Assembly: GCA_016124195.1 (NCBI GenBank)
Contig: WGOE01000001.1
Coordinates: forward strand, 62,001-126,000
Reading direction: 5' to 3'
DNA: 64,000 bases
DNA from: a bacterium
Lineage (GTDB): Bacteria > Pseudomonadota > Alphaproteobacteria > Rhodobacterales > Rhodobacteraceae
Under the pieces are notes generated by a model. That model was not told the DNA's origin and did no database searches. It saw nothing but the letters and a program-made list of their open reading frames with translations. Of this stretch, positions 1-64,000 are shown piece after piece (the first letter of the stretch is position 1; the number at the start of each line of letters is the position of its first letter). The position numbers and the translations under genes are program-made.

Positions 1-883
1 CCCGAAGGTATTCGGCCGCAGAATCAATGGGGTGTCGTGCGATCAGCTCGAAAAGTTTGCGGTATTGTTCGATCATCGCCTCGTCACGCGGCAATCCGAG
101 GGCGATCAGGGCGCGGTTGACGGCAGACAGCAGTAAACGGTTCGCCCGGATCAGTTCGACCAGCGACGTGTTTGTTGCCTGCGCGATGCACAATTCCATC
201 AGGGCATTGGACAGGGTTTCAGAGCCGACCGAAGGGTCAGTACCGATACGCAGCAGCAGATCCTCTACTTCCGGATAGCGGATTCGCGGTGCGGCCTGAC
301 GCAGGGCGGCCGGCTCGAGGATGCTCGAAAGCTCAAATTTTTCGCGTAATGTACGCGCCGTGAGCGGTCCTGCAATCCAGTGAGAGCTGGCGCTCTTGCG
401 GATCAGGCCCTTTTCCTGCAGCCGGGCCAGGACATCGCGCGCCACGGTGCGGCTGACGCCGAGGTAATCGGCCAGTTCCGTCTCGACGATTCGGAACTCA
501 CCGAAGATCTGGCAGGTCGCCACCTCTTCTTCGACCCGGTCATAGACGTGCCGCCAGGTACCCCGCGTCTGCAGAGCGTCGTCCACCTGCTCGGGGATAT
601 CCAGCGGAAGCTCGCGGATGTCGCGACGCAAGGGGGTCAGGGTGGTGCCGCCGTGGCCCACCAGGTAGCCGCGTCCCTCGAACCGATGGATCAGCCGCTC
701 CTCCAGCAGTTGGCGCAGGGCGGCCTGAACCGGAACGCGGCTGGTCTGCATGATCGTGGCTATCGGTCCCTCCAGCAGGACGAAGCCTTCGGGCAGGTTG
801 CCGCGCATGATGTTGTCGCGCAGGACACGGGCGATCAGTTCGTAACGCGGCTCTCGGGCAAGAGGATTGTCGGCGCGAATCAT
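1..883 (-). CDS. GntR-family regulator with two tandem winged-helix domains (partial)
   Basis: A DNA-binding transcriptional regulator that reads from an ATG at 883 off the left edge; 294 codons are visible. Residues about 12-76 form one GntR-type winged helix (RYELIARVLRDNIMRG, then SRVPVQAALRQLLEERLIHR). Residues about 110-170 form a second one (TWRHVYDRVEEEVA, then GVSRTVARDVLARLQEKGLI). An alpha-helical FCD-like ligand domain follows from about residue 175 (LREKFELSSILEPAALR). Normal GntR proteins have one winged helix, so the duplication is unusual. The start ATG overlaps the TGA of the upstream solute-binding-like gene (ATGA), so it is the last visible gene of the catabolic operon and probably senses a substrate or intermediate of that pathway. 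The effector is unknown. Confidence 0.85.
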   Translation of the reverse strand, partial: MIRADNPLAREPRYELIARVLRDNIMRGNLPEGFVLLEGPIATIMQTSRVPVQAALRQLLEERLIHRFEGRGYLVGHGGTTLTPLRRDIRELPLDIPEQVDDALQTRGTWRHVYDRVEEEVATCQIFGEFRIVETELADYLGVSRTVARDVLARLQEKGLIRKSASSHWIAGPLTARTLREKFELSSILEPAALRQAAPRIRYPEVEDLLLRIGTDPSVGSETLSNALMELCIAQATNTSLVELIRANRLLLSAVNRALIALGLPRDEAMIEQYRKLFELIARHPIDSAAEYLR

Positions 884-2109
884 GCCGCGGTCTCCTCGCG
901 CAGGCTGCGGGCGAAGCGGTCCCAGGCGCGGGCGACGTAGTTGTATTCGTCCATCACCGTGTTCCAGATCGCGATCCGCCGCGCGCGCTCGGCGTAAGAG
1001 CCGCCCGCCCGCCGGGCGCCGGCCTTGACCGCGATCTGCCCCGACGGGCCCAGAAGATCCCGGCTCGCCACAGCGCCATCGTACCAATAGCCCCATTCCT
1101 CAGCCGAAAGATGTGCTTTGGCGCGCGCCAGGTTCGAGATGTAGTAGCCCTGCCGCGCCATGACCGCGCCGGCGTGACCCGACAGCCACCAGTTGAGGTA
1201 TTCATAAGCCATGTCCAGCTCAGCCCCGCGCAGGTGGCGCGACAGGCTGGCCCCGCCATGCCAGGCGCGATAACCCTCGACCGGGTCAGCCTCGACAAAG
1301 TGGGCATGGGTGGCGCCGGTGCGGGCATAGACCGGGGCCCACATGCTTTGGGCTGCAACCTCGCCCCCCTCGACCAGCGCCGCAGCCTCGGCCGCATCGC
1401 TCCAGATGGTCTTGAAATAGCCCTGCGCGCGGCGCTCCTCCAGGATGGACATCAGCCGGTTGATCTCGGCAATGGACATGTTGGCGATGTCGTCGAATTC
1501 CATCTCGCCGGCAGCCTCGACCGAGAGGGCCGCGTCGAAGATGCCAATGGCCGGCTCGTCCACCAGCGCGATGCGCCCGCGTGCCCGGCGATCGAGCAGC
1601 CAGGACCAGCTGACCCGCTCTTTCGCGCCGCCGAAAACGCGGATGTCATAGCCGAAGCTGTCCATGTTGTGGACCGTCGGCAGCATCGAGATCATGCGCT
1701 GCGGCTTCGGCCCCAGAAAGCCGCCGGGCTGGACATAAAGCTTCTTGACCGGCGCATCGCCATGGCCGCGCCAGGCATATTTGCTGATGCCGCCCTGCCG
1801 GGCCAGATCGCTGATGTTGTCCCATTCCGCGATGCGCTGGCTGTCAATTGGCTGCAACGCGCCCCAGAACCACACGATATCAAGGTTATGTAAGCATTGT
1901 TCGTAAACGTCGTAGCCGCCCGGGTCCTGGGCAGCGCGGCGCTGGCAGTCGGGAAAGGACAAAAGCTCGGTCGCCACTTCGAAGCCCAGATCGGCCTGCG
2001 CCGCCCGCGTCACCTCTGGCAGGAGCGTGATCGAGGTGCCCAGCACCCGCAGCCGCCTTTGAAGCAGCCGGGGCGGGGCGGCAAGATCGCTGCGGGGGGC
2101 GGTGTTCAT
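880..2109 (-). CDS. Solute-binding-protein-like protein without signal peptide
   Basis: A 409-residue protein resembling periplasmic binding proteins of polyamine/iron-type ABC transporters. It begins its first beta strand at about residue 18 (RRLRVLGTSITLLPEVTRAA) and has the late two-domain pattern ending in TVMDEYNYVARAWDRF. No hydrophobic signal peptide, lipobox or twin-arginine motif is visible at the N terminus, and no permease or ATPase gene lies beside it. It may therefore be cytoplasmic, or a start further upstream was missed. The ATG at 2109 has an AAAGGA Shine-Dalgarno, which supports the short N terminus. It follows pxpC by 39 bp and overlaps gntR by 4 bp, so it belongs to the lactam operon and probably binds the same ligand. 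Confidence 0.7.
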   Translation of the reverse strand: MNTAPRSDLAAPPRLLQRRLRVLGTSITLLPEVTRAAQADLGFEVATELLSFPDCQRRAAQDPGGYDVYEQCLHNLDIVWFWGALQPIDSQRIAEWDNISDLARQGGISKYAWRGHGDAPVKKLYVQPGGFLGPKPQRMISMLPTVHNMDSFGYDIRVFGGAKERVSWSWLLDRRARGRIALVDEPAIGIFDAALSVEAAGEMEFDDIANMSIAEINRLMSILEERRAQGYFKTIWSDAAEAAALVEGGEVAAQSMWAPVYARTGATHAHFVEADPVEGYRAWHGGASLSRHLRGAELDMAYEYLNWWLSGHAGAVMARQGYYISNLARAKAHLSAEEWGYWYDGAVASRDLLGPSGQIAVKAGARRAGGSYAERARRIAIWNTVMDEYNYVARAWDRFARSLREETAA

Positions 2110-2148
2110 GGGCTATGTCCTTTGTGCTGCCTGCGCCGCTTCCTCCGG

Positions 2149-3120
2149 TCAGGACAGGTGGGCGGCGATGCGGTACAGGACCCCGCGCCGTTCCGCCCGC
2201 GCGGCCAGTGCCTCTTCCATCGTCACCTTCACGAACCGTGTCGGCGTATGGGGCTGCAACTGGCCGATCAGGTCCATGTCCGCGGAAATCACGGTGCCGA
2301 CCATGAAATAGCCGCCTCCGGACACCGCGTCACGGTGCAACACGATGGGTTCCGTCCCGCCCGGCACCTGGACCGAGCCATAGGGGTAGCAGGCGTCCAC
2401 GATGTTCGACGGGTCGGACCCCGCGCCGAAGGGCTGTTCGCGCGGGTTGAACTCCAGCGCGGTGCCGCCCTTGAAGCGATAGCCGATGCGGTCGGCCTCG
2501 GGCGCGACCTTCCAGGTGTCGTCGAAGAAGCGGTGGCCTGCGGCCTCGGTGATGCGGTGCCAATAGAGGCCCGGCAGCATCCGCAGTTCCGCCGGCTGGC
2601 CCGGCTTGCGGCGCAGGGCTTCCGGCAGGGTCCGCCCCGCCGCCACCACGGCGCCCTGCCCGAGCGGCAGTTCGTCCCCGGCGGCGAGCTTGCGCCCCTG
2701 ATGCCCGCCCAAGGCGCCAAGCGCATAGGTTGACCGCGACCCCAGCACCACCGGCACGTCAAAGCCCCCGGTCACCGCCAGATAGGCCCGCGCCCCGCCT
2801 TTCAGGAAGGCGAAGGACAGGACCTGCCCCTTCTTGACCGGGAAAGAGGTCCAGAGCGGCTGTTCCACGCCGTCCACCTTGGGCGGCAGATGCGCGCCGG
2901 TCACGGCAACCGTCGCGTCCTGGGTGAATTCCAGCTCCGGCCCGGCAAAGACGATCTCCAGCACCGCGGCACCGGCCGGATTGCCGACCAGCAGATTGGC
3001 CGCCGTCAGCGACAGCAGGTCCATACCGCCCGAAACCGGGATGCCGATGTGATAGTAGCCCGGCCGCCCCTGATCCTGCACGGTGGTGGAAAGCCCGGGT
3101 TTGACAACCTTAACGCCCAT
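2149..3120 (-). CDS. pxpC: PxpC / AHS2-type carboxyltransferase-fold subunit
   Basis: A 323-residue member of the biotin-dependent carboxyltransferase / 5-oxoprolinase subunit C family (allophanate hydrolase subunit 2 fold). Hallmarks are the start VVKPGLSTTVQDQGRPGYYH, the GAHLPPKVDG turn, the GGARAYLAVTGGFDVPVVLGS block and the C-terminal GTVISADMDLIGQLQP segment. In 5-oxoprolinase, PxpB and PxpC form the ATP-using part that acts with PxpA; in urea carboxylase the same folds make the carboxyltransferase domain. The ATG at 3120 was chosen because GGAGG lies 7 bases upstream and residue 1 then fits the family; the gene overlaps pxpB by 11 bp. Because a biotin carboxylase and a biotin carrier lie upstream, a true carboxyltransferase role is plausible. 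Confidence 0.88.
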   Translation of the reverse strand: MGVKVVKPGLSTTVQDQGRPGYYHIGIPVSGGMDLLSLTAANLLVGNPAGAAVLEIVFAGPELEFTQDATVAVTGAHLPPKVDGVEQPLWTSFPVKKGQVLSFAFLKGGARAYLAVTGGFDVPVVLGSRSTYALGALGGHQGRKLAAGDELPLGQGAVVAAGRTLPEALRRKPGQPAELRMLPGLYWHRITEAAGHRFFDDTWKVAPEADRIGYRFKGGTALEFNPREQPFGAGSDPSNIVDACYPYGSVQVPGGTEPIVLHRDAVSGGGYFMVGTVISADMDLIGQLQPHTPTRFVKVTMEEALAARAERRGVLYRIAAHLS

Positions 3121-3985
3121 CGAGAGCCTCCATGATCCTGCGGTTGCTGGCGTCGATGTCCTTCTGGAACTCGGCCAGCGAGAAGGTGACCGGCGCGATG
3201 CGCGGGCTCCAGCGGCCGGCATCGACCTCGGCGACGATATGGTCGTATTCGGCACGATCGACCGGCTTCCACTTGACGATGTCGCCGGGTTTGAACAGGC
3301 ACATGAAATCGCGCAGGTAAGGCGTCGTCTGGTTCGGGTCGTAGATCGGCATCGGCGTGATCCCGAACATCTGGTAGCCACCCGCCCCGCGCACCGAATA
3401 GATGCAGGCAAAGCAGCCGCCATGGCCCACGGTCAGCCGCGGCGTATCGGTGCGCGGGCGCAGGTATTTCGGCGACTGGATCTGCCGCGAGCGGTCCACC
3501 ATCTGGTACAGGAACGGAAGGCCCGCCACGAACCCCACCATCGACACGAACCACGGCGCGCCGGAATGGGCCTTGATGAAGCCGTCGATCCCGTCCAGCC
3601 CGTTGATCCGTGCGGTGTATTCTATGTCGGTCGAGGTCGGGTCCTGATGCCGCTCGCGGAACTTCATCAGGGTTTCATGGGTCCAGGGGTCGTTGTAGAG
3701 GACCGGCACCTCGATGATGCGGGTATCCAGAACCGAGGGCGCCGATTGGGCCGCCGCCTCCAGCCGCTTCAGTTCCGCCAGCATCGCATCGGGTGCGATC
3801 ACGTCGGGGTCGAAGCGGACCTGAAAGCTGGCGTTCGCCGGGCAGATTTCGGTCACGCCCTTGATATTCGCCTCTTTCAGGGCGGTCGTGATCGACATGC
3901 CCTTGAAGAAGGCCTCCAGCGACATTTCCTCGTCGCATTCGACGAAGATATGCTCGTCGCCGCCGAAACTGTATCGGGTCTTCAT
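3110..3985 (-). CDS. pxpB: PxpB / AHS1-type subunit
   Basis: A 291-residue protein of the 5-oxoprolinase subunit B / allophanate hydrolase subunit 1 family. The cyclophilin-like core is recognisable from APWFVSMVGFVAGLPFLYQM, GHGGCFACIYSVRGAGGYQMFGITP and the C-terminal FKPGDIVKW. It is longer than the usual PxpB of about 220 residues, with extra sequence of about 60 residues at the N terminus and in the middle (HQDPTSTDIEYTARINGLDG). The start overlaps the biotin carboxylase stop by 4 bp (ATGA) and has AAGGAG upstream. It would pair with the product of pxpC. Confidence 0.85.
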   Translation of the reverse strand: MKTRYSFGGDEHIFVECDEEMSLEAFFKGMSITTALKEANIKGVTEICPANASFQVRFDPDVIAPDAMLAELKRLEAAAQSAPSVLDTRIIEVPVLYNDPWTHETLMKFRERHQDPTSTDIEYTARINGLDGIDGFIKAHSGAPWFVSMVGFVAGLPFLYQMVDRSRQIQSPKYLRPRTDTPRLTVGHGGCFACIYSVRGAGGYQMFGITPMPIYDPNQTTPYLRDFMCLFKPGDIVKWKPVDRAEYDHIVAEVDAGRWSPRIAPVTFSLAEFQKDIDASNRRIMEALDGR

Positions 3986-5355
3986 TCCGCGATCTCCTTG
4001 GAAAGACGGGGAGCGTTTTCTTCCAGCCAGGGTTCCAGCCAGCGGGTGTGGAACGCGGCCTTGGCCACGCCTTCGTCCCGGACCAAAGCCTGATGCAGCG
4101 GTTTGGTGGTTGGCAGGCCGCCGACCTGCAATTCATCGAGCGCGCGGGCCATGCGGGCGAGGGCTGCGGGCCGGTCCTCGTCCCAGACGATCAGCTTGCC
4201 CAGAAGCGAATCGTAGAAGGGCGGCACGGTGTAGCCCTGATACAGCAGCGTATCGAAGCGCACCCCCGCCCCGCCCGGCACCGTCAGGGACGAGATCGTG
4301 CCCGGACCGGGCTTGAAGCCCTGCGCCGGGTCCTCGGCATTGATCCTGACTTCGATGGCATGGCCGCGCAGGTGGATATCTTCCTGCCGATAGCGCAGCG
4401 GTTCCCCGCCCGCGATGCGGATCATCTCGCGCACCAGATCCAGCCCCGTGACCATCTCTGTCACCGGATGTTCTACCTGAATCCGGGTGTTCATCTCGAT
4501 GAAGTAGTAATGGCCAGAGATGTCGTCATAGAGGAATTCCAGCGTCCCCGCCCCGCGATAGTTGACCGCCTCGGCCAGGGCGACGGCAGAAGCGCAGAGT
4601 TTGGCGCGCAGTTCGGGCGACAGCGCGGCAGAGGGTGCTTCCTCCCACACCTTCTGGCGGCGACGTTGCAGGGAACATTCGCGTTCGAAGCAATGGATCG
4701 CGCGCGTGCCGTCGGCCAGCACCTGCACCTCGATATGGCGCGCGCGTTCGATGACCTTCTCCAGATAGAGCCCCCCGTCGCCGAAGGCGGCCTTGGCCTC
4801 AGCGCTGGCCTGCGGCATCAGGCGGTCGAATTCATCCATGTCATGGGCGATGCGGATACCGCGCCCACCGCCACCGGCTGCCGCCTTGATCATCACCGGG
4901 AAGCCGATCGCGAGCGCGATGGCCCTGGCATGGGCGGGGTCATCCACCCGCCCGTCACTGCCCGGCACCACCGGCACACCCGCCGCTTCCGCCGCGATCC
5001 GCGCCGCCACCTTGTCGCCCATCACCCGGATCGCATCGCCCGAAGGCCCGCACCAGATCGGCCCGGCCGCCACCACGGCATCGGCGAAATCGGCATTCTC
5101 GGCCAGAAAGCCATAGCCCGGATGCACGGCATCGGCGCCGGTATCCGCCGCAGCTTTCAGGATCGCTGCAATGTTCAGATAGGATTTGCTCGCCGCCGGA
5201 GGGCCGATCAGCACGGCCTCGTCCGCCATCTTCACAGCCAGGCTGTCGGCATCGGCGCTGGAATGGACCTGCACCGTGGCAAGGCCCAGCTCTTTCGCCG
5301 CGCGCTGGATGCGCACCGCAATCTCGCCCCGGTTGGCAACCAGAAGCTTCTGCAT
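3982..5355 (-). CDS. Biotin carboxylase (AccC-like), operon-specific
   Basis: A 457-residue ATP-grasp biotin carboxylase, the standard length of AccC. It starts MQKLLVANRGEIAVRI, has the ATP-binding glycine loop KAAAGGGGRGIRI, the bicarbonate/biotin region ECSLQRRRQKVWEEAPS, and the catalytic EMNTRIQVEHPVTEMVTG. It should carboxylate the biotin on the small carrier encoded just upstream, using ATP and bicarbonate. The start was set at 5355 because it shares one base with the carrier's stop codon (TGATG). No acetyl-CoA carboxyltransferase gene is nearby, so this is probably a pathway-specific carboxylase working with PxpB/PxpC, not the fatty-acid enzyme. Confidence 0.9.
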   Translation of the reverse strand: MQKLLVANRGEIAVRIQRAAKELGLATVQVHSSADADSLAVKMADEAVLIGPPAASKSYLNIAAILKAAADTGADAVHPGYGFLAENADFADAVVAAGPIWCGPSGDAIRVMGDKVAARIAAEAAGVPVVPGSDGRVDDPAHARAIALAIGFPVMIKAAAGGGGRGIRIAHDMDEFDRLMPQASAEAKAAFGDGGLYLEKVIERARHIEVQVLADGTRAIHCFERECSLQRRRQKVWEEAPSAALSPELRAKLCASAVALAEAVNYRGAGTLEFLYDDISGHYYFIEMNTRIQVEHPVTEMVTGLDLVREMIRIAGGEPLRYRQEDIHLRGHAIEVRINAEDPAQGFKPGPGTISSLTVPGGAGVRFDTLLYQGYTVPPFYDSLLGKLIVWDEDRPAALARMARALDELQVGGLPTTKPLHQALVRDEGVAKAAFHTRWLEPWLEENAPRLSKEIAE

Positions 5356-5588
5356 CAGCCGAGTTCCACCAGCGGCTGGCCCGCCATCACCGGCTCTTCG
5401 TCTTCGGCGTGAAAAGCGGTGATCGTGCCGGCTTCCTCGGCCGTCACCTCGTTGAAACTTTTCATCACCTCGATCAGGCCGATCACATCGCCCACCGCCA
5501 CCGCATCGCCCACGTTCTTGAAATTGGGCTGATCGGGAGAAGGCTTGCGATAGAAGGTGCCGGGCAGCGGAGACAGGATCTGGGACAT
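5355..5588 (-). CDS. Small biotin carboxyl carrier-like protein
   Basis: A 77-residue biotinyl-domain protein, half the size of AccB because it lacks the N-terminal linker. It is almost only the biotinyl fold: SPLPGTFYR at the start, GLIEVMKSFNEV around the modified lysine (Lys43), and a final GQPLVELG. The usual motif around the lysine is E-A-M-K-M; here it is E-V-M-K-S. The ATG at 5588 has AAGGA upstream. It sits 12 bp after pxpA and overlaps the biotin carboxylase by one base, so the two are probably made in equal amounts and form one carboxylase. Confidence 0.87.
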   Translation of the reverse strand: MSQILSPLPGTFYRKPSPDQPNFKNVGDAVAVGDVIGLIEVMKSFNEVTAEEAGTITAFHAEDEEPVMAGQPLVELG

Positions 5589-5600
5589 GGGGATTCCTTT

Positions 5601-6320
5601 TCAGTTGATCGAACGCACGGCGGCGCGGACGGCCTCTGCCACCGCCACGGCGTTCGGAGTGTCGGAGTGGACGCAGATCGCATCGGCCCGCACGGCCACA
5701 TCGACCCCGCCCACCGAGGTCACCTTGCCTTCGCGGATGGCGCGGAGGCAAGCGGCCGCGGCCTTGTCCGGGTCGGTCGGTGCGTGTTCGCGGGTGATGA
5801 TCAGCCCGCCCGCGTCGTTGTAGTCAAGGTCGGCGTAGAATTCCGACACGAACTGGTGTCCGCGCGCGGTGTAGATGGTTTCGTGCAGCGTGCCCGCCAT
5901 GCCGTAAAGCGGTACCTTGAAGATGTCGGCCACGTCGCAGATCGCGTGGGCCACCTCCTCCATCCGCGCGGCCATGCCGTAAAGGCTGCCATGCGGCTTG
6001 ATGTGGTTCAGCGCGACACCCTCGGCCTGAAGGAAGCCCTTCAACGCGCCGATCTGGTAGATCATGCAGTTGACCAGCTCCTCGCGGCCGATCTTCATCT
6101 CGCGCCGGCCAAAGCCCTGCAGGTCGGGCAGCGAGGGATGGGCGCCGACCTTCACCCCCTGCGCCTTGGCCAGCTTCACTGTGTTCGCCATGTGGTTGAA
6201 GTCCGAGGCGTGAAAGCCGCAAGCCACATTTGCCACGTCGATCAGGGGCATCAGCCCGGCATCGTCGCCGATGCGGTAGAGGCCGAATCCCTCGCCCATG
6301 TCACAGTTGATGATCGTCAT
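5601..6320 (-). CDS. pxpA: 5-oxoprolinase subunit A-like (LamB/YcsF family)
   Basis: A 239-residue LamB/YcsF-family protein, a little shorter than E. coli PxpA. Family hallmarks are INCDMGEGFGLY at the N terminus, NVACGFHASD, GAHPSLPDLQGFGRR, the NHIKPHGSLYG block and the late DAICVHSDTPNA. In 5-oxoprolinase this subunit works on the lactam once PxpB/PxpC have activated it with ATP. The gene starts on the base next to the hyuA stop codon, and its GGAGG ribosome site lies inside the hyuA end, so translation is probably coupled. The natural substrate may be 5-oxoproline or another lactam. Confidence 0.9.
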   Translation of the reverse strand: MTIINCDMGEGFGLYRIGDDAGLMPLIDVANVACGFHASDFNHMANTVKLAKAQGVKVGAHPSLPDLQGFGRREMKIGREELVNCMIYQIGALKGFLQAEGVALNHIKPHGSLYGMAARMEEVAHAICDVADIFKVPLYGMAGTLHETIYTARGHQFVSEFYADLDYNDAGGLIITREHAPTDPDKAAAACLRAIREGKVTSVGGVDVAVRADAICVHSDTPNAVAVAEAVRAAVRSIN

Positions 6321-8399
6321 TCAGACCTCCGCATCCAGAACATAGACACCCGTTTCCTCCAGTATGGCGGTCCAGTCCGGTTCGATCACGATGGTGGTGG
6401 TGATCTCCTCGATCACGGCCGGGCCGATGATCTTGTCCCCCGCCCCCATCAGCGCCCCGTTATAGACCGGCGTATCCTGCGCGGTGCCATCGGCGGCAAA
6501 GATCATCGGCCGAGTCCCTTTCAGTGCGGCGTGGGCGCCCCGGCCCGCCGCGACCGACATGCGTTTCGGCTTGTCGACCTTGCCCCAGATGGCGCTTTCG
6601 ATGTTGACGACCTCTACCATGCTTTGCCGCTCGGAATAGGTGTAAAGTTCCTCGTGGCGGGCGTGGAACGCGGCCTTGAGCTTTTCCAGCGCAGCCTCGT
6701 CCAGATCGAAGGGATCCACGTCCACGGTGCATTCATGGACTTGGCCCACATAGCGCATGTCGAGGCTGCGGCGGATCTGCACCCGGTCGGGGCCGAAGCC
6801 GTCGCTGGCCAGGTCCTTCACGCCGCGCGCCTCCAGGCCCTTGAACAACTTGTCCAGCCTGGCCGCGGCCTCGGCGCCTTCAAGACGCACGGGGGCGGGG
6901 GCCATGTAGTTGTATTTGACGTCGGAGATGATCTGGCCATAGGCGCAAAGACCCGAGGCGAGTTTCGAGACCAGCACCTTGCGGATGCCCATTTCCCGCG
7001 CCAGCGCAGTGATATGCGCCCCGGTGGCACCGCCCGCACAGTTCAAGACGAAGTCGCGCGGGTCATAGCCGCGTTCGACCGAAACGCGGCGGATCGCGTT
7101 CACCATGTTGTTGTTGACAATGGTGAACATGCCGAAGGCCGCGGTTTCCACGCTGATGTTCAGCGGTTTGGCCAGATGCGTCTCGATCGCCTTGCGCGCC
7201 TTGGCTACATTCAAGGGCAGTCGCCCGCCCACCAGACCATCGGGATTGAGGTAGCCGAGGATCAGGTTGGCATCGGTCGTCGTCGGCCTCTCGCCGCCCT
7301 GGTCATAGCAGGCCGGCCCGGGGTCCGAGCCCGCCGATTGCGGACCCATCTGCAACAGACCCATGCTGTCGATCCAGCCGATCGACCCGCCACCCGCGCC
7401 CAGCGTTTCGACCTGGATCATCGGGATGCCGATGCGATAGCGCAGGAAGTCGATGTTCTTGGACACATTCGCCCGGCCATCCCGCGTCAGCGTGATGTCG
7501 AAGGAGGTGCCGCCCATGTCCACCGTGATGATGTCCTTGAAGCCCCAGGGCTCACCCAGGTACAGCGCCGCCTGCGGGGCCGAGGCGGGGCCCGAGTTGA
7601 TCGCATAGACCGACTGGTCGCTGACGACCGACCCCAGCGCCAGACCGCCGTTGGACTGGAAATAGCGCACCGGATGACGCGAGCCGAGCGACTGGAAATA
7701 GCCGTCCACCGCCTCGACATAGGCGGACAGGATGGGCGCGAGGTAGGCGTTCACGATGGCGGTCGAGGTGCGGGTATATTCGCGCACCTGCGGGTAAAGC
7801 TGGCTGCCCACGGTCAGGCGGACATGCGGCATCATCTCGCGCACGATTTCGGCGGCGCGGGTTTCGTGTTCGGGATGCAGGACCGACCAGACGAAGCTGA
7901 TGGCCACCGACTCGACGCCTTCGCGCAGGAAGTGCCGGCAGGCCTCGCGGACGTCATCCTCGTTCAGGGGCGTGTGGACGGCACCGGTCGAGATCACCCG
8001 TCCGCGAACGCCGCGGCGCAGGTAGCGCGGCACCAGCATGGTGGCCGGCGGGTATTCCGGATCGTAGCGGTAGCCGTCTTCCTTGTGGCCAAGGCGGATC
8101 TCGATACTGTCCTCGTGCCCCCTGGTGGCGATCAGGCCGGTCAGCGCGCCCTTGTGCTGGATCAGCGCGTTCAGGCCGACCGTAGTACCATTGATGCACA
8201 GGTCGGATTGCGAGGCGATGTCGCGGGCTGTGATGCCGGTCTCTTCCTCGATCAGGGCAAGGCCGTTGCGGATCGCCAGCGTCGGGTCCTGCGGGGTCGA
8301 AAGCGCCTTGAAGATGCGCACCTCGCCATCGCGGTCGGCCAGGATGAAGTCGGTGAAGGTGCCGCCGGCGTCGATGCCCAGGCGATATTTGTTCTGCAT
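6321..8399 (-). CDS. hyuA: Hydantoinase/oxoprolinase subunit A (pair 1)
   Basis: A 692-residue ASKHA-fold subunit of the ATP-dependent hydantoinase/oxoprolinase family. It has the N-terminal phosphate loop RLGIDAGGTFTDF, the second phosphate loop TVDMGGTSFD, and GPACYDQGG and the INNNM-type block expected in the family. It needs HyuB to hydrolyse a cyclic amide with ATP. The start at 8399 is preferred over upstream codons because the protein then begins directly before the phosphate loop. It lies 82 bp after hyuB, with a GC-rich repeat hairpin in the gap, and directly abuts pxpA. It is clearly less similar to the two other HyuA proteins in the window than they are to each other. Confidence 0.9.
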   Translation of the reverse strand: MQNKYRLGIDAGGTFTDFILADRDGEVRIFKALSTPQDPTLAIRNGLALIEEETGITARDIASQSDLCINGTTVGLNALIQHKGALTGLIATRGHEDSIEIRLGHKEDGYRYDPEYPPATMLVPRYLRRGVRGRVISTGAVHTPLNEDDVREACRHFLREGVESVAISFVWSVLHPEHETRAAEIVREMMPHVRLTVGSQLYPQVREYTRTSTAIVNAYLAPILSAYVEAVDGYFQSLGSRHPVRYFQSNGGLALGSVVSDQSVYAINSGPASAPQAALYLGEPWGFKDIITVDMGGTSFDITLTRDGRANVSKNIDFLRYRIGIPMIQVETLGAGGGSIGWIDSMGLLQMGPQSAGSDPGPACYDQGGERPTTTDANLILGYLNPDGLVGGRLPLNVAKARKAIETHLAKPLNISVETAAFGMFTIVNNNMVNAIRRVSVERGYDPRDFVLNCAGGATGAHITALAREMGIRKVLVSKLASGLCAYGQIISDVKYNYMAPAPVRLEGAEAAARLDKLFKGLEARGVKDLASDGFGPDRVQIRRSLDMRYVGQVHECTVDVDPFDLDEAALEKLKAAFHARHEELYTYSERQSMVEVVNIESAIWGKVDKPKRMSVAAGRGAHAALKGTRPMIFAADGTAQDTPVYNGALMGAGDKIIGPAVIEEITTTIVIEPDWTAILEETGVYVLDAEV

Positions 8400-8424
8400 G
8401 GTCAGGTCTTTCCTGCTTCCGGAA

Positions 8425-8480
8425 GCCGGGGGGCGCCTGCCCCCCGGACCCCCCGGGGATATTTGAGCCAAAATGAAAGG
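8425..8480 (+). repeat. Rhodobacteraceae GC-rich hairpin repeat, copy 1
   Basis: A hairpin of the pattern GCCGGGGGGCGCCTGCCCCC followed by a second C/G block and GGGGATATTTGAGCCAAAAT, read on the plus strand. It fills most of the gap between hyuB and hyuA. A second copy at 34837-34887 on the minus strand has the same order of parts: G-rich arm, CTGCC turn, CCGGACC, GGGATATTT, a CAAA-type run and ATGAAAGG. This motif is familiar from the ends of genes in Rhodobacteraceae. Here it lies antisense to the operon, so it may weaken rather than stop transcription between hyuB and hyuA. Confidence 0.75.
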
Positions 8481-8481
8481 G

Positions 8482-10230
8482 TCAGGCGGCGCGCAGTTTC
8501 GCGGTGGCGGCGTGATCGACGGTCAGCGTCGCCGCGTCGGCGATCACCACCCCATAGTCGCGGCGCGCGCCTTCCAGGCTGACAAGGCCGTTGCGGATAT
8601 CCTCGACCACCCTCTGCACATCGCGTTCGAAGGCCTTGCCATAGCCACCGCCGCCAGGATTCTTGTTGGCGGCGCGCTCGCCGGGCTGGATCGTCTCGAT
8701 CACGTTTTCGGTGATGATCTTGGTCTCGCCGCCCCGGGTCAGTTCAAGCCGGCCGACCTTGGGCGCGATCATGTCGGATTTCGCGCCGGCCGCACCCATT
8801 GCCGGGATGCGGCGGCCTTCGCCGAAGGTGATCAGGGTCATCGGCGTGTCAAGCGGTTCGACCTCCCAGCAGGTGCCCGATCCGCCGCGGAACTTGCCCG
8901 CGCCGCCTGAATCTTCCATCAGGCCGTAGCGGTGGATGATGATGGGATAGGAGTGTTCCAGCATCTCGATGTCACCCGAGGTCAGCGCGCCGAAGCAGCA
9001 TTCCGGCCCGCAGGCGTGCCAGCCGTCCTGGCTGGAGGTGGCCCCCGCGCCCGAGATGATCGAGGCCAGCACCATGGTCACGTATTCCTCGTCGTGGCGC
9101 TTGTCCCAGCCGGCAATGTTGCAGCCGTTGGCATGGCCCCAGGAAGCCGAGACCTTGGCCGGCACCGCCTGTTCGAAGGCAAGGCGGACGGCGTCGGTCA
9201 GCGTCTCCATCGGCGTCGTGGTGCAGTTCATGTGCGGCGCGGGGGATTTCGCGTTGCACAGCGTGCCCTTCGGCCCCATGTCGGTGCTGACGCAGCGGTA
9301 GAGCCCCTCGTTATAGGGCGGGGGCAGCTGGGCGAACATCATCAGGCCAAGGTAGACGCCGGAATGGCTGTTCCCTTCATAGCTGTTGATGAAATAGGGG
9401 ATCTGCGGCGGCGAGGCGATGGCGATGTGACAGCTGTCGCCCTTGATGGTGACGGTCGCCGTGATGTCGAAATCACCATAGCCGTGGCCGGCATCTTCCA
9501 GAATCGCGGTGCCGGTGTAGGTGCCGTCGGGCACCTGGGCGATCAGGCTGCGCATGTGGTGCTCGGCCATGTCCAGCAGTTCAGCGATGCAAAGCTGAAC
9601 GGTGTCCTTGCCGTATTTGTCCATCAGCCGTTTGAGGTTGCGCGCGCCGACCTGGCAGGCGCCAATCAGGGCTTTGAAATCGCCCTCCTGGTCGCGGCGG
9701 GCGCGCATGTTGGACAAAAGGAGGTTCATCACGTCATGGCGCGGCTTGCCCTTGTCCCAGATCTTCAGGGGCGGGATCACCAGGCCCTCGGCATAGATCT
9801 CGGTCGCGTTGGGGTTGTAGCCGGCGGGCACCGGGCCGCCGATGTCGGTCAGGTGGCCCTTGCAGACCGTCCAGAACACCAGTTCACCTTCGTAGTACAC
9901 AGGCATGTACATGCAGGTGTCGATGATATGGCTGCCGCCATAGGCCGGGTCATTGTGCAGGATCAGGTCGCCGTCGTGGATATCGTCTGCAAAAAACCTT
10001 GCGACCGACTTCATCGCCGGGATCAGGCTGCCCAGGTGGATCGGGATGTCCTGGCCCTGCAGGATCATTTCCGGCGTGTGGTTGAACAGCGCCGTCGAAT
10101 AGTCATGCGCCAGGTTGAAGACCGAGGAACGCGCGGTCTGTTCCAGCGTCAGGGTCATTTCGCGCTGCGTCGTCTCCAGCACGCCGCGCACGACCGAGAG
10201 GGTGATCGGGTCAACGTTTCTTGTGGTCAT
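8482..10230 (-). CDS. hyuB: Hydantoinase/oxoprolinase subunit B (pair 1)
   Basis: A HyuB-family subunit of 582 residues. Family features are the start VDPITLSVVRGVLETTQREM, HTPEMILQGQDIPIHLGSLI, the metal/active-site region DLILHNDPAYGGSHIIDTCM, and the C-terminal GGGGYGKAFERD. It forms the heteromeric ATP-dependent cyclic amidase with the HyuA downstream. The ATG at 10230 is preferred over one at 10245: the latter sits on top of the GGAGG that is correctly spaced for 10230. It is the first gene of a nine-gene operon; the 284-bp region upstream is shared with the divergent AraC regulator and contains a 16-bp perfect palindrome. Confidence 0.9.
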   Translation of the reverse strand: MTTRNVDPITLSVVRGVLETTQREMTLTLEQTARSSVFNLAHDYSTALFNHTPEMILQGQDIPIHLGSLIPAMKSVARFFADDIHDGDLILHNDPAYGGSHIIDTCMYMPVYYEGELVFWTVCKGHLTDIGGPVPAGYNPNATEIYAEGLVIPPLKIWDKGKPRHDVMNLLLSNMRARRDQEGDFKALIGACQVGARNLKRLMDKYGKDTVQLCIAELLDMAEHHMRSLIAQVPDGTYTGTAILEDAGHGYGDFDITATVTIKGDSCHIAIASPPQIPYFINSYEGNSHSGVYLGLMMFAQLPPPYNEGLYRCVSTDMGPKGTLCNAKSPAPHMNCTTTPMETLTDAVRLAFEQAVPAKVSASWGHANGCNIAGWDKRHDEEYVTMVLASIISGAGATSSQDGWHACGPECCFGALTSGDIEMLEHSYPIIIHRYGLMEDSGGAGKFRGGSGTCWEVEPLDTPMTLITFGEGRRIPAMGAAGAKSDMIAPKVGRLELTRGGETKIITENVIETIQPGERAANKNPGGGGYGKAFERDVQRVVEDIRNGLVSLEGARRDYGVVIADAATLTVDHAATAKLRAA

Positions 10231-10362
10231 GCGGCTATCCTCCATTGGCCGATGGGCGGCGCGGCATAGCCATTCCCCGGCGCACCAGGGCGCTGGTCCG
10301 GCTGATTCTCCCTGTCGCGGCCTTTGTGGCCCTGTTTTCGCTTTTCGTCAGAGTTGCCCGGA

Positions 10363-10378
10363 AAGACAGGCCTGTCTT
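10363..10378. promoter_or_regulatory. 16-bp perfect palindrome in the hyuB/araC divergent region
   Basis: AAGACAGGCCTGTCTT is a perfect dyad with no spacer. It is roughly midway between the divergent starts at 10230 and 10515. Such a symmetric site would suit a dimeric regulator such as the GntR encoded at the far end of the operon, although its identity is not shown by the sequence. A second, shorter dyad GCAT-ACA-ATGC is at 10444-10454 next to a TACAAT -10-like hexamer for araC. Confidence 0.5.
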
Positions 10379-10514
10379 GTCGCCGGGCGCGCCTTCGTTT
10401 GTCAGCCAGCGCACCCGAGACGGTGGATGCCGCATTGACTCCTGCATACAATGCTTGATCATCTTGCGCTGCGGGAAGGTCGGACTGTCGCAACCTGCGA
10501 AGGGGATGGAAGCC

Positions 10515-11498
10515 ATGGCTGTCAGCCGTTTCACCACCGACGACTACCGCGGCGCGGCGCGGGCGGATCACTGGAATGCCGTCATAGCGGACGCCTATTT
10601 CCCGCTCGACCTGACCTTCCGCGACGCCTCCGCCTTTTCCGGCCGGCTTGAGATGCAGCAGGTCGGGGTCGTGTCGCTGTCGCGGCTGCAAACTCAGCCC
10701 GTGCAATATGAACGCCACCGCCGCCACATCGCCGGCGCGCCGGAAGAGCAATACCTCATCACCATTCCGCGCCAGGCTCCGGTGGAGTTCTACCAGCTCG
10801 GCCGCGAGGTGCGCTGCGATCCGGGCGGCTTTCTGCTGGAACGCGGCGACGAGCCCTATCGGTTCGCCTACAGCAGCGCGAACGACCTTTGCGTGCTCAA
10901 GGTGGCAAAATCGCATCTTGCCGACAAGCTGCGCAGCCCGGATCGCTATTGCGCGCAGGTGTTCAACGGGCGCGAGGGGATCGGCAGCCTGTTCACCACG
11001 ATGGCACAGCAGATCCACGCGCAGGCGCCCGAGGCGGGGAACGCCGCCGTGCTGGGCCGCCACCTGATCGAACTGCTGGCGCTCGCGCTTGACAGCGGCT
11101 CGGACGTGCAGGGCGGGGCGGGGTCCAGCGTGCGGGCGGCGCATCTGCACCGGGCCGAGGAGACGATCCGCAAGAACCTGGCCAATCCCAACCTGTCGCC
11201 CGAAGCGGTGGCCGAGGCGATCGGAATTTCCAAACGCTATCTGCATGAACTTTTCGCGGGCGAGAACATGACCGTCTCTCAGTTCATCCGCGAGCAGCGT
11301 CTTCAGGCCGCCCGCGACTTGTTGCAGATGCCCAACCCCGGCCCGATGTCGGACATCGCCTATCGCTTCGGCTTTGCCGATCAGGCGCAGTTCTCGCGCC
11401 TGTTCAAGGCGATGTTCGGCCAGACGCCCACGGGCTACCGGGCCTCTGTTCTGGATCAGGGCAGCGGCCACTCCGGATCCTCAAGCCCCATCGGATAG
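10515..11498 (+). CDS. AraC-family transcriptional regulator
   Basis: A 327-residue regulator. The N-terminal 200 residues look like the AraC-binding-like effector/dimer domain (DHWNAVIADAYFPLDL, QYLITIPRQAPVEFYQLGRE). The C-terminal 100 residues carry the double helix-turn-helix, with AVAEAIGISKRYLHELF as the first and DIAYRFGFADQAQFSRLFKAMFGQTP as the second. The ATG at 10515 is placed 9 bases after AGGGG; an ATG at 10506 is in frame but too close to it. The gene is divergent from the lactam operon, which it most likely activates. Its last 43 bp overlap the convergent flavin oxidoreductase gene. Confidence 0.9.
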   Translation: MAVSRFTTDDYRGAARADHWNAVIADAYFPLDLTFRDASAFSGRLEMQQVGVVSLSRLQTQPVQYERHRRHIAGAPEEQYLITIPRQAPVEFYQLGREVRCDPGGFLLERGDEPYRFAYSSANDLCVLKVAKSHLADKLRSPDRYCAQVFNGREGIGSLFTTMAQQIHAQAPEAGNAAVLGRHLIELLALALDSGSDVQGGAGSSVRAAHLHRAEETIRKNLANPNLSPEAVAEAIGISKRYLHELFAGENMTVSQFIREQRLQAARDLLQMPNPGPMSDIAYRFGFADQAQFSRLFKAMFGQTPTGYRASVLDQGSGHSGSSSPIG

Positions 11499-12637
11499 TG
11501 CAGCCCGAAGTCCAGCGGCGGCTGGATGACGTATTTCCGGTCGAAGGGCAGCCAGTCGTAGGGCTGGCCAGACCGCACGATATAGGGCCAATCGGGATGG
11601 GCGAAGATCGGCCGGCCCACCGCCACCACATCGGCCGCGCCGCAGGTCAGGGCTTCTTCCGCTGCGGGGCCGTCGGCGATGCCGCCGTTGCAGATCATCG
11701 GCAGGCCCGATGCCTCGCGCAGGACGGCGGCCATGGGCCGGTCCGAGTTCGGGTCGCGATTGTCCTTCCAGTTGAAGGACGCCCAATGCAGCGCGTCATA
11801 GGCCGAGCCCTTTAGCGCAGCGCCCACGGCCCGCGCATAGTCCACCCCGCCCGGCCAGGCCCCCACAAAGTCATCGACCCCATCCTGGCTGAGGCGCAGG
11901 ACGATCAGCTTGTCGGGGCCGATGGCCGCGCGGACCTTCTCGCCCACCAGACGGGGGAAGCGAAGGTTGTTCTCGGGGCTGCCGCCGAATTCATCGGTGC
12001 GCAGGTTGGTCTTGGGCGTGATGAACTGCCACAGCAGATAGCCGTTGGCGCCGTGAACCTCGACACCGTCAGCGCCGGCCTCGACCGCGCGCCGGGCACC
12101 TTCGGCAAAACCATCGGCCACGGCATGGAGTTCAGCCACCGTCAGGGCGCGCGCCGGCGGAAAGGTCACCTTGGGCCAGGGGCCGGCGATGTTGCGGATC
12201 TGCTTTTCGTAGTCGGTGTCGGTGTAAAGCGTCCAGCCCGGGCTTTGCGTCGCGCTGGCCGAGACGCCGGGCTGACCATTCAGGCAGCGCGGATCGCTGA
12301 CCCGTCCGCCGTGCATCAGCTGGATGATGATCTGCGCGCCTCTGGCATGGACCGCATCGCAGACCTGCTTCCAGCCCTCGACATGCGTGGCATTGGCGAT
12401 GCCGGGCTGCGACAGGTAGGCCCGGCTCTGGAAGGTGTCCTGCTCATAGGTGCCTTCGGTGATCACAAGGCCCAGCCCGCCACGGGCGCGACGACCGTAA
12501 TAGGCGGCCATCTCGTGGGTTGGCGTGCCGTCGGCATGGGCCATCTGCCGGGTCAGGGGCGCCATGGCGATGCGGTTGCGCAGGGTCAGCGGGCCCAGCT
12601 TCACGGGCGATAACAGGGTCGGGAAGGCTTCGGCCAT
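11456..12637 (-). CDS. NADH:flavin oxidoreductase, Old Yellow Enzyme family
   Basis: A 393-residue FMN-dependent oxidoreductase with a TIM barrel. It shows the start LLSPVKLGPLTLRNRIAMAP, the substrate-binding IIIQLMHGGRVSD, GADGVEVHGANGYLLWQFI, GGSPENNLRFPRLV, the phosphate-binding ICNGGIADG and DVVAVGRPIFAHPDW. It would reduce an activated double bond or act as a dehydrogenase on a cyclic substrate. The gene follows the hyuB of pair 2 by 25 bp in the same direction, so it is probably co-transcribed, and its product may prepare an unsaturated ring for hydrolysis. The stop overlaps the convergent araC end. Confidence 0.88.
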   Translation of the reverse strand: MAEAFPTLLSPVKLGPLTLRNRIAMAPLTRQMAHADGTPTHEMAAYYGRRARGGLGLVITEGTYEQDTFQSRAYLSQPGIANATHVEGWKQVCDAVHARGAQIIIQLMHGGRVSDPRCLNGQPGVSASATQSPGWTLYTDTDYEKQIRNIAGPWPKVTFPPARALTVAELHAVADGFAEGARRAVEAGADGVEVHGANGYLLWQFITPKTNLRTDEFGGSPENNLRFPRLVGEKVRAAIGPDKLIVLRLSQDGVDDFVGAWPGGVDYARAVGAALKGSAYDALHWASFNWKDNRDPNSDRPMAAVLREASGLPMICNGGIADGPAAEEALTCGAADVVAVGRPIFAHPDWPYIVRSGQPYDWLPFDRKYVIQPPLDFGLHYPMGLEDPEWPLP

Positions 12638-12662
12638 CGTTGTCTCCAGTCAAATGGCGGGG

Positions 12663-14438
12663 TCAGGCGGCGCGCATCGTGGCGCGCAGGCGTTCGGTGG
12701 CCGGCAGGTCAAGGCCCCAGCCGTAGCCGTTGTTCACTGGCTGGAAGACCACCCCATAGACCTCGCGGGCGTGGTCTGGCGTGATGTAGCCGTCCAGCAG
12801 ATCGTCCAGAACCTTGCGCGGATCGCGCTTCAGCGGGTCGCCGAAACCGCCGCCGCAGGGCGAGAGATAGGTCACCACATCGCCCGTCTCGGCCCGCATG
12901 CCAGAGAACTTGGCATCGACCTCGCGCATCGCGCCGCCGGTCTCGTCATTGTGGATGCGCACGCGCGCCACGGCCCCTTCGTGGCCGCCGAAGATGCCCC
13001 AGGGCACATCCTCGTTGCGGTCGCTTTCGTGCGTCATGAAGCCGGGCGTCAGGAAGCGCTGCGACTTGACGACGCCCATGCCGCCACGGAACTCGCCCGC
13101 GCCGGGGAACACATCGTCACGCACCTCGTAGCGGTCGCAGATCATCGGCAGGTGCATGCCGAGGTCTTCAAGCGGGTTGTTGCGGGTGTTGCGCATCAGC
13201 TCTTCGATCGTGTCGGGGCCGTCGCTGTGCGGCCGCCCGCCCATCGCAGCCTCGTTCACCTCGATCAGCACCCAGTAATTGCCGTCGTCGCGCACACCGG
13301 AATAGCTGGCGAAGGACAGGCAGGCCGCATTCCCCGCCGTGCATTGGTCGGGCAGGACCGGGGCCAGTGCCTTGATGATCAGGTCGACGACGCGCTGGAT
13401 CTGGTTGAACCGCGCCTCGCAACTGGCCGGGGCGATGGGGTTGAAGATCGACCCCAATGGCGCCGTCACCTTCACAGGGCGGAAGGACCCTTCGTTCTGC
13501 GGGATGTATTCCGCGTTGGTGTAGGTATCCAGCAGAAGGGCCCGGAAGGCGAAATAGCAGGCGACCTTGGTCGACCCCTCGAAGGGCACGTTGAAGGCCG
13601 TGGGCACCTGCGGCGAGGAGCCGGTCAGGTCCACCTCGACATCGTCGCCGCGCACCCGCACCGTTACCTTGATCGGCAGCCGCTTGCCCCGCGTGCGGCC
13701 GTCGTCGTCCATGAAGCCCTCGGCCGTGTAATCGCCATCCGGGATCTTCGCGATCTCGCGGCGCAGCATCCGCTCGGAATAGTCCATCAGCTGGGCAGCG
13801 GCCTGTTCGACCACGTCCCGGCCATAGGTGTCCATCAGGTCGCAATACCGCCTGACGCCCAGTTCGGCCGCCGCGATCTGCGCCTCGAGGTCGCGCATCA
13901 CCAGCCCCGGCACGCGGGTGTTTCCGCTGATGTAGCGCCAGAGCGTGTCGTTGCGGACGCCCGCCTCGTAAAGCTTCAGCCCGTTCAGAAGCATCCCTTC
14001 GGCGAAGACGTCCGGCACGTCGATGATCAGACCGGGCGTCGCGGCGCCGATGTCCAGGTGGTGGGCGGTGTTGGCAGAAAAGCCCACCAGCTCGCCACGA
14101 TAGAAGATCGGCATGACGATGCCGATGTCCGGCGAATGGCTGGCGCCGAAATAGGGGTGGTTGTGGATGGCGACATCGCCAGGCTTCCAGGCGTCGCGCG
14201 GGATGCTCTTCTCGATCCCGCGCAGATAGCCGGGGATCGAGCCGATGTGCATCGGGGTGGAATCGCTTTCGCAGAGCGTATTGTAGGCCAGGTCGAACAG
14301 GCCCGCGCCAAGGTCCTGGCTTTCGCGGATGATCGAGGAATAACTCATCCGGTACAGAACGTTGCCCATCTGCTCGGCGATGGCATGCAGCGCGCCGCCG
14401 ATGACCTGCAACGTGATCGGATCGATGGTCTTGGCCAT
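12663..14438 (-). CDS. hyuB: Hydantoinase/oxoprolinase subunit B (pair 2)
   Basis: A 591-residue HyuB. It starts MAKTIDPITLQVIGGALHAI, has ESQDLGAGLFDLAYNTLCES, DVAIHNHPYFGASHSPDIGI and the GGGFGDPLKRDP C-terminal glycine loop. It is strongly similar along its whole length to the HyuB of pair 3 (for example VDLTGSSPQVPTAFNVPFEG against VDLTGSADQTPTAYNVPFEG). The ribosome site AAGGAG overlaps the stop codon of the hyuA upstream, so the pair is translationally coupled. The substrate is a five-membered cyclic amide, unknown in detail. Confidence 0.9.
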   Translation of the reverse strand: MAKTIDPITLQVIGGALHAIAEQMGNVLYRMSYSSIIRESQDLGAGLFDLAYNTLCESDSTPMHIGSIPGYLRGIEKSIPRDAWKPGDVAIHNHPYFGASHSPDIGIVMPIFYRGELVGFSANTAHHLDIGAATPGLIIDVPDVFAEGMLLNGLKLYEAGVRNDTLWRYISGNTRVPGLVMRDLEAQIAAAELGVRRYCDLMDTYGRDVVEQAAAQLMDYSERMLRREIAKIPDGDYTAEGFMDDDGRTRGKRLPIKVTVRVRGDDVEVDLTGSSPQVPTAFNVPFEGSTKVACYFAFRALLLDTYTNAEYIPQNEGSFRPVKVTAPLGSIFNPIAPASCEARFNQIQRVVDLIIKALAPVLPDQCTAGNAACLSFASYSGVRDDGNYWVLIEVNEAAMGGRPHSDGPDTIEELMRNTRNNPLEDLGMHLPMICDRYEVRDDVFPGAGEFRGGMGVVKSQRFLTPGFMTHESDRNEDVPWGIFGGHEGAVARVRIHNDETGGAMREVDAKFSGMRAETGDVVTYLSPCGGGFGDPLKRDPRKVLDDLLDGYITPDHAREVYGVVFQPVNNGYGWGLDLPATERLRATMRAA

Positions 14439-14441
14439 GGC

Positions 14442-16538
14442 TTACTCCTTGACGACGCGGGTGATGACCAGATCGCCCAGCCGCATCACGACGGCCTCGA
14501 AGCCGGGCGGAACGATGGTGGTGGAGTTCTGCTGCACGATGACGGCCGGCCCCTCGATCTGATCGCCCTGCAACAGCCGCATCCGGTCGTAGCGCGGGGT
14601 GGGCAGGGTCTGGCCGTCGTCAAAGGTGGTCGGCCGTTCGTGAAGCCGCGCCGCCGCGGGGTTGCGCCGCCCGCCCGCCGCCAGCTTGGGAAGGCGCAGC
14701 GTTTCGGACCGCGAGGCCCCGATGACGCGCAGCGTCACAAGCTCCACCGGCTGGTCCTCGAAGGCATGGCCATATTCGGTACGGTGGGTGGCGAAGAAGC
14801 GCCGGGCGATTTCATGCGCGCTGGTCGCGGTGACCGGCCCAACCGGCACATCGACCCGGAGTTCGAACCCCTGCCCGACATAGCGGCATTCGGCGATGCG
14901 GGTGAAGGATTGGTCCGAAGCCGGGATGCCGTCCGCAGCCAGCTGCGCGGCGGCCTCGGCCTGAAGCCGGTCGAAGGCCGCGGTCAGGGCGGCGAGATCG
15001 GCCTCGCCCCCGGTTTGCAGAATGGTCAGCGCGGACTGGGTGAATTCATAGCGCGGCTCGGTCACCAGAAGCCCCATGGCCGCGGTGATCCCGGGATGCA
15101 GCGGCGCGATCACGTTCCTGGCCGCGATCATCTGGCCCAGCGCCACGCCATGCAGCGGACCTGCCCCGCCGAAGGCCATCAGGCTGTAATCACGCGGGTC
15201 GATGCCCCGCGCGACCGAGTTCGAGGCGATGGCCAGCGCCATGTTGTTGTTGATGATGCGCAGAACGCCCAGGGCGGCGTCGGTCACGCTCATCCCCAAG
15301 GGCTCGGCAAGGTGGGTGCGGATCGCCTGCTCGGACAGGGCGGGGTCAATGTGCAGCCCGCCGCCGAGGAAATGTTCGGGGTCCAGCCGGCCCAGAACGA
15401 CCTGAGCATCGGTCACCGTGGGCTGGGTGCCGCCCTTGCCGTAGCACGCGGGCCCCGGCTCGGCCCCGGCCGACTTCGGACCGACCCGGAAGGCCCCGCC
15501 ACTGTCGACGTAAGCGATCGAGCCGCCACCCGCCCCGATCGCGTCGATGTCGATCATCGGGACCAGAACCGGCAGGTGAGCCACTTCGGTGTCGCGCGGG
15601 TTCTTGATCGTCAGCTGCCCGCCCCGGATCACCGAGATGTCGGCCGAAGTTCCCCCGATGTCGATGGTGATGATGTCGCGCGTGTCGCAGGCCTCACCCG
15701 TCCAGCGCCCGCCGATCACGCCGCCGGCCGGGCCGGACAGCAGCAGCCCGACCGGCGTCCGCGCAGCCTGTTCCACGGTCGAGACCCCGCCGTTCGACTG
15801 CATGATGCGCACATGGGCCCTGACGCCCGCGGCCCGCAGCCGGGACTGCAGGTTGTCCAGGTACCGGCGCGTGCGCGGCCCGATATAGGCGTTCATCGCC
15901 GCGGTCGAGAAGCGTTCGTATTCGCGGATCGTGTTCACGACTTCGGACGAGGCGCAGACGAAGGCATCGGGCATCACGCGCTGCACGATCTCTTTGGCGG
16001 CCAGTTCGTGGTCATTGTTCAGGAACGAGAAGAGGAAACCCACCACCACGGCCTGCAGACCGCGCTCGGCAAAGAGTTCCGCCGCCTGCTCGACCTGATC
16101 CAGCGCCAGCCGCGTCGCCACCCTTCCGTCGGGCGGCAGGATGCGTTCGTCCACCGCGATGCGGTTGCGCCGCTTGATCAGCGGTGCGCTTTGCCAGGGC
16201 ACGTCGAACTGCAGGCTGAAGTTGTGCGGCCGCTTGTGACGGCCCATGTGCAGGATGTCGCGAAAACCCTTGGTCGTGATCATCCCGACCTCGGCGCCGT
16301 CGCGCTCGATCACGATGTTGGTCGCCACCGTCGTGCCGTGGAACAGAATGTCGATCTGGCCAGGGTCGACCCCGGCCCGGGCGCAAAGCTCAACCACCCC
16401 CTGCACCACGCCCAGCGACTGATCGGCCACGGTGGACGAGACCTTGTGCGTGAACACGCGCTGCGCCCCGCCGGGCTCGACGGCCTCCAGCACAAGATCC
16501 GTAAAGGTTCCGCCTACATCGACCCCGACCCTGATCAC
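14442..16538 (-). CDS. hyuA: Hydantoinase/oxoprolinase subunit A (pair 2)
   Basis: A 698-residue HyuA when started at the GTG at 16538, which has AGGAGG five bases upstream; an in-frame ATG at 16556 has no ribosome site. The chosen start gives MIRVGVDVGGTFTDLVLE, as in the family. Other signs are TIDIGGTSADISV, GPACYGKGGTQPTVTDAQVV and NNNMALAIASNSVARGIDP. It works with the HyuB four bp downstream. Closely related to HyuA of pair 3, which suggests a tandem duplication. The 5' region holds a dyad that looks like a LysR-type operator. Confidence 0.9.
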   Translation of the reverse strand: MIRVGVDVGGTFTDLVLEAVEPGGAQRVFTHKVSSTVADQSLGVVQGVVELCARAGVDPGQIDILFHGTTVATNIVIERDGAEVGMITTKGFRDILHMGRHKRPHNFSLQFDVPWQSAPLIKRRNRIAVDERILPPDGRVATRLALDQVEQAAELFAERGLQAVVVGFLFSFLNNDHELAAKEIVQRVMPDAFVCASSEVVNTIREYERFSTAAMNAYIGPRTRRYLDNLQSRLRAAGVRAHVRIMQSNGGVSTVEQAARTPVGLLLSGPAGGVIGGRWTGEACDTRDIITIDIGGTSADISVIRGGQLTIKNPRDTEVAHLPVLVPMIDIDAIGAGGGSIAYVDSGGAFRVGPKSAGAEPGPACYGKGGTQPTVTDAQVVLGRLDPEHFLGGGLHIDPALSEQAIRTHLAEPLGMSVTDAALGVLRIINNNMALAIASNSVARGIDPRDYSLMAFGGAGPLHGVALGQMIAARNVIAPLHPGITAAMGLLVTEPRYEFTQSALTILQTGGEADLAALTAAFDRLQAEAAAQLAADGIPASDQSFTRIAECRYVGQGFELRVDVPVGPVTATSAHEIARRFFATHRTEYGHAFEDQPVELVTLRVIGASRSETLRLPKLAAGGRRNPAAARLHERPTTFDDGQTLPTPRYDRMRLLQGDQIEGPAVIVQQNSTTIVPPGFEAVVMRLGDLVITRVVKE

Positions 16539-16556
16539 TTTGGCCTCCTGATCCAT

Positions 16557-16884
16557 GGCGCAACAAGGCCGCGCCCGATATCAGAGTGCGTTGGAACCTC
16601 CGAGGCAAGAACAGCGATTTGCATGCACCAGCCATATGGAAAACCTATGGCCGGGCCGATGACCGCCGCATAAGCCAACAAAACAACAAGTTCAGCCGTC
16701 ATGAGACCCGAAAAAATTGATTGATGTGCGCAATAAGCTGACAGATTGCCCATAAACGCCGCGCGCGATGTCTGCCCGAAACCGTGGCAAAGGCCGCGAA
16801 TCAAGGGGCACGGAACCTGCCTCGCGGCATGATTGCGTGACCCATGCCGGTCTGGCTTGGGCCTTTGAACTTGATTGCCGCCCC
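16557..16884. other. Gene-free promoter region between hyuAB pairs 2 and 3
   Basis: These 328 bp separate two gene pairs transcribed in the same direction. The base composition is lower in GC than its neighbours, and it holds the 19-bp dyad at 16632-16650. A short minus-strand reading frame through it, continuing into hyuA, has no family likeness and no good ribosome site. The region therefore looks like an independent promoter for hyuAB pair 2 and the flavin oxidoreductase. No terminator with a T tract is evident. Confidence 0.5.
16632..16650. promoter_or_regulatory. LysR-type operator candidate upstream of hyuA pair 2
   Basis: CCATATGGAAAACCTATGG is a dyad CCATA-N9-TATGG. It contains the T-N11-A core typical of LysR-family boxes. 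It lies about 95 bp upstream of the chosen hyuA start. Either of the two LysR proteins encoded further on could bind it; this is inference. Confidence 0.4.
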
Positions 16885-18669
16885 TCAGACGGCGCGCATC
16901 TTCTTGCGCCGCTTCTCGGTCGCGGCCATGTCGACGGTCTCGGCCTCAAGGTCGACGACCACACCATAGACGTCGCGGGCGTGGCCAACCGAACAGAACC
17001 CGTCCAGCACATCCTCCAGCACCTTCACCGCCGAGCGGTCCAGCGGATCGCCGTAGCCACCGCCGTTCGGGCTGTAGTAGGTCATCACGTCATCCGCTTC
17101 GACAGCCAGGCCAGAGAATTTCGACGGCATGTCGCGCAGCGCTTCGGGGCGGTTCGGGTTGGTGATCGTGCAGCGCCCGACCGTGCCGTCGCGGCCGCCG
17201 AAGATGCCCCAGGGCGCCTCGGTGTGACGTTCGGATTCATGGGTGATGAAGGCCTGCGTCAGCACGCGCTGCGCCTTGACCACGCCGATGCCGCCCCGAT
17301 ACTCGCCCGCTCCCGGAGGCGCATCGTCGCGCAGCTCGTAGCGGTCGCAGATCATCGGGATGTGCATGGCCAGGTCCTCCAGCGGGTTGTTGCGCGTGTT
17401 GGCCATCAGGTTATCGATGCTGTCTGGCCCGTCTGACCGCGGCCGCCCGCCATAGGCACCTTCGTTGACTTCGAGGAACACCCAGTAATCTCCCGAAGGC
17501 CGAACGCCCGAATAGGCGGCAAAGCTGATCGCGGCGGAAGAGCCTGCAATCACCTTCTCTGGCATCACCGGCGCCAGCGCCCGGATGATCAGGTCGATCA
17601 TGCGGTTGCACTGGGTGAAGCGCGCCTCGGCGCTGGCGGGGGCGCGCGGGTTGAAGATCGACCCAAGCGGCGCCGTGACCTTGATCGGCCGGAACGAGCC
17701 CTCGTTGGAGGGCACCCGCAGGTCCGAGGTTGCCGCATCCAGCAAAAGCTTGCGGAAACCGGCATAGGCCGCGACCTTGGTCGACCCTTCGAAGGGCACG
17801 TTATAGGCGGTGGGGGTCTGGTCGGCCGAGCCTGTCAGATCCACCTCGACCTCGTCGCCGCGCACGCGGACGGTGACCTTGACCTTCAGCCGCTTGTCGC
17901 GGTTGCGGCCGTCGTCGTCGAGCCAGCCCTCGGCGCTGTAGTCGCCGTCGGGGATTTCGCTGATGCGCTGGCGCGTCATCTTCTCGGCATAGTCCATCAG
18001 CTGGTTCGCGGCGGCAAAGACGGTGGGCTCGCCGTATTTCTCCAGCAGTTCGACAAAGCGCCGCGCCCCAAGCCGCGCCGAGGCGACCTGCGCCTCGATG
18101 TCGGCAACGAGTTGCTGGGCGGCGCGGCTGTTGCGGCGGATATAGTTCCACATCGCGTTATTGGGCTCTCCCTTGCGGTAGAGTTTGGTGCCGGCGAACA
18201 GCATCCCCTCGGCATAGACATCGGGCACGTCGATGATCAGGCCCGGCGTCGCAGCACCGATGTCGACGTGATGTGCGGTGTTGCCGGCAAAGCCGACCAG
18301 CCGCCCGTGGAAAAAGACCGGCACGACGATGGCCAGGTCGGGGGTATGGCTGGCGCCGTGGTAGGGGTGGTTGTGCACCACCACGTCGCCTTCGAACCAG
18401 GCATCGTCCTCCAGCGTCTCGGCGATGCCGCGCAGATAGCCGGGGATCGACCCGATGTGCATGGGCGTCGATTCCGATTCGCACAGCGTGTTGAAGTTCA
18501 CGTCGAACAGGCCCGCGCCAAGGTCCTGGCTTTCGCGGATGATCGAGGAGAAGGACATGCGGTAGAGGACATGGCCCATTTCTTCGGCGATGGTTTCAAA
18601 GCTGCCGCGGATCACCTGAAGCGTGATCGGATCGACGGTGACGGCGTCAGGATCGGTCATGACGTTCAT
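16885..18669 (-). CDS. hyuB: Hydantoinase/oxoprolinase subunit B (pair 3), likely N-methylhydantoinase
   Basis: A 594-residue HyuB. It has VDPITLQVIRGSFETIAEEM, SQDLGAGLFDVNFNTLCES, DVVVHNHPYHGASHTPDLAI and the glycine loop PNGGGYGDPLDRS near the C terminus. It starts 13 bp after its hyuA with AAGGAG upstream. Since the same operon begins with an N-carbamoylsarcosine amidohydrolase gene, the most likely reaction of this pair is ATP-dependent opening of N-methylhydantoin to N-carbamoylsarcosine. The substrate is inferred from context, not from residues. Confidence 0.88.
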   Translation of the reverse strand: MNVMTDPDAVTVDPITLQVIRGSFETIAEEMGHVLYRMSFSSIIRESQDLGAGLFDVNFNTLCESESTPMHIGSIPGYLRGIAETLEDDAWFEGDVVVHNHPYHGASHTPDLAIVVPVFFHGRLVGFAGNTAHHVDIGAATPGLIIDVPDVYAEGMLFAGTKLYRKGEPNNAMWNYIRRNSRAAQQLVADIEAQVASARLGARRFVELLEKYGEPTVFAAANQLMDYAEKMTRQRISEIPDGDYSAEGWLDDDGRNRDKRLKVKVTVRVRGDEVEVDLTGSADQTPTAYNVPFEGSTKVAAYAGFRKLLLDAATSDLRVPSNEGSFRPIKVTAPLGSIFNPRAPASAEARFTQCNRMIDLIIRALAPVMPEKVIAGSSAAISFAAYSGVRPSGDYWVFLEVNEGAYGGRPRSDGPDSIDNLMANTRNNPLEDLAMHIPMICDRYELRDDAPPGAGEYRGGIGVVKAQRVLTQAFITHESERHTEAPWGIFGGRDGTVGRCTITNPNRPEALRDMPSKFSGLAVEADDVMTYYSPNGGGYGDPLDRSAVKVLEDVLDGFCSVGHARDVYGVVVDLEAETVDMAATEKRRKKMRAV

Positions 18670-18682
18670 GGTCTTGGTCTCC

Positions 18683-20761
18683 TTACGCGCCGATCAGGCG
18701 GATGCGGGTGTTGCCGTAGTCCAGCGTCTCGGCCACATATCCGGGCGGGACGAGCGTCGTGGCGTTGTGCTGATGCAGCAGGGCGGGCCCCGGCACCCGG
18801 TCGCCGGCCATCAGGCGGGTTCGGTCGTAGCGCGGAGTCTCCAGCGTGCGGCCGTCGTCGAAGGTGGTGGGCCGCACGAACATCAGCGCGCGGTCGATAC
18901 TGGAGCCGTCAGTGCGCGGAATGGTCGGGATCTCGATCCGCCGGATCGCGGCCGACCCGATGGCGCGCAGGGTGATCAGCTCGACCTCGGCTTTTCGGTA
19001 GCTGTAGCCATAGTCCTGCTGGTGCTGGTCGTGGAAACTGTCGGCGATCACATGGCAGTTAGCGGCATCGACCGGGCCCTCAGGCATGACCGCGCGCAGT
19101 TCGAAGCCCTGACCGTGATAGCGGCACTCGGCCACGACCATGATCGTCTGCTGATCGCGCGGAATGCCGTCATTGTCGAGTTCCGCCTCGACCCTGGACC
19201 GCAGCGTGGCAACGGCGGCGTTGATCCGCGTGAATTCTGCACCGCCCGCCTTCATCAGCTCCACGATCACCGCTTCGGTGTGTTCGTATTGCAGGTCGGT
19301 CTTCAGAAGGCCCACGGCGGCGGTGATCCCGGGCGCGACCGGCACGATCACATCCTTGCAGGACATGGCCTCGGCCAGTGCCACCCCATGCAACGGACCG
19401 GCGCCGCCGAAGGGCATGATCGAGAACTCGCGTGGGTCGATGCCGCGTGCAACCGAGTTCGAGCGGATCGCCAGCGCCATGTTGTTGTTGATGATGCGGA
19501 TGATGCCCAGCGCGGCTTCGCGGACGGTCATGCCAAGGGGGCGGGCGATCTTCTCCTCGATCGCCTTGTGCGAGAGGCTGGCGTCCAGTCTCAGGTCTCC
19601 GCCCAGCGCCATGTCGGGGTCAAGCCGCCCCAGCACGATCTGGGCATCGGTTACGGTGGGTTCTACCCCGCCGCGGCCATAGCAGGCCGGGCCGGGTTCG
19701 GAACCGGCCGAGCGCGGGCCGACATGGAAGGCCCCGGCAGCGTCGATATGGGCGACAGAGCCGCCTCCGGCGCCGATCGTGACAAGGTCGATCATCGGCG
19801 TCAGAACCGGGTGCCCCGATACATAGGTATCGCGCGGGTTCATGATCTTCAGCACGCCGCCCGGGATGGTCGAGATGTCGGCCGAGGTCCCGCCGATGTC
19901 CACGGTGATGATGTTGGCCTCGCCCGCCATGGCGCCTTCGGAGGCGCCGCCGATCACCCCTCCGGCGGGGCCCGACATCAGGATGCGGATGGGCCGCTTG
20001 GCACAGGATTCCACAGTGGACACCCCGCCGTTCGACTGCATGATCCGCAGCTTGGATGTGACGCCGGCCTCGCGCAGACGGGAGTCGAGGTCGCGCAGGT
20101 AGAAGGCCGTCTTGGGTCCGACGTAGCAGTTCATCGCGGCGGTCGAGAAGCGTTCATATTCGCGCATCACCTTGGCGACCTCGGAAGAGAGGGTGACATA
20201 GGCCTCGGGCATTTCCTCAAGCACGATCTCGCGGGCGCGGACCTCGTGGGCGTCGTTCAGGAAGGCGAACATGAAGCCGATCACGACAGAGTTGATGCCG
20301 CGCTTGCGGAACAGCGCGCAGGCCTCGCGCACGGCCCGTTCGTCCAGCGGAGTCGCGATCACGCCCGAAGGCGGCAGGATGCGTTCGGCCACGGCGATCC
20401 GGTTGCGCCGCTTGACCAGGGGCTGGCTCTGCCAGGGCACGTCGAAGTGAAGCGAGAAGTTGTAGGGCCGCTTGTGGCGCCCGATATGCAGGATGTCACG
20501 GAAGCCCTCGGTCGTGATCATCCCGCATTCGGCGCCATTGTGCTCTATCGTGATGTTGGTCGCGGTGGTCGTGCCATGCACGATGGTCTCGACCTCCGAA
20601 GGGGCGATGCCTGCCATTCGGCAGATGCCCTGCACCCCTTCGACCACACCGATCGACTGGTTCTTCAGCGTGGTCGGAACCTTGTGGTAGAACACCCCTT
20701 TCGCGCATTCCAGCACGAGATCGGTGTTCGTTCCGCCCACGTCGACGCCAATTCTGGCCAT
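18683..20761 (-). CDS. hyuA: Hydantoinase/oxoprolinase subunit A (pair 3), likely N-methylhydantoinase
   Basis: A 692-residue HyuA starting MARIGVDVGGTNTDLVLECA at 20761, with AGGAG six bases before the ATG; longer in-frame starts lack this. It has VDIGGTSADISTI, GPACYGRGGVEPTVTDAQIV and NNNMALAIRSNSVARGIDP. The first phosphate loop reads GGTNTD where most have GGTFTD. It lies 77 bp after the N-carbamoylsarcosine amidohydrolase gene in the same direction and most likely shares its promoter. Confidence 0.9.
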   Translation of the reverse strand: MARIGVDVGGTNTDLVLECAKGVFYHKVPTTLKNQSIGVVEGVQGICRMAGIAPSEVETIVHGTTTATNITIEHNGAECGMITTEGFRDILHIGRHKRPYNFSLHFDVPWQSQPLVKRRNRIAVAERILPPSGVIATPLDERAVREACALFRKRGINSVVIGFMFAFLNDAHEVRAREIVLEEMPEAYVTLSSEVAKVMREYERFSTAAMNCYVGPKTAFYLRDLDSRLREAGVTSKLRIMQSNGGVSTVESCAKRPIRILMSGPAGGVIGGASEGAMAGEANIITVDIGGTSADISTIPGGVLKIMNPRDTYVSGHPVLTPMIDLVTIGAGGGSVAHIDAAGAFHVGPRSAGSEPGPACYGRGGVEPTVTDAQIVLGRLDPDMALGGDLRLDASLSHKAIEEKIARPLGMTVREAALGIIRIINNNMALAIRSNSVARGIDPREFSIMPFGGAGPLHGVALAEAMSCKDVIVPVAPGITAAVGLLKTDLQYEHTEAVIVELMKAGGAEFTRINAAVATLRSRVEAELDNDGIPRDQQTIMVVAECRYHGQGFELRAVMPEGPVDAANCHVIADSFHDQHQQDYGYSYRKAEVELITLRAIGSAAIRRIEIPTIPRTDGSSIDRALMFVRPTTFDDGRTLETPRYDRTRLMAGDRVPGPALLHQHNATTLVPPGYVAETLDYGNTRIRLIGA

Positions 20762-20838
20762 TTTTCTCTCCTGTTGGTTCATGCGCCTCTGACGGGCGGG
20801 AATGAGCGCCGGACCGGGTTCGGACCGGCGCGGGTCCG

Positions 20839-21561
20839 TCACTCGGCAGCCAGCCGGTGCGCCGCGAGGCCGTCGATATAGGCCACGCACTCGTCGACGC
20901 TGTGCACGTCACCGAACTTGGCGTCGATGTCGAAGAGGTTCCACGCCACCGCACCCGGTACGCGGTCCCCGATGCACTCCCGGACCGCGATGGTGCGGAA
21001 GCCGTCCGCGAGGCCGTCGCAGATCGTCTGACGCACGCAGGCGCAGGCCGTCACGCCGGTGACGAGGATCGTGTCCACATTGCCGGCACGCAGGATGCCC
21101 GCCAGTTCGGTCCCGTGGAACGCGGACGCCCGCTTCTTCAGCAGGGTATATTCCCCCTCGACCGGGGCGATGCGGCTGTCGATGGCCCAGAGATCCTTGT
21201 CCTTGAGGTTCACCACCTCGACCGGGATCTTGCTGTGCCACAGGCCCATGTCGGTGAAGTCGGCGTCCCGGTCGGTGATCTCGTAGGCCGTGGTCACATG
21301 CACGACCGGAAGGCTCGCGGCGCGGAAGGCTTTGAGCAGCTTCTGCATGCCGGGGATGATTTCATTGTCCATCTTCTCCTGATCGCAGGTGAAGGGATTG
21401 CCCGGGCGGGTCCAGGCGTTGGCAAGGTCCACACTGACCAGCGCGGGGCGCCGGCCAAAGCCGACACGGCGCTGAAAGCCGCGTTCCCGATACAGTTTGC
21501 TTGCGGTGTCGAAGGCCTGCTGCAGCAGCCGGTCCAGCTCTCTGGTGTCAACGTCGCTCAT
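20839..21561 (-). CDS. N-carbamoylsarcosine amidohydrolase-like cysteine hydrolase
   Basis: A 240-residue isochorismatase-fold hydrolase. From memory of the Arthrobacter N-carbamoylsarcosine amidohydrolase, whole stretches match nearly residue for residue: VDLANAWTRPGNPFTC, DMGLWHSKIP, KKRASAFHGT, ECIGDRVPGAVAWNLFDIDA and KFGDV. The catalytic triad is visible as Asp45, Lys141 and Cys174 (ACACVRQT). It would hydrolyse N-carbamoylsarcosine to sarcosine, CO2 and ammonia. The start at 21561 has AAGGA upstream; it is divergent from a LysR gene that probably regulates it, and heads the operon with hyuAB pair 3. A related N-carbamoyl amino acid substrate is possible. Confidence 0.87.
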   Translation of the reverse strand: MSDVDTRELDRLLQQAFDTASKLYRERGFQRRVGFGRRPALVSVDLANAWTRPGNPFTCDQEKMDNEIIPGMQKLLKAFRAASLPVVHVTTAYEITDRDADFTDMGLWHSKIPVEVVNLKDKDLWAIDSRIAPVEGEYTLLKKRASAFHGTELAGILRAGNVDTILVTGVTACACVRQTICDGLADGFRTIAVRECIGDRVPGAVAWNLFDIDAKFGDVHSVDECVAYIDGLAAHRLAAE

Positions 21562-21690
21562 CGTGATGTCCTTATTGATGCGGACAGGTCTCTGCCTGCC
21601 GTCCATGATCCGGTGCGCAGGTTCCGCCTTGCTTGGTTGAGTTCGTGGCGGCTGCACCCCTACAGTCGCGCCGGAAATCCCGCTTGGGAA

Positions 21691-21705
21691 ATGGCGATTC
21701 CTCAT
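21691..21705. promoter_or_regulatory. LysR-type operator candidate in the divergent region
   Basis: ATGGCGATTCCTCAT has ATG/CAT arms and the T-N11-A core of a LysR box. It lies in the 155-bp region between the divergent cysteine hydrolase and LysR genes, about 12 bp before the LysR start, as expected for autoregulation. Only three bases per arm are symmetric, so the call is tentative. Confidence 0.35.
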
Positions 21706-21716
21706 CTATTATTGTC

Positions 21717-22646
21717 ATGAATGCATCAATCAGGATTCATCCCTTGTCCCGCGAAGCCGGCCTCGACCTCGTGCAGTCCTTCCTGGTGCTGGCCGAAGAA
21801 CTGAACTTCCGCCGCGCGTCCGAGCGTCTGAATCTGGACCAGTCCGCGCTGACGCGGCGCATCCAGAAGCTGGAGCACCTGCTGAACTTTCGCCTGCTGG
21901 AGCGCACGACGCGGGAAGTGGGGCTGACCTTGGCGGGTCGCAGCTTTTATCAGGACAACGCCCATCTCTTGGCCCGCTACGACGAATCCATCCGTGCCGC
22001 ACGACGGATCGCCGAGGGCAAGACCGGAAGCCTGCGGCTCGCCTATATGAACTTCGCCGCCACCGAGCTCATGCCCTCGGCGGTGGCAAGGTTCCGTGCC
22101 ACGCATCCGCACATCGACATCGCCCTGCTCTATCGCCGCACTCAGGCCCAGAAGATCGCCCTGGCAAACGACGAGATCGACGTGGGCTATATGCTCGGCC
22201 CGTTCGATCATTCGGAATTCCACACCGTGCAGCTGCTTTCCGAACGGCTTTACGTCATCACGCCGCGCAGCCATGCGATGTTGCGACTTGAGTCAATCAC
22301 ACCGGCCGATCTGGCGGATCAGGATGTGATCCTGGGCGAGATGGCGGAATGGGACGAATACCGCAGCCGCCTTGACGACCTGTTCTCAAGCGAAGGGATC
22401 CGCCTGCGCGTCACGATGGAGGCGTCGAACACGCTGGCCCTGACAGGACTAGTCGCGGCCGGTCTGGGCATAACGATCCTGCCTGAAAGCCTCATCAGCT
22501 TTCTGGGCCGCAACGTCGAGGCCCGGCCGATCATGCACCCCGATTTCCGCAGCCGGACGATCCTTGCGTGGAAACGGGCAAACCGGGCGCCGCAGGTTCA
22601 GGCTTTCGTCGCGGTCGCACGCATGCTGGCCAGCACCGGCGCATGA
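21717..22646 (+). CDS. LysR-family transcriptional regulator
   Basis: A 309-residue LysR protein. The winged helix covers residues 10-70 (DLVQSFLVLAEELNFRRASE, then LDQSALTRRIQKLEHLLNFR). The effector domain follows with TGSLRLAYMNFAATELMP and a late GLVAAGLGITILPESL. The ATG at 21717 was chosen because it puts the helix-turn-helix at the usual distance from the N terminus. It is divergent from the N-carbamoylsarcosine amidohydrolase/hyuAB operon and is its probable activator, with a hydantoin or carbamoyl compound as likely inducer. Confidence 0.9.
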   Translation: MNASIRIHPLSREAGLDLVQSFLVLAEELNFRRASERLNLDQSALTRRIQKLEHLLNFRLLERTTREVGLTLAGRSFYQDNAHLLARYDESIRAARRIAEGKTGSLRLAYMNFAATELMPSAVARFRATHPHIDIALLYRRTQAQKIALANDEIDVGYMLGPFDHSEFHTVQLLSERLYVITPRSHAMLRLESITPADLADQDVILGEMAEWDEYRSRLDDLFSSEGIRLRVTMEASNTLALTGLVAAGLGITILPESLISFLGRNVEARPIMHPDFRSRTILAWKRANRAPQVQAFVAVARMLASTGA

Positions 22647-22727
22647 AGGGGCGGACCGAAAGTCATTGCAGGCGCGCGGGCAGAGTGCGGGCACCGATCT
22701 TCGGAATTGGCGCAGACTCAGGGGTGT

Positions 22728-23663
22728 TCAAAACACGCCACGCGGGTGCAGCCGACCCGGCCAGGTGCCAGAAGTGACGAGGTCAGCGCAGGTCTCCACG
22801 ATCAGCCGCCCGACGGCCAGCGCCGCCCGCGGACGGGCGCTTTCCAGCCGGGTGGCCAGATGCAGCGTCCAGGTCAGGTGCGGGCCTTCGACAGGGATCG
22901 CACACAACTCCCCGGCCCGGATCGCCGCCTGCACCAGAAAGGGCGGCAACAGGGTCGGAAAGCCGTGCCGCACCACACCCACCAGGCCGAAGAAGGAATC
23001 AAGGTCGGCATAGACCCTCAGCCGCACGCCCTCGGCCGCGGCCGCACGCTCAACCAGTTGGCGCAGGGAGTGGGTGGCACTGGGCAGGACCAGGTCGCGT
23101 TGCGCGATGTCCGCCAGCGTGACCGAGGCCCGGCAGGCCAGAGGGTCACCAGGTGCGACCAGCAGACGGATGTCCTCCAGCAGCACGGGCTCGCTGCGCA
23201 GGCCCGGCATCGGCTGGATGTCGAACAGCATGGCCATGTCCAGTCGGCCCAGTTGCAGCATCTCGGTCAGGTTGCCGCTCATTTGTTCGGAGACATGGAG
23301 CCGGATTCGCGGATAGCGGCCGTGCAGGCGCGGCAAGAGTTCCGGCACCAGGCCCGAACTGACCGAGGCCGGCAGGCCAACGCGCACCTCTCCCACCGGT
23401 TCTTCGCCCAGTTCGCGCAGAGCTGACCGGGCCGCCATAACCTCGGCTATGATCTGGCGGGCGCGCTCCAGCAGGAAGCGGCCCTCCTCGGTGAAGCGAA
23501 CGCCGCGGGAATGGCGTTCCAGGATGGGGGTCTCCAGTTCTTCCTCCAGCCGGCGGAACAGGGCACTCATCGCGGGCTGGGTCAGATTGAGCTTTCCCGC
23601 AGCGCCCGACAGCGTTCCGGCATCGGCAACATGTACCAGCGCCTGCAGATCCCTGAGGTCCAT
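22728..23663 (-). CDS. LysR-family transcriptional regulator (NAC/CynR-like)
   Basis: A 311-residue LysR protein. The helix-turn-helix is in MDLRDLQALVHVADAGTLSG and LTQPAMSALFRRLEEELETP. The effector domain begins GEVRVGLPASVSSGLVPELL and ends with a region rich in Leu and Thr (HLTWTLHLATRLESARPRAA), as in the nitrogen assimilation-type regulators. The start at 23663 gives the usual N terminus. It is divergent from the cyclase/amidase genes, which it probably controls through a palindrome at 23706-23722. Confidence 0.88.
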   Translation of the reverse strand: MDLRDLQALVHVADAGTLSGAAGKLNLTQPAMSALFRRLEEELETPILERHSRGVRFTEEGRFLLERARQIIAEVMAARSALRELGEEPVGEVRVGLPASVSSGLVPELLPRLHGRYPRIRLHVSEQMSGNLTEMLQLGRLDMAMLFDIQPMPGLRSEPVLLEDIRLLVAPGDPLACRASVTLADIAQRDLVLPSATHSLRQLVERAAAAEGVRLRVYADLDSFFGLVGVVRHGFPTLLPPFLVQAAIRAGELCAIPVEGPHLTWTLHLATRLESARPRAALAVGRLIVETCADLVTSGTWPGRLHPRGVF

Positions 23664-23684
23664 TCGCCCGTCCTGCCGGTTGGC

Positions 23685-23722
23685 GCCCGCACCCAATGCG
23701 GGCACATATCAGCCTTCGATAT
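23685..23722. promoter_or_regulatory. Two adjacent dyads between lysR and the cyclase gene
   Basis: The first dyad is GCCCGCA-CCCAA-TGCGGGC at 23685-23703. The second is ATATC-AGCCTTC-GATAT at 23706-23722, a perfect 5-bp-arm palindrome with the T-N11-A core of a LysR box. Both lie just upstream of the LysR start and about 130 bp upstream of the cyclase start. The second is the most convincing LysR operator in the window. Confidence 0.55.
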
Positions 23723-23853
23723 AAACCGGGCTGATGGCAAGCATATCTTTTTCTCGCATTGTCCTGTGACGCCGAATCGCGTTCGCTGACCTCGGCGCCT
23801 GCGCGGATGCCATGACGCAGCACCCACCCCACATCGGAACGGAGGATTTTCCC

Positions 23854-24558
23854 TTGGCTCAACGCATCATCGATCTCAGCCTCGCGGTCGAGGACAACAT
23901 GCCCGCCCACAAGCTGTTCCAAAGCCCCGTCTACCTGCCGGCCCTGACCCATGACCGTACGGCCTCGTTCGGGCTGGGAGTGGAAGGCGATCCGATGACC
24001 TTCCAGACCAACTACATCGGCATGCTGGACCATGTCGGCACCCATGTGGACGCCTTCCTGCACGTGAACCCGAAGGGCCTGCCGATCGACCAGATGCCGC
24101 TGGACCTTTTCATGGGCAAGGCTGTCTGCTTCGACCTGCGCCACATCGGCGACCTGGAAGATATCACCGCAGAGCATATGCAGGCCGCCGAGGATGCCGC
24201 CGGCGTCAAGGTTGACGGGCATATCGTGCTGCTGTGCACCGGCTTTCATGCCCGCAACTGGGGCGACCGCAAGCAGATCGTCTGGGGCAATCCCGGCCTG
24301 ACGGTCGAGGCGACGAAATGGCTGCACGCGCGCGGGTCCCGGATGCACGGGGTCGAGGGGCCTTCGACCGACAAGCCCTCGGACAACATCTTCGCCCAGC
24401 ACCGGCTGTGCCGCGACCTGGGGATTTCGCATTTCGAATGACTGGTTAATCTGGAAGAACTGGTCGGCAAGGGCGAATTCCAGTTCATCGGCCTGCCGAT
24501 CAAGTTCAAGGGCGGCTCGGGCTCTCCGGTGCGGGCCGTGGCCGTGCTGGAGGCGTGA
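23854..24558 (+). pseudogene. Cyclase-family hydrolase interrupted by an in-frame TGA
   Basis: A metal-dependent cyclase/kynurenine-formamidase-like hydrolase. The TTG at 23854 has GGAGG 8 bases upstream and gives MAQRIIDLSLAVEDNMPAHK. The metal motif GMLDHVGTHVDAFLH and late MHGVEGPSTDKPSDNIF are present. At 24439-24441 (codon 196) a TGA follows HFE, but the same frame continues for 38 codons with VNLEELVGKGEFQFIGLPIK and GGSGSPVRAVAVLEA to a TGA at 24556. Family members have Trp-Leu-Val-Asn here, so a single TGG to TGA change explains it. The product is either a 195-residue truncation or, through read-through of the leaky UGA-C context by tRNA-Trp, some full-length 234-residue protein. A sequencing error is possible. 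Confidence 0.85.
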
Positions 24559-24584
24559 CGGAAACCGGCTCGGGGAGGGCGAAG

Positions 24585-25976
24585 ATGACAATTCCCGCAT
24601 TTGCAACCGTGGCGGACCTTTCGGCAAGGCTGGACCGTCAGGACTTCACCCCGTCGGACCTGCTGGAGGAAACTCTGGCGCGGATCGACCGGGTCGAGCC
24701 AGTGCTGAACATGTTCGCCTGCCTCGATATCGAAGGCGCGCGCCGGGCTGCGGCAGAGGCGGATGCCCGCCAGAGGCAGGGCGTGCGGCATTCGGCGCTG
24801 GACGGAATCCCGACCTCGATCAAGGACCTGATCGCGCAAGCAGGCCTGCCGTTGCGCTTCGGATCGCGCGTCACGCCCGATACCCCCGCGGCCGAGGATG
24901 CCCCGGCGGTACAGCGTTTGCGCGCGGCGGGCGCGGTCCTGCTGGGCAAGTCCACCACGAGCGAATTCGGCTGCAAGGCCGTCGGCGACAGCCCGCTGAC
25001 TGGCATCACACGCAACCCCTGGAACCCCGAGATGAGCCCAGGCGGCTCAAGCTGCGGTGCTGCGGCGATGGTGGCGGCTGGCATCGTGCCTTATGCCATT
25101 GGCACCGATGGCGGCGGGTCGATCCGGATTCCGGCTGCGTTGTGCGGGCTGTTCGGTATAAAGGCACAGTTCGGGCGCGTGCCGGTCTTTCCAGTCTCGG
25201 CCACGCCCACGCTGGCCCATGTCGGCCCCCTGACGCGCACGGTCGAGGATGCGGCGATCGTGCTGGGCGTGATCGCGGGATACGACCGGCGCGATCCCTT
25301 TTCGGTCGCAGGACCGGTGCCGGACTTTCGCGGCGCACTGCACGGAGGGCAAAAACTTCGCATCGGCTGGAGCCCGGATTTCGGCTATGCCAAGGTCGAA
25401 CCCGAAGTCGCGACCCTGACCGCGCGGGCGATGGAACGTCTGGCAAGCCTGGGCCACGAAGTTGAGGAACTGCCCTCGCTGATGGAGGACCCCGCCCCGC
25501 TCTGGAACGCCGAATTCTATGCGGGCGTCGGCACGAAACTGCGCGGCGTGATCAACAACGCGCCCGACCGACTGGACCCCGCCGTGCTGGAAATGCTGCG
25601 CATCGCCATTGCCCAGGAAATGGAGGATTACTACGCCAAGGTCTTTCAGCGCTACGCCTTCCGCGAAACCATGCGGCAACTGTTTGACCGCTTCGATCTG
25701 GTGGCCAGCCCGACATTGCCGGTGTCGCACGTCCTGGCAGGGCAAAACGTGCCGCCACTTCAGGCCGGGCGCAGCATTGTCTCCTGGGTCTGCTTCACCT
25801 ATCCGTTCAACCTGACCGGCCAGCCCGCGGCCTCGCTTCCGGTGGGGTTCACCACGGCCGGGCTGCCGGTCGGACTGCAAATAGCGGGCGCATTGCTTGG
25901 TGAAGCCAAAGTCCTCTCACTCTGCTATGCATACGAAACCGCGTATCGCGAAAATCGTTTGCCGCCTGTATGTTAA
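24585..25976 (+). CDS. Amidase signature-family amidase
   Basis: A 463-residue amidase with the Ser-cisSer-Lys triad at Lys80 (PTSIKDL), Ser155 (SPGGSSCGAAA) and Ser179 (TDGGGSIRIPAALCG), at the spacing normal for the family. It hydrolyses a linear amide to acid and ammonia in the cytoplasm. The ATG at 24585 has GGGAGG upstream; a GTG at 24555 overlaps the cyclase stop but its ribosome site is too close. It follows the cyclase-family gene by 26 bp and is probably co-transcribed. In this setting it may remove the amide or carbamoyl group made by ring opening, but the substrate is not evident. Confidence 0.9.
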   Translation: MTIPAFATVADLSARLDRQDFTPSDLLEETLARIDRVEPVLNMFACLDIEGARRAAAEADARQRQGVRHSALDGIPTSIKDLIAQAGLPLRFGSRVTPDTPAAEDAPAVQRLRAAGAVLLGKSTTSEFGCKAVGDSPLTGITRNPWNPEMSPGGSSCGAAAMVAAGIVPYAIGTDGGGSIRIPAALCGLFGIKAQFGRVPVFPVSATPTLAHVGPLTRTVEDAAIVLGVIAGYDRRDPFSVAGPVPDFRGALHGGQKLRIGWSPDFGYAKVEPEVATLTARAMERLASLGHEVEELPSLMEDPAPLWNAEFYAGVGTKLRGVINNAPDRLDPAVLEMLRIAIAQEMEDYYAKVFQRYAFRETMRQLFDRFDLVASPTLPVSHVLAGQNVPPLQAGRSIVSWVCFTYPFNLTGQPAASLPVGFTTAGLPVGLQIAGALLGEAKVLSLCYAYETAYRENRLPPVC

Positions 25977-26564
25977 GCGATGGGATGAGTCGACAGGATA
26001 TCACGCGCCGGACCTTTACCCGCCCACCGAACTGGCCTGAACGGCGCATGACGTGACCCCGGACATAAGCATTGCGACTGGCCGAGATTGGACTGGTGGG
26101 AAGAAAATGCCCATGGCCATGATGAACGGGGGAGAACAATCGCTCAGGTTGCCCCTCTGAGCGTCTGAGCCCCTTTTTTGGCGGTGACTTGATGGTGCTG
26201 TTGAACATTCCACCTTCAAAGCCCCGTTACCCGGGGCGGATGGTCGCAGCCCATGTCATTCAGGTCCGCAGTCGAGCAGTCGCAATGACTTAAGAATTCT
26301 TGGACGAGCGGTTTCGCCCTGCGGTTAGCTTGTCCCAAGGCACAAGGATGCGCGGATCAATGACATGGCCCAGTCTGCAGGGGCATTGGTGAACGCCCAG
26401 CATCATGTTTATGAGCTATTTCAAGTAATTGTGACCCAAAGCCTCTGCGCTGTGCTGGCCTCGCCCGACGCGTCGCCTCAGGGGCGGTAAAGGCACACTT
26501 TCAACGCGCTTCGCGTGCTGGAACCCACCCCAGTGGCTGCCCTAACCATAAGTCTAATTGGAAT
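25977..26564. other. 588-bp gene-free region between the amidase gene and tRNA-Lys
   Basis: No reading frame here has a recognisable product; short frames on both strands are broken by stops. It contains a possible terminator at 26141-26179, a small hairpin GCCCCG-TTACC-CGGGGC at about 26221-26237, and local base use that differs from the genes around it. It separates the catabolic region from core genes and faces the 3' end of a tRNA gene, so it may be the scarred edge of an inserted region. No integrase remnant or repeated tRNA end is visible. Confidence 0.5.
26141..26179 (+). terminator. Possible terminator of the amidase operon
   Basis: A perfect 7-bp stem CGCTCAG/CTGAGCG with a 9-base loop is followed, after about 10 bases, by CCCC and a run of six T. 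It is 165 bp after the amidase stop. The gap between stem and T run is longer than in a classical intrinsic terminator. Confidence 0.3.
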
Positions 26565-26640
26565 TGGTGAGCCGGTCGGGGTTCGAACCCGAGACCTACT
26601 GATTAAAAGTCAGTTGCTCTACCAGCTGAGCTACCGGCCC
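26565..26640 (-). tRNA. tRNA-Lys (anticodon TTT)
   Basis: The minus strand folds as a 76-base tRNA: acceptor GGGCCGG pairing with CCGGCTC, D arm GCTCAGCTGGTAGAGC, anticodon arm ACTGA-CTTTTAA-TCAGT, T arm with GGTTCGAACC, and an encoded CCA end. The loop gives anticodon TTT. Its 3' end points toward the catabolic region, which is the side used by tRNA-targeting integrases. Confidence 0.97.
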
Positions 26641-26718
26641 ACTGACGCGCTGACTAAGGAAAGCCGAGGGTGCCGTCAACCCCTGTTGCAACGCTTATTT
26701 TTTCGAGTAGTTTTCGCA

Positions 26719-26794
26719 TGGTGAGCCGTGAAGGATTCGAACCTTCGACAAGCTGATTAAGAGTCAGCTGCTCTACCAACTGAGCTAACGGCCC
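26719..26794 (-). tRNA. tRNA-Lys (anticodon CTT)
   Basis: A 76-base tRNA on the minus strand: acceptor GGGCCGT with ACGGCTC, D arm GCTCAGTTGGTAGAGC, anticodon arm GCTGA-CTCTTAA-TCAGC (anticodon CTT), T arm with GGTTCGAATCC and encoded CCA. It lies 78 bp upstream of the TTT lysine tRNA in the same direction, so the two are probably one transcript. Confidence 0.97.
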
Positions 26795-26897
26795 CATGCG
26801 AGGGCAGGCTCTAGCGCCATCGGCAGCGGGGGTCAAGGCCATGTCGCACCTTCTAAGGCGGCTGGCAAAATCCGTACGCCGCGCGTATAGGACGGGC

Positions 26898-27737
26898 ATG
26901 AACAGCGCGGATATTCAGACCGGCCTGGCCTTCATGAAGATGCATGGCGCGGGCAATGACTTCGTCGTGATCGACTCGCGCGGGCGCGAGGCCGTGGTCA
27001 CGCCTGCACTCGCACGCGCTTTGGGCGATCGCAACCGCGGTGTGGGATTTGACCAACTGGCCGAGATAAGGTCGGTCGACGGAGCGGACTTTGCCCTGGA
27101 TTTCTGGAACAATGACGGCAGCCGGGCCGGGGCCTGCGGCAATGCGACGCGCTGCGTGTCAGATTACGTGATGAAGGGTGCCGGGACGGATCGCGTCGAC
27201 CTGGTGACGACGCGCGGCCGGCTTTCCGCTGTGCGGCTTCCGGATGGGCGCGTTTCGGTCAACATGGGCGATCCTCAAACCGAATGGGCGGACCTGCCAT
27301 TGGCACATCCGGCCGATGCCCTGCATCTGCCGCTGGCTGGCGATCCGGTGGGCGTTGGCATGGGCAATCCGCACTGTGTCTATTTCGTGCCTGACGCCGA
27401 AGCGATCGATCTGGCTTCGATCGGACCCGGGGTCGAACATGACCCGCTGTTTCCGGAACGGACGAATGTCGAATTCGCCTCCGCTCTGGGACCGGATCAT
27501 TTACGGATGCGCGTTTGGGAACGTGGTGCGGGGATCACGCTGGCCTGCGGTTCAGGGGCTTGTGCGACCGCCGTTGCCGCACATCTGCGCGGGCTGACCG
27601 GGCGAAAAGTGCGGCTCGATCTGGACGGCGGAACGTTGGAGATTGACTGGCGCGACGATGGCGTCTGGATGACGGGCCCGGTGGCGCATGTGTTCGACGG
27701 CTTTCTGTCAGCCGAATTTCTGGCGGCACATCAATGA
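26898..27737 (+). CDS. dapF: Diaminopimelate epimerase
   Basis: A 279-residue epimerase that converts LL- to meso-diaminopimelate for peptidoglycan and lysine. Both catalytic cysteines are in their motifs: Cys80 in GACGNATRC and the second in [15 protein letters not shown]. Substrate residues are in [13 protein letters not shown] near the start and GNPHCVYFV in the middle. The ATG at 26898 was chosen because it precedes the conserved start by only a few residues and has AGGA upstream. The stop overlaps the mtaB start by 4 bp (ATGA). Confidence 0.95.
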
Positions 27738-29020
27738 ACGCCGAGATCAAGACACCGATCTTTGCCACGCTCGGTTGCCGCCTGAACGCCTATGAATCCG
27801 AGGCGATGAAAGAACTGGCCGCGGCCGCCGGCCTGTCCGGCGCCGTAATTGTGAACACTTGTGCGGTAACATCCGAGGCTGTGCGCAAGGCGAAGCAGGA
27901 AATCCGGCGCCTCGCCCGCGAAAATCCGGGTGCTGCGGTAATCGTGACCGGATGTGCGGCCCAGACCGAGCCCGAGACCTTTGCCGTGATGCCCGAGGTC
28001 ACCCGCGTGATCGGCAATCATGAGAAGATGCAGGCGGAAACCTGGGCCAATCTGTCTGGCCTGCAGCAAATCCCCGACTTGATTGGCGCGACCGAGAAAG
28101 TTCTGGTCGATGATATCATGTCGATCAAGGAAACCGCAGGTCATCTGATCGACGGCTTCGGCCGACAACGTGCCTATGTGCAGGTCCAGAATGGCTGCGA
28201 CCATCGTTGCACCTTCTGCATAATTCCCTATGGGCGCGGCAATTCGCGGTCGGTTCCTGCCGGTGTGGTCATAGAACAGATCAAACGATTGATCGACAAG
28301 GGATTTCAAGAGGTCGTCCTGACCGGGGTGGACTTGACCTCCTGGGGGGCTGATCTGCCGGGCGCGCCGCATCTGGGTGATCTGGTGCTCAAGATCCTGC
28401 GCCTGACCGAGATAGCACGGTTGCGGATTTCGTCGATCGATTCCATCGAGGCCGATCCGTCGCTGATGGAGGCCATCGCCACCGAACCCCGGTTGATGCC
28501 CCATCTGCACCTGAGCCTGCAAGCGGGCGACAACCTTATTCTCAAGCGCATGAAGCGCCGCCATTTGCGCGAAGATTCGATCCGGTTCTGCGAAGAGACC
28601 AGAAAGCTGCGGCCAGACATGATCTTTGGAGCGGACCTGATCGCAGGCTTTCCGACCGAAACCGAAGATATGTTCGCTAATTCGCTTAGGCTGGTCGAGG
28701 ATTGCGGTTTGACCTTTCTGCACGTCTTTCCGTTCAGCCCGCGCAACGGCACTCCGGCGGCACGAATGCCGCAGGTGCGGGGCCCCGACATAAAGTCTCG
28801 CGCTGCGCGTCTGCGTGCGGCTGGGGACGCGGCGCTGCTGAACCACCTTGCCGCACAATTCGGGCACACACATTCAGTTCTGGTTGAAAACCCGCGGCTC
28901 GGCCGCACCGGACAGTTTACCGAGGTGGTTTTCGACGCGGACCAGCCCGAAGGCTCAATCGTATCGACCCGCATCACCGGCCATGCCGAGGGTCGCCTGC
29001 TGGGCACCGCGCTGGTCTGA
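27734..29020 (+). CDS. mtaB: tRNA t6A37 methylthiotransferase MtaB
   Basis: A 428-residue radical SAM methylthiotransferase that adds a methylthio group to N6-threonylcarbamoyladenosine 37 of tRNAs. The N-terminal cluster cysteines are Cys15, Cys43 and Cys74. The radical SAM motif is CDHRCTFC in [20 protein letters not shown]. The [11 protein letters not shown] motif is present. It is coupled to dapF by a 4-bp overlap, a common order in Rhodobacteraceae, and stops 21 bp from the convergent LacI gene. Confidence 0.95.
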
Positions 29021-29041
29021 AAAACCCAAGCGCCGCCCGTG

Positions 29042-30079
29042 TCAACGCTGGCGGATCGTGTCCCCCGGCTGCAAGGTCGGGAACAGTTCTACGACTTCGG
29101 CACCAAGATCGGGGGCTTCGTTTCGGCCTGCGACGATCTGCGCAGCGCGGCGACCGATCTCCAGCCGGCAGGCATCCATCGTCGCCAATCGGCGCGGCAA
29201 GCCATCGAGCAGTTCGACCCCGTTGAAGCCGGCAAGGCCCACTTTTCCCGGCACATCGATTCCCGCGTCAAGGCAGTACAAAAGCCCGCCAGCGCCAATC
29301 ATGTCATTGGAATAATACAGAAAATCAATATCTGGGTTGCGGCGCAAAACGGCTGCGGTCATCTCTCGGCCCTTCAGGAGGGCCGATCCGCCGTCGTAAT
29401 ACTCTCTGTCGATGAGGGTCAGACCAAGCCGCTTCAGTGCCTCTTCGAAGCCTTCCAGACGTTTCTTGGCGCGAAAATCATTGGGCATCTGCGTGCCCAA
29501 AAAGGCGATCCGCGTGTAGCCCGAGGCCACGATCGCTTCGGCCATCTGACGACCAGCGCGGCGGTGCGAGATTCCAACCGCGCTGTCCACGACCTGGCCG
29601 TCGATGTCCATGATCTCGACGATGGGAATGCCGGCCTGCGTCAGCATGGCGCGTGAGGGGGCGGAGTGCTCAAGCCCGGCCAGAATCACGCCGGAGGGGC
29701 GCCAAGACAGCATCTCGTAAAGCACAGTCTCCTCTCGAGCCGGCAGGTAGTTCGTGACCCCGACCACGGGCTGCAGGCCGGTATTTTCCAATATCGCCGA
29801 GATGCCGGTCATGACTTCGGGAAATACCATATTGGACAGCGAAGGGATGATCACGCCGACAAGATTTACCCTTTGGCTGGCCAAGGCCCCCGCGATCTTG
29901 TTGGGCACATAGCCGAGCATGCGAGCCGCCTGCAGAACACGGGCGCGGGTGGCGTCTGAGACGTCGCCACGGTTGCGCAAGACCCGGCTGACCGTCATCT
30001 CGCTGACGCCCGAGGCCTCCGAGACATCGCGAAGCGTGAGGGTGCGGCGCAGATCGGTGGCTGGTGCCTTGCTCAACAT
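29042..30079 (-). CDS. LacI-family transcriptional regulator (GntR/gluconate type)
   Basis: A 345-residue LacI-family repressor. The N-terminal helix-turn-helix is TLRDVSEASGVSEMTVSRVL, followed by the hinge GYVPNKIAGALASQR. The sugar-binding domain includes VGVIIPSLSNMVFPEV and DFLYYSNDMIGAGGLLYCLD. The ATG at 30079 has AAGGGGA upstream; an earlier GTG is less likely. No sugar operon lies next to it in the window. Two operator-like sites upstream suggest autoregulation, and the symmetric site resembles the E. coli gluconate operator, so an aldonate is one possible effector. Confidence 0.9.
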   Translation of the reverse strand: MLSKAPATDLRRTLTLRDVSEASGVSEMTVSRVLRNRGDVSDATRARVLQAARMLGYVPNKIAGALASQRVNLVGVIIPSLSNMVFPEVMTGISAILENTGLQPVVGVTNYLPAREETVLYEMLSWRPSGVILAGLEHSAPSRAMLTQAGIPIVEIMDIDGQVVDSAVGISHRRAGRQMAEAIVASGYTRIAFLGTQMPNDFRAKKRLEGFEEALKRLGLTLIDREYYDGGSALLKGREMTAAVLRRNPDIDFLYYSNDMIGAGGLLYCLDAGIDVPGKVGLAGFNGVELLDGLPRRLATMDACRLEIGRRAAQIVAGRNEAPDLGAEVVELFPTLQPGDTIRQR

Positions 30080-30100
30080 TAGTCCCCTTCTTTTCACCAG

Positions 30101-30160
30101 TGTTAGCGCCAAATCTTTCGCTTGTCCAAGCGGTGATTCGCCGCTATGTTACCGCTAACG
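30101..30160. promoter_or_regulatory. LacI operator pair with back-to-back promoters
   Basis: The sites are TGTTAGCGCC at 30101-30110 and the near-palindrome TGTTACCGCTAACG at 30147-30160, 46 bp apart, both sharing TGTTAnCGC. Between them TTGTCCAA can serve as a -35 on both strands. On the plus strand TTGTCC at 30122 is 17 bp from TATGTT at 30145. On the minus strand TTGGAC is 17 bp from CTAACA, which overlaps the first site. The layout suggests a repressed divergent promoter. Confidence 0.5.
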
Positions 30161-30271
30161 GGCCGAATTGAAACGTCCCGGCGATATCCAGCGCGTCTTG
30201 CAAGCTCTCAACTCGGATGCAATGGACCCAAAGGGGGAGTGGTGGGCCAAATTCACTCCCCCTTTTCTTTT
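30158..30271 (+). ncRNA. Candidate small RNA ending in an orphan terminator
   Basis: A plus-strand transcript from the TTGTCC/TATGTT promoter would start near 30158 and end at the terminator at 30230-30271, giving about 110 bases. No open frame with a ribosome site fits in it. No plus-strand gene upstream can need this terminator, since mtaB ends more than 1.2 kb away beyond the opposing lacI. A leader of the tRNA-Arg transcript is the main alternative. Confidence 0.35.
30230..30271 (+). terminator. Strong intrinsic terminator without an upstream gene
   Basis: A perfect 11-bp stem AAAGGGGGAGT / ACTCCCCCTTT with a 14-base loop is followed by TTCTTTTG. It has the form of a Rho-independent terminator on the plus strand. 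It lies 65 bp before tRNA-Arg. Confidence 0.7.
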
Positions 30272-30335
30272 GCCAAAAGCGTTGCATGACCGAGGTTTTT
30301 GGGCGACAAGCCCGTCAGGTCTGGCGTTTCAGGCG

Positions 30336-30411
30336 GGCCTCGTAGCTCAGGGGATAGAGCGGCCGCCTCCTAAGCGGCAGGTCGATGGTTCGAATCCATC
30401 CGGGGTCACCA
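30336..30411 (+). tRNA. tRNA-Arg (anticodon CCT)
   Basis: A 76-base tRNA: acceptor GGCCTCG with CGGGGTC, D arm GCTCAGGGGATAGAGC, anticodon arm GCCGC-CTCCTAA-GCGGC, T arm with GGTTCGAATCC and encoded CCA. The loop gives anticodon CCT. It is convergent with gyrB, 29 bp away. Confidence 0.96.
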
Positions 30412-30421
30412 GACTGAAACA

Positions 30422-30437
30422 GGGGGCCGAAGCCCCC
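30422..30437 (-). terminator. Terminator of gyrB
   Basis: On the minus strand GGGGGC-TTCG-GCCCCC forms a six-pair stem closed by a stable UUCG tetraloop, followed by TGTTTC. It begins three bases after the gyrB stop. It separates gyrB from the convergent tRNA-Arg and could act in both directions. Confidence 0.65.
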
Positions 30438-30440
30438 CGC

Positions 30441-32906
<2,466 letters not shown>

Positions 32907-32971
32907 TCAATAGCCGTCGATTTATAGCTTTTCTGGGGCGGAATGTCACGCCGATGCGACAAGATTTGGGT

Positions 32972-33592
32972 TCAGGCGAACATAATCGCGACGGCCACGA
33001 GGAGGAGCAAACCGCCCGCGACGCGATTGAGAGTTTGCACTCTCTTCGGCGACGAAAGAAGGGTCCGCGCGCCCGACAGGAACAGCGCCAGACACAGGTT
33101 GCCTGCCAAAGGTACTGCCGCCGAGACGGCAAGAATGGCCATGGTATCGGCCCGGGTCAAGGAGGCCAAATCGAAAAATCCAGGCAAGACGCCCATGTAA
33201 AACAGGATGGCCTTGGGATTGCCGATTACGGCGGCAACGCCCGTCATGAAGCCGGCAAGCCGCCCCGGTCTTGTCAGGCGGCTGTCGGCAGCCAAGAGGT
33301 CTCCTGATTTGCGAATGAGCATTAGGCCCATGACTGCAAACGTGAGGGCGGCCACGATCTTCAAAAGGTGCAGAAACCCGGCATAGACCGAGACGATCCA
33401 ACTTAGCCCGAAAATGGCGATTGCGGGCCAGAGAAGGTCACCCAGAACCACCCCAACGGCCATTGGCCATGCCGACGCAAAGCCGCCCGACAGCGCACGT
33501 GCCAGCAGGGCAACCCAGACGGGCCCCGGCACGGCCCACAAACCCGCCATTGCCGCAGCATAAACCAAGAGTTGCCAAAAGCTGATTGTCAT
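32972..33592 (-). CDS. LysE/RhtB-family exporter
   Basis: A 206-residue inner-membrane protein with about six hydrophobic segments. It fits the LysE/RhtB family of amino-acid exporters: WAVPGPVWVALLARALSGG at the N terminus, GVVLGDLLWPAIAIFGLSWI, and the family motif AAVIGNPKAILFYMGVLPGF. It lies between recF and gyrB in the same direction, so it may be carried on the same transcript. The exported compound is not evident. Confidence 0.9.
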   Translation of the reverse strand: MTISFWQLLVYAAAMAGLWAVPGPVWVALLARALSGGFASAWPMAVGVVLGDLLWPAIAIFGLSWIVSVYAGFLHLLKIVAALTFAVMGLMLIRKSGDLLAADSRLTRPGRLAGFMTGVAAVIGNPKAILFYMGVLPGFFDLASLTRADTMAILAVSAAVPLAGNLCLALFLSGARTLLSSPKRVQTLNRVAGGLLLLVAVAIMFA

Positions 33593-33729
33593 ACCTGCTC
33601 CGAATGAGATGCCGTTATTGCGTCAATCACTTTGTAGGATCCTGCACGGGGCAAAATCGCGATGACGTGCGCCTTTTTGCCCTCCGCATCGACCGAAAGC
33701 GAACGAGCACACGTAAACGGACAGAAGCG

Positions 33730-34827
33730 TCACTCTGCCTCCCAGATGCGGCTCTCGCCGCCCAAGTCCGAAACCGTAATGGTCTGCGCCCGCGCACCCA
33801 AACTGTCGAAAAGGCCCGGCTCTGTGCCGGTCAACATGGCCTGCGCTCCCAGTGCAACGATCTCGTCGTAAAGCGCTGCCCGCCTGGCCGCATCAAGATG
33901 AGCTGCGACCTCGTCAAACAACAAGACCGGCGGCTGACCCAGCGTGGCAGCCAAGGCGCGCGCGTTGGCCAGGATCAAGCTGATCAGCAGTGCCTTCTGT
34001 TCGCCGGTCGAGCATTGGTCCGCCGCAATGCCCTTGGCTCTGTAACTCGCCGCCAGATCGGCGCGGTGCGGGCCGTGCAGCGTGCGCCCGGCCACCATGT
34101 CGCGCGAACGCTCTGCAGCAAAGATCTGCCCCAGATCCTGCGGTTCATGGTCTACCCCCACAAGGTTCAGATCCGCCTGAGGAAAAGCCGTTTCAGCGCC
34201 CTCCTGCGCCACGCGCAACTGCGTCAAGGCGGCCATCCGGTTCGTCATGATCTGCGCCCCCGCCTCCGCCATCTTGGCCTCCAGCGCAGCGTACCAATGC
34301 GGGTCGGTCACGCCATCCTTCAAAAGCCTGTTCCTGTCGCGCATCGCCTTGTCATAAGTCAGCGTGACTTCGGCGTGATCTGGCGCGAAGCTGAGCGTAA
34401 TGCGGTCGAGGAATCGTCGCCGCCCTTCGGCCGGCTCGATCCACAGCCGGTCCATTGCCGGAACCAACCACAGGATGCGCAGGACTCGGCCCAGGGCAAC
34501 CTGACTGGCCGCCTTGTCGTCAATCCGCACATCGCGCGGCCCATCGCCCTCTGCCCAGGTTTCCACCTTGTGTGAGGACCCACCAAAGCCGCGCACCTCG
34601 GCACGGACCTTCCAACCCAGGTACTCCGGCCGCCGCGCCAGTTCGGCCGTCGTCGCGCGTCTCAACCCTCGGCCGGGCGAAAGCAGGGACACGGCTTCCA
34701 GAATATTGGTCTTGCCAGCCCCGTTCGCCCCGGATATCGCAACAGGCCGTCCGTCAAATTCTAGTCGGGCAGCACGGTGACTGCGGAAATGCGAAAGTGC
34801 CAGCGTGGTTATGGCCAGACCACTCAC
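33730..34827 (-). CDS. recF: DNA replication and repair protein RecF
   Basis: A 365-residue SMC-like ATPase that helps load RecA at gaps. The Walker A is ISGANGAGKTNILEA. The signature region reads CSTGEQKALLISLILANARAL and Walker B is PVLLFDEVAAHLDAARR. The start is at 34827, 66 bp after dnaN, with the second GC-rich repeat hairpin between them. Stops 137 bp before the LysE-family gene. Confidence 0.96.
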   Translation of the reverse strand: MSGLAITTLALSHFRSHRAARLEFDGRPVAISGANGAGKTNILEAVSLLSPGRGLRRATTAELARRPEYLGWKVRAEVRGFGGSSHKVETWAEGDGPRDVRIDDKAASQVALGRVLRILWLVPAMDRLWIEPAEGRRRFLDRITLSFAPDHAEVTLTYDKAMRDRNRLLKDGVTDPHWYAALEAKMAEAGAQIMTNRMAALTQLRVAQEGAETAFPQADLNLVGVDHEPQDLGQIFAAERSRDMVAGRTLHGPHRADLAASYRAKGIAADQCSTGEQKALLISLILANARALAATLGQPPVLLFDEVAAHLDAARRAALYDEIVALGAQAMLTGTEPGLFDSLGARAQTITVSDLGGESRIWEAE

Positions 34828-34836
34828 CCGCCAACC

Positions 34837-34887
34837 CCTTTCATTTGTTCATAAATATCCCGGAGGTCCGGAGGCAGAGCCTCCGGC
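34837..34887 (-). repeat. Rhodobacteraceae GC-rich hairpin repeat, copy 2
   Basis: On the minus strand GCCGGAGGCTCTGCCTCCGG is followed by ACCTCCGGGATATTTATGAA and CAAATGAAAGG. The first part forms a hairpin (CCGGAGG/CCTCCGG). Parts and order match copy 1 at 8425-8480. It starts a few bases after the dnaN stop and ends just before the recF start, in the direction of transcription, so it could tune read-through from dnaN to recF. Confidence 0.75.
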
Positions 34888-34893
34888 TGCTGG

Positions 34894-36012
34894 TCAAACA
34901 CGCATCGGCATGACGACATAGGTGGCCGACAGGTCATTGCCCTCGCGCATCAAGGTCGGATCGCCCGACGAATTGAACAGGAAGACCGCATTCTCCCGAT
35001 CGACCTGGCCCGCGATTTCCAGCAAGTATTTGGCATTGAACCCAATTTCCAGCCGTTCCGCATCATAGGCGACGGCAAGCTCCTCTTCGGCCGCGCCCGA
35101 ATCCGGGGCGTTCACCGACAGGATCAGACGGTCATCCTCAAGCGTGAGCTTCACCGCACGCGAGCGTTCAGAAGATACCGTGGCCACCCGGTCAACCGCC
35201 TTGGCGAATTCGGCCGCATCAACTTCGAGCCTGCGGGAATTTCCGGTTGGGATAACGCGGGAATAGTCCGGGAAAGTCCCGTCGATCACCTTGGAGGTCA
35301 AAGTAACCAAAGGAGTGGCAAAGCGGATCTTGGTTTCCGACACGGACACGGCGATCTGCGCCTCGTCGTCGTCCAAGAGTTTGCGCAACTCGCCCACCGT
35401 CTTGCGCGGCACGATCACGCCGGGCATGGAGCCGGCGTTCTCGGGCAATGGCGCATCAATTTGCGCCAGACGGTGGCCATCTGTCGCCACGCAGCGCAAC
35501 ACCGGCCCATCGGCGGATTTTGCGACATGCATATAAACACCGTTAAGGTAATACCGGGTTTCTTCGGTGGAAATTGCGAATTTCGCCTTGTCGAACAGAC
35601 GGCGCAGTACCGGCGCGGGCGCACTGAAATTGGTCGCATATTCCGACGTGGCCATTACCGGAAAATCTTCACGCGGCAGGGTCGCAAGAGAAAAATTCGA
35701 CCGACCCGCCGCGACCGAGAGCCGTCCAGTAGCGGCATCATCAACCAGGCTGATCAGCGCGCCGTCCGGCAATTTCCGAACGATTTCGTGCAGCATCACT
35801 GCCGATACGGTGGTGGCGCCGGCGCGCTCTACCATCGCCGGGGCACGATCCACGACTTCGATGTCGAGATCGGTCGCGCGAAAACTGATGGTGGATCCCT
35901 CCGCCTCGATCAGAACATTTGCGAGGATCGGGATCGTGTTGCGTCTCTCGACGACCGACTGCGCCTGTCCCAGCGCCTTCAAGAGTGTCGCGCGTTCGAT
36001 CGAGAGTTTCAT
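34894..36012 (-). CDS. dnaN: DNA polymerase III sliding clamp (beta)
   Basis: A 372-residue beta clamp that tethers polymerase III to DNA. It starts MKLSIERATLLKALGQAQSV and follows the three-domain clamp pattern, ending VVMPMRV as alphaproteobacterial clamps do. Two ATG codons stand in tandem at 36015 and 36012; the second is better spaced from AAGGGA and matches related clamps. It is 178 bp downstream of dnaA. Confidence 0.97.
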   Translation of the reverse strand: MKLSIERATLLKALGQAQSVVERRNTIPILANVLIEAEGSTISFRATDLDIEVVDRAPAMVERAGATTVSAVMLHEIVRKLPDGALISLVDDAATGRLSVAAGRSNFSLATLPREDFPVMATSEYATNFSAPAPVLRRLFDKAKFAISTEETRYYLNGVYMHVAKSADGPVLRCVATDGHRLAQIDAPLPENAGSMPGVIVPRKTVGELRKLLDDDEAQIAVSVSETKIRFATPLVTLTSKVIDGTFPDYSRVIPTGNSRRLEVDAAEFAKAVDRVATVSSERSRAVKLTLEDDRLILSVNAPDSGAAEEELAVAYDAERLEIGFNAKYLLEIAGQVDRENAVFLFNSSGDPTLMREGNDLSATYVVMPMRV

Positions 36013-36193
36013 CATCCCATCCCTTTGTCTTGTCGCGTCTTGAAGCGCGGGGCCTTGAACCTAGCGGGTTTCCGCCGTTGCACAAGAGCCTCCCCGCGTC
36101 GCGACGCAAACCCGCACGGACTGCCGCATATTTCGCATGAATTTCCCGAAAGCCGCGCAGCGCGCGCCGTACTCTCGGGTCCGGTTGGCCGAA

Positions 36194-37546
36194 TCAGCTT
36201 TGCAAAAGCCGCTTGAGCAGTTGCAGATCGTCCGAAAGCTGGCTGTCGGTGGCCATCAATTCTTCGATCTTCTTGACGCCATGCATGATCGTCGTGTGAT
36301 CCCGACCGCCAAACCGACGGCCGATTTCCGGCAGGCTGCGCGAGGTCAATTGCTTGGCCAGATACATGGCAACCTGGCGCGGCCGGGCGATGTTGCGCAG
36401 GCGTTTGGGCCCGATCATGTCCGACAGGCGGATATTGTAGTGCTCGGCGACCTTGCGCTGAATTTCCTCGATCGTCAGCTTGCGGTCCGAGGCGCGCAGG
36501 ATATCGGCAAGGCAGTCCTGTGCCAGATCCAGCGTGATCTCGCGGCCAACCAGCGACGCAAAGGCGAAAAGGCGGGTCAATGCCCCTTCAAGCACACGCA
36601 CGTTGGTGGTGATGCGGTGGGCCAGAAACTCCAGAACGCCGGACGCAATCTGCAAGCCGCGATACTGGTCGCGGTAGTGTTCGGCCTTGGTTTGCAGGAT
36701 TCCTAACCGCAGTTCGTAATCTGTCGGATGCAGATCGACGACAAGGCCGCATTGCAGGCGCGACTTGATGCGTTCTTCAAGATCCTTGATCTCGCCCGGC
36801 GCGCGATCGGCGGAGATCACGATCTGCTTGTTCTGATCGACCAGCGCATTGAAGGTGTGGAAGAACTCTTCCTGAGTGGAATCCTTGCCGGCGATGAATT
36901 GCACATCATCAACCATGAGAACGTCGACCGAACGAAAGATCTCCTTGAAATCCATGATCTGCCGTTCGCGCAGGGCCTGAACGAAGCGGTACATGAACTG
37001 TTCGGCAGACAGGTAAAGCACACGCAGCTGTGGCTGGCGGGCGGACAGCTCGTGCGCAATGGCGTGCATGAGGTGCGTCTTTCCAAGACCGACCCCGCCA
37101 TACAGGAACAGCGGGTTGAAAGTGACCGGGCCGCCTTCCGCCACGCGGCGCGCTGCGGCATGAGCCAGTTCATTCGGCTTGCCCACGACGAAACTGTCGA
37201 AAGTAAAGCGCGCATCCAGCGGTGCGCCGGGAAGTTCCTCGTCCGCGGGCCGGGCCGGGCGCGCGGCAAGCCTGGGCCGCGGCGCTTCTGTCTTGGCTTC
37301 GGCGTCGCGCATGACGGTGAATTCGATACGGTGGACGTCGGCCCCGCTCTGTTTCAGTTGGCTGACGATATGGTCGGCAAAATTGCGCGTCACCCAGTTT
37401 CCGTGAAACGTGGTGGGCACAACGAAATGAGCAACCCCATTGGTCAGGGCGGCCAGTTTCAACGGCTCGATCCAGGTCGTGTAATTGTTTTGGCCGACCC
37501 GTGCGACCAATAGTTCGCGTGCCTGTCCCCAAGTCGCTTGCGTCAT
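36194..37546 (-). CDS. dnaA: Chromosomal replication initiator DnaA
   Basis: A 450-residue AAA+ initiator. Domain I is at 1-75 (WGQARELLVARVGQNNYTTW). A linker rich in Ala, Arg and Pro covers about 80-108. Walker A is YGGVGLGKTHLMHAIAH near 150, Walker B is DVLMVDDVQFIAG. The DNA-binding signature GRRFGGRDHTTIMHGVKKIE lies near the C terminus. The start at 37546 gives the usual N terminus MTQATWGQ; upstream in-frame codons have no likeness to the family. It is followed by dnaN and recF and preceded by a long non-coding region. Confidence 0.98.
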   Translation of the reverse strand: MTQATWGQARELLVARVGQNNYTTWIEPLKLAALTNGVAHFVVPTTFHGNWVTRNFADHIVSQLKQSGADVHRIEFTVMRDAEAKTEAPRPRLAARPARPADEELPGAPLDARFTFDSFVVGKPNELAHAAARRVAEGGPVTFNPLFLYGGVGLGKTHLMHAIAHELSARQPQLRVLYLSAEQFMYRFVQALRERQIMDFKEIFRSVDVLMVDDVQFIAGKDSTQEEFFHTFNALVDQNKQIVISADRAPGEIKDLEERIKSRLQCGLVVDLHPTDYELRLGILQTKAEHYRDQYRGLQIASGVLEFLAHRITTNVRVLEGALTRLFAFASLVGREITLDLAQDCLADILRASDRKLTIEEIQRKVAEHYNIRLSDMIGPKRLRNIARPRQVAMYLAKQLTSRSLPEIGRRFGGRDHTTIMHGVKKIEELMATDSQLSDDLQLLKRLLQS

Positions 37547-38019
37547 CTTTTCTGTCCAAGGGTTCAGACCGGCGCAGAAACCGGTGACCCTTCCTTTGCT
37601 GTTTGTCCGTCTGGACCCACAACGCCATGCAAGACAACACCAAAGAGCGCCGAATCCAAGCTTCGACGGATCAATCGTGTCTTCGGACATCGGCAAAGCA
37701 GGGCTTGCGGAATCACCGCAAGCCGCAACTTTTGTAACTCTGACACCGGAATTGCCGGTGCAGATATGCCAAGGTGTTGATCTAGAACTGATTCTTGTCG
37801 TTTATGACCCAGCGTGGCAGAACCGGATCTGCAGATATTCAGTTCGTAATCTCCGAGTGTCCCCCAAGTCGACGTGAATCGCATCCTCACGCTAGCAAGT
37901 CCCGGCGGGGCAGAGCAACTGAACTTCTCGCTTGACAGAGGGGCTGCGCGACCGAATCCGAAGCCTCTGGCAAAAGAGCAACGCTGGCCTGTTTTCGCGA
38001 CATTTTGCGTCCAGAATGC
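37547..38019. other. Non-coding region upstream of dnaA, oriC candidate
   Basis: About 470 bp without a gene, lower in GC than its surroundings, lie between dnaA and the rpsT terminator. Two perfect dyads with 5-base loops stand close together: GCTTGCGG-AATCA-CCGCAAGC at 37703-37723 and CACCGG-AATTG-CCGGTG at 37744-37760. No canonical TTATCCACA DnaA box was found; the nearest is TTATCCAAA (minus strand) at 38055-38063, beyond the terminator. The region surely holds the dnaA promoter; an origin is suggested by neighbours, not by boxes. Confidence 0.45.
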
Positions 38020-38051
38020 AAAAGACGCACCCCTTTCGAGATGCGTCTTTT
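38020..38051 (-). terminator. Terminator of rpsT
   Basis: On the minus strand AAAAGACGCA and TGCGTCTTTT form a perfect 10-bp stem around a 12-base loop, followed by GCATT. It is 22 bp after the rpsT stop. The A and T ends make it usable in both directions. Confidence 0.8.
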
Positions 38052-38073
38052 GTAATTTGGATAAATCCGAGGT

Positions 38074-38352
38074 TCAGACGGCCGCTGCGGCGCCCAGACC
38101 CTTCACGCGGTGGTTGAGCCGCGAGATTTTGCGCGCAACCGTGTTCTTGTGCAGAACGCCTTTGCTGACGCCACGCATCACTTCTGGCTGGGCGGCTTTC
38201 AGAGCGGCAGCGGCTGCCGTCTGATCGCCGGAGGCCAGGGCCTCTTCAACTTTGCGCAGGAAGGTGCGGATCCGCGAGCGGCGCGCCTTGTTCACATCTT
38301 GGCGCGCTTCGGATTGACGAGCGCGCTTTTTGGACTGGGCGGTATTTGCCAT
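38074..38352 (-). CDS. rpsT: 30S ribosomal protein S20
   Basis: A 92-residue S20 protein, helical and rich in Arg, Lys and Ala: [40 protein letters not shown]. It binds 16S rRNA in the body of the small subunit. It is a single-gene unit with its own consensus promoter and terminator, next to dnaA as in many Rhodobacteraceae. Confidence 0.97.
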
Positions 38353-38399
38353 ATCGGTATCGGTGTCCGTTTGCGTAGGTATGATGATCTAAAGCCGGG

Positions 38400-38428
38400 G
38401 CTATAGAGGCGATGCGGCGCCGCGTCAA
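38400..38428 (-). promoter_or_regulatory. Sigma-70 promoter of rpsT
   Basis: On the minus strand TTGACG (-35, 38423-38428) and TATAGC (-10, 38400-38405) are exactly 17 bp apart. Transcription would start near 38392, giving a leader of about 40 bases before the rpsT ATG. It lies wholly in the gap after the enoyl-CoA hydratase stop. Confidence 0.75.
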
Positions 38429-38438
38429 CCTTGAAACG

Positions 38439-39209
38439 TCATTTGTCCTTGAAGATGGCCGGGCGTTTTTCGACAAATGCCTGCATGCCTTCCTTCTGAT
38501 CCTCGGTTGCGAAGCTGGCGTGAAACACCCGGCGCTCGAACAGCAATCCCTCGGAGAGCGTGGTTTCAAAGGCCCGATTGACCGATTCCTTGGCGGCCGC
38601 GATGGCCAGTCGCGATTTTCCGGCAATGGTGGTGGCAGTCTTGATCGCTTCGGCCACGAGATCGGCCATTGGGATGATCCGGGCGACAAGGCCGGCGCGC
38701 TCGGCCTCGACCGCATCCATCATGCGGCCGGTCAGGTTCATCTCCATCGCCTTGGCTTTGCCGATGGCGCGGGTCAGGCGTTGCGTGCCCCCCATGCCGG
38801 CAATGACGCCAAGGTTGACCTCGGGCTGACCGAATCGGGCGGTGTCCGAGGCCAGGATGAAATCGCACATCATGGCCAATTCGCAGCCCCCACCCAGACA
38901 GAAGCCCGAGACCGCGGCGATGATCGGCTTGCGGATCGACATGATGGCCTGGGATTCGGCCCCGAAGAGATTGGCCGAAAGCACCTCGGCATAGGTCATC
39001 GGCGCCATTTGCCGCACATCGGCACCGGCCGCGAAGGCCTTGTCCGAACCGGTCAGCACGATGCAGCGGATGTCCGGATTGGCATCGGCTTCGGCCAGGG
39101 TCTGCACCAGTTCGCCCATCAGCGTGCTGTTCAGCGCGTTCAGCGCCTCAGGCCGGTTCAGACGGATCAGCAGGACTGGCCCGTGAGTTTCAAGAAGAAG
39201 GGTTTGCAT
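38439..39209 (-). CDS. Enoyl-CoA hydratase
   Basis: A 256-residue crotonase-fold enzyme that hydrates enoyl-CoA in fatty-acid beta-oxidation. The oxyanion-hole segments are [12 protein letters not shown] and [15 protein letters not shown]. The glutamates used in catalysis are in CELAMMCD and [20 protein letters not shown]. The gene stands 3 bp after mutM in the same direction, an order seen in related genomes. Confidence 0.93.
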
Positions 39210-39212
39210 GGC

Positions 39213-40058
39213 TTACCTCTGACAAGTCGGACAATAGAACGACGAGCGGCCCGATTGCACAAGCCGCTTGATGGGTGTGCCGCAGGTCGTGCAGGGCGCG
39301 CCCTCGCGGTCATAAACGCGGAATGTATGCTGGAAGTAGCCCAGTTCGCCATCGGCCTGCCGATAATCGCGCAAGGAAGAGCCGCCCGCCTCGATCGCCT
39401 CGGCCAGAACCGTGCGGATCAGCGGGACAAGGTCCGACACCTGCTGCGACGAAAGGTCGCCGGCCAGACGGTCGGGCGCGATGCCGGCGCGATGCAGAAC
39501 CTCGCAGACATAGATATTGCCCAGGCCCGAAACCACGGTCTGATCCAGAAGCGCGGCCTTGATCGGCGTCAGGCGGCCGGCAAGCCTTTGCAACAGATAG
39601 GTTTCGTGAAAATCATTGCCCAGGGGCTCGGGCCCCAGACCCGCCAGCAACTTGTGAGCCTGCCAATCCGCCGTCCGCATCAGATCCATCGCGCCAAAGC
39701 GGCGGGCATCGTTGAACGTGATCCGGGCGCCCCCTTCCATCGTCAGAACGACATGGTCATGCTTTTGTGGCACCGGATGGGGATGGTGAAACTCACCCAG
39801 AATGGTGCCGGAAATCAGCATCCGCCCCGACATCCCCAGATGAATCAGCAGGGTTTCGCCCGAAGACAGGTCGGCGAGGATGTATTTCGACCTCCGGCGC
39901 AGGGTCTCCACCCTTTGACCGGTCAGGCGTTCTGCCATGCGTTCGGGCAGGGGAAACCGCAAATCGGGACGATTGACCTCGGCCGCGGCGATCTGCTGCC
40001 CTTCCATCACAGGCAAAAGGCCACGCCGGACGGTTTCGACTTCGGGCAGTTCAGGCAA
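39213..40058 (-). CDS. mutM: Formamidopyrimidine-DNA glycosylase
   Basis: A 281-residue base-excision repair glycosylase for 8-oxoguanine and ring-opened purines. The N-terminal proline nucleophile and catalytic Glu are in [15 protein letters not shown] helix-two-turn-helix region includes [16 protein letters not shown]. The C-terminal zinc finger has Cys pairs in [20 protein letters not shown] followed by CPTCQR. It is divergent from ubiE. Confidence 0.96.
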
Positions 40059-40134
40059 GGCAAATTTCCCTTGGGTTGAGGCGCCGCGGCGCTATGCCTA
40101 TAAGGTGCAGGCAAGGCAGGAAGGGCAAGCCCCG

Positions 40135-40881
40135 ATGAGCGACCAGAACACCACCCATTTCGGTTATCAGACCGTGAATGAGGACGAAAAGGCCGGGATG
40201 GTCCATGGGGTCTTCACCCGTGTGGCCAGCAAATACGACATCATGAATGACCTGATGTCGGGCGGCGTCCACAGGCTCTGGAAGGATGCGATGATGGATT
40301 GGCTGGCGCCGCGCCCGGGCCAGCGGCTTCTGGATGTGGCGGGCGGAACGGGCGATGTGGCCTTCCGGTTTCTGGGCCGGGCGCCGGGGGCCACCGCCAC
40401 CGTGCTCGACATGACCGAAAGCATGCTGATCGAGGGCCGCAAGCGCGCCGAGGCGGAAAGCCTGTCCGACCGGCTGGACTGGATCGTGGGCGATGCGATG
40501 GCCCTGCCCTTCGCGGACAATTCCTTTGACGTCTACACCATCAGCTTCGGAATCCGGAACGTGGTGCGGATCCAGGACGCCCTGACCGAGGCTTACCGCG
40601 TGCTGCGGCCTGGCGGACGGCTCATGGTGTTGGAATTCTCGCAAATTCCCAATGACTTGCTGCAGAAGGCCTATGATCTTTATTCGTTCAACGTGATCCC
40701 GGCCTTGGGCAAAATGGTGACCGGAGATCGCGACTCCTATCAGTATCTGGTCGAATCGATCCGCAAGTTCCCCACGCAAGAGGTCTTTGCCGGCATGATC
40801 CGTCAGGCAGGCTTCGCACAGGTAAAGTACCGCAACCTGACGATGGGGGTCGCAGCACTCCATTCCGGCTGGAAGGTCTGA
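40135..40881 (+). CDS. ubiE: Ubiquinone C-methyltransferase UbiE
   Basis: A 248-residue SAM-dependent methyltransferase of quinone biosynthesis. It has the [20 protein letters not shown] start region, the SAM loop [14 protein letters not shown] and the end [11 protein letters not shown]. The ATG at 40135 with AAGGG upstream gives the family N terminus. The stop shares a base with the start of ubiB (TGATG). Confidence 0.96.
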
Positions 40882-42413
40882 TGCGCGGACCCCATAATTT
40901 TCTGCGCCTGATCCGCACAGGAGCGACTTTTGAACGCACCGGCGCCATGTATGTCGTGCTTGAAGGCTTCGGCGCGCCCACCAGCCTGCGGATCCTTGTG
41001 CGCGCATTGGGTTGGCCGTTCAAATGGCTGGGGCTGAAGGGCGATCCCGCCCTGCCGCCGGTGACCCGGGCCCTGACGGCGCTTGGGCCATCCTATATCA
41101 AGTTCGGGCAGATCCTCTCGACAAGGCCCGACATCGTGGGCGACCAGATGTCCCTGCAACTGAAGTACCTGCAGGATCAGCTGCCGCCATTTCCCAACGA
41201 CATTGCCAAGGCCACGATCGCGGCAGAACTGGGCCAGCCCGTCGAAGCGCTGTTCGACGACTTCTCTGAACCGGTGGCCGCCGCCTCGATTGCGCAGGTC
41301 CACAAGGCACGGCTGCGCGAGGATGGCCGTCCGGTGGCCGTCAAGGTGCTGCGGCCGGGGATCGAGCGGGCGTTTCGCAAGGACATCGACGCCTTCTACC
41401 TCGCAGCCGGCATGATCGAGGTCTTCCTGCCTTCGACCCGCCGCCTGCGCCCGACCGACGTGATCGCCCATTTCGAAGGCGTCGTCCTGGGCGAACTGGA
41501 CCTGCGGCTGGAGGCCGCCTCGGCTTCGGAGTTCACTGCCAACACGGCCAACGACGCGGGCTTTCAGGTGCCGCAGCCCCTGTGGCGCCTGTCCGGGCGC
41601 AGTGTGATGACGATGGATTGGGCAGAGGGCATCAGCCTGTCCGACAATGCCGCGCTCGACGCAGCCGGGCACGACCGGGTCGCGCTCGGCGCCCGAGTCC
41701 TGCAATTGTTTCTGAGCCATGCACTGCGCGACGGCTTCTTTCACGGCGACATGCATCAGGGCAACCTCAAGGTGGCCGCCAATGGTGACCTGATCGCCTA
41801 TGACTTCGGCATCATGGGCCGGATCGATGCCTATACGCGCAAGGTCTATGCCGAGATCCTTATGGGCTTCATCCAGCGCAATTATCGCCGCGTGGCCGAG
41901 GTGCATTTCGAAGCGGGCTATGTGCCGGCGGACCGCGATGTCGAGGCCTTTGCCTCGGCCCTGCGCGCGGTGGGCGAGCCGATCTTCGGGATGGAGGCAA
42001 GTCGGATCTCCATGGCCAAACTGTTGGCCTATCTCTTTGAAGTCACCGAACGATTCGGGATGGAGACGCGGACCGAGCTGATCCTTCTGCAGCGCACCAT
42101 GGTGGTGGTCGAAGGTGTGGCGCGCTCACTCGACGACAACATCAACATCTGGCAGGTCGCAAAGCCCGTGGTCGAAGGCTATATCCGCAGCCACGTCGGC
42201 CCGCTGGCCCTGGCCAAGGATCTGGTCAGCGCGCTTCAGGTCTTGGCCCGCTTCGGGCCAAAGCTGCCGCGCCTGGTCGAGAATCTGTTGATATCGGCGG
42301 CGGATGGGCCGAAACCGCCTGCACCGCGCCGCGGCATCCCGGTGCTCTGGGCGTTGATCGGAGCGGCGGTTCTGCTTGCGGCCGGCACCTGGGCGGGCAT
42401 GTGGATCAGGTAG
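40881..42413 (+). CDS. ubiB: UbiB family kinase-like protein
   Basis: A 510-residue atypical kinase-fold protein (ABC1/ADCK family) needed for ubiquinone synthesis. The family KxGQ motif appears as YIKFGQILSTRPD. The Ala-rich nucleotide loop is EPVAAASIAQVHKARL; the catalytic block is DGFFHGDMHQGNLKV and IAYDFGIMGR. The C terminus is a membrane anchor (VLWALIGAAVLLAAGTWAGM). Coupled to ubiE. Confidence 0.95.
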   Translation: MRGPHNFLRLIRTGATFERTGAMYVVLEGFGAPTSLRILVRALGWPFKWLGLKGDPALPPVTRALTALGPSYIKFGQILSTRPDIVGDQMSLQLKYLQDQLPPFPNDIAKATIAAELGQPVEALFDDFSEPVAAASIAQVHKARLREDGRPVAVKVLRPGIERAFRKDIDAFYLAAGMIEVFLPSTRRLRPTDVIAHFEGVVLGELDLRLEAASASEFTANTANDAGFQVPQPLWRLSGRSVMTMDWAEGISLSDNAALDAAGHDRVALGARVLQLFLSHALRDGFFHGDMHQGNLKVAANGDLIAYDFGIMGRIDAYTRKVYAEILMGFIQRNYRRVAEVHFEAGYVPADRDVEAFASALRAVGEPIFGMEASRISMAKLLAYLFEVTERFGMETRTELILLQRTMVVVEGVARSLDDNINIWQVAKPVVEGYIRSHVGPLALAKDLVSALQVLARFGPKLPRLVENLLISAADGPKPPAPRRGIPVLWALIGAAVLLAAGTWAGMWIR

Positions 42414-42433
42414 GATGGGCAATCTGCCCATCC
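42413..42433. terminator. Hairpin between convergent ubiB and ptsN
   Basis: GGATGGGCA-ATC-TGCCCATCC is a perfect 9-bp stem with a three-base loop that begins at the last base of the ubiB stop. It has no T run on either strand, but its position between convergent genes (10 bp before the ptsN stop) suggests a two-way transcription block. Confidence 0.5.
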
Positions 42434-42443
42434 TCGCGCGGCA

Positions 42444-42908
42444 TCACGCGGCCTGGGTCGCCCGCGCCTCGGTCAGGATCGCATGCAGTTTGGCCGGATC
42501 GGTGTTGGCCCGCAGCTTGGCGCAGATGCCCGCATCACGCATGGTGCGGGACACCAGTGCCAGCGCCTTCAGATGTTCGACGCCGGATTCCTTTGGGGCG
42601 AACAGGCCAAAGACCAGATCCACCGGCTGGCGATCCACCGAATCATAGTCGAGCGGTTTTTCCAATCGCAGGAAGACCGCAAAGATGTGGTCGATGTCAT
42701 CCAGCCGCGCATGAGGAAGCGCGATGCCGTGGCCCACGCCGGTGGGGCCAAGGCTTTCTCGCTCTTGCAGGCCGTCGGTCGCGACCGACGCATTCAGGCC
42801 ATAGGCTTGATTGGCAATCTCGCCCAGTTCCTGAAACAGGCGCTTCTTGCCGGTTAATTGCCCGATGACCCGGACAGCGCCGGGCATAAGCAGCTTTGAA
42901 AGTTCCAT
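42444..42908 (-). CDS. ptsN: Nitrogen PTS EIIA protein
   Basis: A 154-residue EIIA-Ntr protein, the end acceptor of the regulatory nitrogen phosphotransferase system. The phosphorylated histidine is in GHGIALPHARLDDI. It starts MELSKLLMPGAVRVIG. It lies 40 bp after hpf in the same direction, the normal order in proteobacteria. Confidence 0.93.
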   Translation of the reverse strand: MELSKLLMPGAVRVIGQLTGKKRLFQELGEIANQAYGLNASVATDGLQERESLGPTGVGHGIALPHARLDDIDHIFAVFLRLEKPLDYDSVDRQPVDLVFGLFAPKESGVEHLKALALVSRTMRDAGICAKLRANTDPAKLHAILTEARATQAA

Positions 42909-42948
42909 TGGCCTGTTCTACCTGCTCAACCCGGGTTTCCCCGGGATA

Positions 42949-43521
42949 CTATGCATTTCTTGGGTCAATCCAGCCGATATTGCCGTCGTCGCGGACATAA
43001 ACGACATTGACCCCTCCATGCCCCTCATTGCGGAACACCTGAAACTTCTGCCCGCTCAACTCCAGCTGCATGACTGCCTCACCGACGGTGATCGAGGGGA
43101 TCCTCGTCTCCATCTCGGCGATCACGACGGGCTGCAGGGGGGCGGTGTCGGTTTCGTCCGGCTCTTCCGTTGGCGCGAGGATATACGAGGCACCAAAGCC
43201 GAATTCAACCGGCTCCGTGCGGTTCGAGTGGTGATTGCGCAACCGTCGCTTGTAGCGGCGCATCTGTTTGTCCATCTTCTCGCGGCAGGATTCGAAGGCG
43301 GCATAAATCTCGGAAGCATGGCCCTTGGCCTGGGCGTTCAGCCCGGTCGACAGGTGGATCGTCGCCTCGCACACATGTTCATGTCCAGCCTTGGAGAAGA
43401 CGATTGTCGCGTCGGTGGGACGTTGCGAGTATTTTTCGACAATCTCGCCAAGCTCGGACTTCACATGGGTCTGCAGCGCTTCGCCAATGTCGATTTGCTT
43501 GCCACTGATTTGATACCGCAT
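42949..43521 (-). CDS. hpf: Long-form ribosome hibernation promoting factor
   Basis: A 190-residue long HPF, which dimerises 70S ribosomes into inactive 100S particles. The N-terminal S30AE domain is MRYQISGKQIDIGEALQTHV with the basic helix KMDKQMRRYKRRLRNHHSNR. The C-terminal domain includes VGEAVMQLELSGQKFQVFRN and VVYVRDDGNIGWIDP. In many proteobacteria rpoN precedes hpf; here only a 210-bp gap with two small hairpins (43609-43638) separates it from lptB. Confidence 0.93.
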   Translation of the reverse strand: MRYQISGKQIDIGEALQTHVKSELGEIVEKYSQRPTDATIVFSKAGHEHVCEATIHLSTGLNAQAKGHASEIYAAFESCREKMDKQMRRYKRRLRNHHSNRTEPVEFGFGASYILAPTEEPDETDTAPLQPVVIAEMETRIPSITVGEAVMQLELSGQKFQVFRNEGHGGVNVVYVRDDGNIGWIDPRNA

Positions 43522-43731
43522 GGTAACTCCTCTACGCGTTGAAAAGCCCGCGGATCAGCCAGATCCGGGGGGTAGTCTCCTGTTATTCTGGGGGCTTGGG
43601 ACAGACCGCCGCCCATTGGCGGAGCCCCGTATCGGGGCCGCAGCGGTCGGGCAAGGCATGGCGGTTCTTGCGCTCATTCCCTCAATTTGGGGATGCAGAG
43701 GGCCACTTGTCAACTGCCCTGATCGCACATC

Positions 43732-44484
43732 TCAAATGATCCGGAAATTCTCGCCCAGATAGACGCGGCGCACCATCTCGTCGGCCACGATTTCGCTGGC
43801 GGTGCCGCTTTTGAGAACCTGTCCGTCGTGCAGGATATAGGCCCTGTCGACGATATCGAGCGTCTCGCGCACGTTGTGATCGGTGATCAGCACGCCGATG
43901 CCGCGCGACTTGAGGTCATGGACCAGATGGCGGATTTCGGCCACGGCGATCGGGTCCACCCCGGCGAAGGGTTCGTCCAGCAGCAGATACATCGGATTTG
44001 CGGCCAGACAGCGGGCAATCTCGACCCGGCGCCGTTCGCCCCCCGACAGGGCAAGCGCGGGAGCGCGGCGGATATGGGTGATCGAGAATTCGGACAAAAG
44101 CTCTTCCAGCCGCTCACGTCGCTTGTGAAAATCGGCTTCGGCAATCTCCAGCACGGCCATGATGTTGTCTTCGACCGACAGACCGCGAAAGATCGACATT
44201 TCCTGCGGCAGATAGCCGATGCCCAGACGCGCACGGCGGTACATGGGCAGCCCCGTGACATCACGTCCGTCAATCCGGACCTGTCCGGCCTCCGGTGTCA
44301 CGAGACCCGCGATCGAATAGAAGGTCGTGGTCTTGCCGCAGCCGTTCGGCCCCAGCAGGGCCACGACCTCACCGCGCGCCAGATCAAGCGAGACATCGCG
44401 CAGCACCAGCCGCTTGGAATAGCTCTTGCGCAGGTTGCGCACTTGCAGCCCATGCGGGGCGAGGATGAGCGACAGGTCCTGCAT
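43732..44484 (-). CDS. lptB: LPS export ABC transporter ATPase LptB
   Basis: A 250-residue ABC ATPase that drives LPS extraction with LptFG. Walker A is LLGPNGCGKTTTFYSI (Cys where Ala is common). The Q loop is IGYLPQEMSIFRGL, the signature LSGGERRRVEIARCLA and Walker B YLLLDEPFAGVDP. The start shares a base with the lptA stop (TGATG). Confidence 0.96.
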   Translation of the reverse strand: MQDLSLILAPHGLQVRNLRKSYSKRLVLRDVSLDLARGEVVALLGPNGCGKTTTFYSIAGLVTPEAGQVRIDGRDVTGLPMYRRARLGIGYLPQEMSIFRGLSVEDNIMAVLEIAEADFHKRRERLEELLSEFSITHIRRAPALALSGGERRRVEIARCLAANPMYLLLDEPFAGVDPIAVAEIRHLVHDLKSRGIGVLITDHNVRETLDIVDRAYILHDGQVLKSGTASEIVADEMVRRVYLGENFRII

Positions 44485-44984
44485 CAGTTCTTCGGAGCCT
44501 GCGTCGGAGTGAAGGTCGTCGTCACCCGGCCGTCCATCGTGCCAAGCCCGGTCTTCAGGCTGAGCGTAAGTTTCTGACCCGACATGGCCGCCGCGCCCTG
44601 GGTCATCACGACATCGCCGGTCATCAGGATGTCGCCGGTCTCGGGCGCGTAGTCGGCGCTTTGGGCCGAAGCCGCATCGGTATCGCTGGCCAGTTTCACG
44701 CCGCCATCGGCAAACATGTGAGAGATGGTCTTTTTGTCCTTGGCATATTCGATCCGCACTGTGGCGGCCTGCAAAGTCATGGCCCCCTGCTTGACCACAA
44801 CATTGCCGGTGAACAGTGCCGTGCCATCGTTCTGGTTGACCGAAAGCTGGTCCGCCGTGACCTGAACCGGCTGGGTCGTGTCAGTCTTCAGGCCGGCGAA
44901 GGCCACGTTGGTTCCCTGCGCCTGAGACGCGGTCCCCAGCCCCAATGCCAGCAGAACAAAGGCAGCGCGCCGGATCACCCGCAT
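44484..44984 (-). CDS. lptA: LPS transport periplasmic protein LptA
   Basis: A 166-residue periplasmic bridge protein of LPS transport. It has a signal peptide (RRAAFVLLALGLGTASQAQG) and the OstA-like beta pattern (VTADQLSVNQNDGTALFTGN, KKTISHMFADGGVKL). The ATG at 44984 is preferred over a GTG at 44987 because GGAGG is six bases from it. It shares one base with the lptC stop. Confidence 0.93.
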   Translation of the reverse strand: MRVIRRAAFVLLALGLGTASQAQGTNVAFAGLKTDTTQPVQVTADQLSVNQNDGTALFTGNVVVKQGAMTLQAATVRIEYAKDKKTISHMFADGGVKLASDTDAASAQSADYAPETGDILMTGDVVMTQGAAAMSGQKLTLSLKTGLGTMDGRVTTTFTPTQAPKN

Positions 44985-45601
44985 CACAATCCTCCTTTGG
45001 GCGTGTAGACCAGCTGCACGCCACCTGTAAAATCCAATACGTAGCCCCCGGATGGCCCGCGTGAAAGATGCATTTTCTGCGCCTCGAAGGTGCCGGCCGG
45101 CCCGACGCCGGTCACCGGACCAAGGCTGGTCACATCGGTCTGATCCAGAGCCACGCGCATGCCAGAGGTTTTCACGACATAATCCGTCGAAGAGACCATC
45201 GTCACCCCGCCCTGCAGCAGGGCCGTTCGCGAGGCGTCGTCCATCTGCGCCCTCGCCGACTGGATCGTGGCGCTTGATCCATCCGACATCTCGATCCTGG
45301 CATGCACGTCACTGGCGGTCCCGGCATTGGTCGTACCGGCTACGCCCGGGCGCGCATCGGCAGCCGTGATCTTCAGCGCCGATCCGTCGCGCGTCACGCC
45401 AGCAAAGGTGGCATCGGTCAGCCGCGGCTCTTTCACGCGCTCGGCGATCGAACCATCGGCATAAGGAATGGCGTCTTCGGGCCGCACTGTGTGGCCGAAC
45501 AGAAACAAGGTCGCCAAAAGGCCCAAGGCGGCAAGCGGCAGCAGGATCTTCAGCCAGAACACGAGGCGCGAGTGCAGATTGCCGGCCCGTGCCTCTGTCA
45601 T
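44984..45601 (-). CDS. lptC: LPS export protein LptC
   Basis: A 205-residue inner-membrane-anchored protein that passes LPS from LptBFG to LptA. One N-terminal transmembrane helix is seen (FWLKILLPLAALGLLATLFL), followed by a periplasmic beta domain with TDATFAGVTRDGSALKITAA. Family sequence is weakly conserved; position between kdsD and lptA supports the call. It shares a base with the kdsD stop. Confidence 0.9.
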   Translation of the reverse strand: MTEARAGNLHSRLVFWLKILLPLAALGLLATLFLFGHTVRPEDAIPYADGSIAERVKEPRLTDATFAGVTRDGSALKITAADARPGVAGTTNAGTASDVHARIEMSDGSSATIQSARAQMDDASRTALLQGGVTMVSSTDYVVKTSGMRVALDQTDVTSLGPVTGVGPAGTFEAQKMHLSRGPSGGYVLDFTGGVQLVYTPKGGL

Positions 45602-46569
45602 CAGACCACCCCGGCGCGCAGGAGGTCGTGAATGTGCAGAATGCCCAGCGCTGGCAGGCCTGACTCGGCCTTGTCGCGCACGAAAAGGCAGGTGATCTTG
45701 CGGTCGTTCATCACGGCCAGCGCCACCTCGGCCAGGGCGTCGGGCGCCACGGTTCGCGGGTTCGGGGTCATCACCTCGGCCGCCGTTAGGGACAAGAGCC
45801 CATCCATGTGACGGCGCAGGTCTCCATCCGTGATGATGCCCTGAAGCGCCTGGTCCGGCCCCGTCACGCCCACGACGCCGAACCCATAGCGCGAGATCGC
45901 CAGCAAGGCCTCGCTCATCGGGCGGGAAGCATCGATCAGCGGCAGTTCGGTATGCATCAGGTCGCGCACCTTCAACAGCCGCGCGCCCAGCTTGCCGCCG
46001 GGATGGAAGATGCGGAAATGTTCGGGCGTGAATTCACGATGCTCCATCAGCGCCACGGCCATGGCATCGCCCAACGCCAGCATCATCGTGGTCGAGGTGG
46101 TGGGCACGATGCCGGTGCCGCAGGCTTCGGCCACGGCGGGCAGAACGACGGACACATCGCAGGCGCGCAGCAGGGTGGATTCCGGGCGCGAGGCCACCCC
46201 GATCAGCGGAATCTCAAAACGGCGGGTGTGGGCGACGATGTCCGCCAGTTCCGGCGTCTCGCCCGAGTTGGACAGAATCAAGACGACATCGCCCTGCAGC
46301 ATCATGCCAAGGTCGCCGTGGCTCGCCTCGGCCGGGTGGACGAATTGCGCCGGTGTGCCGGTCGAGGCGAAGGTGGCGGCGATCTTGCGTGCCACATGGC
46401 CCGACTTGCCCATGCCCGACACGATCACCCGGCCCTTGGCAGCCAGGATCAACTCGATGGCCGCGCTGAAACTGCCGTTGAGCGCTGCGCCAAGCTGGGT
46501 CAGTGCCGCGGCCTCTTCGCCAATCACCCGGCGGGCGATGGTCAGCGCGTCAGTGGTGGAAGATGTCAT
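45601..46569 (-). CDS. kdsD: Arabinose-5-phosphate isomerase KdsD
   Basis: A 322-residue KpsF/GutQ-family isomerase that makes arabinose 5-phosphate for KDO. The SIS domain has GRVIVSGMGKSGHVARKIAA, EASHGDLGMM and LILSNSGETPEL; two CBS domains follow (DLMHTELPLID, GIITDGDLRRHMDG, AEVMTPNPRTVAPD). Two starts are possible, 46578 and 46569; the second matches related N termini. It overlaps the end of the RNase D gene by about 20 bp and precedes lptC. Confidence 0.93.
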   Translation of the reverse strand: MTSSTTDALTIARRVIGEEAAALTQLGAALNGSFSAAIELILAAKGRVIVSGMGKSGHVARKIAATFASTGTPAQFVHPAEASHGDLGMMLQGDVVLILSNSGETPELADIVAHTRRFEIPLIGVASRPESTLLRACDVSVVLPAVAEACGTGIVPTTSTTMMLALGDAMAVALMEHREFTPEHFRIFHPGGKLGARLLKVRDLMHTELPLIDASRPMSEALLAISRYGFGVVGVTGPDQALQGIITDGDLRRHMDGLLSLTAAEVMTPNPRTVAPDALAEVALAVMNDRKITCLFVRDKAESGLPALGILHIHDLLRAGVV

Positions 46570-47164
46570 TGGGTTCATCCCAGCCCAAAAGATCCAGTTC
46601 CGCCCGGGTCGGCAGGAAGTCAAAGCAGCGCTGCGCGAGATCGAGCCGGTCTTCGCGGATCAGGATCGCCTCCAGTGCCGCCTTCAGCCGGTGCAGGTAC
46701 AAGACATCAGAGGCGGCATAGTCCTTCTGCGCCTCGGTCAGTGTCGCAGAGCCCCAATCCGAGGTCTGCTGCGCCTTGGACACATCGACGCCGACCAGTT
46801 CGTTCAGAAGATATTTCAATCCATGCCGGTCGGTGAAGGTGCGCACCAGTTTGGCCGCGATCTTGGTGCACCAGACCGGGGCGGTGCGCACGCCAAAGGC
46901 CTTTTGCATCATGGCAATGTCAAACCGGCCGAAGTGAAACAGCTTCAATGTGTCGGGGTCAGTCAAGAGGCGTTCCAGATTGGGCGCATGGGTTTGGCCG
47001 CGGGCAATCTGTACAAGGTGGGCATTGCCGTCGCCCGAAGACAATTGCACGACGCAAAGCCGGTCGCGCCGCGGGTCAAGGCCCATGGTTTCGGTGTCAA
47101 TCGCCACGACGGGGCCAAGGTTCAGGCCATCGGGCAGGTCGTTCTGATGCAGAAAATTCGCCAA
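46550..47164 (-). CDS. rnd: Short ribonuclease D-type 3'-5' exonuclease
   Basis: A 204-residue DEDD exonuclease without the HRDC domains of classical RNase D. Acidic residues are in VVAIDTETMGLDP, LFHFGRFDIAMMQKA and QKDYAASDVLYLHRL (DEDDy type). It trims structured RNA 3' ends. It leads the kdsD-lptC-lptA-lptB operon and overlaps kdsD, a common arrangement in alphaproteobacteria. Confidence 0.92.
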   Translation of the reverse strand: MANFLHQNDLPDGLNLGPVVAIDTETMGLDPRRDRLCVVQLSSGDGNAHLVQIARGQTHAPNLERLLTDPDTLKLFHFGRFDIAMMQKAFGVRTAPVWCTKIAAKLVRTFTDRHGLKYLLNELVGVDVSKAQQTSDWGSATLTEAQKDYAASDVLYLHRLKAALEAILIREDRLDLAQRCFDFLPTRAELDLLGWDEPNDIFHH

Positions 47165-47287
47165 TCTCGGGTATCCGTCGCTGGGGTCAGTCCTGACTTA
47201 GCCTATTCCGTCGGCGAAGGGAATTCGCCCGGGTCCGATTGCCCGCAGCGTCAGGGAAGACCGGCGAGGCCTGGCCCAGCGCACGTT

Positions 47288-47815
47288 CTATTCGTCGGCG
47301 CCATAGGGCTTGATGATCCAGTAAAGCCAGCGGCCCACCGCATCCTCAGGCCCCGACAGCACAGCCTGATTGTCGCGCACCCCAAGCCAGCCGCCGACCC
47401 GCATGCACGGCCTCAGCCGAAACCCGGCCAGATCGCGGTACAAAAGCCAGCGCGTGGTGTTGAACCGGTCCTGATCCATGCCCTGCGGCGCGCGGCCCAG
47501 CGTCACGATGGTGCCGGACCCGGCCAGCATCTGCTCTTCCTGGCCCTGGTTCAGAAAGGACCAGGTCCCGTCCTCGTTCAGCCGCAACTGCCAGCGCGTG
47601 CCGCTGTAGGGCATCTCTCGCGAGGGGACGAGGTTGACCGTGGCCGAATAGACATTGCCATCCAGAAAGACATTGGGCGTGTCGGCCATCGTCGCCAGCG
47701 ATATGCGGTCGCCGCTGCCGATCGCGTGTTCATTCATGCGAAACGGTCCGACGATACGGCGCAACTCGCCCAGTTCGGTCCGTCGATGCGCCTCATCGGT
47801 CAGATATTCAGCCAT
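47288..47815 (-). CDS. Hypothetical protein, possible beta-trefoil/lectin fold
   Basis: A 175-residue protein with no recognised family. It appears to be built of Trp- and Gly-rich beta repeats: TRWQLRLNEDGTWSFLNQG, RWLLYRDLAGFRLRPCMRVG and GWLGVRDNQAVLSGPEDAVG followed by RWLYWIIKP. This resembles beta-trefoil lectin or fascin-like repeats, but that is inference. No signal peptide or membrane segment. Its start overlaps the end of the GlfT2-like glycosyltransferase by 8 bp, so the two are co-translated and probably act on the same glycan. Confidence 0.7.
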   Translation of the reverse strand: MAEYLTDEAHRRTELGELRRIVGPFRMNEHAIGSGDRISLATMADTPNVFLDGNVYSATVNLVPSREMPYSGTRWQLRLNEDGTWSFLNQGQEEQMLAGSGTIVTLGRAPQGMDQDRFNTTRWLLYRDLAGFRLRPCMRVGGWLGVRDNQAVLSGPEDAVGRWLYWIIKPYGADE

Positions 47816-49712
47816 GCAGCACCTCGAACGGTGCGGATTTGGTCAGTTGCAGCCAGAAGGCTTCGGACGAAGTTTGTTGCAGCCGCTGGCAGTAATGGGC
47901 GCGCAGGGTATCGTAGCCTGCGGTAAAGGCGCTGAGCGCCGCATAGAACCGCGCAGCCACGGTGGCAAGCGCCGTCAGGCGCTCGGGTTCGTGCGGGTCA
48001 TAGATGTTGCGGCGGTCGGTATGCGGGTTCCACAGAACGACCCGGTCGAGCACCAGCTCGCTGCCCTGCACCGGCATATAGAGGAAGGGGGCCACCGCCG
48101 TCACCTTGCCGGCCTTTTTCGAAGCCGCGGCAAGGTTTTCCACGACCTCGTCCGGCAGGGTCACAAAGGCGGAGTCGAAGCTTTTGTAGCGGGCGATCAT
48201 GGCGATGTAGTGGTCCGGAAAGTTCGGCTCCATCAGCCGGTCCTTCGCGACAAGGTCAGCCAAGGCCTCGGCATAGACCGTCAGCCCCGCCACATCCGAG
48301 ACCGAAATATGGGCCATCGCGCGACCATGAAAGAACGAGGCGAGCTCGTCCGGCCGGTCCTGCCCGTAGGCCATGTTGATGATCACGCCATGCGCGATCG
48401 ACATGTATTCCTGCGCATAAGAATGCGCGGGTTCGTGCCAGGCTGCCAGATTGGGGTTCGACACGGTGACGCCGCCGGCCAGCGCGTGGCGCAGGTTGAA
48501 TTCGATGTCATCGCCGCGCAGGAAGAAGGCGGCAGGAAAGCCGATCTCTCCCAGACGGCTGTGCGGCATCGACAGGAAAATGAAGGTCGAATATTCCGCG
48601 TGATGCAGCCGGGCCATGTCGTCGATATGGTCATCGGAGCGGAAGACCTGATTGTGCCGCAAGAGCCGCGGGGCCACGACAGTGCGCTGCCCGCGCGGGC
48701 TGTCCGCGGTGAACCGCCCCCAGAACCCGCCATCCTCCCACATGCGGCGCGGATCCGATTGCATGAAGACTGGCAAAGTGTGAAAGGCATTGTCCTTGCG
48801 AAACAAGGTCGTGCCCCAATTGCGCGCCAGGGTTTCCAAAGAGATCTGAAGATCGTCATCGGTCAGAACCATCTCGTTCACCGTGACGCCCGACGCTTGC
48901 AGCGCCTGCTGCAAGGTCAGCAGTTCGACGCTCATGTTGCCGCCACCACCCATATTCGGGCCTGACATGACGAAGGTGTTCAGCTGGGCATGGTCGTTCA
49001 GTTCGGCGTAGCTTGCCTCATTCAGCCCGGGCGAGGAATCATAGATCAGAAAGAAAATATTCGACAGCACATGGCTGTAGTCATCCAGTGCCGCCTGGGT
49101 CTGCAGATTCCGCAGCAGGTTTTGCACATCGCTGGTGCGCCCATATGTGCGGATCAGCACGATCATGCGGCCTTCCGTGGCGGCGGGGGCCCTGCCCTGC
49201 CAGGTCACGCCGAACAGCTCGCAGGAATCGTTGAGCGCACGGGCCACCCAGAACAAGCGGGCCGCACGAGGCAGAAGGCCGAGGCTGCCAAGCTCGATCC
49301 GGTCTTCCGACTGCCCTTGCGAGGACAAGATGCGTTCGGCCAACGGCACGGCGGCCTGCCCCGGACGGCTTTGGTAGACGATGACCTGAAACCGTCCACT
49401 GAAGCGCACATGCAGCGACAGGTCCATGTTCTGCGCATGCGCGGCCAGAACCTGCGGATAGAACGAGTTCCGCAATGTGCCGACGTTGAGCAACTCCTGA
49501 TTCAAGAAGCGCAGCTTCTCACCAGTGCGGGGCCGGAAATGGTCGTGATCGACGACGAAGAACAGATCGTCCAACCCCATGATGCGGTTGGAAAGGTCGA
49601 TTCCCTGAATGCGGAACGCCTCACCCTTCGCGATCGGGCGCGTCCGCTCGGCCCAATCTGTCAAAGCCTGTCCCAGACTTTCGAGGGTCCGGGAAAATCC
49701 AGTTTCCTGCAT
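47808..49712 (-). CDS. GlfT2-like glycosyltransferase (family GT2)
   Basis: A 634-residue protein of nearly the same length as mycobacterial galactofuranosyltransferase GlfT2. An N-terminal beta-rich domain (to about 175) precedes a GT-A domain starting GRMIVLIRTYGRTSDVQNLL. The metal motif LTDDDLQ is at about 286-288, the base region FFLRGDDIEFNLR at 398-409, and Trp-His at 426-427. The spacing of these three motifs matches GlfT2 as I remember it. It probably adds furanose or hexose residues in a processive way to a surface glycan. The ATG at 49712 is used; a TTG just before it is equally possible. Followed by the lectin-like gene. Confidence 0.75.
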   Translation of the reverse strand: MQETGFSRTLESLGQALTDWAERTRPIAKGEAFRIQGIDLSNRIMGLDDLFFVVDHDHFRPRTGEKLRFLNQELLNVGTLRNSFYPQVLAAHAQNMDLSLHVRFSGRFQVIVYQSRPGQAAVPLAERILSSQGQSEDRIELGSLGLLPRAARLFWVARALNDSCELFGVTWQGRAPAATEGRMIVLIRTYGRTSDVQNLLRNLQTQAALDDYSHVLSNIFFLIYDSSPGLNEASYAELNDHAQLNTFVMSGPNMGGGGNMSVELLTLQQALQASGVTVNEMVLTDDDLQISLETLARNWGTTLFRKDNAFHTLPVFMQSDPRRMWEDGGFWGRFTADSPRGQRTVVAPRLLRHNQVFRSDDHIDDMARLHHAEYSTFIFLSMPHSRLGEIGFPAAFFLRGDDIEFNLRHALAGGVTVSNPNLAAWHEPAHSYAQEYMSIAHGVIINMAYGQDRPDELASFFHGRAMAHISVSDVAGLTVYAEALADLVAKDRLMEPNFPDHYIAMIARYKSFDSAFVTLPDEVVENLAAASKKAGKVTAVAPFLYMPVQGSELVLDRVVLWNPHTDRRNIYDPHEPERLTALATVAARFYAALSAFTAGYDTLRAHYCQRLQQTSSEAFWLQLTKSAPFEVLHG

Positions 49713-49751
49713 CAACGAGAAAGCTCCAATTCAATCGGCACGTCAGGAGAC

Positions 49752-50720
49752 CTACGCTGCGGGCACTTCCCGGACCTTGTTGTGCTCGACCATCGCATAA
49801 GCCGAGGCGGAATCGCCTGCAACAGATAAGACATGCGCCAGCACCGATACGGCCAGAGTGCGCGGGTCACGGCAGGATCCGATCAGCCCGAAGGTCGTGC
49901 GCAGATTGGCGATATGCGCCGCACTGACTCCTTGGACCTCAAGATCCGCAAGCAGGCGCTGACGCGCTTTCAGACTGCCCTGCGCGCCGATGAAGAAGGC
50001 GTCAGATGGCAGGAATTGCGCGAGAAGCCGGGCCTCATTCTCGTGGTCGTGGAAGAACAGGGTTATGGCGGTGCGGCGGTCGGGCACCGGGCAGGTGTAG
50101 CTCCGAAAGCTGGGCACCCGGGTGATGTTCAGCGGGCCCACGCGGCTCAGATCGGCCTGCAACCCCTCTTGTCCGAAGAGAGTGACGTCGTAACCGGCCG
50201 CCTGCGCCATCAGCGCAAAGGAAATGGCCTCGATCCCATGGCCATAGACCCAAAAGCGCAGTTCCGGCTCCAGCACGACGACGAAATCGCCCGGCGCCGC
50301 GGCATCGGCATCCGCCAACAGTGTCAGCGCGCCATCGGTCAGCCCGATGCGCAACACGGCCTGCTGACGGGCATCGCCGCGGGCCAGAACGGCGCGCAGG
50401 GTCGCCGGGTCCGGTTGGGGGATCAGCAGAATTGAAAGACCGCCACCGCACGGCAGCTTGAGGTCGAAGAACGGAGAGCCCTGACCATAGCGCAGCGACT
50501 TGGCCTTGCCCGTGACAAAAACCTCAGCCGCGTGTTCGGCGATGTCATCCTCGATACAGCCTGAAGACAGCGAGCCGGTTCGTTGTCCGTCCGGCCCGAA
50601 CGCCATCATCGTGCCCAGATTGCGGTACGAGGTCCCGACAATTTCGGTTATGACTGCAAGCACGCCGCCCGTTTCGGACAGGCGCTTCAGCGGAACCCGA
50701 TTGCTGGCATATTCGATCAT
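49752..50720 (-). CDS. XdhC/CoxI-family molybdenum-enzyme maturation protein
   Basis: A 322-residue XdhC/CoxI-family protein. The N-terminal domain has TEIVGTSYRNLGTMMAFGPD and SLSSGCIEDDIAEHA; the C-terminal Rossmann-like domain has LRFWVYGHGIEAISFALM, FIGAQGSLKARQRLL and GLIGSCRDPRTLAVSVLAHV. Relatives insert sulfurated molybdenum cofactor into xanthine dehydrogenase-type enzymes. The ATG at 50720 has AAAGGGGG upstream. No molybdoenzyme gene is in the window, so its client lies elsewhere. Confidence 0.88.
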   Translation of the reverse strand: MIEYASNRVPLKRLSETGGVLAVITEIVGTSYRNLGTMMAFGPDGQRTGSLSSGCIEDDIAEHAAEVFVTGKAKSLRYGQGSPFFDLKLPCGGGLSILLIPQPDPATLRAVLARGDARQQAVLRIGLTDGALTLLADADAAAPGDFVVVLEPELRFWVYGHGIEAISFALMAQAAGYDVTLFGQEGLQADLSRVGPLNITRVPSFRSYTCPVPDRRTAITLFFHDHENEARLLAQFLPSDAFFIGAQGSLKARQRLLADLEVQGVSAAHIANLRTTFGLIGSCRDPRTLAVSVLAHVLSVAGDSASAYAMVEHNKVREVPAA

Positions 50721-50806
50721 GGCGCCCCCTTTCCTCACTTCAATGTGGGACAGGACAGGTCGAAGTGCCAGTCTTGTTTTTCATGCCGGCAATGCAGCTC
50801 CCCGGG

Positions 50807-51496
50807 TCAATTGGCCGCAGGCTCACGGATGGCGGTGATAAGAGAAGTCAGCGCCTCGACCCCGCCGGGCAACATGGCGGAAACCCCATTGGCAGAATTG
50901 CGAATTTCGCTGATCTTGCCGTAATACTCCACATCCGTCGTGCCCAGCAGCGAGTCGCCCTGATAGCTGTCCAGCGAAAAGGAATAAACGCCCTTCGGCA
51001 GCGGATTTCCCGAGGAATCGAGCCCCGGCCATTTATAATCGACCGTCGAGACCGGCAGTTCGGTGCGCGAGACTTCATTGCCGGCCTGGTCCGTGACGAC
51101 AAGGACGGCCTTGTCGGCATCCGCGGCCGGATTGGGCGAAAGCGTGATCGGGGTGCTGCCATCGAAATAGGCCGGTGCGGCCAGTCGGGCTTCCTTGCCG
51201 ACCCAGCCGACCACCTGGCTCATCGCGCCAAGATTGTTTTGCGACAGCATCTGCGTCAACAGATCGTTGGTCTTTGTCTGCTGCTCGACGCCCGAGAAGG
51301 TGGCCAACTGTACGGCCAACTGATCCGCGCTCATCGGGTTGAGCGGGTCCTGGTTCTTGATCTGCGTCGTCATCATCTTCAGGAAGGTGTCGTAGTTCTT
51401 GTCATTGGCAGCCTTGGTCGCAGCGGTGCTTGTGGCCGCGGCGGCCAGGGCTGCCGTAGGGCTTGGCGTTGTGGGCGTCGTCGACGAAACGGTCAT
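50807..51496 (-). CDS. flgD: Flagellar hook assembly scaffold FlgD
   Basis: A 229-residue hook cap protein. The conserved N-terminal part is NYDTFLKMMTTQIKNQDPLN and PMSADQLAVQLATFSGVEQQ. The C-terminal part has the FlgD beta domain (GNPLPKGVYSFSLDSYQGDS). The start at 51496 is placed at MTVSSTTP after GGAAA. It follows fliK by 13 bp. Confidence 0.95.
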   Translation of the reverse strand: MTVSSTTPTTPSPTAALAAAATSTAATKAANDKNYDTFLKMMTTQIKNQDPLNPMSADQLAVQLATFSGVEQQTKTNDLLTQMLSQNNLGAMSQVVGWVGKEARLAAPAYFDGSTPITLSPNPAADADKAVLVVTDQAGNEVSRTELPVSTVDYKWPGLDSSGNPLPKGVYSFSLDSYQGDSLLGTTDVEYYGKISEIRNSANGVSAMLPGGVEALTSLITAIREPAAN

Positions 51497-51509
51497 CGGG
51501 ATTTTCCTT

Positions 51510-54500
51510 TCAAAGGCGGATGTCGAGCCCGTCCGCGGCCAATGGCCGGCGCGAAACGGGTGTGGCAAGGGCGGGTGCGGGAGAAGCAGGCTCGGATGCG
51601 GCGGCTTCCTTGGTCCATTCGGGCAGGGACTTGCCCTGATCCTGGCGGCCCCATTGGCTGAAGTTGAGAGTTCCGCCGGCAAACCCCGCATCGCGGAATT
51701 CCTGTTTCAGATCCTCGGCATGGTTGCGCATCAAGGTCAAAGTCTCTGGCCGTTCGACCGCGAGGTTGATTTGAACCCGGTCGCCCTGCGTCACCATGTC
51801 AAAACGCAGCCGGCCAAGCTCGGCCGGTTCAAGAATCAGCTCGGCTCGGCTATGCCCGGTTTCGCTGATCGCGCGAACCAGATTGGCCGAAAAGCCCTTG
51901 GCCAAGGCATGGGCTGTTCGGTCCGGCACGACCACGGCGTTCGTATGAATAGCCTCGCCCACGCGAAGCGACACAGTCTGGATATCCGTCTCCGGGCGCA
52001 TCACTGCCGCAGCCGGTGGTAGAGGCGCGACGCCCACCGTCGTCGCGGCCAAAAGATCGGGCTGCGGCGGTTGTGCCGGGTCCGCCTCTTCATTCGGGGT
52101 GGACGATTCAACTTGCATAACGGCCGGAGTTTTGCCGGGTTGCGTCGGCTCAGACGCGCCAGAGGTCACGGGTGGACGTAGTCCCGCGGCTGGATGATCG
52201 GCCGCCAACTTGCCGGCCGGCTTGCGGCCAGACGGAAGCGGGGCTTCCCGCACCGCGGCGGGGAAAAATTGGCTCAGGCTATGGGACGCTTCGGTCGAAA
52301 CGGGCCATGGGTCGGGCCCTCCCGCTTGGGGCCAGTAGACCGGCGTTGCGACCAGAGGCCCGTGCGGAGCGACACCGTTGACAGGTGACTGAACCTGCGC
52401 GGGCTGCGCAACAGGCTTGGACGCCGGCATCCATTGATGTTCGGCGCCGCTCTGGTGAATTCGCGACTGGGGCAGCTCAACCGGTCTCTTGTCCAGAGGG
52501 CGATTGGGTTCCTCCGTTTGGTATTGCGCCGCTGCCGAATTCAGAACTGCGTTCGGCGCAAGTTCTGGTTTGGCCAGCGGCGCACCGGCACCTGCAGGCT
52601 GCGCCTGCGCAGGCGGAAGAGGCGCAGTCACGGCGGGCCTGTTTTCAGGGTGCAAATTGCCCCGTACTACATCTACAGGCGGAACCGAGCCTTTAACCGG
52701 CCTTTCACTAGGCCTGCCGGCAGGCGGCGCAAACTCGAAGGCAGGGAGTGCGGCATCAAATCCTGCGCCGGGCACCATGTCACTCTGCGGCTCGGGTTGG
52801 TCCGTCGCCGGCAGAGGCGACAGGACGGCCTCTGCGGCGGACGGTTCCCGAGGCTCAAGCTCGGGCCGCGGAACTTCCGTGAGCCGGGTGTGTGGCAAGG
52901 CAGTCGGGACTGCGAGGGAGGCGCCACCCTCCAACATCGTCTGGAACTGCAACAAGGCCTGGGCGGGGGTCAAGACCGCAAAGGCGGACGGGGCCGTGCT
53001 CTCGATCGCGGTTGCGTCAGCCGGATAACTCGCCACGTTCTGAACCTGTCCAAGCACCGGAAGCGACGCTTGCTGCTGCGTCCGAAAGGGCAACGGCACA
53101 GGGTCTGGCGCCGATGCTGACAGAGGCTCCGCCCGATCTGGTGTGGGCGCATCTAGCGGCATCGGCCGGGCAGGACTTGTGGCCCCGGGCTCGGGAGCCG
53201 CAAGCGATCTTGCCGGAACCGGTGATACGACCGTGGTCGCGGTCGTCCCGGCAACCACGTCGACAGACAGAGATTTCCGGTCGGAATTCGGCTGGCCATC
53301 ATCACTGGAAATTGGAATATGCAGTCCGGTTGGTCCCGGCTGCACAACGGTCTCGGCCACAGAGGTGGCAGAGCCCGGATCATGGGGCCAGGCTTCCGAC
53401 AATTTTAGAGAGACGGGCCTTTCGGCATCAGGCGCCGGAATGGCTCTAGCAATAGCTGTTGGTGATGCGAGGGACGGCGGCTTCGGCATCGTTCCGACGG
53501 AGCGCCCGTCCGTCGCGGGACCGCGGGCCGGTCCGGTATCGACCGACCCAAAAGGGCCGGGCTGCTCGGGCGCCGAGGCATTGACGTGCCGCGCGGGCGA
53601 GTTGGCTGGGATTGGCACCGACGACGATTGCGCTTCCGCCGCCTTGGGCATTTGCACGGCCAAGGGTTCTTGACCTGTGGTCGCAGGTGGGAACTGGCCC
53701 CGGTCAAGGTCAAGCCGGATTGTACGGTTTTTCACAAAAGAATCGGGGCCTGACGCCGGGCCATCGGTGGCAATCCCCGGCGCGGGCTGCAAGACAGCCT
53801 GCGCCAGGTCAGAACGGGTGACCGCGCGATCGTGTACTGCCGCTCCGGAGGTTCCAACTGCCGCATGTATCGCCGGAGTTAGGGTCCCGGTCGCGACAAT
53901 CGGTTCAGCGCTGATCGACGGCCAAGGTGCATCACCACGGCCCGTCGCAAGGCCTTTTTGACCGGCCTCCTCCCTCACGCGTTGTGGCGCTGGAAGGAAA
54001 CTTGCACCCTGGCGATCCCCTTTGGGAGCCGCCAGATCCTGCGAGTCGGGCGCCGGATCCGGCAGGGCGAGCGCCATGGGATGAGGTTTGGTTTCGATAC
54101 TCTCAGCCAACGTTTTCGGATCAGACGACACTTCGGTCAGCGCAGGCCAATAGGCCGGCGTGCGACTTTGAACTTCTGAATGGAACCTTTGGGCCGCAAC
54201 CGAAGAAAGTGCCGCCCCGCGACCCTCAATCGCGGGCCTGGCCAGAGCCACGCCGAGACCTGCAGAGCCAATCGGCGCGCTGTCATGCGGCTCAGGACTC
54301 TGCGGCACCACAACAATCGGCATAGTCGCAGGCGCAGGAAGCAGAGGGTCTGTCAACCGGGTCGCGTCGGCCGAATCCAAGGCGGGCCGGGCATGGTCGG
54401 CTTTTGGGTATTTCTCTGACTTGGGGAACTCATGCTGTGCGCGTCCTGCAGGATCAGGCGTGTTGTCAGGTTGCGGAACCACAGCTTCGCGTCGAGGGTC

Positions 54501-54755
54501 GATCGTCGGCCACTTCAGGCGATGCTGCTGTGACGGGCCCGGGCGGATTTCGCTTGCGGGTTCGGCCGGCACCGCCGGGAGGCCATAGTCCGGAGCAGAT
54601 GCGCCGTCTTTCGGTTCTGCCACGGCAGCTTTGGTTGTAAGGTCGAACACGGCAGCGAAATCATCAACCGCCGAGGCGCCCGGTCCTGCCGCCGCCGGCA
54701 CCTGTTTGGAAACAAGTGCGCCAGTCTGAAACGCTATCTTCAGGGACCCGATCAT
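51510..54755 (-). CDS. fliK: Very long flagellar hook-length control protein FliK
   Basis: A 1081-residue protein. Only the last 150 residues look like the FliK secretion-switch domain: SRAELILEPAELGRLRFDMV, then INLAVERPETLTLMRNHAED and FSQWGRQDQGKS. The first 900 residues are low-complexity, rich in Pro, Ala, Ser and Glu, as expected of a disordered ruler segment. Typical FliK is 350-650 residues, so this one is exceptionally long. The gene is in one operon with flgD and divergent from the flgJ-type gene. Confidence 0.88.
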   Translation of the reverse strand: MIGSLKIAFQTGALVSKQVPAAAGPGASAVDDFAAVFDLTTKAAVAEPKDGASAPDYGLPAVPAEPASEIRPGPSQQHRLKWPTIDPRREAVVPQPDNTPDPAGRAQHEFPKSEKYPKADHARPALDSADATRLTDPLLPAPATMPIVVVPQSPEPHDSAPIGSAGLGVALARPAIEGRGAALSSVAAQRFHSEVQSRTPAYWPALTEVSSDPKTLAESIETKPHPMALALPDPAPDSQDLAAPKGDRQGASFLPAPQRVREEAGQKGLATGRGDAPWPSISAEPIVATGTLTPAIHAAVGTSGAAVHDRAVTRSDLAQAVLQPAPGIATDGPASGPDSFVKNRTIRLDLDRGQFPPATTGQEPLAVQMPKAAEAQSSSVPIPANSPARHVNASAPEQPGPFGSVDTGPARGPATDGRSVGTMPKPPSLASPTAIARAIPAPDAERPVSLKLSEAWPHDPGSATSVAETVVQPGPTGLHIPISSDDGQPNSDRKSLSVDVVAGTTATTVVSPVPARSLAAPEPGATSPARPMPLDAPTPDRAEPLSASAPDPVPLPFRTQQQASLPVLGQVQNVASYPADATAIESTAPSAFAVLTPAQALLQFQTMLEGGASLAVPTALPHTRLTEVPRPELEPREPSAAEAVLSPLPATDQPEPQSDMVPGAGFDAALPAFEFAPPAGRPSERPVKGSVPPVDVVRGNLHPENRPAVTAPLPPAQAQPAGAGAPLAKPELAPNAVLNSAAAQYQTEEPNRPLDKRPVELPQSRIHQSGAEHQWMPASKPVAQPAQVQSPVNGVAPHGPLVATPVYWPQAGGPDPWPVSTEASHSLSQFFPAAVREAPLPSGRKPAGKLAADHPAAGLRPPVTSGASEPTQPGKTPAVMQVESSTPNEEADPAQPPQPDLLAATTVGVAPLPPAAAVMRPETDIQTVSLRVGEAIHTNAVVVPDRTAHALAKGFSANLVRAISETGHSRAELILEPAELGRLRFDMVTQGDRVQINLAVERPETLTLMRNHAEDLKQEFRDAGFAGGTLNFSQWGRQDQGKSLPEWTKEAAASEPASPAPALATPVSRRPLAADGLDIRL

Positions 54756-54794
54756 TTTTTCCGACTTCTGCCGATGTTGACCGATGTTTCGTCT

Positions 54795-54815
54795 TTAACA
54801 GTTACCAGCTGTTTA
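54795..54815. promoter_or_regulatory. Dyad in the fliK/flgJ-type divergent promoter region
   Basis: TTAACAG-TTACCAG-CTGTTTA is an inverted repeat with one mismatch, in the 107-bp gap between divergent flagellar genes. It contains TTAA and GTTTA elements reminiscent of, but not matching, a CtrA site. It could be an operator for either direction. Confidence 0.35.
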
Positions 54816-54862
54816 CCGCCTGCGCGGATAGTTCAAAAAATCCTCTGCAATTGGAGAATCCG

Positions 54863-55147
54863 ATGCAAGTCCCTGCACTTCCCGAATCGCCGTCGCCCCT
54901 GAGCACGGCGCGCTCTGCCAAACTGATGCAAAAGGCCCGGCAGCTTGAAACGACATTCCTGACGGAAATGCTGTCCTACACAGGCGTCGATTCGCAAAAG
55001 GGTGATTTCACCGGCGGGATCGGCGAGGATCAGTTCAGCTCGATGCTGCGCGAAACCCAAGCCAAGGCCATGGCCGATCATGGCGGCATCGGTCTTGCCA
55101 AGAATATTTTCGATGCTTTGGTGAGGTGCGATCATGTCGGCGAATGA
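54863..55147 (+). CDS. flgJ: FlgJ-type rod-binding protein
   Basis: A 94-residue protein matching only the rod-cap part of FlgJ (ARQLETTFLTEMLSYTGVDS, EDQFSSMLRETQAKAMADHG, GGIGLAKNIFDALV). It lacks the muramidase domain, as is normal in alphaproteobacteria. The ATG at 54863 has GGAG seven bases upstream. It overlaps the next gene by 14 bp. Confidence 0.88.
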   Translation: MQVPALPESPSPLSTARSAKLMQKARQLETTFLTEMLSYTGVDSQKGDFTGGIGEDQFSSMLRETQAKAMADHGGIGLAKNIFDALVRCDHVGE

Positions 55148-55466
55148 ACCGCGTGCCGCCGCCCTGCTTGACGAGGTCCACGCCGTCCTGCTGCGGCAGG
55201 ACTATGACGGGCTGGCGCAACTGGCTGCTTCTCTTGAACAAGAACTGGACCACCCCAGTCAGACCCTTGATGCCGAGGCGCTGGCCATCATCCGGCGCAA
55301 GGCCGATCGCAACGCCCTGACCTTGCTGGCGGTTCAGCGCGGCATCCGCGCAGCCGTGCGGCGCATCACCGAGATCCGGTCCGTGGCCAACGGCCTCGTG
55401 ACCTATGATCTGGGCGGTCGCCGCGAGGAAAAATCGAGCGGCAGTGATCTCAAGGCAAGATATTAG
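55134..55466 (+). CDS. FlgN-like flagellar chaperone
   Basis: A 110-residue, largely helical protein: LLDEVHAVLLRQDYDGLAQL, EALAIIRRKADRNALTLLAV, RRITEIRSVANGLVTYD. The pattern fits FlgN-type export chaperones for hook-filament junction proteins, which often follow the flgJ-type gene. Similarity is weak, so the name rests on size, helix pattern and context. Confidence 0.65.
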   Translation: MSANEPRAAALLDEVHAVLLRQDYDGLAQLAASLEQELDHPSQTLDAEALAIIRRKADRNALTLLAVQRGIRAAVRRITEIRSVANGLVTYDLGGRREEKSSGSDLKARY

Positions 55467-55503
55467 CCTTTCAATAAAATCACCCAAATTCGGCGTTTGG
55501 CAA

Positions 55504-55518
55504 TTAGCACTCTCTTAG
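55504..55518. promoter_or_regulatory. CtrA-like site upstream of flagellin
   Basis: TTAG-CACTCTC-TTAG matches the TTAA-N7-TTAA CtrA pattern with one mismatch in each half. It is 150 bp upstream of the flagellin start in the 202-bp gene-free gap. The long leader after it could be the target of FlbT, which is known in Caulobacter to act on flagellin mRNA. Confidence 0.4.
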
Positions 55519-55668
55519 ATGTTCCATCGCTTTATGGGACCTGCATCCCAGGTGGGGTGGCGCGCTCCGGAACCTCCGGTCGCATTGGAAAGAAAGCCCA
55601 ATTGCCATCGATGGTGATGGTGCAACAGGCCGTGCGCAAAGCGCCGGCTGACCGCAAAGGAAACGGAA

Positions 55669-56868
55669 ATGTCGTCCATTCTTACCAACAGCAGCGCAAT
55701 GGTCGCCCTTCAGACCATGAAGTCGATCAGCATGAATCTGGCTCAGACCACGAGCCAGATCTCGACCGGCAAGCGCGTGGCCACCGCCAAGGACAATGCC
55801 GCCGTCTGGGCCATTTCGAAAGTGATGGAATCCGACGTGCAGGGCTTTCAGGGGATTTCGGACAGCCTTTCGCTGGGCTCGTCCACGATCGCCGTTGCAG
55901 GTCAGGCCTCTGCCACCGTGACCGACCTTCTGACCCAGATGAAGGGAAAGATCGTGGCTGCGCAGGAGAGCAACGTCGACCGCACCAAGATTCAGGCCGA
56001 CATCGTGACGCTGAAGAACCAGATCAGCTCGGTCGTCGGGGCTGCGCAGTTCAACGGTTTGAATCTGGTGAACAATTCCAACAGCGTTGATATCCTGTCG
56101 TCGCTCGATCGCAGCGGCGGTTCGGTGACGGCCTCCTCCATCACCGTCACCGGCCAGGATCTGTCGATCGGCGCCTATGCCGCCAAAGCGGCCCTTACCG
56201 GATCGGATGGCGCTTCGACGGGCGCGGATACGGCGGGCTTCACACTCGACGCCTCGACCGGCACCGGCAAGATCGTTATCGACAATTCGACCCCATTGGT
56301 CGCGGGCGACAGCATTTCCATCGCGATCGGGGGCAAATCTGCTTCGTACACCGTGACCGCCGATGACGCCGCCGCGACGGCGCCAGCGGATATCGTGGCC
56401 GTCGGCCTGAAGAAAGCCATCGAATCGCTGGGGATCAGCGGCCTTTCGGTCGACTACAGTTCATCGAACGCGGGCGAACTCGATTTCACCAATGGTGGCA
56501 GCAACGACTTGACCGTTGCGGCTCAATTCAAGAACGCCGGTGCCGGTGGTCTGGGTGCCCTGTCCTCGATCGATGTGTCGACGGGCCCCGGCGCGACGGC
56601 TGCGCTTGGTAACATCGAAACCATGCTGCAAACGGCCATCAACGCTTCCGCAGCTTTCGGGTCGGTCCAGAGCCAGGTCGACACACAGAAGACCTTCGTC
56701 GGCAATCTGATCGACTCGATGAAGACCGGCATCGGTTCGCTGGTCGACGCCAACATGGAAGAGGCCTCGGCCCGGTTGCAGGCGCTTCAGGTTCAACAGC
56801 AGCTGTCGACCCAGGCCTTGTCGATCGCCAATCAGCAGCCGCAATCGCTGCTGTCCCTGTTCCGGTAA
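55669..56868 (+). CDS. fliC: Flagellin
   Basis: A 399-residue filament subunit. The conserved N terminus (NSSAMVALQTMKSISMNLAQ, STGKRVATAKDNAAVWAISK) and C terminus (NMEEASARLQALQVQQQLST, SIANQQPQSLLSLFR) are present, with a central variable domain of about 180 residues rich in Thr, Ser, Ala and Gly. AAGGA lies before the ATG. It is the head of the fliC-flaF-flbT group. Confidence 0.96.
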   Translation: MSSILTNSSAMVALQTMKSISMNLAQTTSQISTGKRVATAKDNAAVWAISKVMESDVQGFQGISDSLSLGSSTIAVAGQASATVTDLLTQMKGKIVAAQESNVDRTKIQADIVTLKNQISSVVGAAQFNGLNLVNNSNSVDILSSLDRSGGSVTASSITVTGQDLSIGAYAAKAALTGSDGASTGADTAGFTLDASTGTGKIVIDNSTPLVAGDSISIAIGGKSASYTVTADDAAATAPADIVAVGLKKAIESLGISGLSVDYSSSNAGELDFTNGGSNDLTVAAQFKNAGAGGLGALSSIDVSTGPGATAALGNIETMLQTAINASAAFGSVQSQVDTQKTFVGNLIDSMKTGIGSLVDANMEEASARLQALQVQQQLSTQALSIANQQPQSLLSLFR

Positions 56869-56877
56869 CGGCTTGAT

Positions 56878-56899
56878 CCGGGGGGTGAAAGCCCCCCGG
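56878..56899 (+). terminator. Hairpin after flagellin
   Basis: CCGGGGGG-TGAAAG-CCCCCCGG is an 8-bp GC stem 10 bp after the flagellin stop, without a T tract. It likely stabilises or ends most flagellin mRNA while letting some transcription continue into flaF. Confidence 0.5.
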
Positions 56900-56942
56900 C
56901 CCTGCCAGCGCATCCCCACGCTCAGTTCCGGAAGGACATATC

Positions 56943-57323
56943 TTGACCATTGCCACCAGCAATGCCCGTGCGGCCTACGGCCAGCGCGAGGCCCCCGTTC
57001 GCACGGCGCGCGCGCACGAATACGATTTGCTTGCGCGCTGCACCCAGAAACTCGCGATGGCCTGGACCCGGCGGAAAGAAGATTTCCCCCTGCTCGCCAC
57101 CGCCCTGACCGAGAATCTGCAACTCTGGTCCGCCTTGGCGGCCGACGTGGCAGGATCGGGCAATGGATTGCCCGCGCCGCTGCGGGCCCAGTTGTTCTAC
57201 CTCTATGAATTCACCGCCGGCCACACCCGCTCCGTTCTGGACGGTCGTGCCAGCGTCGAAGTCCTGGTTGACATCAACACGGCCGTCATGCGAGGCCTGC
57301 GCGGTGATGGAGGAGGATCATGA
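56943..57323 (+). CDS. flaF: Flagellar biosynthesis regulator FlaF
   Basis: A 126-residue FlaF-family protein with the typical AAYGQRE start, LLARCTQKLAMAWTRRKED, and NLQLWSALAADVAGSGNGLP. FlaF is found only in alphaproteobacteria and promotes flagellin production or export together with FlbT. The stop overlaps the flbT start by 4 bp. Confidence 0.92.
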   Translation: MTIATSNARAAYGQREAPVRTARAHEYDLLARCTQKLAMAWTRRKEDFPLLATALTENLQLWSALAADVAGSGNGLPAPLRAQLFYLYEFTAGHTRSVLDGRASVEVLVDINTAVMRGLRGDGGGS

Positions 57324-57724
57324 GTGGCCTTGTCCTGAAACTCGGCCCTCATGAAAGAGTGCTGATCAATGGTGCCGTCGTGGAAAACGGCGACAAGCGG
57401 TCACGCCTTGCGATCATGACGCCAAATGCCAACATCCTGCGGCTGCGGGATGCAATCCATCCGCAAGAGGCCAACACGCCGGTCAAAAGGGTATGTTATG
57501 TGGCGCAACTGGTCCTGACCGGGGACGCCACGGCGCAAGACACGCGCCCGCAACTCCTGCGCGGAATCGAGCAGCTGAGCCAAGTTCTGACCGATCATGA
57601 CAGCCGGACCCAGCTGAACATTGCGACCAAGGCCGTGCTGGAGGATCAGCATTATCAGGTTCTCAAGGCTCTTAGGACCCTGCTGCCACGTGAAGAGCGG
57701 CTCTTCGCGGCGGCTTCAAGATGA
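57320..57724 (+). CDS. flbT: Flagellin mRNA regulator FlbT
   Basis: A 134-residue FlbT: LVLKLGPHERVLINGAVVEN, KRSRLAIMTPNANILRLRDA, and EDQHYQVLKALRTLLPREER. In Caulobacter FlbT binds flagellin mRNA 5' leaders and represses translation until the hook is complete. It overlaps flaF and the DUF1217 gene by 4 bp each. Confidence 0.93.
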   Translation: MSGLVLKLGPHERVLINGAVVENGDKRSRLAIMTPNANILRLRDAIHPQEANTPVKRVCYVAQLVLTGDATAQDTRPQLLRGIEQLSQVLTDHDSRTQLNIATKAVLEDQHYQVLKALRTLLPREERLFAAASR

Positions 57725-58545
57725 CCTATACCCCTGTTCTGCCGCTTTCCGGTTACGCGGGATGGACCCTTTTGAACAGGACCATGACCGCCCAGACCAC
57801 CGCGTTCAACAATTCGCCCGAAATCAAGCGAGACGAGGATTACTTTCTTGCCAAGATCGGTACGGTGAAGACGGCGGATCAGCTGGTCAACGACAGAAGG
57901 CTCCTGAAGGTCGCTTTGGGGGCCTTCGGGCTCGACTCCGACATCGACAACAAGGCGTTCATCAAGAAGGTCTTGACCGATGGGACCGTGTCTTCGTCCG
58001 CCCTTGCCAACAGGCTGTCCGACAAGCGCTATCAGCAATTATCGGCGGCTTTTGGTTTTGACCTTGGGGCACCTTCGACACAATTGTCTGATTTCGGGCC
58101 CAAAATCGTTGCGGCCTACAAAAGTCGAGAGTTCGAAAGCGCCGTGGGCGATCAGGATCAGGACCTGCGTCTGGCGCTGGATGCGCAGCGCGAAATCACG
58201 TCTCTGGCCAACAAATCCAGCAGCGATGCCACCAAGTGGTACACGATCCTCGGCAGCACACCTTTGACCACCGTATTTCAGAAGGCACTTGGACTTCCAT
58301 CCAGCGTGGGGTCGCTCAATCTCGACCAGCAGTTGGGGATATATCAGTCCAAATTGAACAGTGTGTTCGGCAGTGGCGGCATCAGCCAGTTCGCCGACCC
58401 TGCCAAATTGGACGCCCTCGTCAAGAAGTTCCTGGTGCGGTCGCAGGCGGACCAGTTGATCAACCAGTCCAGCGGTACTTCGATCGCGCTTACCTTGTTG
58501 CAACAGTCCGGGGCCCCCAATCCACTTACGGTGCTCGGCGGTTGA
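57721..58545 (+). CDS. DUF1217-family flagellar protein
   Basis: A 274-residue protein of the DUF1217 family, which recurs in alphaproteobacterial flagellar clusters and has no settled function. Features are LSGYAGWTLLNRTMTAQTTA, IKRDEDYFLAKIGTVKTADQ and repeated segments such as KVALGAFGLDSDIDNKAFIK and SAAFGFDLG. It is mostly helical. Its end overlaps the convergent fliI end by 20 bp. Confidence 0.85.
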   Translation: MTYTPVLPLSGYAGWTLLNRTMTAQTTAFNNSPEIKRDEDYFLAKIGTVKTADQLVNDRRLLKVALGAFGLDSDIDNKAFIKKVLTDGTVSSSALANRLSDKRYQQLSAAFGFDLGAPSTQLSDFGPKIVAAYKSREFESAVGDQDQDLRLALDAQREITSLANKSSSDATKWYTILGSTPLTTVFQKALGLPSSVGSLNLDQQLGIYQSKLNSVFGSGGISQFADPAKLDALVKKFLVRSQADQLINQSSGTSIALTLLQQSGAPNPLTVLGG

Positions 58546-59839
58546 GGGCGCCTTGAAGTCTTCGAAAGCTGCCTGACACACCGTCCTGCGGTGCATCTTC
58601 TGCCAGGAAGGCGTCAAGTGCAGGCCAGACGCGGATGGCGCTGTCGATCAGCGGATCGGAGCCCTTGATGTAAAGCCCGGCCTGGATCATCAATTCGGCT
58701 CGGTCATAGGCACCCAACAGCCGGCGAGCCAAAGAGATCTGCTCATTCTCGGCTGGTGTGGCAGCATCCGGCAGGCTGCGCGACACCGAGCGCAGCAGGT
58801 CTATGGCAGGATAGCGGCCGCGCTCGGCGATCTTGCGGTCCATGACGACGTGGCCGTCAAGAACCCCTCGCAGGATGTCGGCGATGGTCTCTTCCATATC
58901 AGACCCCGCGACGAGAACCGAGAAAACGGCCGTGATGTCGCCTGACCCTTCCGGCCCCGGCCCGGCGCGCTCCGCCCAGGCCATGATGGCAGGCGCAACT
59001 GACGGCGGATACCCACGCAGGCTCGCTTCCTCGCCCCCGGCCAGCGCCACCTCGCGATGCGCCTCAGCAAAACGTGTGACCGAGTCGGCCAAGAGCAGCA
59101 CATGCATGCCCTGGTCCCGAAAATGTTCTGCAATGGCCATCGCGGCCCAAGCGCAACGCCGCCTGATCAGCGGCGATTGATCCGAGGTTGCCGTGACGAC
59201 AACGGCGCGCTTCATGCCATCGGGCCCAAGGACCCGCTCGATAAACTCCCGCAATTCCCGCCCCCGTTCGCCGATCAGGGCAATGACGACGACATCCGTT
59301 GAAACGCCGCGGGCGAATTTTCCCAGCAGCGTCGATTTGCCTACGCCGGAGCCCGCGAAAAGCCCGATCCTTTGGCCGCGCACCAGCGGCAAAAGCGTGT
59401 CAAAAACCGCGACTCCGGTCTCAAGCCTGTCGCCCAGCCTGCGCCGTGACGCGGCGGCCGGAGCAGAGGCTTGCAGGGGGCGCGTGCGTGGCCCCTTGAA
59501 GATCACCTTGCCATCCAACGCATTGCCGAAGGGATCGATAACCCGACCGATCCAGCTGTTATCCGGACAGATACCCGCCTGCCCAATCAGGCGGACGACG
59601 GCTCCGATTTGCAGGCCCTCGGCCATCTGGTCGGTCAAGACAGTTATCCCATCCGATTGCAGGGCCACGACCTCACCCCCCAGCCGCGGCCCGATCATGA
59701 CGCGGTCGCCCAGGGCCGCCGCATCCTCGAGCCCTTTCACCCGGACCGTCCCGCGACCGATCTCGGACACCCGCCCCAATCGGATTTTCTGTGTCACGTT
59801 CGAGATTTCGGACACCAGCGCATCAAAAACACCGGACAT
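58526..59839 (-). CDS. fliI: Flagellar export ATPase FliI
   Basis: A 437-residue F1-beta-like ATPase powering flagellar protein export. Walker A is GLFAGSGVGKSTLLGKFAR; other motifs are ALIGERGRELREFIERVLG, LLLADSVTRFAEAHREVALA and the C-terminal RRLLGAYDRAELMIQAGLY. The ATG at 59839 has GGGAGA upstream. It is divergent from flgB across an 85-bp region that holds a CtrA-like site. Confidence 0.95.
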   Translation of the reverse strand: MSGVFDALVSEISNVTQKIRLGRVSEIGRGTVRVKGLEDAAALGDRVMIGPRLGGEVVALQSDGITVLTDQMAEGLQIGAVVRLIGQAGICPDNSWIGRVIDPFGNALDGKVIFKGPRTRPLQASAPAAASRRRLGDRLETGVAVFDTLLPLVRGQRIGLFAGSGVGKSTLLGKFARGVSTDVVVIALIGERGRELREFIERVLGPDGMKRAVVVTATSDQSPLIRRRCAWAAMAIAEHFRDQGMHVLLLADSVTRFAEAHREVALAGGEEASLRGYPPSVAPAIMAWAERAGPGPEGSGDITAVFSVLVAGSDMEETIADILRGVLDGHVVMDRKIAERGRYPAIDLLRSVSRSLPDAATPAENEQISLARRLLGAYDRAELMIQAGLYIKGSDPLIDSAIRVWPALDAFLAEDAPQDGVSGSFRRLQGALNRRAP

Positions 59840-59886
59840 GGGATTCTCCCTTTGTTCCCTCGAAACCCTTTCTAAAGGAATCAGCC

Positions 59887-59901
59887 TTAAGTCTTGGTGA
59901 A
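59887..59901. promoter_or_regulatory. CtrA-like site between fliI and flgB
   Basis: TTAA-GTCTTGG-TGAA matches the CtrA pattern TTAA-N7-TTAA at seven of eight fixed positions. It is 24 bp before flgB and 48 bp before fliI, so one site could serve both directions. Control by CtrA fits the alphaproteobacterial type of this cluster. Confidence 0.55.
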
Positions 59902-59924
59902 GGTAATCGAGGGAGAAGCCCGAG

Positions 59925-60308
59925 ATGTTGGAAAGTCTGAGCATCACACGAATGGCCGAAGCGCTGGCCGATCACGCCGCTACGCGACTGGATCTGATTG
60001 CCCGAAATGTCGCCCAGGCGGATACGCCCGGCTATAAGGCGATGGATTTGCCGGACTTCGCCAAGGTCTACCAGGATTCGGTGGACAACGGCATGCGCGC
60101 CACGCGGCCCGGCCATTTCACCACGGCCGACACAGCGTTCCAGCCGGTCGCTCAGCCTTCCGCAGGCGAAGCCTCGCCGAATGGCAACACGGTCTCTGTC
60201 GAGAAGGAAATGGTCAAATCGGCCGAGGTCCGGCAGGACCACGAGATGGCCCTGGCCGTCTATCGCAGCGCGCAAGACATTTTGCGAATCAGCCTGGGGC
60301 GCAAGTAA
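59925..60308 (+). CDS. flgB: Flagellar basal-body rod protein FlgB
   Basis: A 127-residue proximal rod protein. The rod-family motif is DLIARNVAQADTPGYKAMDL near the N terminus, and the C-terminal helix is EVRQDHEMALAVYRSAQDIL. It starts the operon flgB-flgC-fliE-fliQ-flgF-flgG-flgA-flgH-fliL. Confidence 0.94.
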   Translation: MLESLSITRMAEALADHAATRLDLIARNVAQADTPGYKAMDLPDFAKVYQDSVDNGMRATRPGHFTTADTAFQPVAQPSAGEASPNGNTVSVEKEMVKSAEVRQDHEMALAVYRSAQDILRISLGRK

Positions 60309-60311
60309 GCC

Positions 60312-60692
60312 ATGTCTGATCTGATCGCATCCCTCTCCTATTCTGCTTCGGGAATGGAGGCCCAGGCCGCCCGCTTGCGCCACGTCTCTGAGAACATCTC
60401 GAACGTGGACACGCCCGGTTATCACCGCAAGCTCGTGTCCTTTCAGGAAAACATCGACAGTGGCACCGTGGAAACCGGCCCGGTCAAGCTGGACAGAAGT
60501 CCGCTTGCAAAGGTCTACGACCCCGGAAATCCGCTGTCCGATGCGACGGGCCACTATGATGGATCGAACGTCAATCTGGTGGTTGAAGTTGCTGACGCGC
60601 GCGAAGCGCAGCGCAGCTATGAGGCAAATCTCAAAATTTTCGATCAGGCGAGAACCATGACTCAGGGCCTGTTCGATCTCTTGCGGAGGTAA
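60312..60692 (+). CDS. flgC: Flagellar basal-body rod protein FlgC
   Basis: A 126-residue rod protein. It has ASGMEAQAARLRHVSENISN followed by VDTPGYHRK, and the C-terminal EVADAREAQRSYEANLKIFD. It begins 3 bp after flgB and precedes fliE by 6 bp. Confidence 0.95.
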   Translation: MSDLIASLSYSASGMEAQAARLRHVSENISNVDTPGYHRKLVSFQENIDSGTVETGPVKLDRSPLAKVYDPGNPLSDATGHYDGSNVNLVVEVADAREAQRSYEANLKIFDQARTMTQGLFDLLRR

Positions 60693-60698
60693 TCCAGA

Positions 60699-60989
60699 AT
60701 GGACGTAAGAACTTCCTACGCAGCCCAGATCTACGAAAAGGCACGTTCGGCTGCGGCCCCCACGCCGCAGTCGGGCAATCTGGAAAGTGGCATTGCAGAC
60801 ATCGCGCAAAGCTTTGCGGATACGCTCGCAAAAGGCGAGCAAACGGCGAAATCGGCAATGACCGGTGGCGCCGACCCGCATGCTTTGGTCGAGGCTCTGG
60901 CCAATTCGCAGCTCGCGGTCGAAACCGTCTCGACCGTGCGCGACAAGGTGGTGGAGGCCTATCAGGAAATCCTGAGGATGCCGGTATGA
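60699..60989 (+). CDS. fliE: Flagellar hook-basal body protein FliE
   Basis: A 96-residue protein joining the MS ring and the rod. The family pattern is IAQSFADTLAKGEQTAKSAM and the C-terminal VSTVRDKVVEAYQEILRMPV. It overlaps fliQ by 4 bp (ATGA). Confidence 0.93.
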   Translation: MDVRTSYAAQIYEKARSAAAPTPQSGNLESGIADIAQSFADTLAKGEQTAKSAMTGGADPHALVEALANSQLAVETVSTVRDKVVEAYQEILRMPV

Positions 60990-61252
60990 GCGATACGCTT
61001 CTGTTTGACACGCTGCGTCAGGCATTGTGGATCGCGGTGCAGATGTCGATGCCCCTCCTCACGGTGGGGCTAGTCGTAGGCTTGGCGGTCGGCCTGTTTC
61101 AGGCCCTGACCTCGGTTCAGGAAAACACGCTGACCTTCGTGCCCAAAGTCGCCGCGATGATGGTGGTGTTCTGGGTCTCGATGAGCTTCATGACATCCAC
61201 CTTGCTCAATTTCTTCACGGCGACGATCGTCCCGATGATTGGCGGGAGTTGA
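60986..61252 (+). CDS. fliQ: Flagellar export gate protein FliQ
   Basis: An 88-residue membrane protein of the export gate with two transmembrane helices (MPLLTVGLVVGLAVGLFQAL and AAMMVVFWVSMSFMTSTLLN) and the linking TSVQENTLTFVPK motif. Coupled to fliE, 3 bp before flgF. Confidence 0.95.
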   Translation: MSDTLLFDTLRQALWIAVQMSMPLLTVGLVVGLAVGLFQALTSVQENTLTFVPKVAAMMVVFWVSMSFMTSTLLNFFTATIVPMIGGS

Positions 61253-61255
61253 GAG

Positions 61256-61966
61256 ATGGACGCTTCCGGCTACGTCACCCTGTCACGGCAAAGCGGCCTT
61301 CTGAACCAGATGGACGTGATTGCGAACAACATCGCCAACGCCTCGACCACGGGTTTCAAACGCGAGGGTACGATATTTTCCGAATATGTCAGCCGGACAC
61401 CCGGCGGACCCTCGCTGTCCATGGGCTTTGGCAACACGCGCTCGGTCGACCTGCATCAGGCCGGGCTCAGCGCAACCGGAGGAAGCCTGGATTTCGCGAT
61501 CGAGGGCGATGGCTTCTTCATGGTAAACACACCGAAGGGCCAGATGCTGACCCGGGCCGGGAGTTTCACGCCAGGGTCGGATGGCACCTTGCAGACGGCA
61601 GACGGCTTCCCGGTTCTGGATGGGTCGGGATCTAACATCTTCATTCCGCCGGATGCAAAGACGATTGCGCTCGCGCAGGATGGCACGCTTTCGGCCGATG
61701 GGACGGCCCTTGCCAAGATCGGACTCTGGGCTCCGACCGATCCGACCAGCCTCGTGCACCAGCAGGGCACGATGTTTTCTGCCAGCGGGTATCAGCCCGC
61801 CGACGGGGCGAAGTTGATCCAGGGATCCCTCGAGGAAAGCAATGTCGATCCGGTGGTCGAGGTTGCCAACATGATCAGCGTCCAGCGCGCCTACGAACTT
61901 GGGCAAAGTTTTCTGGACCGCGAGGATGACCGCTCACGGACGGTCATCCAGACTCTTGGCCGATAG
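61256..61966 (+). CDS. flgF: Flagellar basal-body rod protein FlgF
   Basis: A 236-residue proximal rod protein: NQMDVIANNIANASTTGFKR, FAIEGDGFFMVNTPKGQMLT and the C-terminal VEVANMISVQRAYELGQSFL. Shorter and less conserved than FlgG, which follows 9 bp on. Confidence 0.93.
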   Translation: MDASGYVTLSRQSGLLNQMDVIANNIANASTTGFKREGTIFSEYVSRTPGGPSLSMGFGNTRSVDLHQAGLSATGGSLDFAIEGDGFFMVNTPKGQMLTRAGSFTPGSDGTLQTADGFPVLDGSGSNIFIPPDAKTIALAQDGTLSADGTALAKIGLWAPTDPTSLVHQQGTMFSASGYQPADGAKLIQGSLEESNVDPVVEVANMISVQRAYELGQSFLDREDDRSRTVIQTLGR

Positions 61967-61975
61967 GAGCCTGTG

Positions 61976-62761
61976 ATGAACGCCTTGCAGATTGCCGCCT
62001 CTGGGATGAGCGCCCAGCAGATGAAGGTCGATGTTGTGTCCAACAACCTCGCCAACATGTCCACCACCGGCTACAACGCCCGCCGCGCCGATTTCGCTGA
62101 CCTGATGTATCAGCAGATCGAAAAGCCCGGGGCGATCTCGTCCGAAAGCGGCACGATGCTGCCGACGGGTGTGCAGTTGGGCATGGGCGTGCGGCCCTCG
62201 TCGGTTTCGGTCATCCTGCAGCAGGGCGCCCTGAGCCAGACCAGCGGCGATCTTGACGTGGCCGTGCAGGGCAAGGGCTATCTGGAGGTGACCCTGCCCT
62301 CGGGTGCTGTGGCCTATACACGCGACGGCGCCCTGAAGCGCACCGCCGACGGGCTGATCGTGACCGCGGACGGTTATCAGGTGAACCCGGGCATCACCAT
62401 TCCTTCCGATGCCAAAAGTGTTGCCATCAACCCGAATGGCGAGGTTTATGCCTATTTCGAAGGTCAGCTCAATCCGACCCTCCTCGGGCAGTTCAGCCTC
62501 GCGACTTTCACCAACGAAAAGGGGCTGGAGGCTACAGGGTCGAACCTCTTTCTGGAAAGTCCCGCCTCCGGCCCGCCGGTCGAGGGCACTCCGGGAAGCG
62601 ATGGCTTCGGACAGCTCCGCCAGGGCTACCTCGAGGAAAGCTCGGTCGATGCGGTGCATGAGATCACCGAACTGATCAAGGCGCAGCGCGGCTACGAACT
62701 GAACGCCAAGGTCATCACCGCGGTCGATGAAATGATGTCCACGACGACGCAGGTGAAGTGA
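61976..62761 (+). CDS. flgG: Flagellar distal rod protein FlgG
   Basis: A 261-residue distal rod protein: NALQIAASGMSAQQMKVDVV, SNNLANMSTTGYNARRADFA, and HEITELIKAQRGYELNAKVI. The ATG at 61976 is six bases from GGAG; a GTG just before it is possible. The stop shares a base with the start of flgA. Confidence 0.95.
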   Translation: MNALQIAASGMSAQQMKVDVVSNNLANMSTTGYNARRADFADLMYQQIEKPGAISSESGTMLPTGVQLGMGVRPSSVSVILQQGALSQTSGDLDVAVQGKGYLEVTLPSGAVAYTRDGALKRTADGLIVTADGYQVNPGITIPSDAKSVAINPNGEVYAYFEGQLNPTLLGQFSLATFTNEKGLEATGSNLFLESPASGPPVEGTPGSDGFGQLRQGYLEESSVDAVHEITELIKAQRGYELNAKVITAVDEMMSTTTQVK

Positions 62762-63189
62762 TGCGCAGGCTCGTCCTTGTCCTGATGTTGCTTGCCCCCC
62801 CGGCCCTCGCCGACAGCATGATCGCGACGCGCACGATCCATGCCCTGTCGGTGATCGGCCCCGACGATGTCGCGATGGTGGCAGCAGACATTCCCGGGGC
62901 GATGACCAAGCTTGACGATGCGATCGGGCAAGAGGCCAAGGTCACGCTTTATGCCGGGCGGCCGATCGTCGAAGGCGACCTTGGCGCGCCCGCCCTGGTC
63001 AAACGCAGCCAGTTGGTTACCCTGGTGTTCCAGGCCGACGGTCTGACCATTCACACCGACGGCAGAGCGTTGGAGCGCGGCGCGTCGGGCGATCTCATTC
63101 ACGTGATGAACCTGTCCTCACATCTGACCGTGTCCGGTGCTGTCGCTCCGGACGGCAGTGTCGTCGTAGGACCCAAAAGCAAGGACTGA
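62761..63189 (+). CDS. flgA: Flagellar P-ring chaperone FlgA
   Basis: A 142-residue periplasmic protein needed for P-ring assembly. The signal peptide is MRRLVLVLMLLAPPALADSM. The SAF-type domain follows (AKVTLYAGRPIVEGDLGAPA, VKRSQLVTLVFQADGLTI). It is short, containing the C-terminal SAF part without the usual N-terminal extension, which is common in alphaproteobacteria. Confidence 0.92.
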   Translation: MRRLVLVLMLLAPPALADSMIATRTIHALSVIGPDDVAMVAADIPGAMTKLDDAIGQEAKVTLYAGRPIVEGDLGAPALVKRSQLVTLVFQADGLTIHTDGRALERGASGDLIHVMNLSSHLTVSGAVAPDGSVVVGPKSKD

Positions 63190-63194
63190 ACCCT

Positions 63195-63911
63195 ATGCGC
63201 AAGATCTTGGTCACATGTCTTCTGTTGGCCAGCTGCGGAAAGCTCAACCAGGTGGGCCGGGCTCCGGAATTCTCGCCGCTCGATGGCAACAGCGAGCACA
63301 ATGCGATGTATTCCAGCCTGCCGGCCGCGGTCGAGGACCGCGGTCCGACCGAACAATCCTCGTTGTGGACGGCGCGCCGCAATTCCTTGCTGGGCGATCA
63401 CAGAGCCAATACGCGCGGCGACATCCTTACCGTTGTTGTGCAGATCAACGATCAGGCCACCATCAACGACACGACAGGCCGCAGCAGAACGGGATCCAAC
63501 AAGATGGGTGTCCCCTCGCTCTTTGGCATTCCTCAACGGCTGGACGCTGTGATGCCGACCGGGGCTACCTCGGCAAGTCTTGTGGCGACCAATTCGGCCA
63601 CCACTTTCTCGGGCACCGGCAGCGTTGCACGGAACGAGAAAGTCACGCTGCGGCTGGCGGCCACGGTTGTTGAAGAATTGCCAAACGGCGTGCTGCGCAT
63701 CGAGGGCCAGCAACAGGTCAGGGTCAACAACGAACTCAGAGACCTCGTCGTCAGCGGATATGTCCGCCCGGACGACATTTCGCGCCAGAACGAGATCACC
63801 TACGACAAGATCGCCGATGCGCAGATCGCCTACGGCGGTAGAGGGCAGATCACCGATGTCCAGCAGCCGGCCTGGGGCCAGCAAGTCGCCGATCAAGTTC
63901 TGCCGTTCTGA
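63195..63911 (+). CDS. flgH: Flagellar L-ring lipoprotein FlgH
   Basis: A 238-residue outer-membrane L-ring protein. The lipobox is LLASCGK (lipidated Cys14). Family motifs are SLWTARRNSLLGDHRANTRG, DILTVVVQINDQATINDTTG and GVLRIEGQQQVRVNNELRDL. It ends RPDDISRQNEITYDKIADAQ followed by the usual GRG. Confidence 0.95.
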   Translation: MRKILVTCLLLASCGKLNQVGRAPEFSPLDGNSEHNAMYSSLPAAVEDRGPTEQSSLWTARRNSLLGDHRANTRGDILTVVVQINDQATINDTTGRSRTGSNKMGVPSLFGIPQRLDAVMPTGATSASLVATNSATTFSGTGSVARNEKVTLRLAATVVEELPNGVLRIEGQQQVRVNNELRDLVVSGYVRPDDISRQNEITYDKIADAQIAYGGRGQITDVQQPAWGQQVADQVLPF

Positions 63912-63916
63912 TCATC

Positions 63917-64000
63917 ATGTTCAGAAAGATCCTCCCCCTCCTTCTTGGCGTGATCGGCCTTCTGGCCGGAGCTGGTGCTGGCTATTTCCTGCGCCCGGCT
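63917..64000 (+). CDS. fliL: Start of FliL-like flagellar membrane protein (partial)
   Basis: Only 28 codons are seen before the window ends. They encode a basic start and one hydrophobic helix (ILPLLLGVIGLLAGAGAGYF) followed by LRPA, which is how FliL begins. It follows flgH by 5 bp. The position after flgH fits fliL in related clusters. Confidence 0.7.
   Translation, partial: MFRKILPLLLGVIGLLAGAGAGYFLRPA

Follow-up and report, generated by a model that had tools for sequence, protein, structure and literature searches.

The analysed window, a 64-kb stretch of DNA, carries on its minus strand seven genes in the order hyuB-hyuA-pxpA-BCCP-BC-CT_B-CT_C. All seven genes named in the first-pass annotation are present, and the tight packing it described was confirmed by the coordinates: the genes abut or overlap, save for two gaps of 82 bp (hyuB/hyuA) and 12 bp (pxpA/BCCP). 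The spacing between hyuA and pxpA is 0 bp, and overlaps of 1, 4, and 11 bases were found for BCCP/BC, BC/CT_B, and CT_B/CT_C, respectively.

The genes hyuB (8482..10230, 582 amino acids) and hyuA (6321..8399, 692 amino acids) were assigned to the caprolactamase CapB and CapA types. HyuB scored 1110.8 bits with NCBIfam NF050157 and HyuA 1218.5 bits with NF050156 (cut-off 1000 in both cases); HyuA additionally matched PDB entry 6yra with 832.6 bits over residues 3-688. The pxpA-like gene (5601..6320, 239 amino acids) encodes a predicted LamB/YcsF hydrolase (PF03746, 292.8 bits), a member of an amide-hydrolase family. Its scores exceeded the cut-offs of NF003814 (259.3 vs. 226) and NF003816 (220.2 vs. 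213) and stayed below those of three other PxpA equivalog models, and it has conserved residues in common with canonical PxpA.

The biotin carrier BCCP (5355..5588, 77 amino acids, PF00364) scored 122 bits with NF005457/PRK07051 (cut-off 87) and the biotin carboxylase BC (3982..5355, 457 amino acids) 761.7 bits with NF009471/PRK12833 (cut-off 686), both models being named after acetyl-CoA carboxylase; the accC model TIGR00514 was narrowly missed by BC (624.7 vs. 626.5). The predicted biotinyl lysine of the carrier is K43 in the motif EVMK. The last two genes encode the putative carboxyltransferase subunits CT_B (3110..3985, 291 amino acids, subdomains C/D, CT_C_D, PF02682) and CT_C (2149..3120, 323 amino acids, subdomains A/B, CT_A_B, PF02626), annotated initially as pxpB and pxpC.

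A solute-binding-protein-like gene (880..2109, minus strand) follows CT_C after 39 bp. A Pfam search with it gave no match and NCBIfam a weak YdcS-like one (22.6 bits); relatives were found at the same place in loci L046-L054. A GntR-type regulator (1..883, start at ~883, minus strand, PF00392; ORF 11901-13097 of locus L003) runs past the window edge. Beyond the window, the same strand encodes, according to Pfam, an ABC ATPase, two SDRs, an amidase, a polysaccharide deacetylase, and a CobW GTPase. Also encoded there, and named solely from their likeness to annotated relatives, are two permease-like ORFs, another binding protein, and another ATPase.

Conservation of the gene set

The conserved unit comprises the last five genes, pxpA-BCCP-BC-CT_B-CT_C. 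Among the GTDB loci with enough flanking sequence, BC was present in 70/71, BCCP in 71/71, and pxpA in 71/71. The search for the same gene order that had been proposed initially returned the five-gene block in identical order at 67 of these 71 loci, and the block was present in all 18 annotated plasmid records inspected. This recurrence places the gene set far beyond chance. Some loci deviate: in the Aurantimonas/Jiella loci L107, L108, and L122, pxpA is inverted with BC and BCCP still in place; one locus from a metagenome-assembled genome (L104) is without BC; and one genus of another class has PxpA-CT-CT without a dedicated BC/BCCP, only accBC-like copies being found there. CT_B was detected in 20 of the 385 sampled genomes of the class, any CT_C_D domain in 101.

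HyuAB accompanies the five-gene unit at only 23/59 loci and was therefore rejected as a member of it. It adjoins the unit in the window, as the first-pass annotation had it, and the closest relatives (L046-L054) retain it; its place within the conserved operon did not stand.

The genome of the window also encodes a canonical PxpABC (locus L001) and a urease. In 4/20 core genomes (this genome and 19 others) a second CT_C_D domain was found; the copies at L126, L142, and L001 are canonical, while that of G339 was judged on its score alone. As no second CT_C_D domain was found in the other 16 genomes, these apparently have no canonical PxpB. The idea that the five-gene unit replaces canonical PxpABC was rejected on these counts (4/20 core genomes, any CT_C_D in 101/385), from which neither avoidance nor linkage is readable.

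Carboxyltransferase type and biotin partners

Judged by profile scores, signature residues, and phylogeny, the proteins labelled PxpB and PxpC are not canonical; they are CT_B and CT_C subunits of the urea-carboxylase type. CT_B scored 122.8 bits with the urea carboxylase model TIGR02712 vs. 72.3 bits with the PxpB model TIGR00370 (below its cut-off of 145.55). CT_C exceeded the cut-off of the wider domain model TIGR00724 (252.2 vs. 230.2) and fell short of that of the PxpC model NF045499 (225.7 vs. 500). Taken by part, TIGR02712 gave 122.8 bits for CT_B, 221.1 for CT_C, 496.3 for BC, and 22.1 for BCCP; as separate genes, these remain below the cut-off of 1303.85 set for a single BC-CT-BCCP chain. 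CT_C, which was aligned with 3va7, contains the PSxxxDxxY segment. Searches with CT_B and CT_C gave no match to an acyl-CoA carboxyltransferase family, only to CT_A_B/CT_C_D and the urea-carboxylase/Pxp models.

Thirty-three residues (20 columns in CT_B and 13 in CT_C) are common to the CT pair and urea carboxylase and absent from canonical PxpBC. The columns were picked on 81/79 core, 10 urea carboxylase, and 21 canonical rows, the canonical side being represented by those 21. In 53 core rows outside the column choice, 17-20 of the 20 CT_B columns and 11-13 of the 13 CT_C columns were retained. In the CT tree, which took in 17 of 79 core rows, the core fell on the urea-carboxylase side and the 21 canonical rows across a branch with an SH-aLRT of 100. 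Since the CT subunits are not PxpB and PxpC, a PxpABC system with added biotin is the wrong frame for this locus.

The core BC forms a clade of its own, apart from the accC-like copy of the genome, in which three further biotin carboxylases lie elsewhere, one of them paired with an accB-like gene. In a quick tree of 31 rows it grouped with this accC-like copy and not with the BC of urea carboxylases (SH-aLRT 95), so BC and the CT subunits have different histories. The BC motifs are retained in the core rows, and the carrier lysine is invariant (76/76 core BCCP rows). In urea carboxylases, the transferase is fused to BC (10/10), whereas no BC or BCCP was found near canonical PxpBC (0/20 loci examined). 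The proposal that a dedicated carboxylase and carrier serve CT_B and CT_C is thus supported by the near-invariant adjacency of the genes, the result at the canonical loci, the transferase type, and the invariant lysine. From the overall interpretation given initially, this is the part that held; the PxpB/PxpC naming and the membership of HyuAB did not.

Further support, pointing to cofactor supply, comes from three records with genes of biotin synthesis or carbonic anhydrase in the cluster: gabT-bioB-F-D-A directly after CT_C in Hoeflea, SSADH-carbonic anhydrase-bioBFDA after the five genes in Rhizobium CIAT894, and bioB joined to the cluster in Acidiphilium. In PDB entry 9yx5, KipI/KipA-like chains bearing canonical-type motifs are listed alongside a chain named AccA3, so biotin use may extend beyond the urea-carboxylase-type signature.

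Proposed reaction and alternatives

Our preferred reading, to which we assign a probability of roughly 0.6, is a biotin-dependent two-step system of an N-carboxylase and a LamB/YcsF hydrolase that would resemble urea amidolyase and act most likely on lactams. With ATP and bicarbonate, BC would carboxylate the biotin of the carrier at the predicted K43, and the split CT_B/CT_C would transfer the carboxyl group from there to a nitrogen in a small cyclic amide. LamB/YcsF would then open the ring thus activated, and CO2 would be lost from the N-carboxy product. The layout would follow the urea amidolyase scheme, carboxylation and then hydrolysis, with LamB/YcsF replacing allophanate hydrolase. HyuAB and the transporters would be accessories varying by lineage. 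Locus L104, the genus without a dedicated BC/BCCP, and the grouping of BC with the accC-like copy speak against this reading. Gene content, conservation, transferase type, and the carrier lysine are established at the level of sequence, and carboxyl transfer by the unit is strongly suggested. We infer N-carboxylation and the order of the steps, with a lactam nitrogen as the putative acceptor and ring opening by PxpA afterwards. A lactam as the substrate is a weaker guess; 2-pyrrolidone (to GABA) or valerolactam (to 5-aminovalerate) would be examples of the likeliest class.

The neighbouring genes give hints on the product. gabT/gabD genes lie near the unit in Ruegeria (including Ruegeria sp. 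TM1040), Aestuarium, and others: at 5/80 GTDB loci, in 3/18 plasmid records, of which one has SSADH alone, and at 2/39 genome loci, of which one has gabD alone. Four loci appear in duplicate (L083/L207, L100/L208, L071/L220, L124/L168). At the control loci, whose stretches are shorter, the count was 0/30; the difference is not regarded as significant. The genes occur at a minority of loci; they were rejected as proof of the substrate and kept as a product hint. Transporter types vary by lineage (Pot-, TorT/sugar-, Liv-type, and NCS1-like), so the substrate may differ between lineages.

The same layout might instead convert 5-oxo-L-proline to glutamate. Such a biotin-dependent 5-oxoprolinase would explain why PxpA exceeds a PxpA subfamily cut-off and has the canonical conserved residues, and would suit the 16/20 core genomes without a second CT_C_D domain. 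We nevertheless consider it unlikely, given the canonical PxpABC in the genome of the window, the urea-carboxylase-type CT subunits, and the neighbours, some of which suggest GABA-type amino acids, together with NCS1-like permeases and the caprolactamase-type HyuAB. Quite improbable is a split urea (or guanidine) carboxylase whose product another amidase finishes, even though the transferase signature is urea-type, several public records name the CT subunits allophanate hydrolase, and PMC10308929 guesses that a related SAR11/HIMB59 cluster acts on urea: pxpA is an invariant partner (71/71), the amidase beyond the window, the only one scored, reached 171.9 bits vs. an allophanate hydrolase cut-off of 511, and the genome has a urease.

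That BC and BCCP belong to another pathway step and CT_B/CT_C act with PxpA free of biotin would accommodate locus L104 and the genus without a dedicated BC/BCCP. This is very improbable in light of the near-invariant adjacency, the retention of BC/BCCP at the three loci with inverted pxpA, and the transferase signature; the exceptional genus could also borrow its accBC-like genes. Most improbable of all is the carboxylation of a carbon acid or an acyl-CoA, the reading implied by the annotation as acetyl-CoA carboxylase. BC and BCCP do score above the cut-offs of the models of that name, BC groups with the accC-like copy, and distant orphan CT pairs lie near 3-hydroxyisobutyrate dehydrogenase, BKACE, and enolase-type genes; against this, neither CT subunit matches an acyl-CoA carboxyltransferase family and the genome has a separate accC-like and accB-like pair. 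The amide-hydrolase family of PxpA also speaks against it.

Beyond the preferred two-step N-carboxylase reading, the KipI/KipA fold might be a carboxybiotin-using carboxyltransferase in general, the five-gene unit having its own carboxylase and both the L185/L187 lineage and canonical PxpABC borrowing the housekeeping one; LamB/YcsF ring opening would then be powered by N-carboxylation and not by phosphorylation. This generalization is conceivable but unlikely, as co-purified PxpB and PxpC hydrolyse ATP according to PMC8453981. Because the comparison pair sits within one genome, ATP use by PxpBC-like proteins is directly testable.

Comparison with known systems

No description of the five-gene unit was found in the open-access literature searched; an earlier mention in the papers on the naming of PxpABC (cited in PMC13390462) and on K. 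lactis urea carboxylase is conceivable. PMC10308929 mentions the Pelagibacterales/HIMB59 FArhodopsin gene cluster in passing, with urea guessed. Locus L157, from a genome of 1.4 Mb and with CT subunits 37-38% identical, is presumably of this kind. The public names acetyl-CoA carboxylase, allophanate hydrolase, and 5-oxoprolinase appear to be misnomers for this widespread gene set. They would be corrected if the preferred reading is true; urea-type biotin chemistry would gain a new acceptor, and a third route for opening unreactive ring amides would stand beside HyuAB-type enzymes and canonical PxpABC.

The HyuAB of the window, which scores above the NCBIfam cut-offs, represents the ATP-dependent lactamases of HyuAB type, caprolactamase CapAB (6yra) among them. 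CapAB requires ATP and bicarbonate (PMC8453981), but differs from the five-gene unit in its families and ATP site and is an optional neighbour. Canonical PxpABC 5-oxoprolinase (YbgJK, KipI/KipA type) resembles the unit in the conserved PxpA residues and the CT families, whereas its CT subunits are separated from those of the unit in the tree and lack the urea-carboxylase-type residues and inserts, and all 20 loci examined had no BC/BCCP match nearby. Urea carboxylase and urea amidolyase (K. lactis 3va7 and 5i8i; TIGR02712) have in common with the unit BC, a carrier, and CT_A_B/CT_C_D, the CT signature residues and tree side, and the order of carboxylation and then a hydrolase. They differ in combining in one chain of ~1200 residues what the unit divides among four separate proteins, in a BC of another clade, and in the partner hydrolase, which in the five-gene unit is LamB/YcsF; CT_B of the unit is only ~30% identical to bacterial urea carboxylases.

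Gene order and spread of the five-gene block

On the minus strand of the window, hyuB and hyuA are followed by pxpA, the genes of a biotin carrier (BCCP) and a biotin carboxylase (BC), those of two carboxyltransferase subunits, CT_B and CT_C, a solute-binding-protein-like gene, and a GntR-type regulator. The order from hyuB to CT_C, with almost all genes overlapping or abutting, had been proposed in the first-pass annotation and was borne out (successive gaps of 82, 0, 12, −1, −4, and −11 bp); 39 bp separate CT_C from the solute-binding-protein-like gene. Beyond the window, the same strand carries genes for an ABC ATPase, two SDRs, an amidase, a polysaccharide deacetylase weakly similar to allantoinase PuuE (82 bits vs. 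a cut-off of 424.6), and a CobW GTPase. Two permease-like ORFs, a binding protein, and a second ATPase, also found there, were named only from their likeness to annotated relatives. Upstream, the strand that bears the operon carries two more HyuAB pairs (12663-20890), which score below the caprolactamase cut-offs, together with an OYE-type flavoenzyme gene (11456-12637).

The window's proteins were compared by tblastn with 80 GTDB loci fetched by CT_B (the best 80 of 575), of which nine were too short and were dropped. In the remaining 71 loci with enough flank, BCCP, pxpA, and CT_C were each found in 71 and BC in 70. The suggested search of genomes for the same gene order thus revealed a recurring block of five genes, pxpA-BCCP-BC-CT_B-CT_C (the core), with order and strand identical in 67 of these 71 loci from the best 80 of 575. 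BC was absent from L104; pxpA was inverted, yet still near, in L107, L108, and L122. HyuAB at at least 60% identity was present in 23 of the 59 loci whose flanks extended 9 kb each way (best 80 of 575). Further genome samples contributed 39 of 45 distinct core loci, with BC seen in 37, BCCP in 36, and pxpA in 38; one of them, L222, is cut by a contig end, and two others, L185 and L187, lack BC and BCCP. Plasmid copies of CT_B were common enough to list: 581 plasmid records had a match, 67 of them at 60-80% identity, and all 18 records inspected among 60 listed of the 581 carried the five genes, preceded by a LysR gene in divergent orientation. Core-type CT_B (at least 62% identity) occurred in 20/385 genomes of Alphaproteobacteria, 16/398 of Pseudomonadota (six outside the class), and 14/149 of Rhodobacteraceae. 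The genome of the window itself is part of every count, and the samples overlap slightly. The spread of CT_B is patchy.

In nine loci (L083, L086, L088, L091, L105, L113, L115, L123, and L124) PxpA was just 41-46% identical to that of the window, with CT_B at 70-74%. Two PxpA types accompany one kind of transferase, possibly with two substrates.

Affinity of the carboxyltransferases

CT_B scored 122.8 bits with the urea carboxylase (UC) model vs. 72.3 with PxpB, for which the cut-off is 145.55. CT_C passed the wide 5-oxoprolinase/urea-amidolyase domain model (252.2 vs. 230.2) and fell below the PxpC equivalog cut-off (225.7 vs. 500). In alignments, CT_B shares with Kluyveromyces lactis UC stretches absent from PH0987, KipI (2zp2), and the chains of PDB 9yx5; CT_C likewise shares stretches absent from YbgK and the mycobacterial chains.

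Signature columns, in which core and UC agree and canonical PxpABC 5-oxoprolinases differ, were sought in 81/79 core, 10 UC, and 21 canonical sequences. The 20 columns scored in CT_B (Q55, D99, E111, R112, P116, I127, N128, V153, R165, R167, K173, Y174, T179, G187, C194, G200, Y204, Q205, F207, and F268) were kept at 18-20 in core, 18-20 in UC, and 0-2 in canonical rows, and the 13 scored in CT_C at 7-13, 12-13, and 0-2, respectively; in these selection rows the separation exists by construction. Fifty-three additional core rows (58 further loci minus four duplicates and one intermediate-group locus) kept 17-20/20 and 11-13/13, the canonical range coming from selection rows alone. Rows of the intermediate group, more distant split pairs, kept 11-13/20 and 8-9/13. 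In a tree of 60 concatenated rows, which included 17 of the 79 core rows and was built by a quick method (some of its branches are long), a branch with SH-aLRT 100 separates all 21 canonical rows from those of core, UC, and the intermediate group. The earlier naming of the transferases as PxpB and PxpC was therefore not upheld, as they stay below both cut-offs and are placed with UC.

Among intermediate loci, L156, L157, L158, and L160, from other alphaproteobacteria (one a 1.4 Mb genome), carry a second split system with BC and BCCP, transferases 35-40% identical to the window's, and, in three of the four, PxpA (55-59%). L159 and L161-L165 hold orphan CT_B/CT_C pairs with no BC match within the fetched stretch, some near 3-hydroxyisobutyrate dehydrogenase, enolase-type, BKACE, or CoA-ligase-like genes. 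Their genomes carry 4 to 7 CT_C_D domains, and many transferases may possibly share one carboxylase.

Linkage to biotin carboxylase and carrier

With the window's BC and BCCP as tblastn queries, no match was found in 20/20 canonical loci (9-17 kb each); UC loci gave a BC match in 10/10 (frames of 1180-1550 residues) and intermediate loci both proteins in 4/10. The carrier lysine is K in 76/76 core rows, and the BC motifs are kept. The window's genome contains seven other biotin/lipoyl-domain places and three other biotin carboxylases, taken for accC, an acyl-CoA-type enzyme, and pyruvate carboxylase by frame length and place. It also encodes urease and a canonical pxpABC, with no biotin genes within its 3.6 kb locus; a CT_C_D domain search of the genome found none besides this copy and core CT_B.

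Exceptions to the linkage exist. G596 and G695, genomes of one genus outside the class, carry pxpA-CT_B-CT_C with signatures of 19/20 and 13/13; their best BC (55% identical) and BCCP (47-48%) lie elsewhere in the genome, as expected of accBC. In this genus, either BC and BCCP are borrowed or biotin is unnecessary. In the loci L185 (8712-11376) and L187 (8674-11340), PxpA and UC-type transferases of this genus have no dedicated BC or BCCP. PDB 9yx5 lists mycobacterial KipI/KipA-like chains that have canonical-type motifs and are annotated as allophanate hydrolase subunits 1 and 2. The same entry includes a chain under the name biotin-dependent acyl-CoA carboxylase alpha3 (AccA3); biotin use may therefore extend beyond the signature. 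A literature search for this entry found no paper.

Substrate hints and relation to urea carboxylase

The block continues into gabT-bioB-bioF-bioD-bioA in Hoeflea poritis; in Rhizobium CIAT894 a transporter, succinate-semialdehyde dehydrogenase, carbonic anhydrase (PF00484), and bioB-F-D-A follow, and in Acidiphilium bioB. Ruegeria TM1040 and Aestuarium have gabT and gabD within a few kilobases. Such neighbors were found in 5/80 loci (best 80 of 575), 3/18 plasmid records, and 2/39 further loci, with 0/30 in controls. Enzymes of the gabT/gabD type may also act on 5-aminovalerate, so that both 2-pyrrolidone and valerolactam are candidate substrates. In two plasmid records, genes annotated as "allantoin permease" adjoin the block (NCS1 match far under the cut-off, no Pfam match); relatives were found in three more loci and none in L046-L176.

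Urea carboxylase transfers CO2 from biotin to one of the nitrogens of urea; hydrolysis of the product follows. In the core, a LamB/YcsF protein whose conserved residues match canonical PxpA stands in place of allophanate hydrolase, and a ring amide would be carboxylated and then opened; we infer N-carboxylation, step order, and substrate alike. A carboxylation-type energy input would make sense because, according to PMC8453981, caprolactam hydrolysis is unfavorable and CapAB requires ATP and bicarbonate.

The five-gene set is real, distinct, and misnamed. Searches of an open-access literature collection found no description of it, and on the features tested it belongs neither to urea carboxylase nor to PxpABC; judged by its parts, it is a putative novel form of the urea-carboxylase kind. 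In a BC tree built by a quick method from 31 rows, 14 of them taken from the 79 core rows, core BC formed a separate clade whose nearest neighbor is the accC-like copy of the window's genome and not the BC of UC. Carboxylase and transferase thus have different histories, which the comparison with urea carboxylase does not predict.
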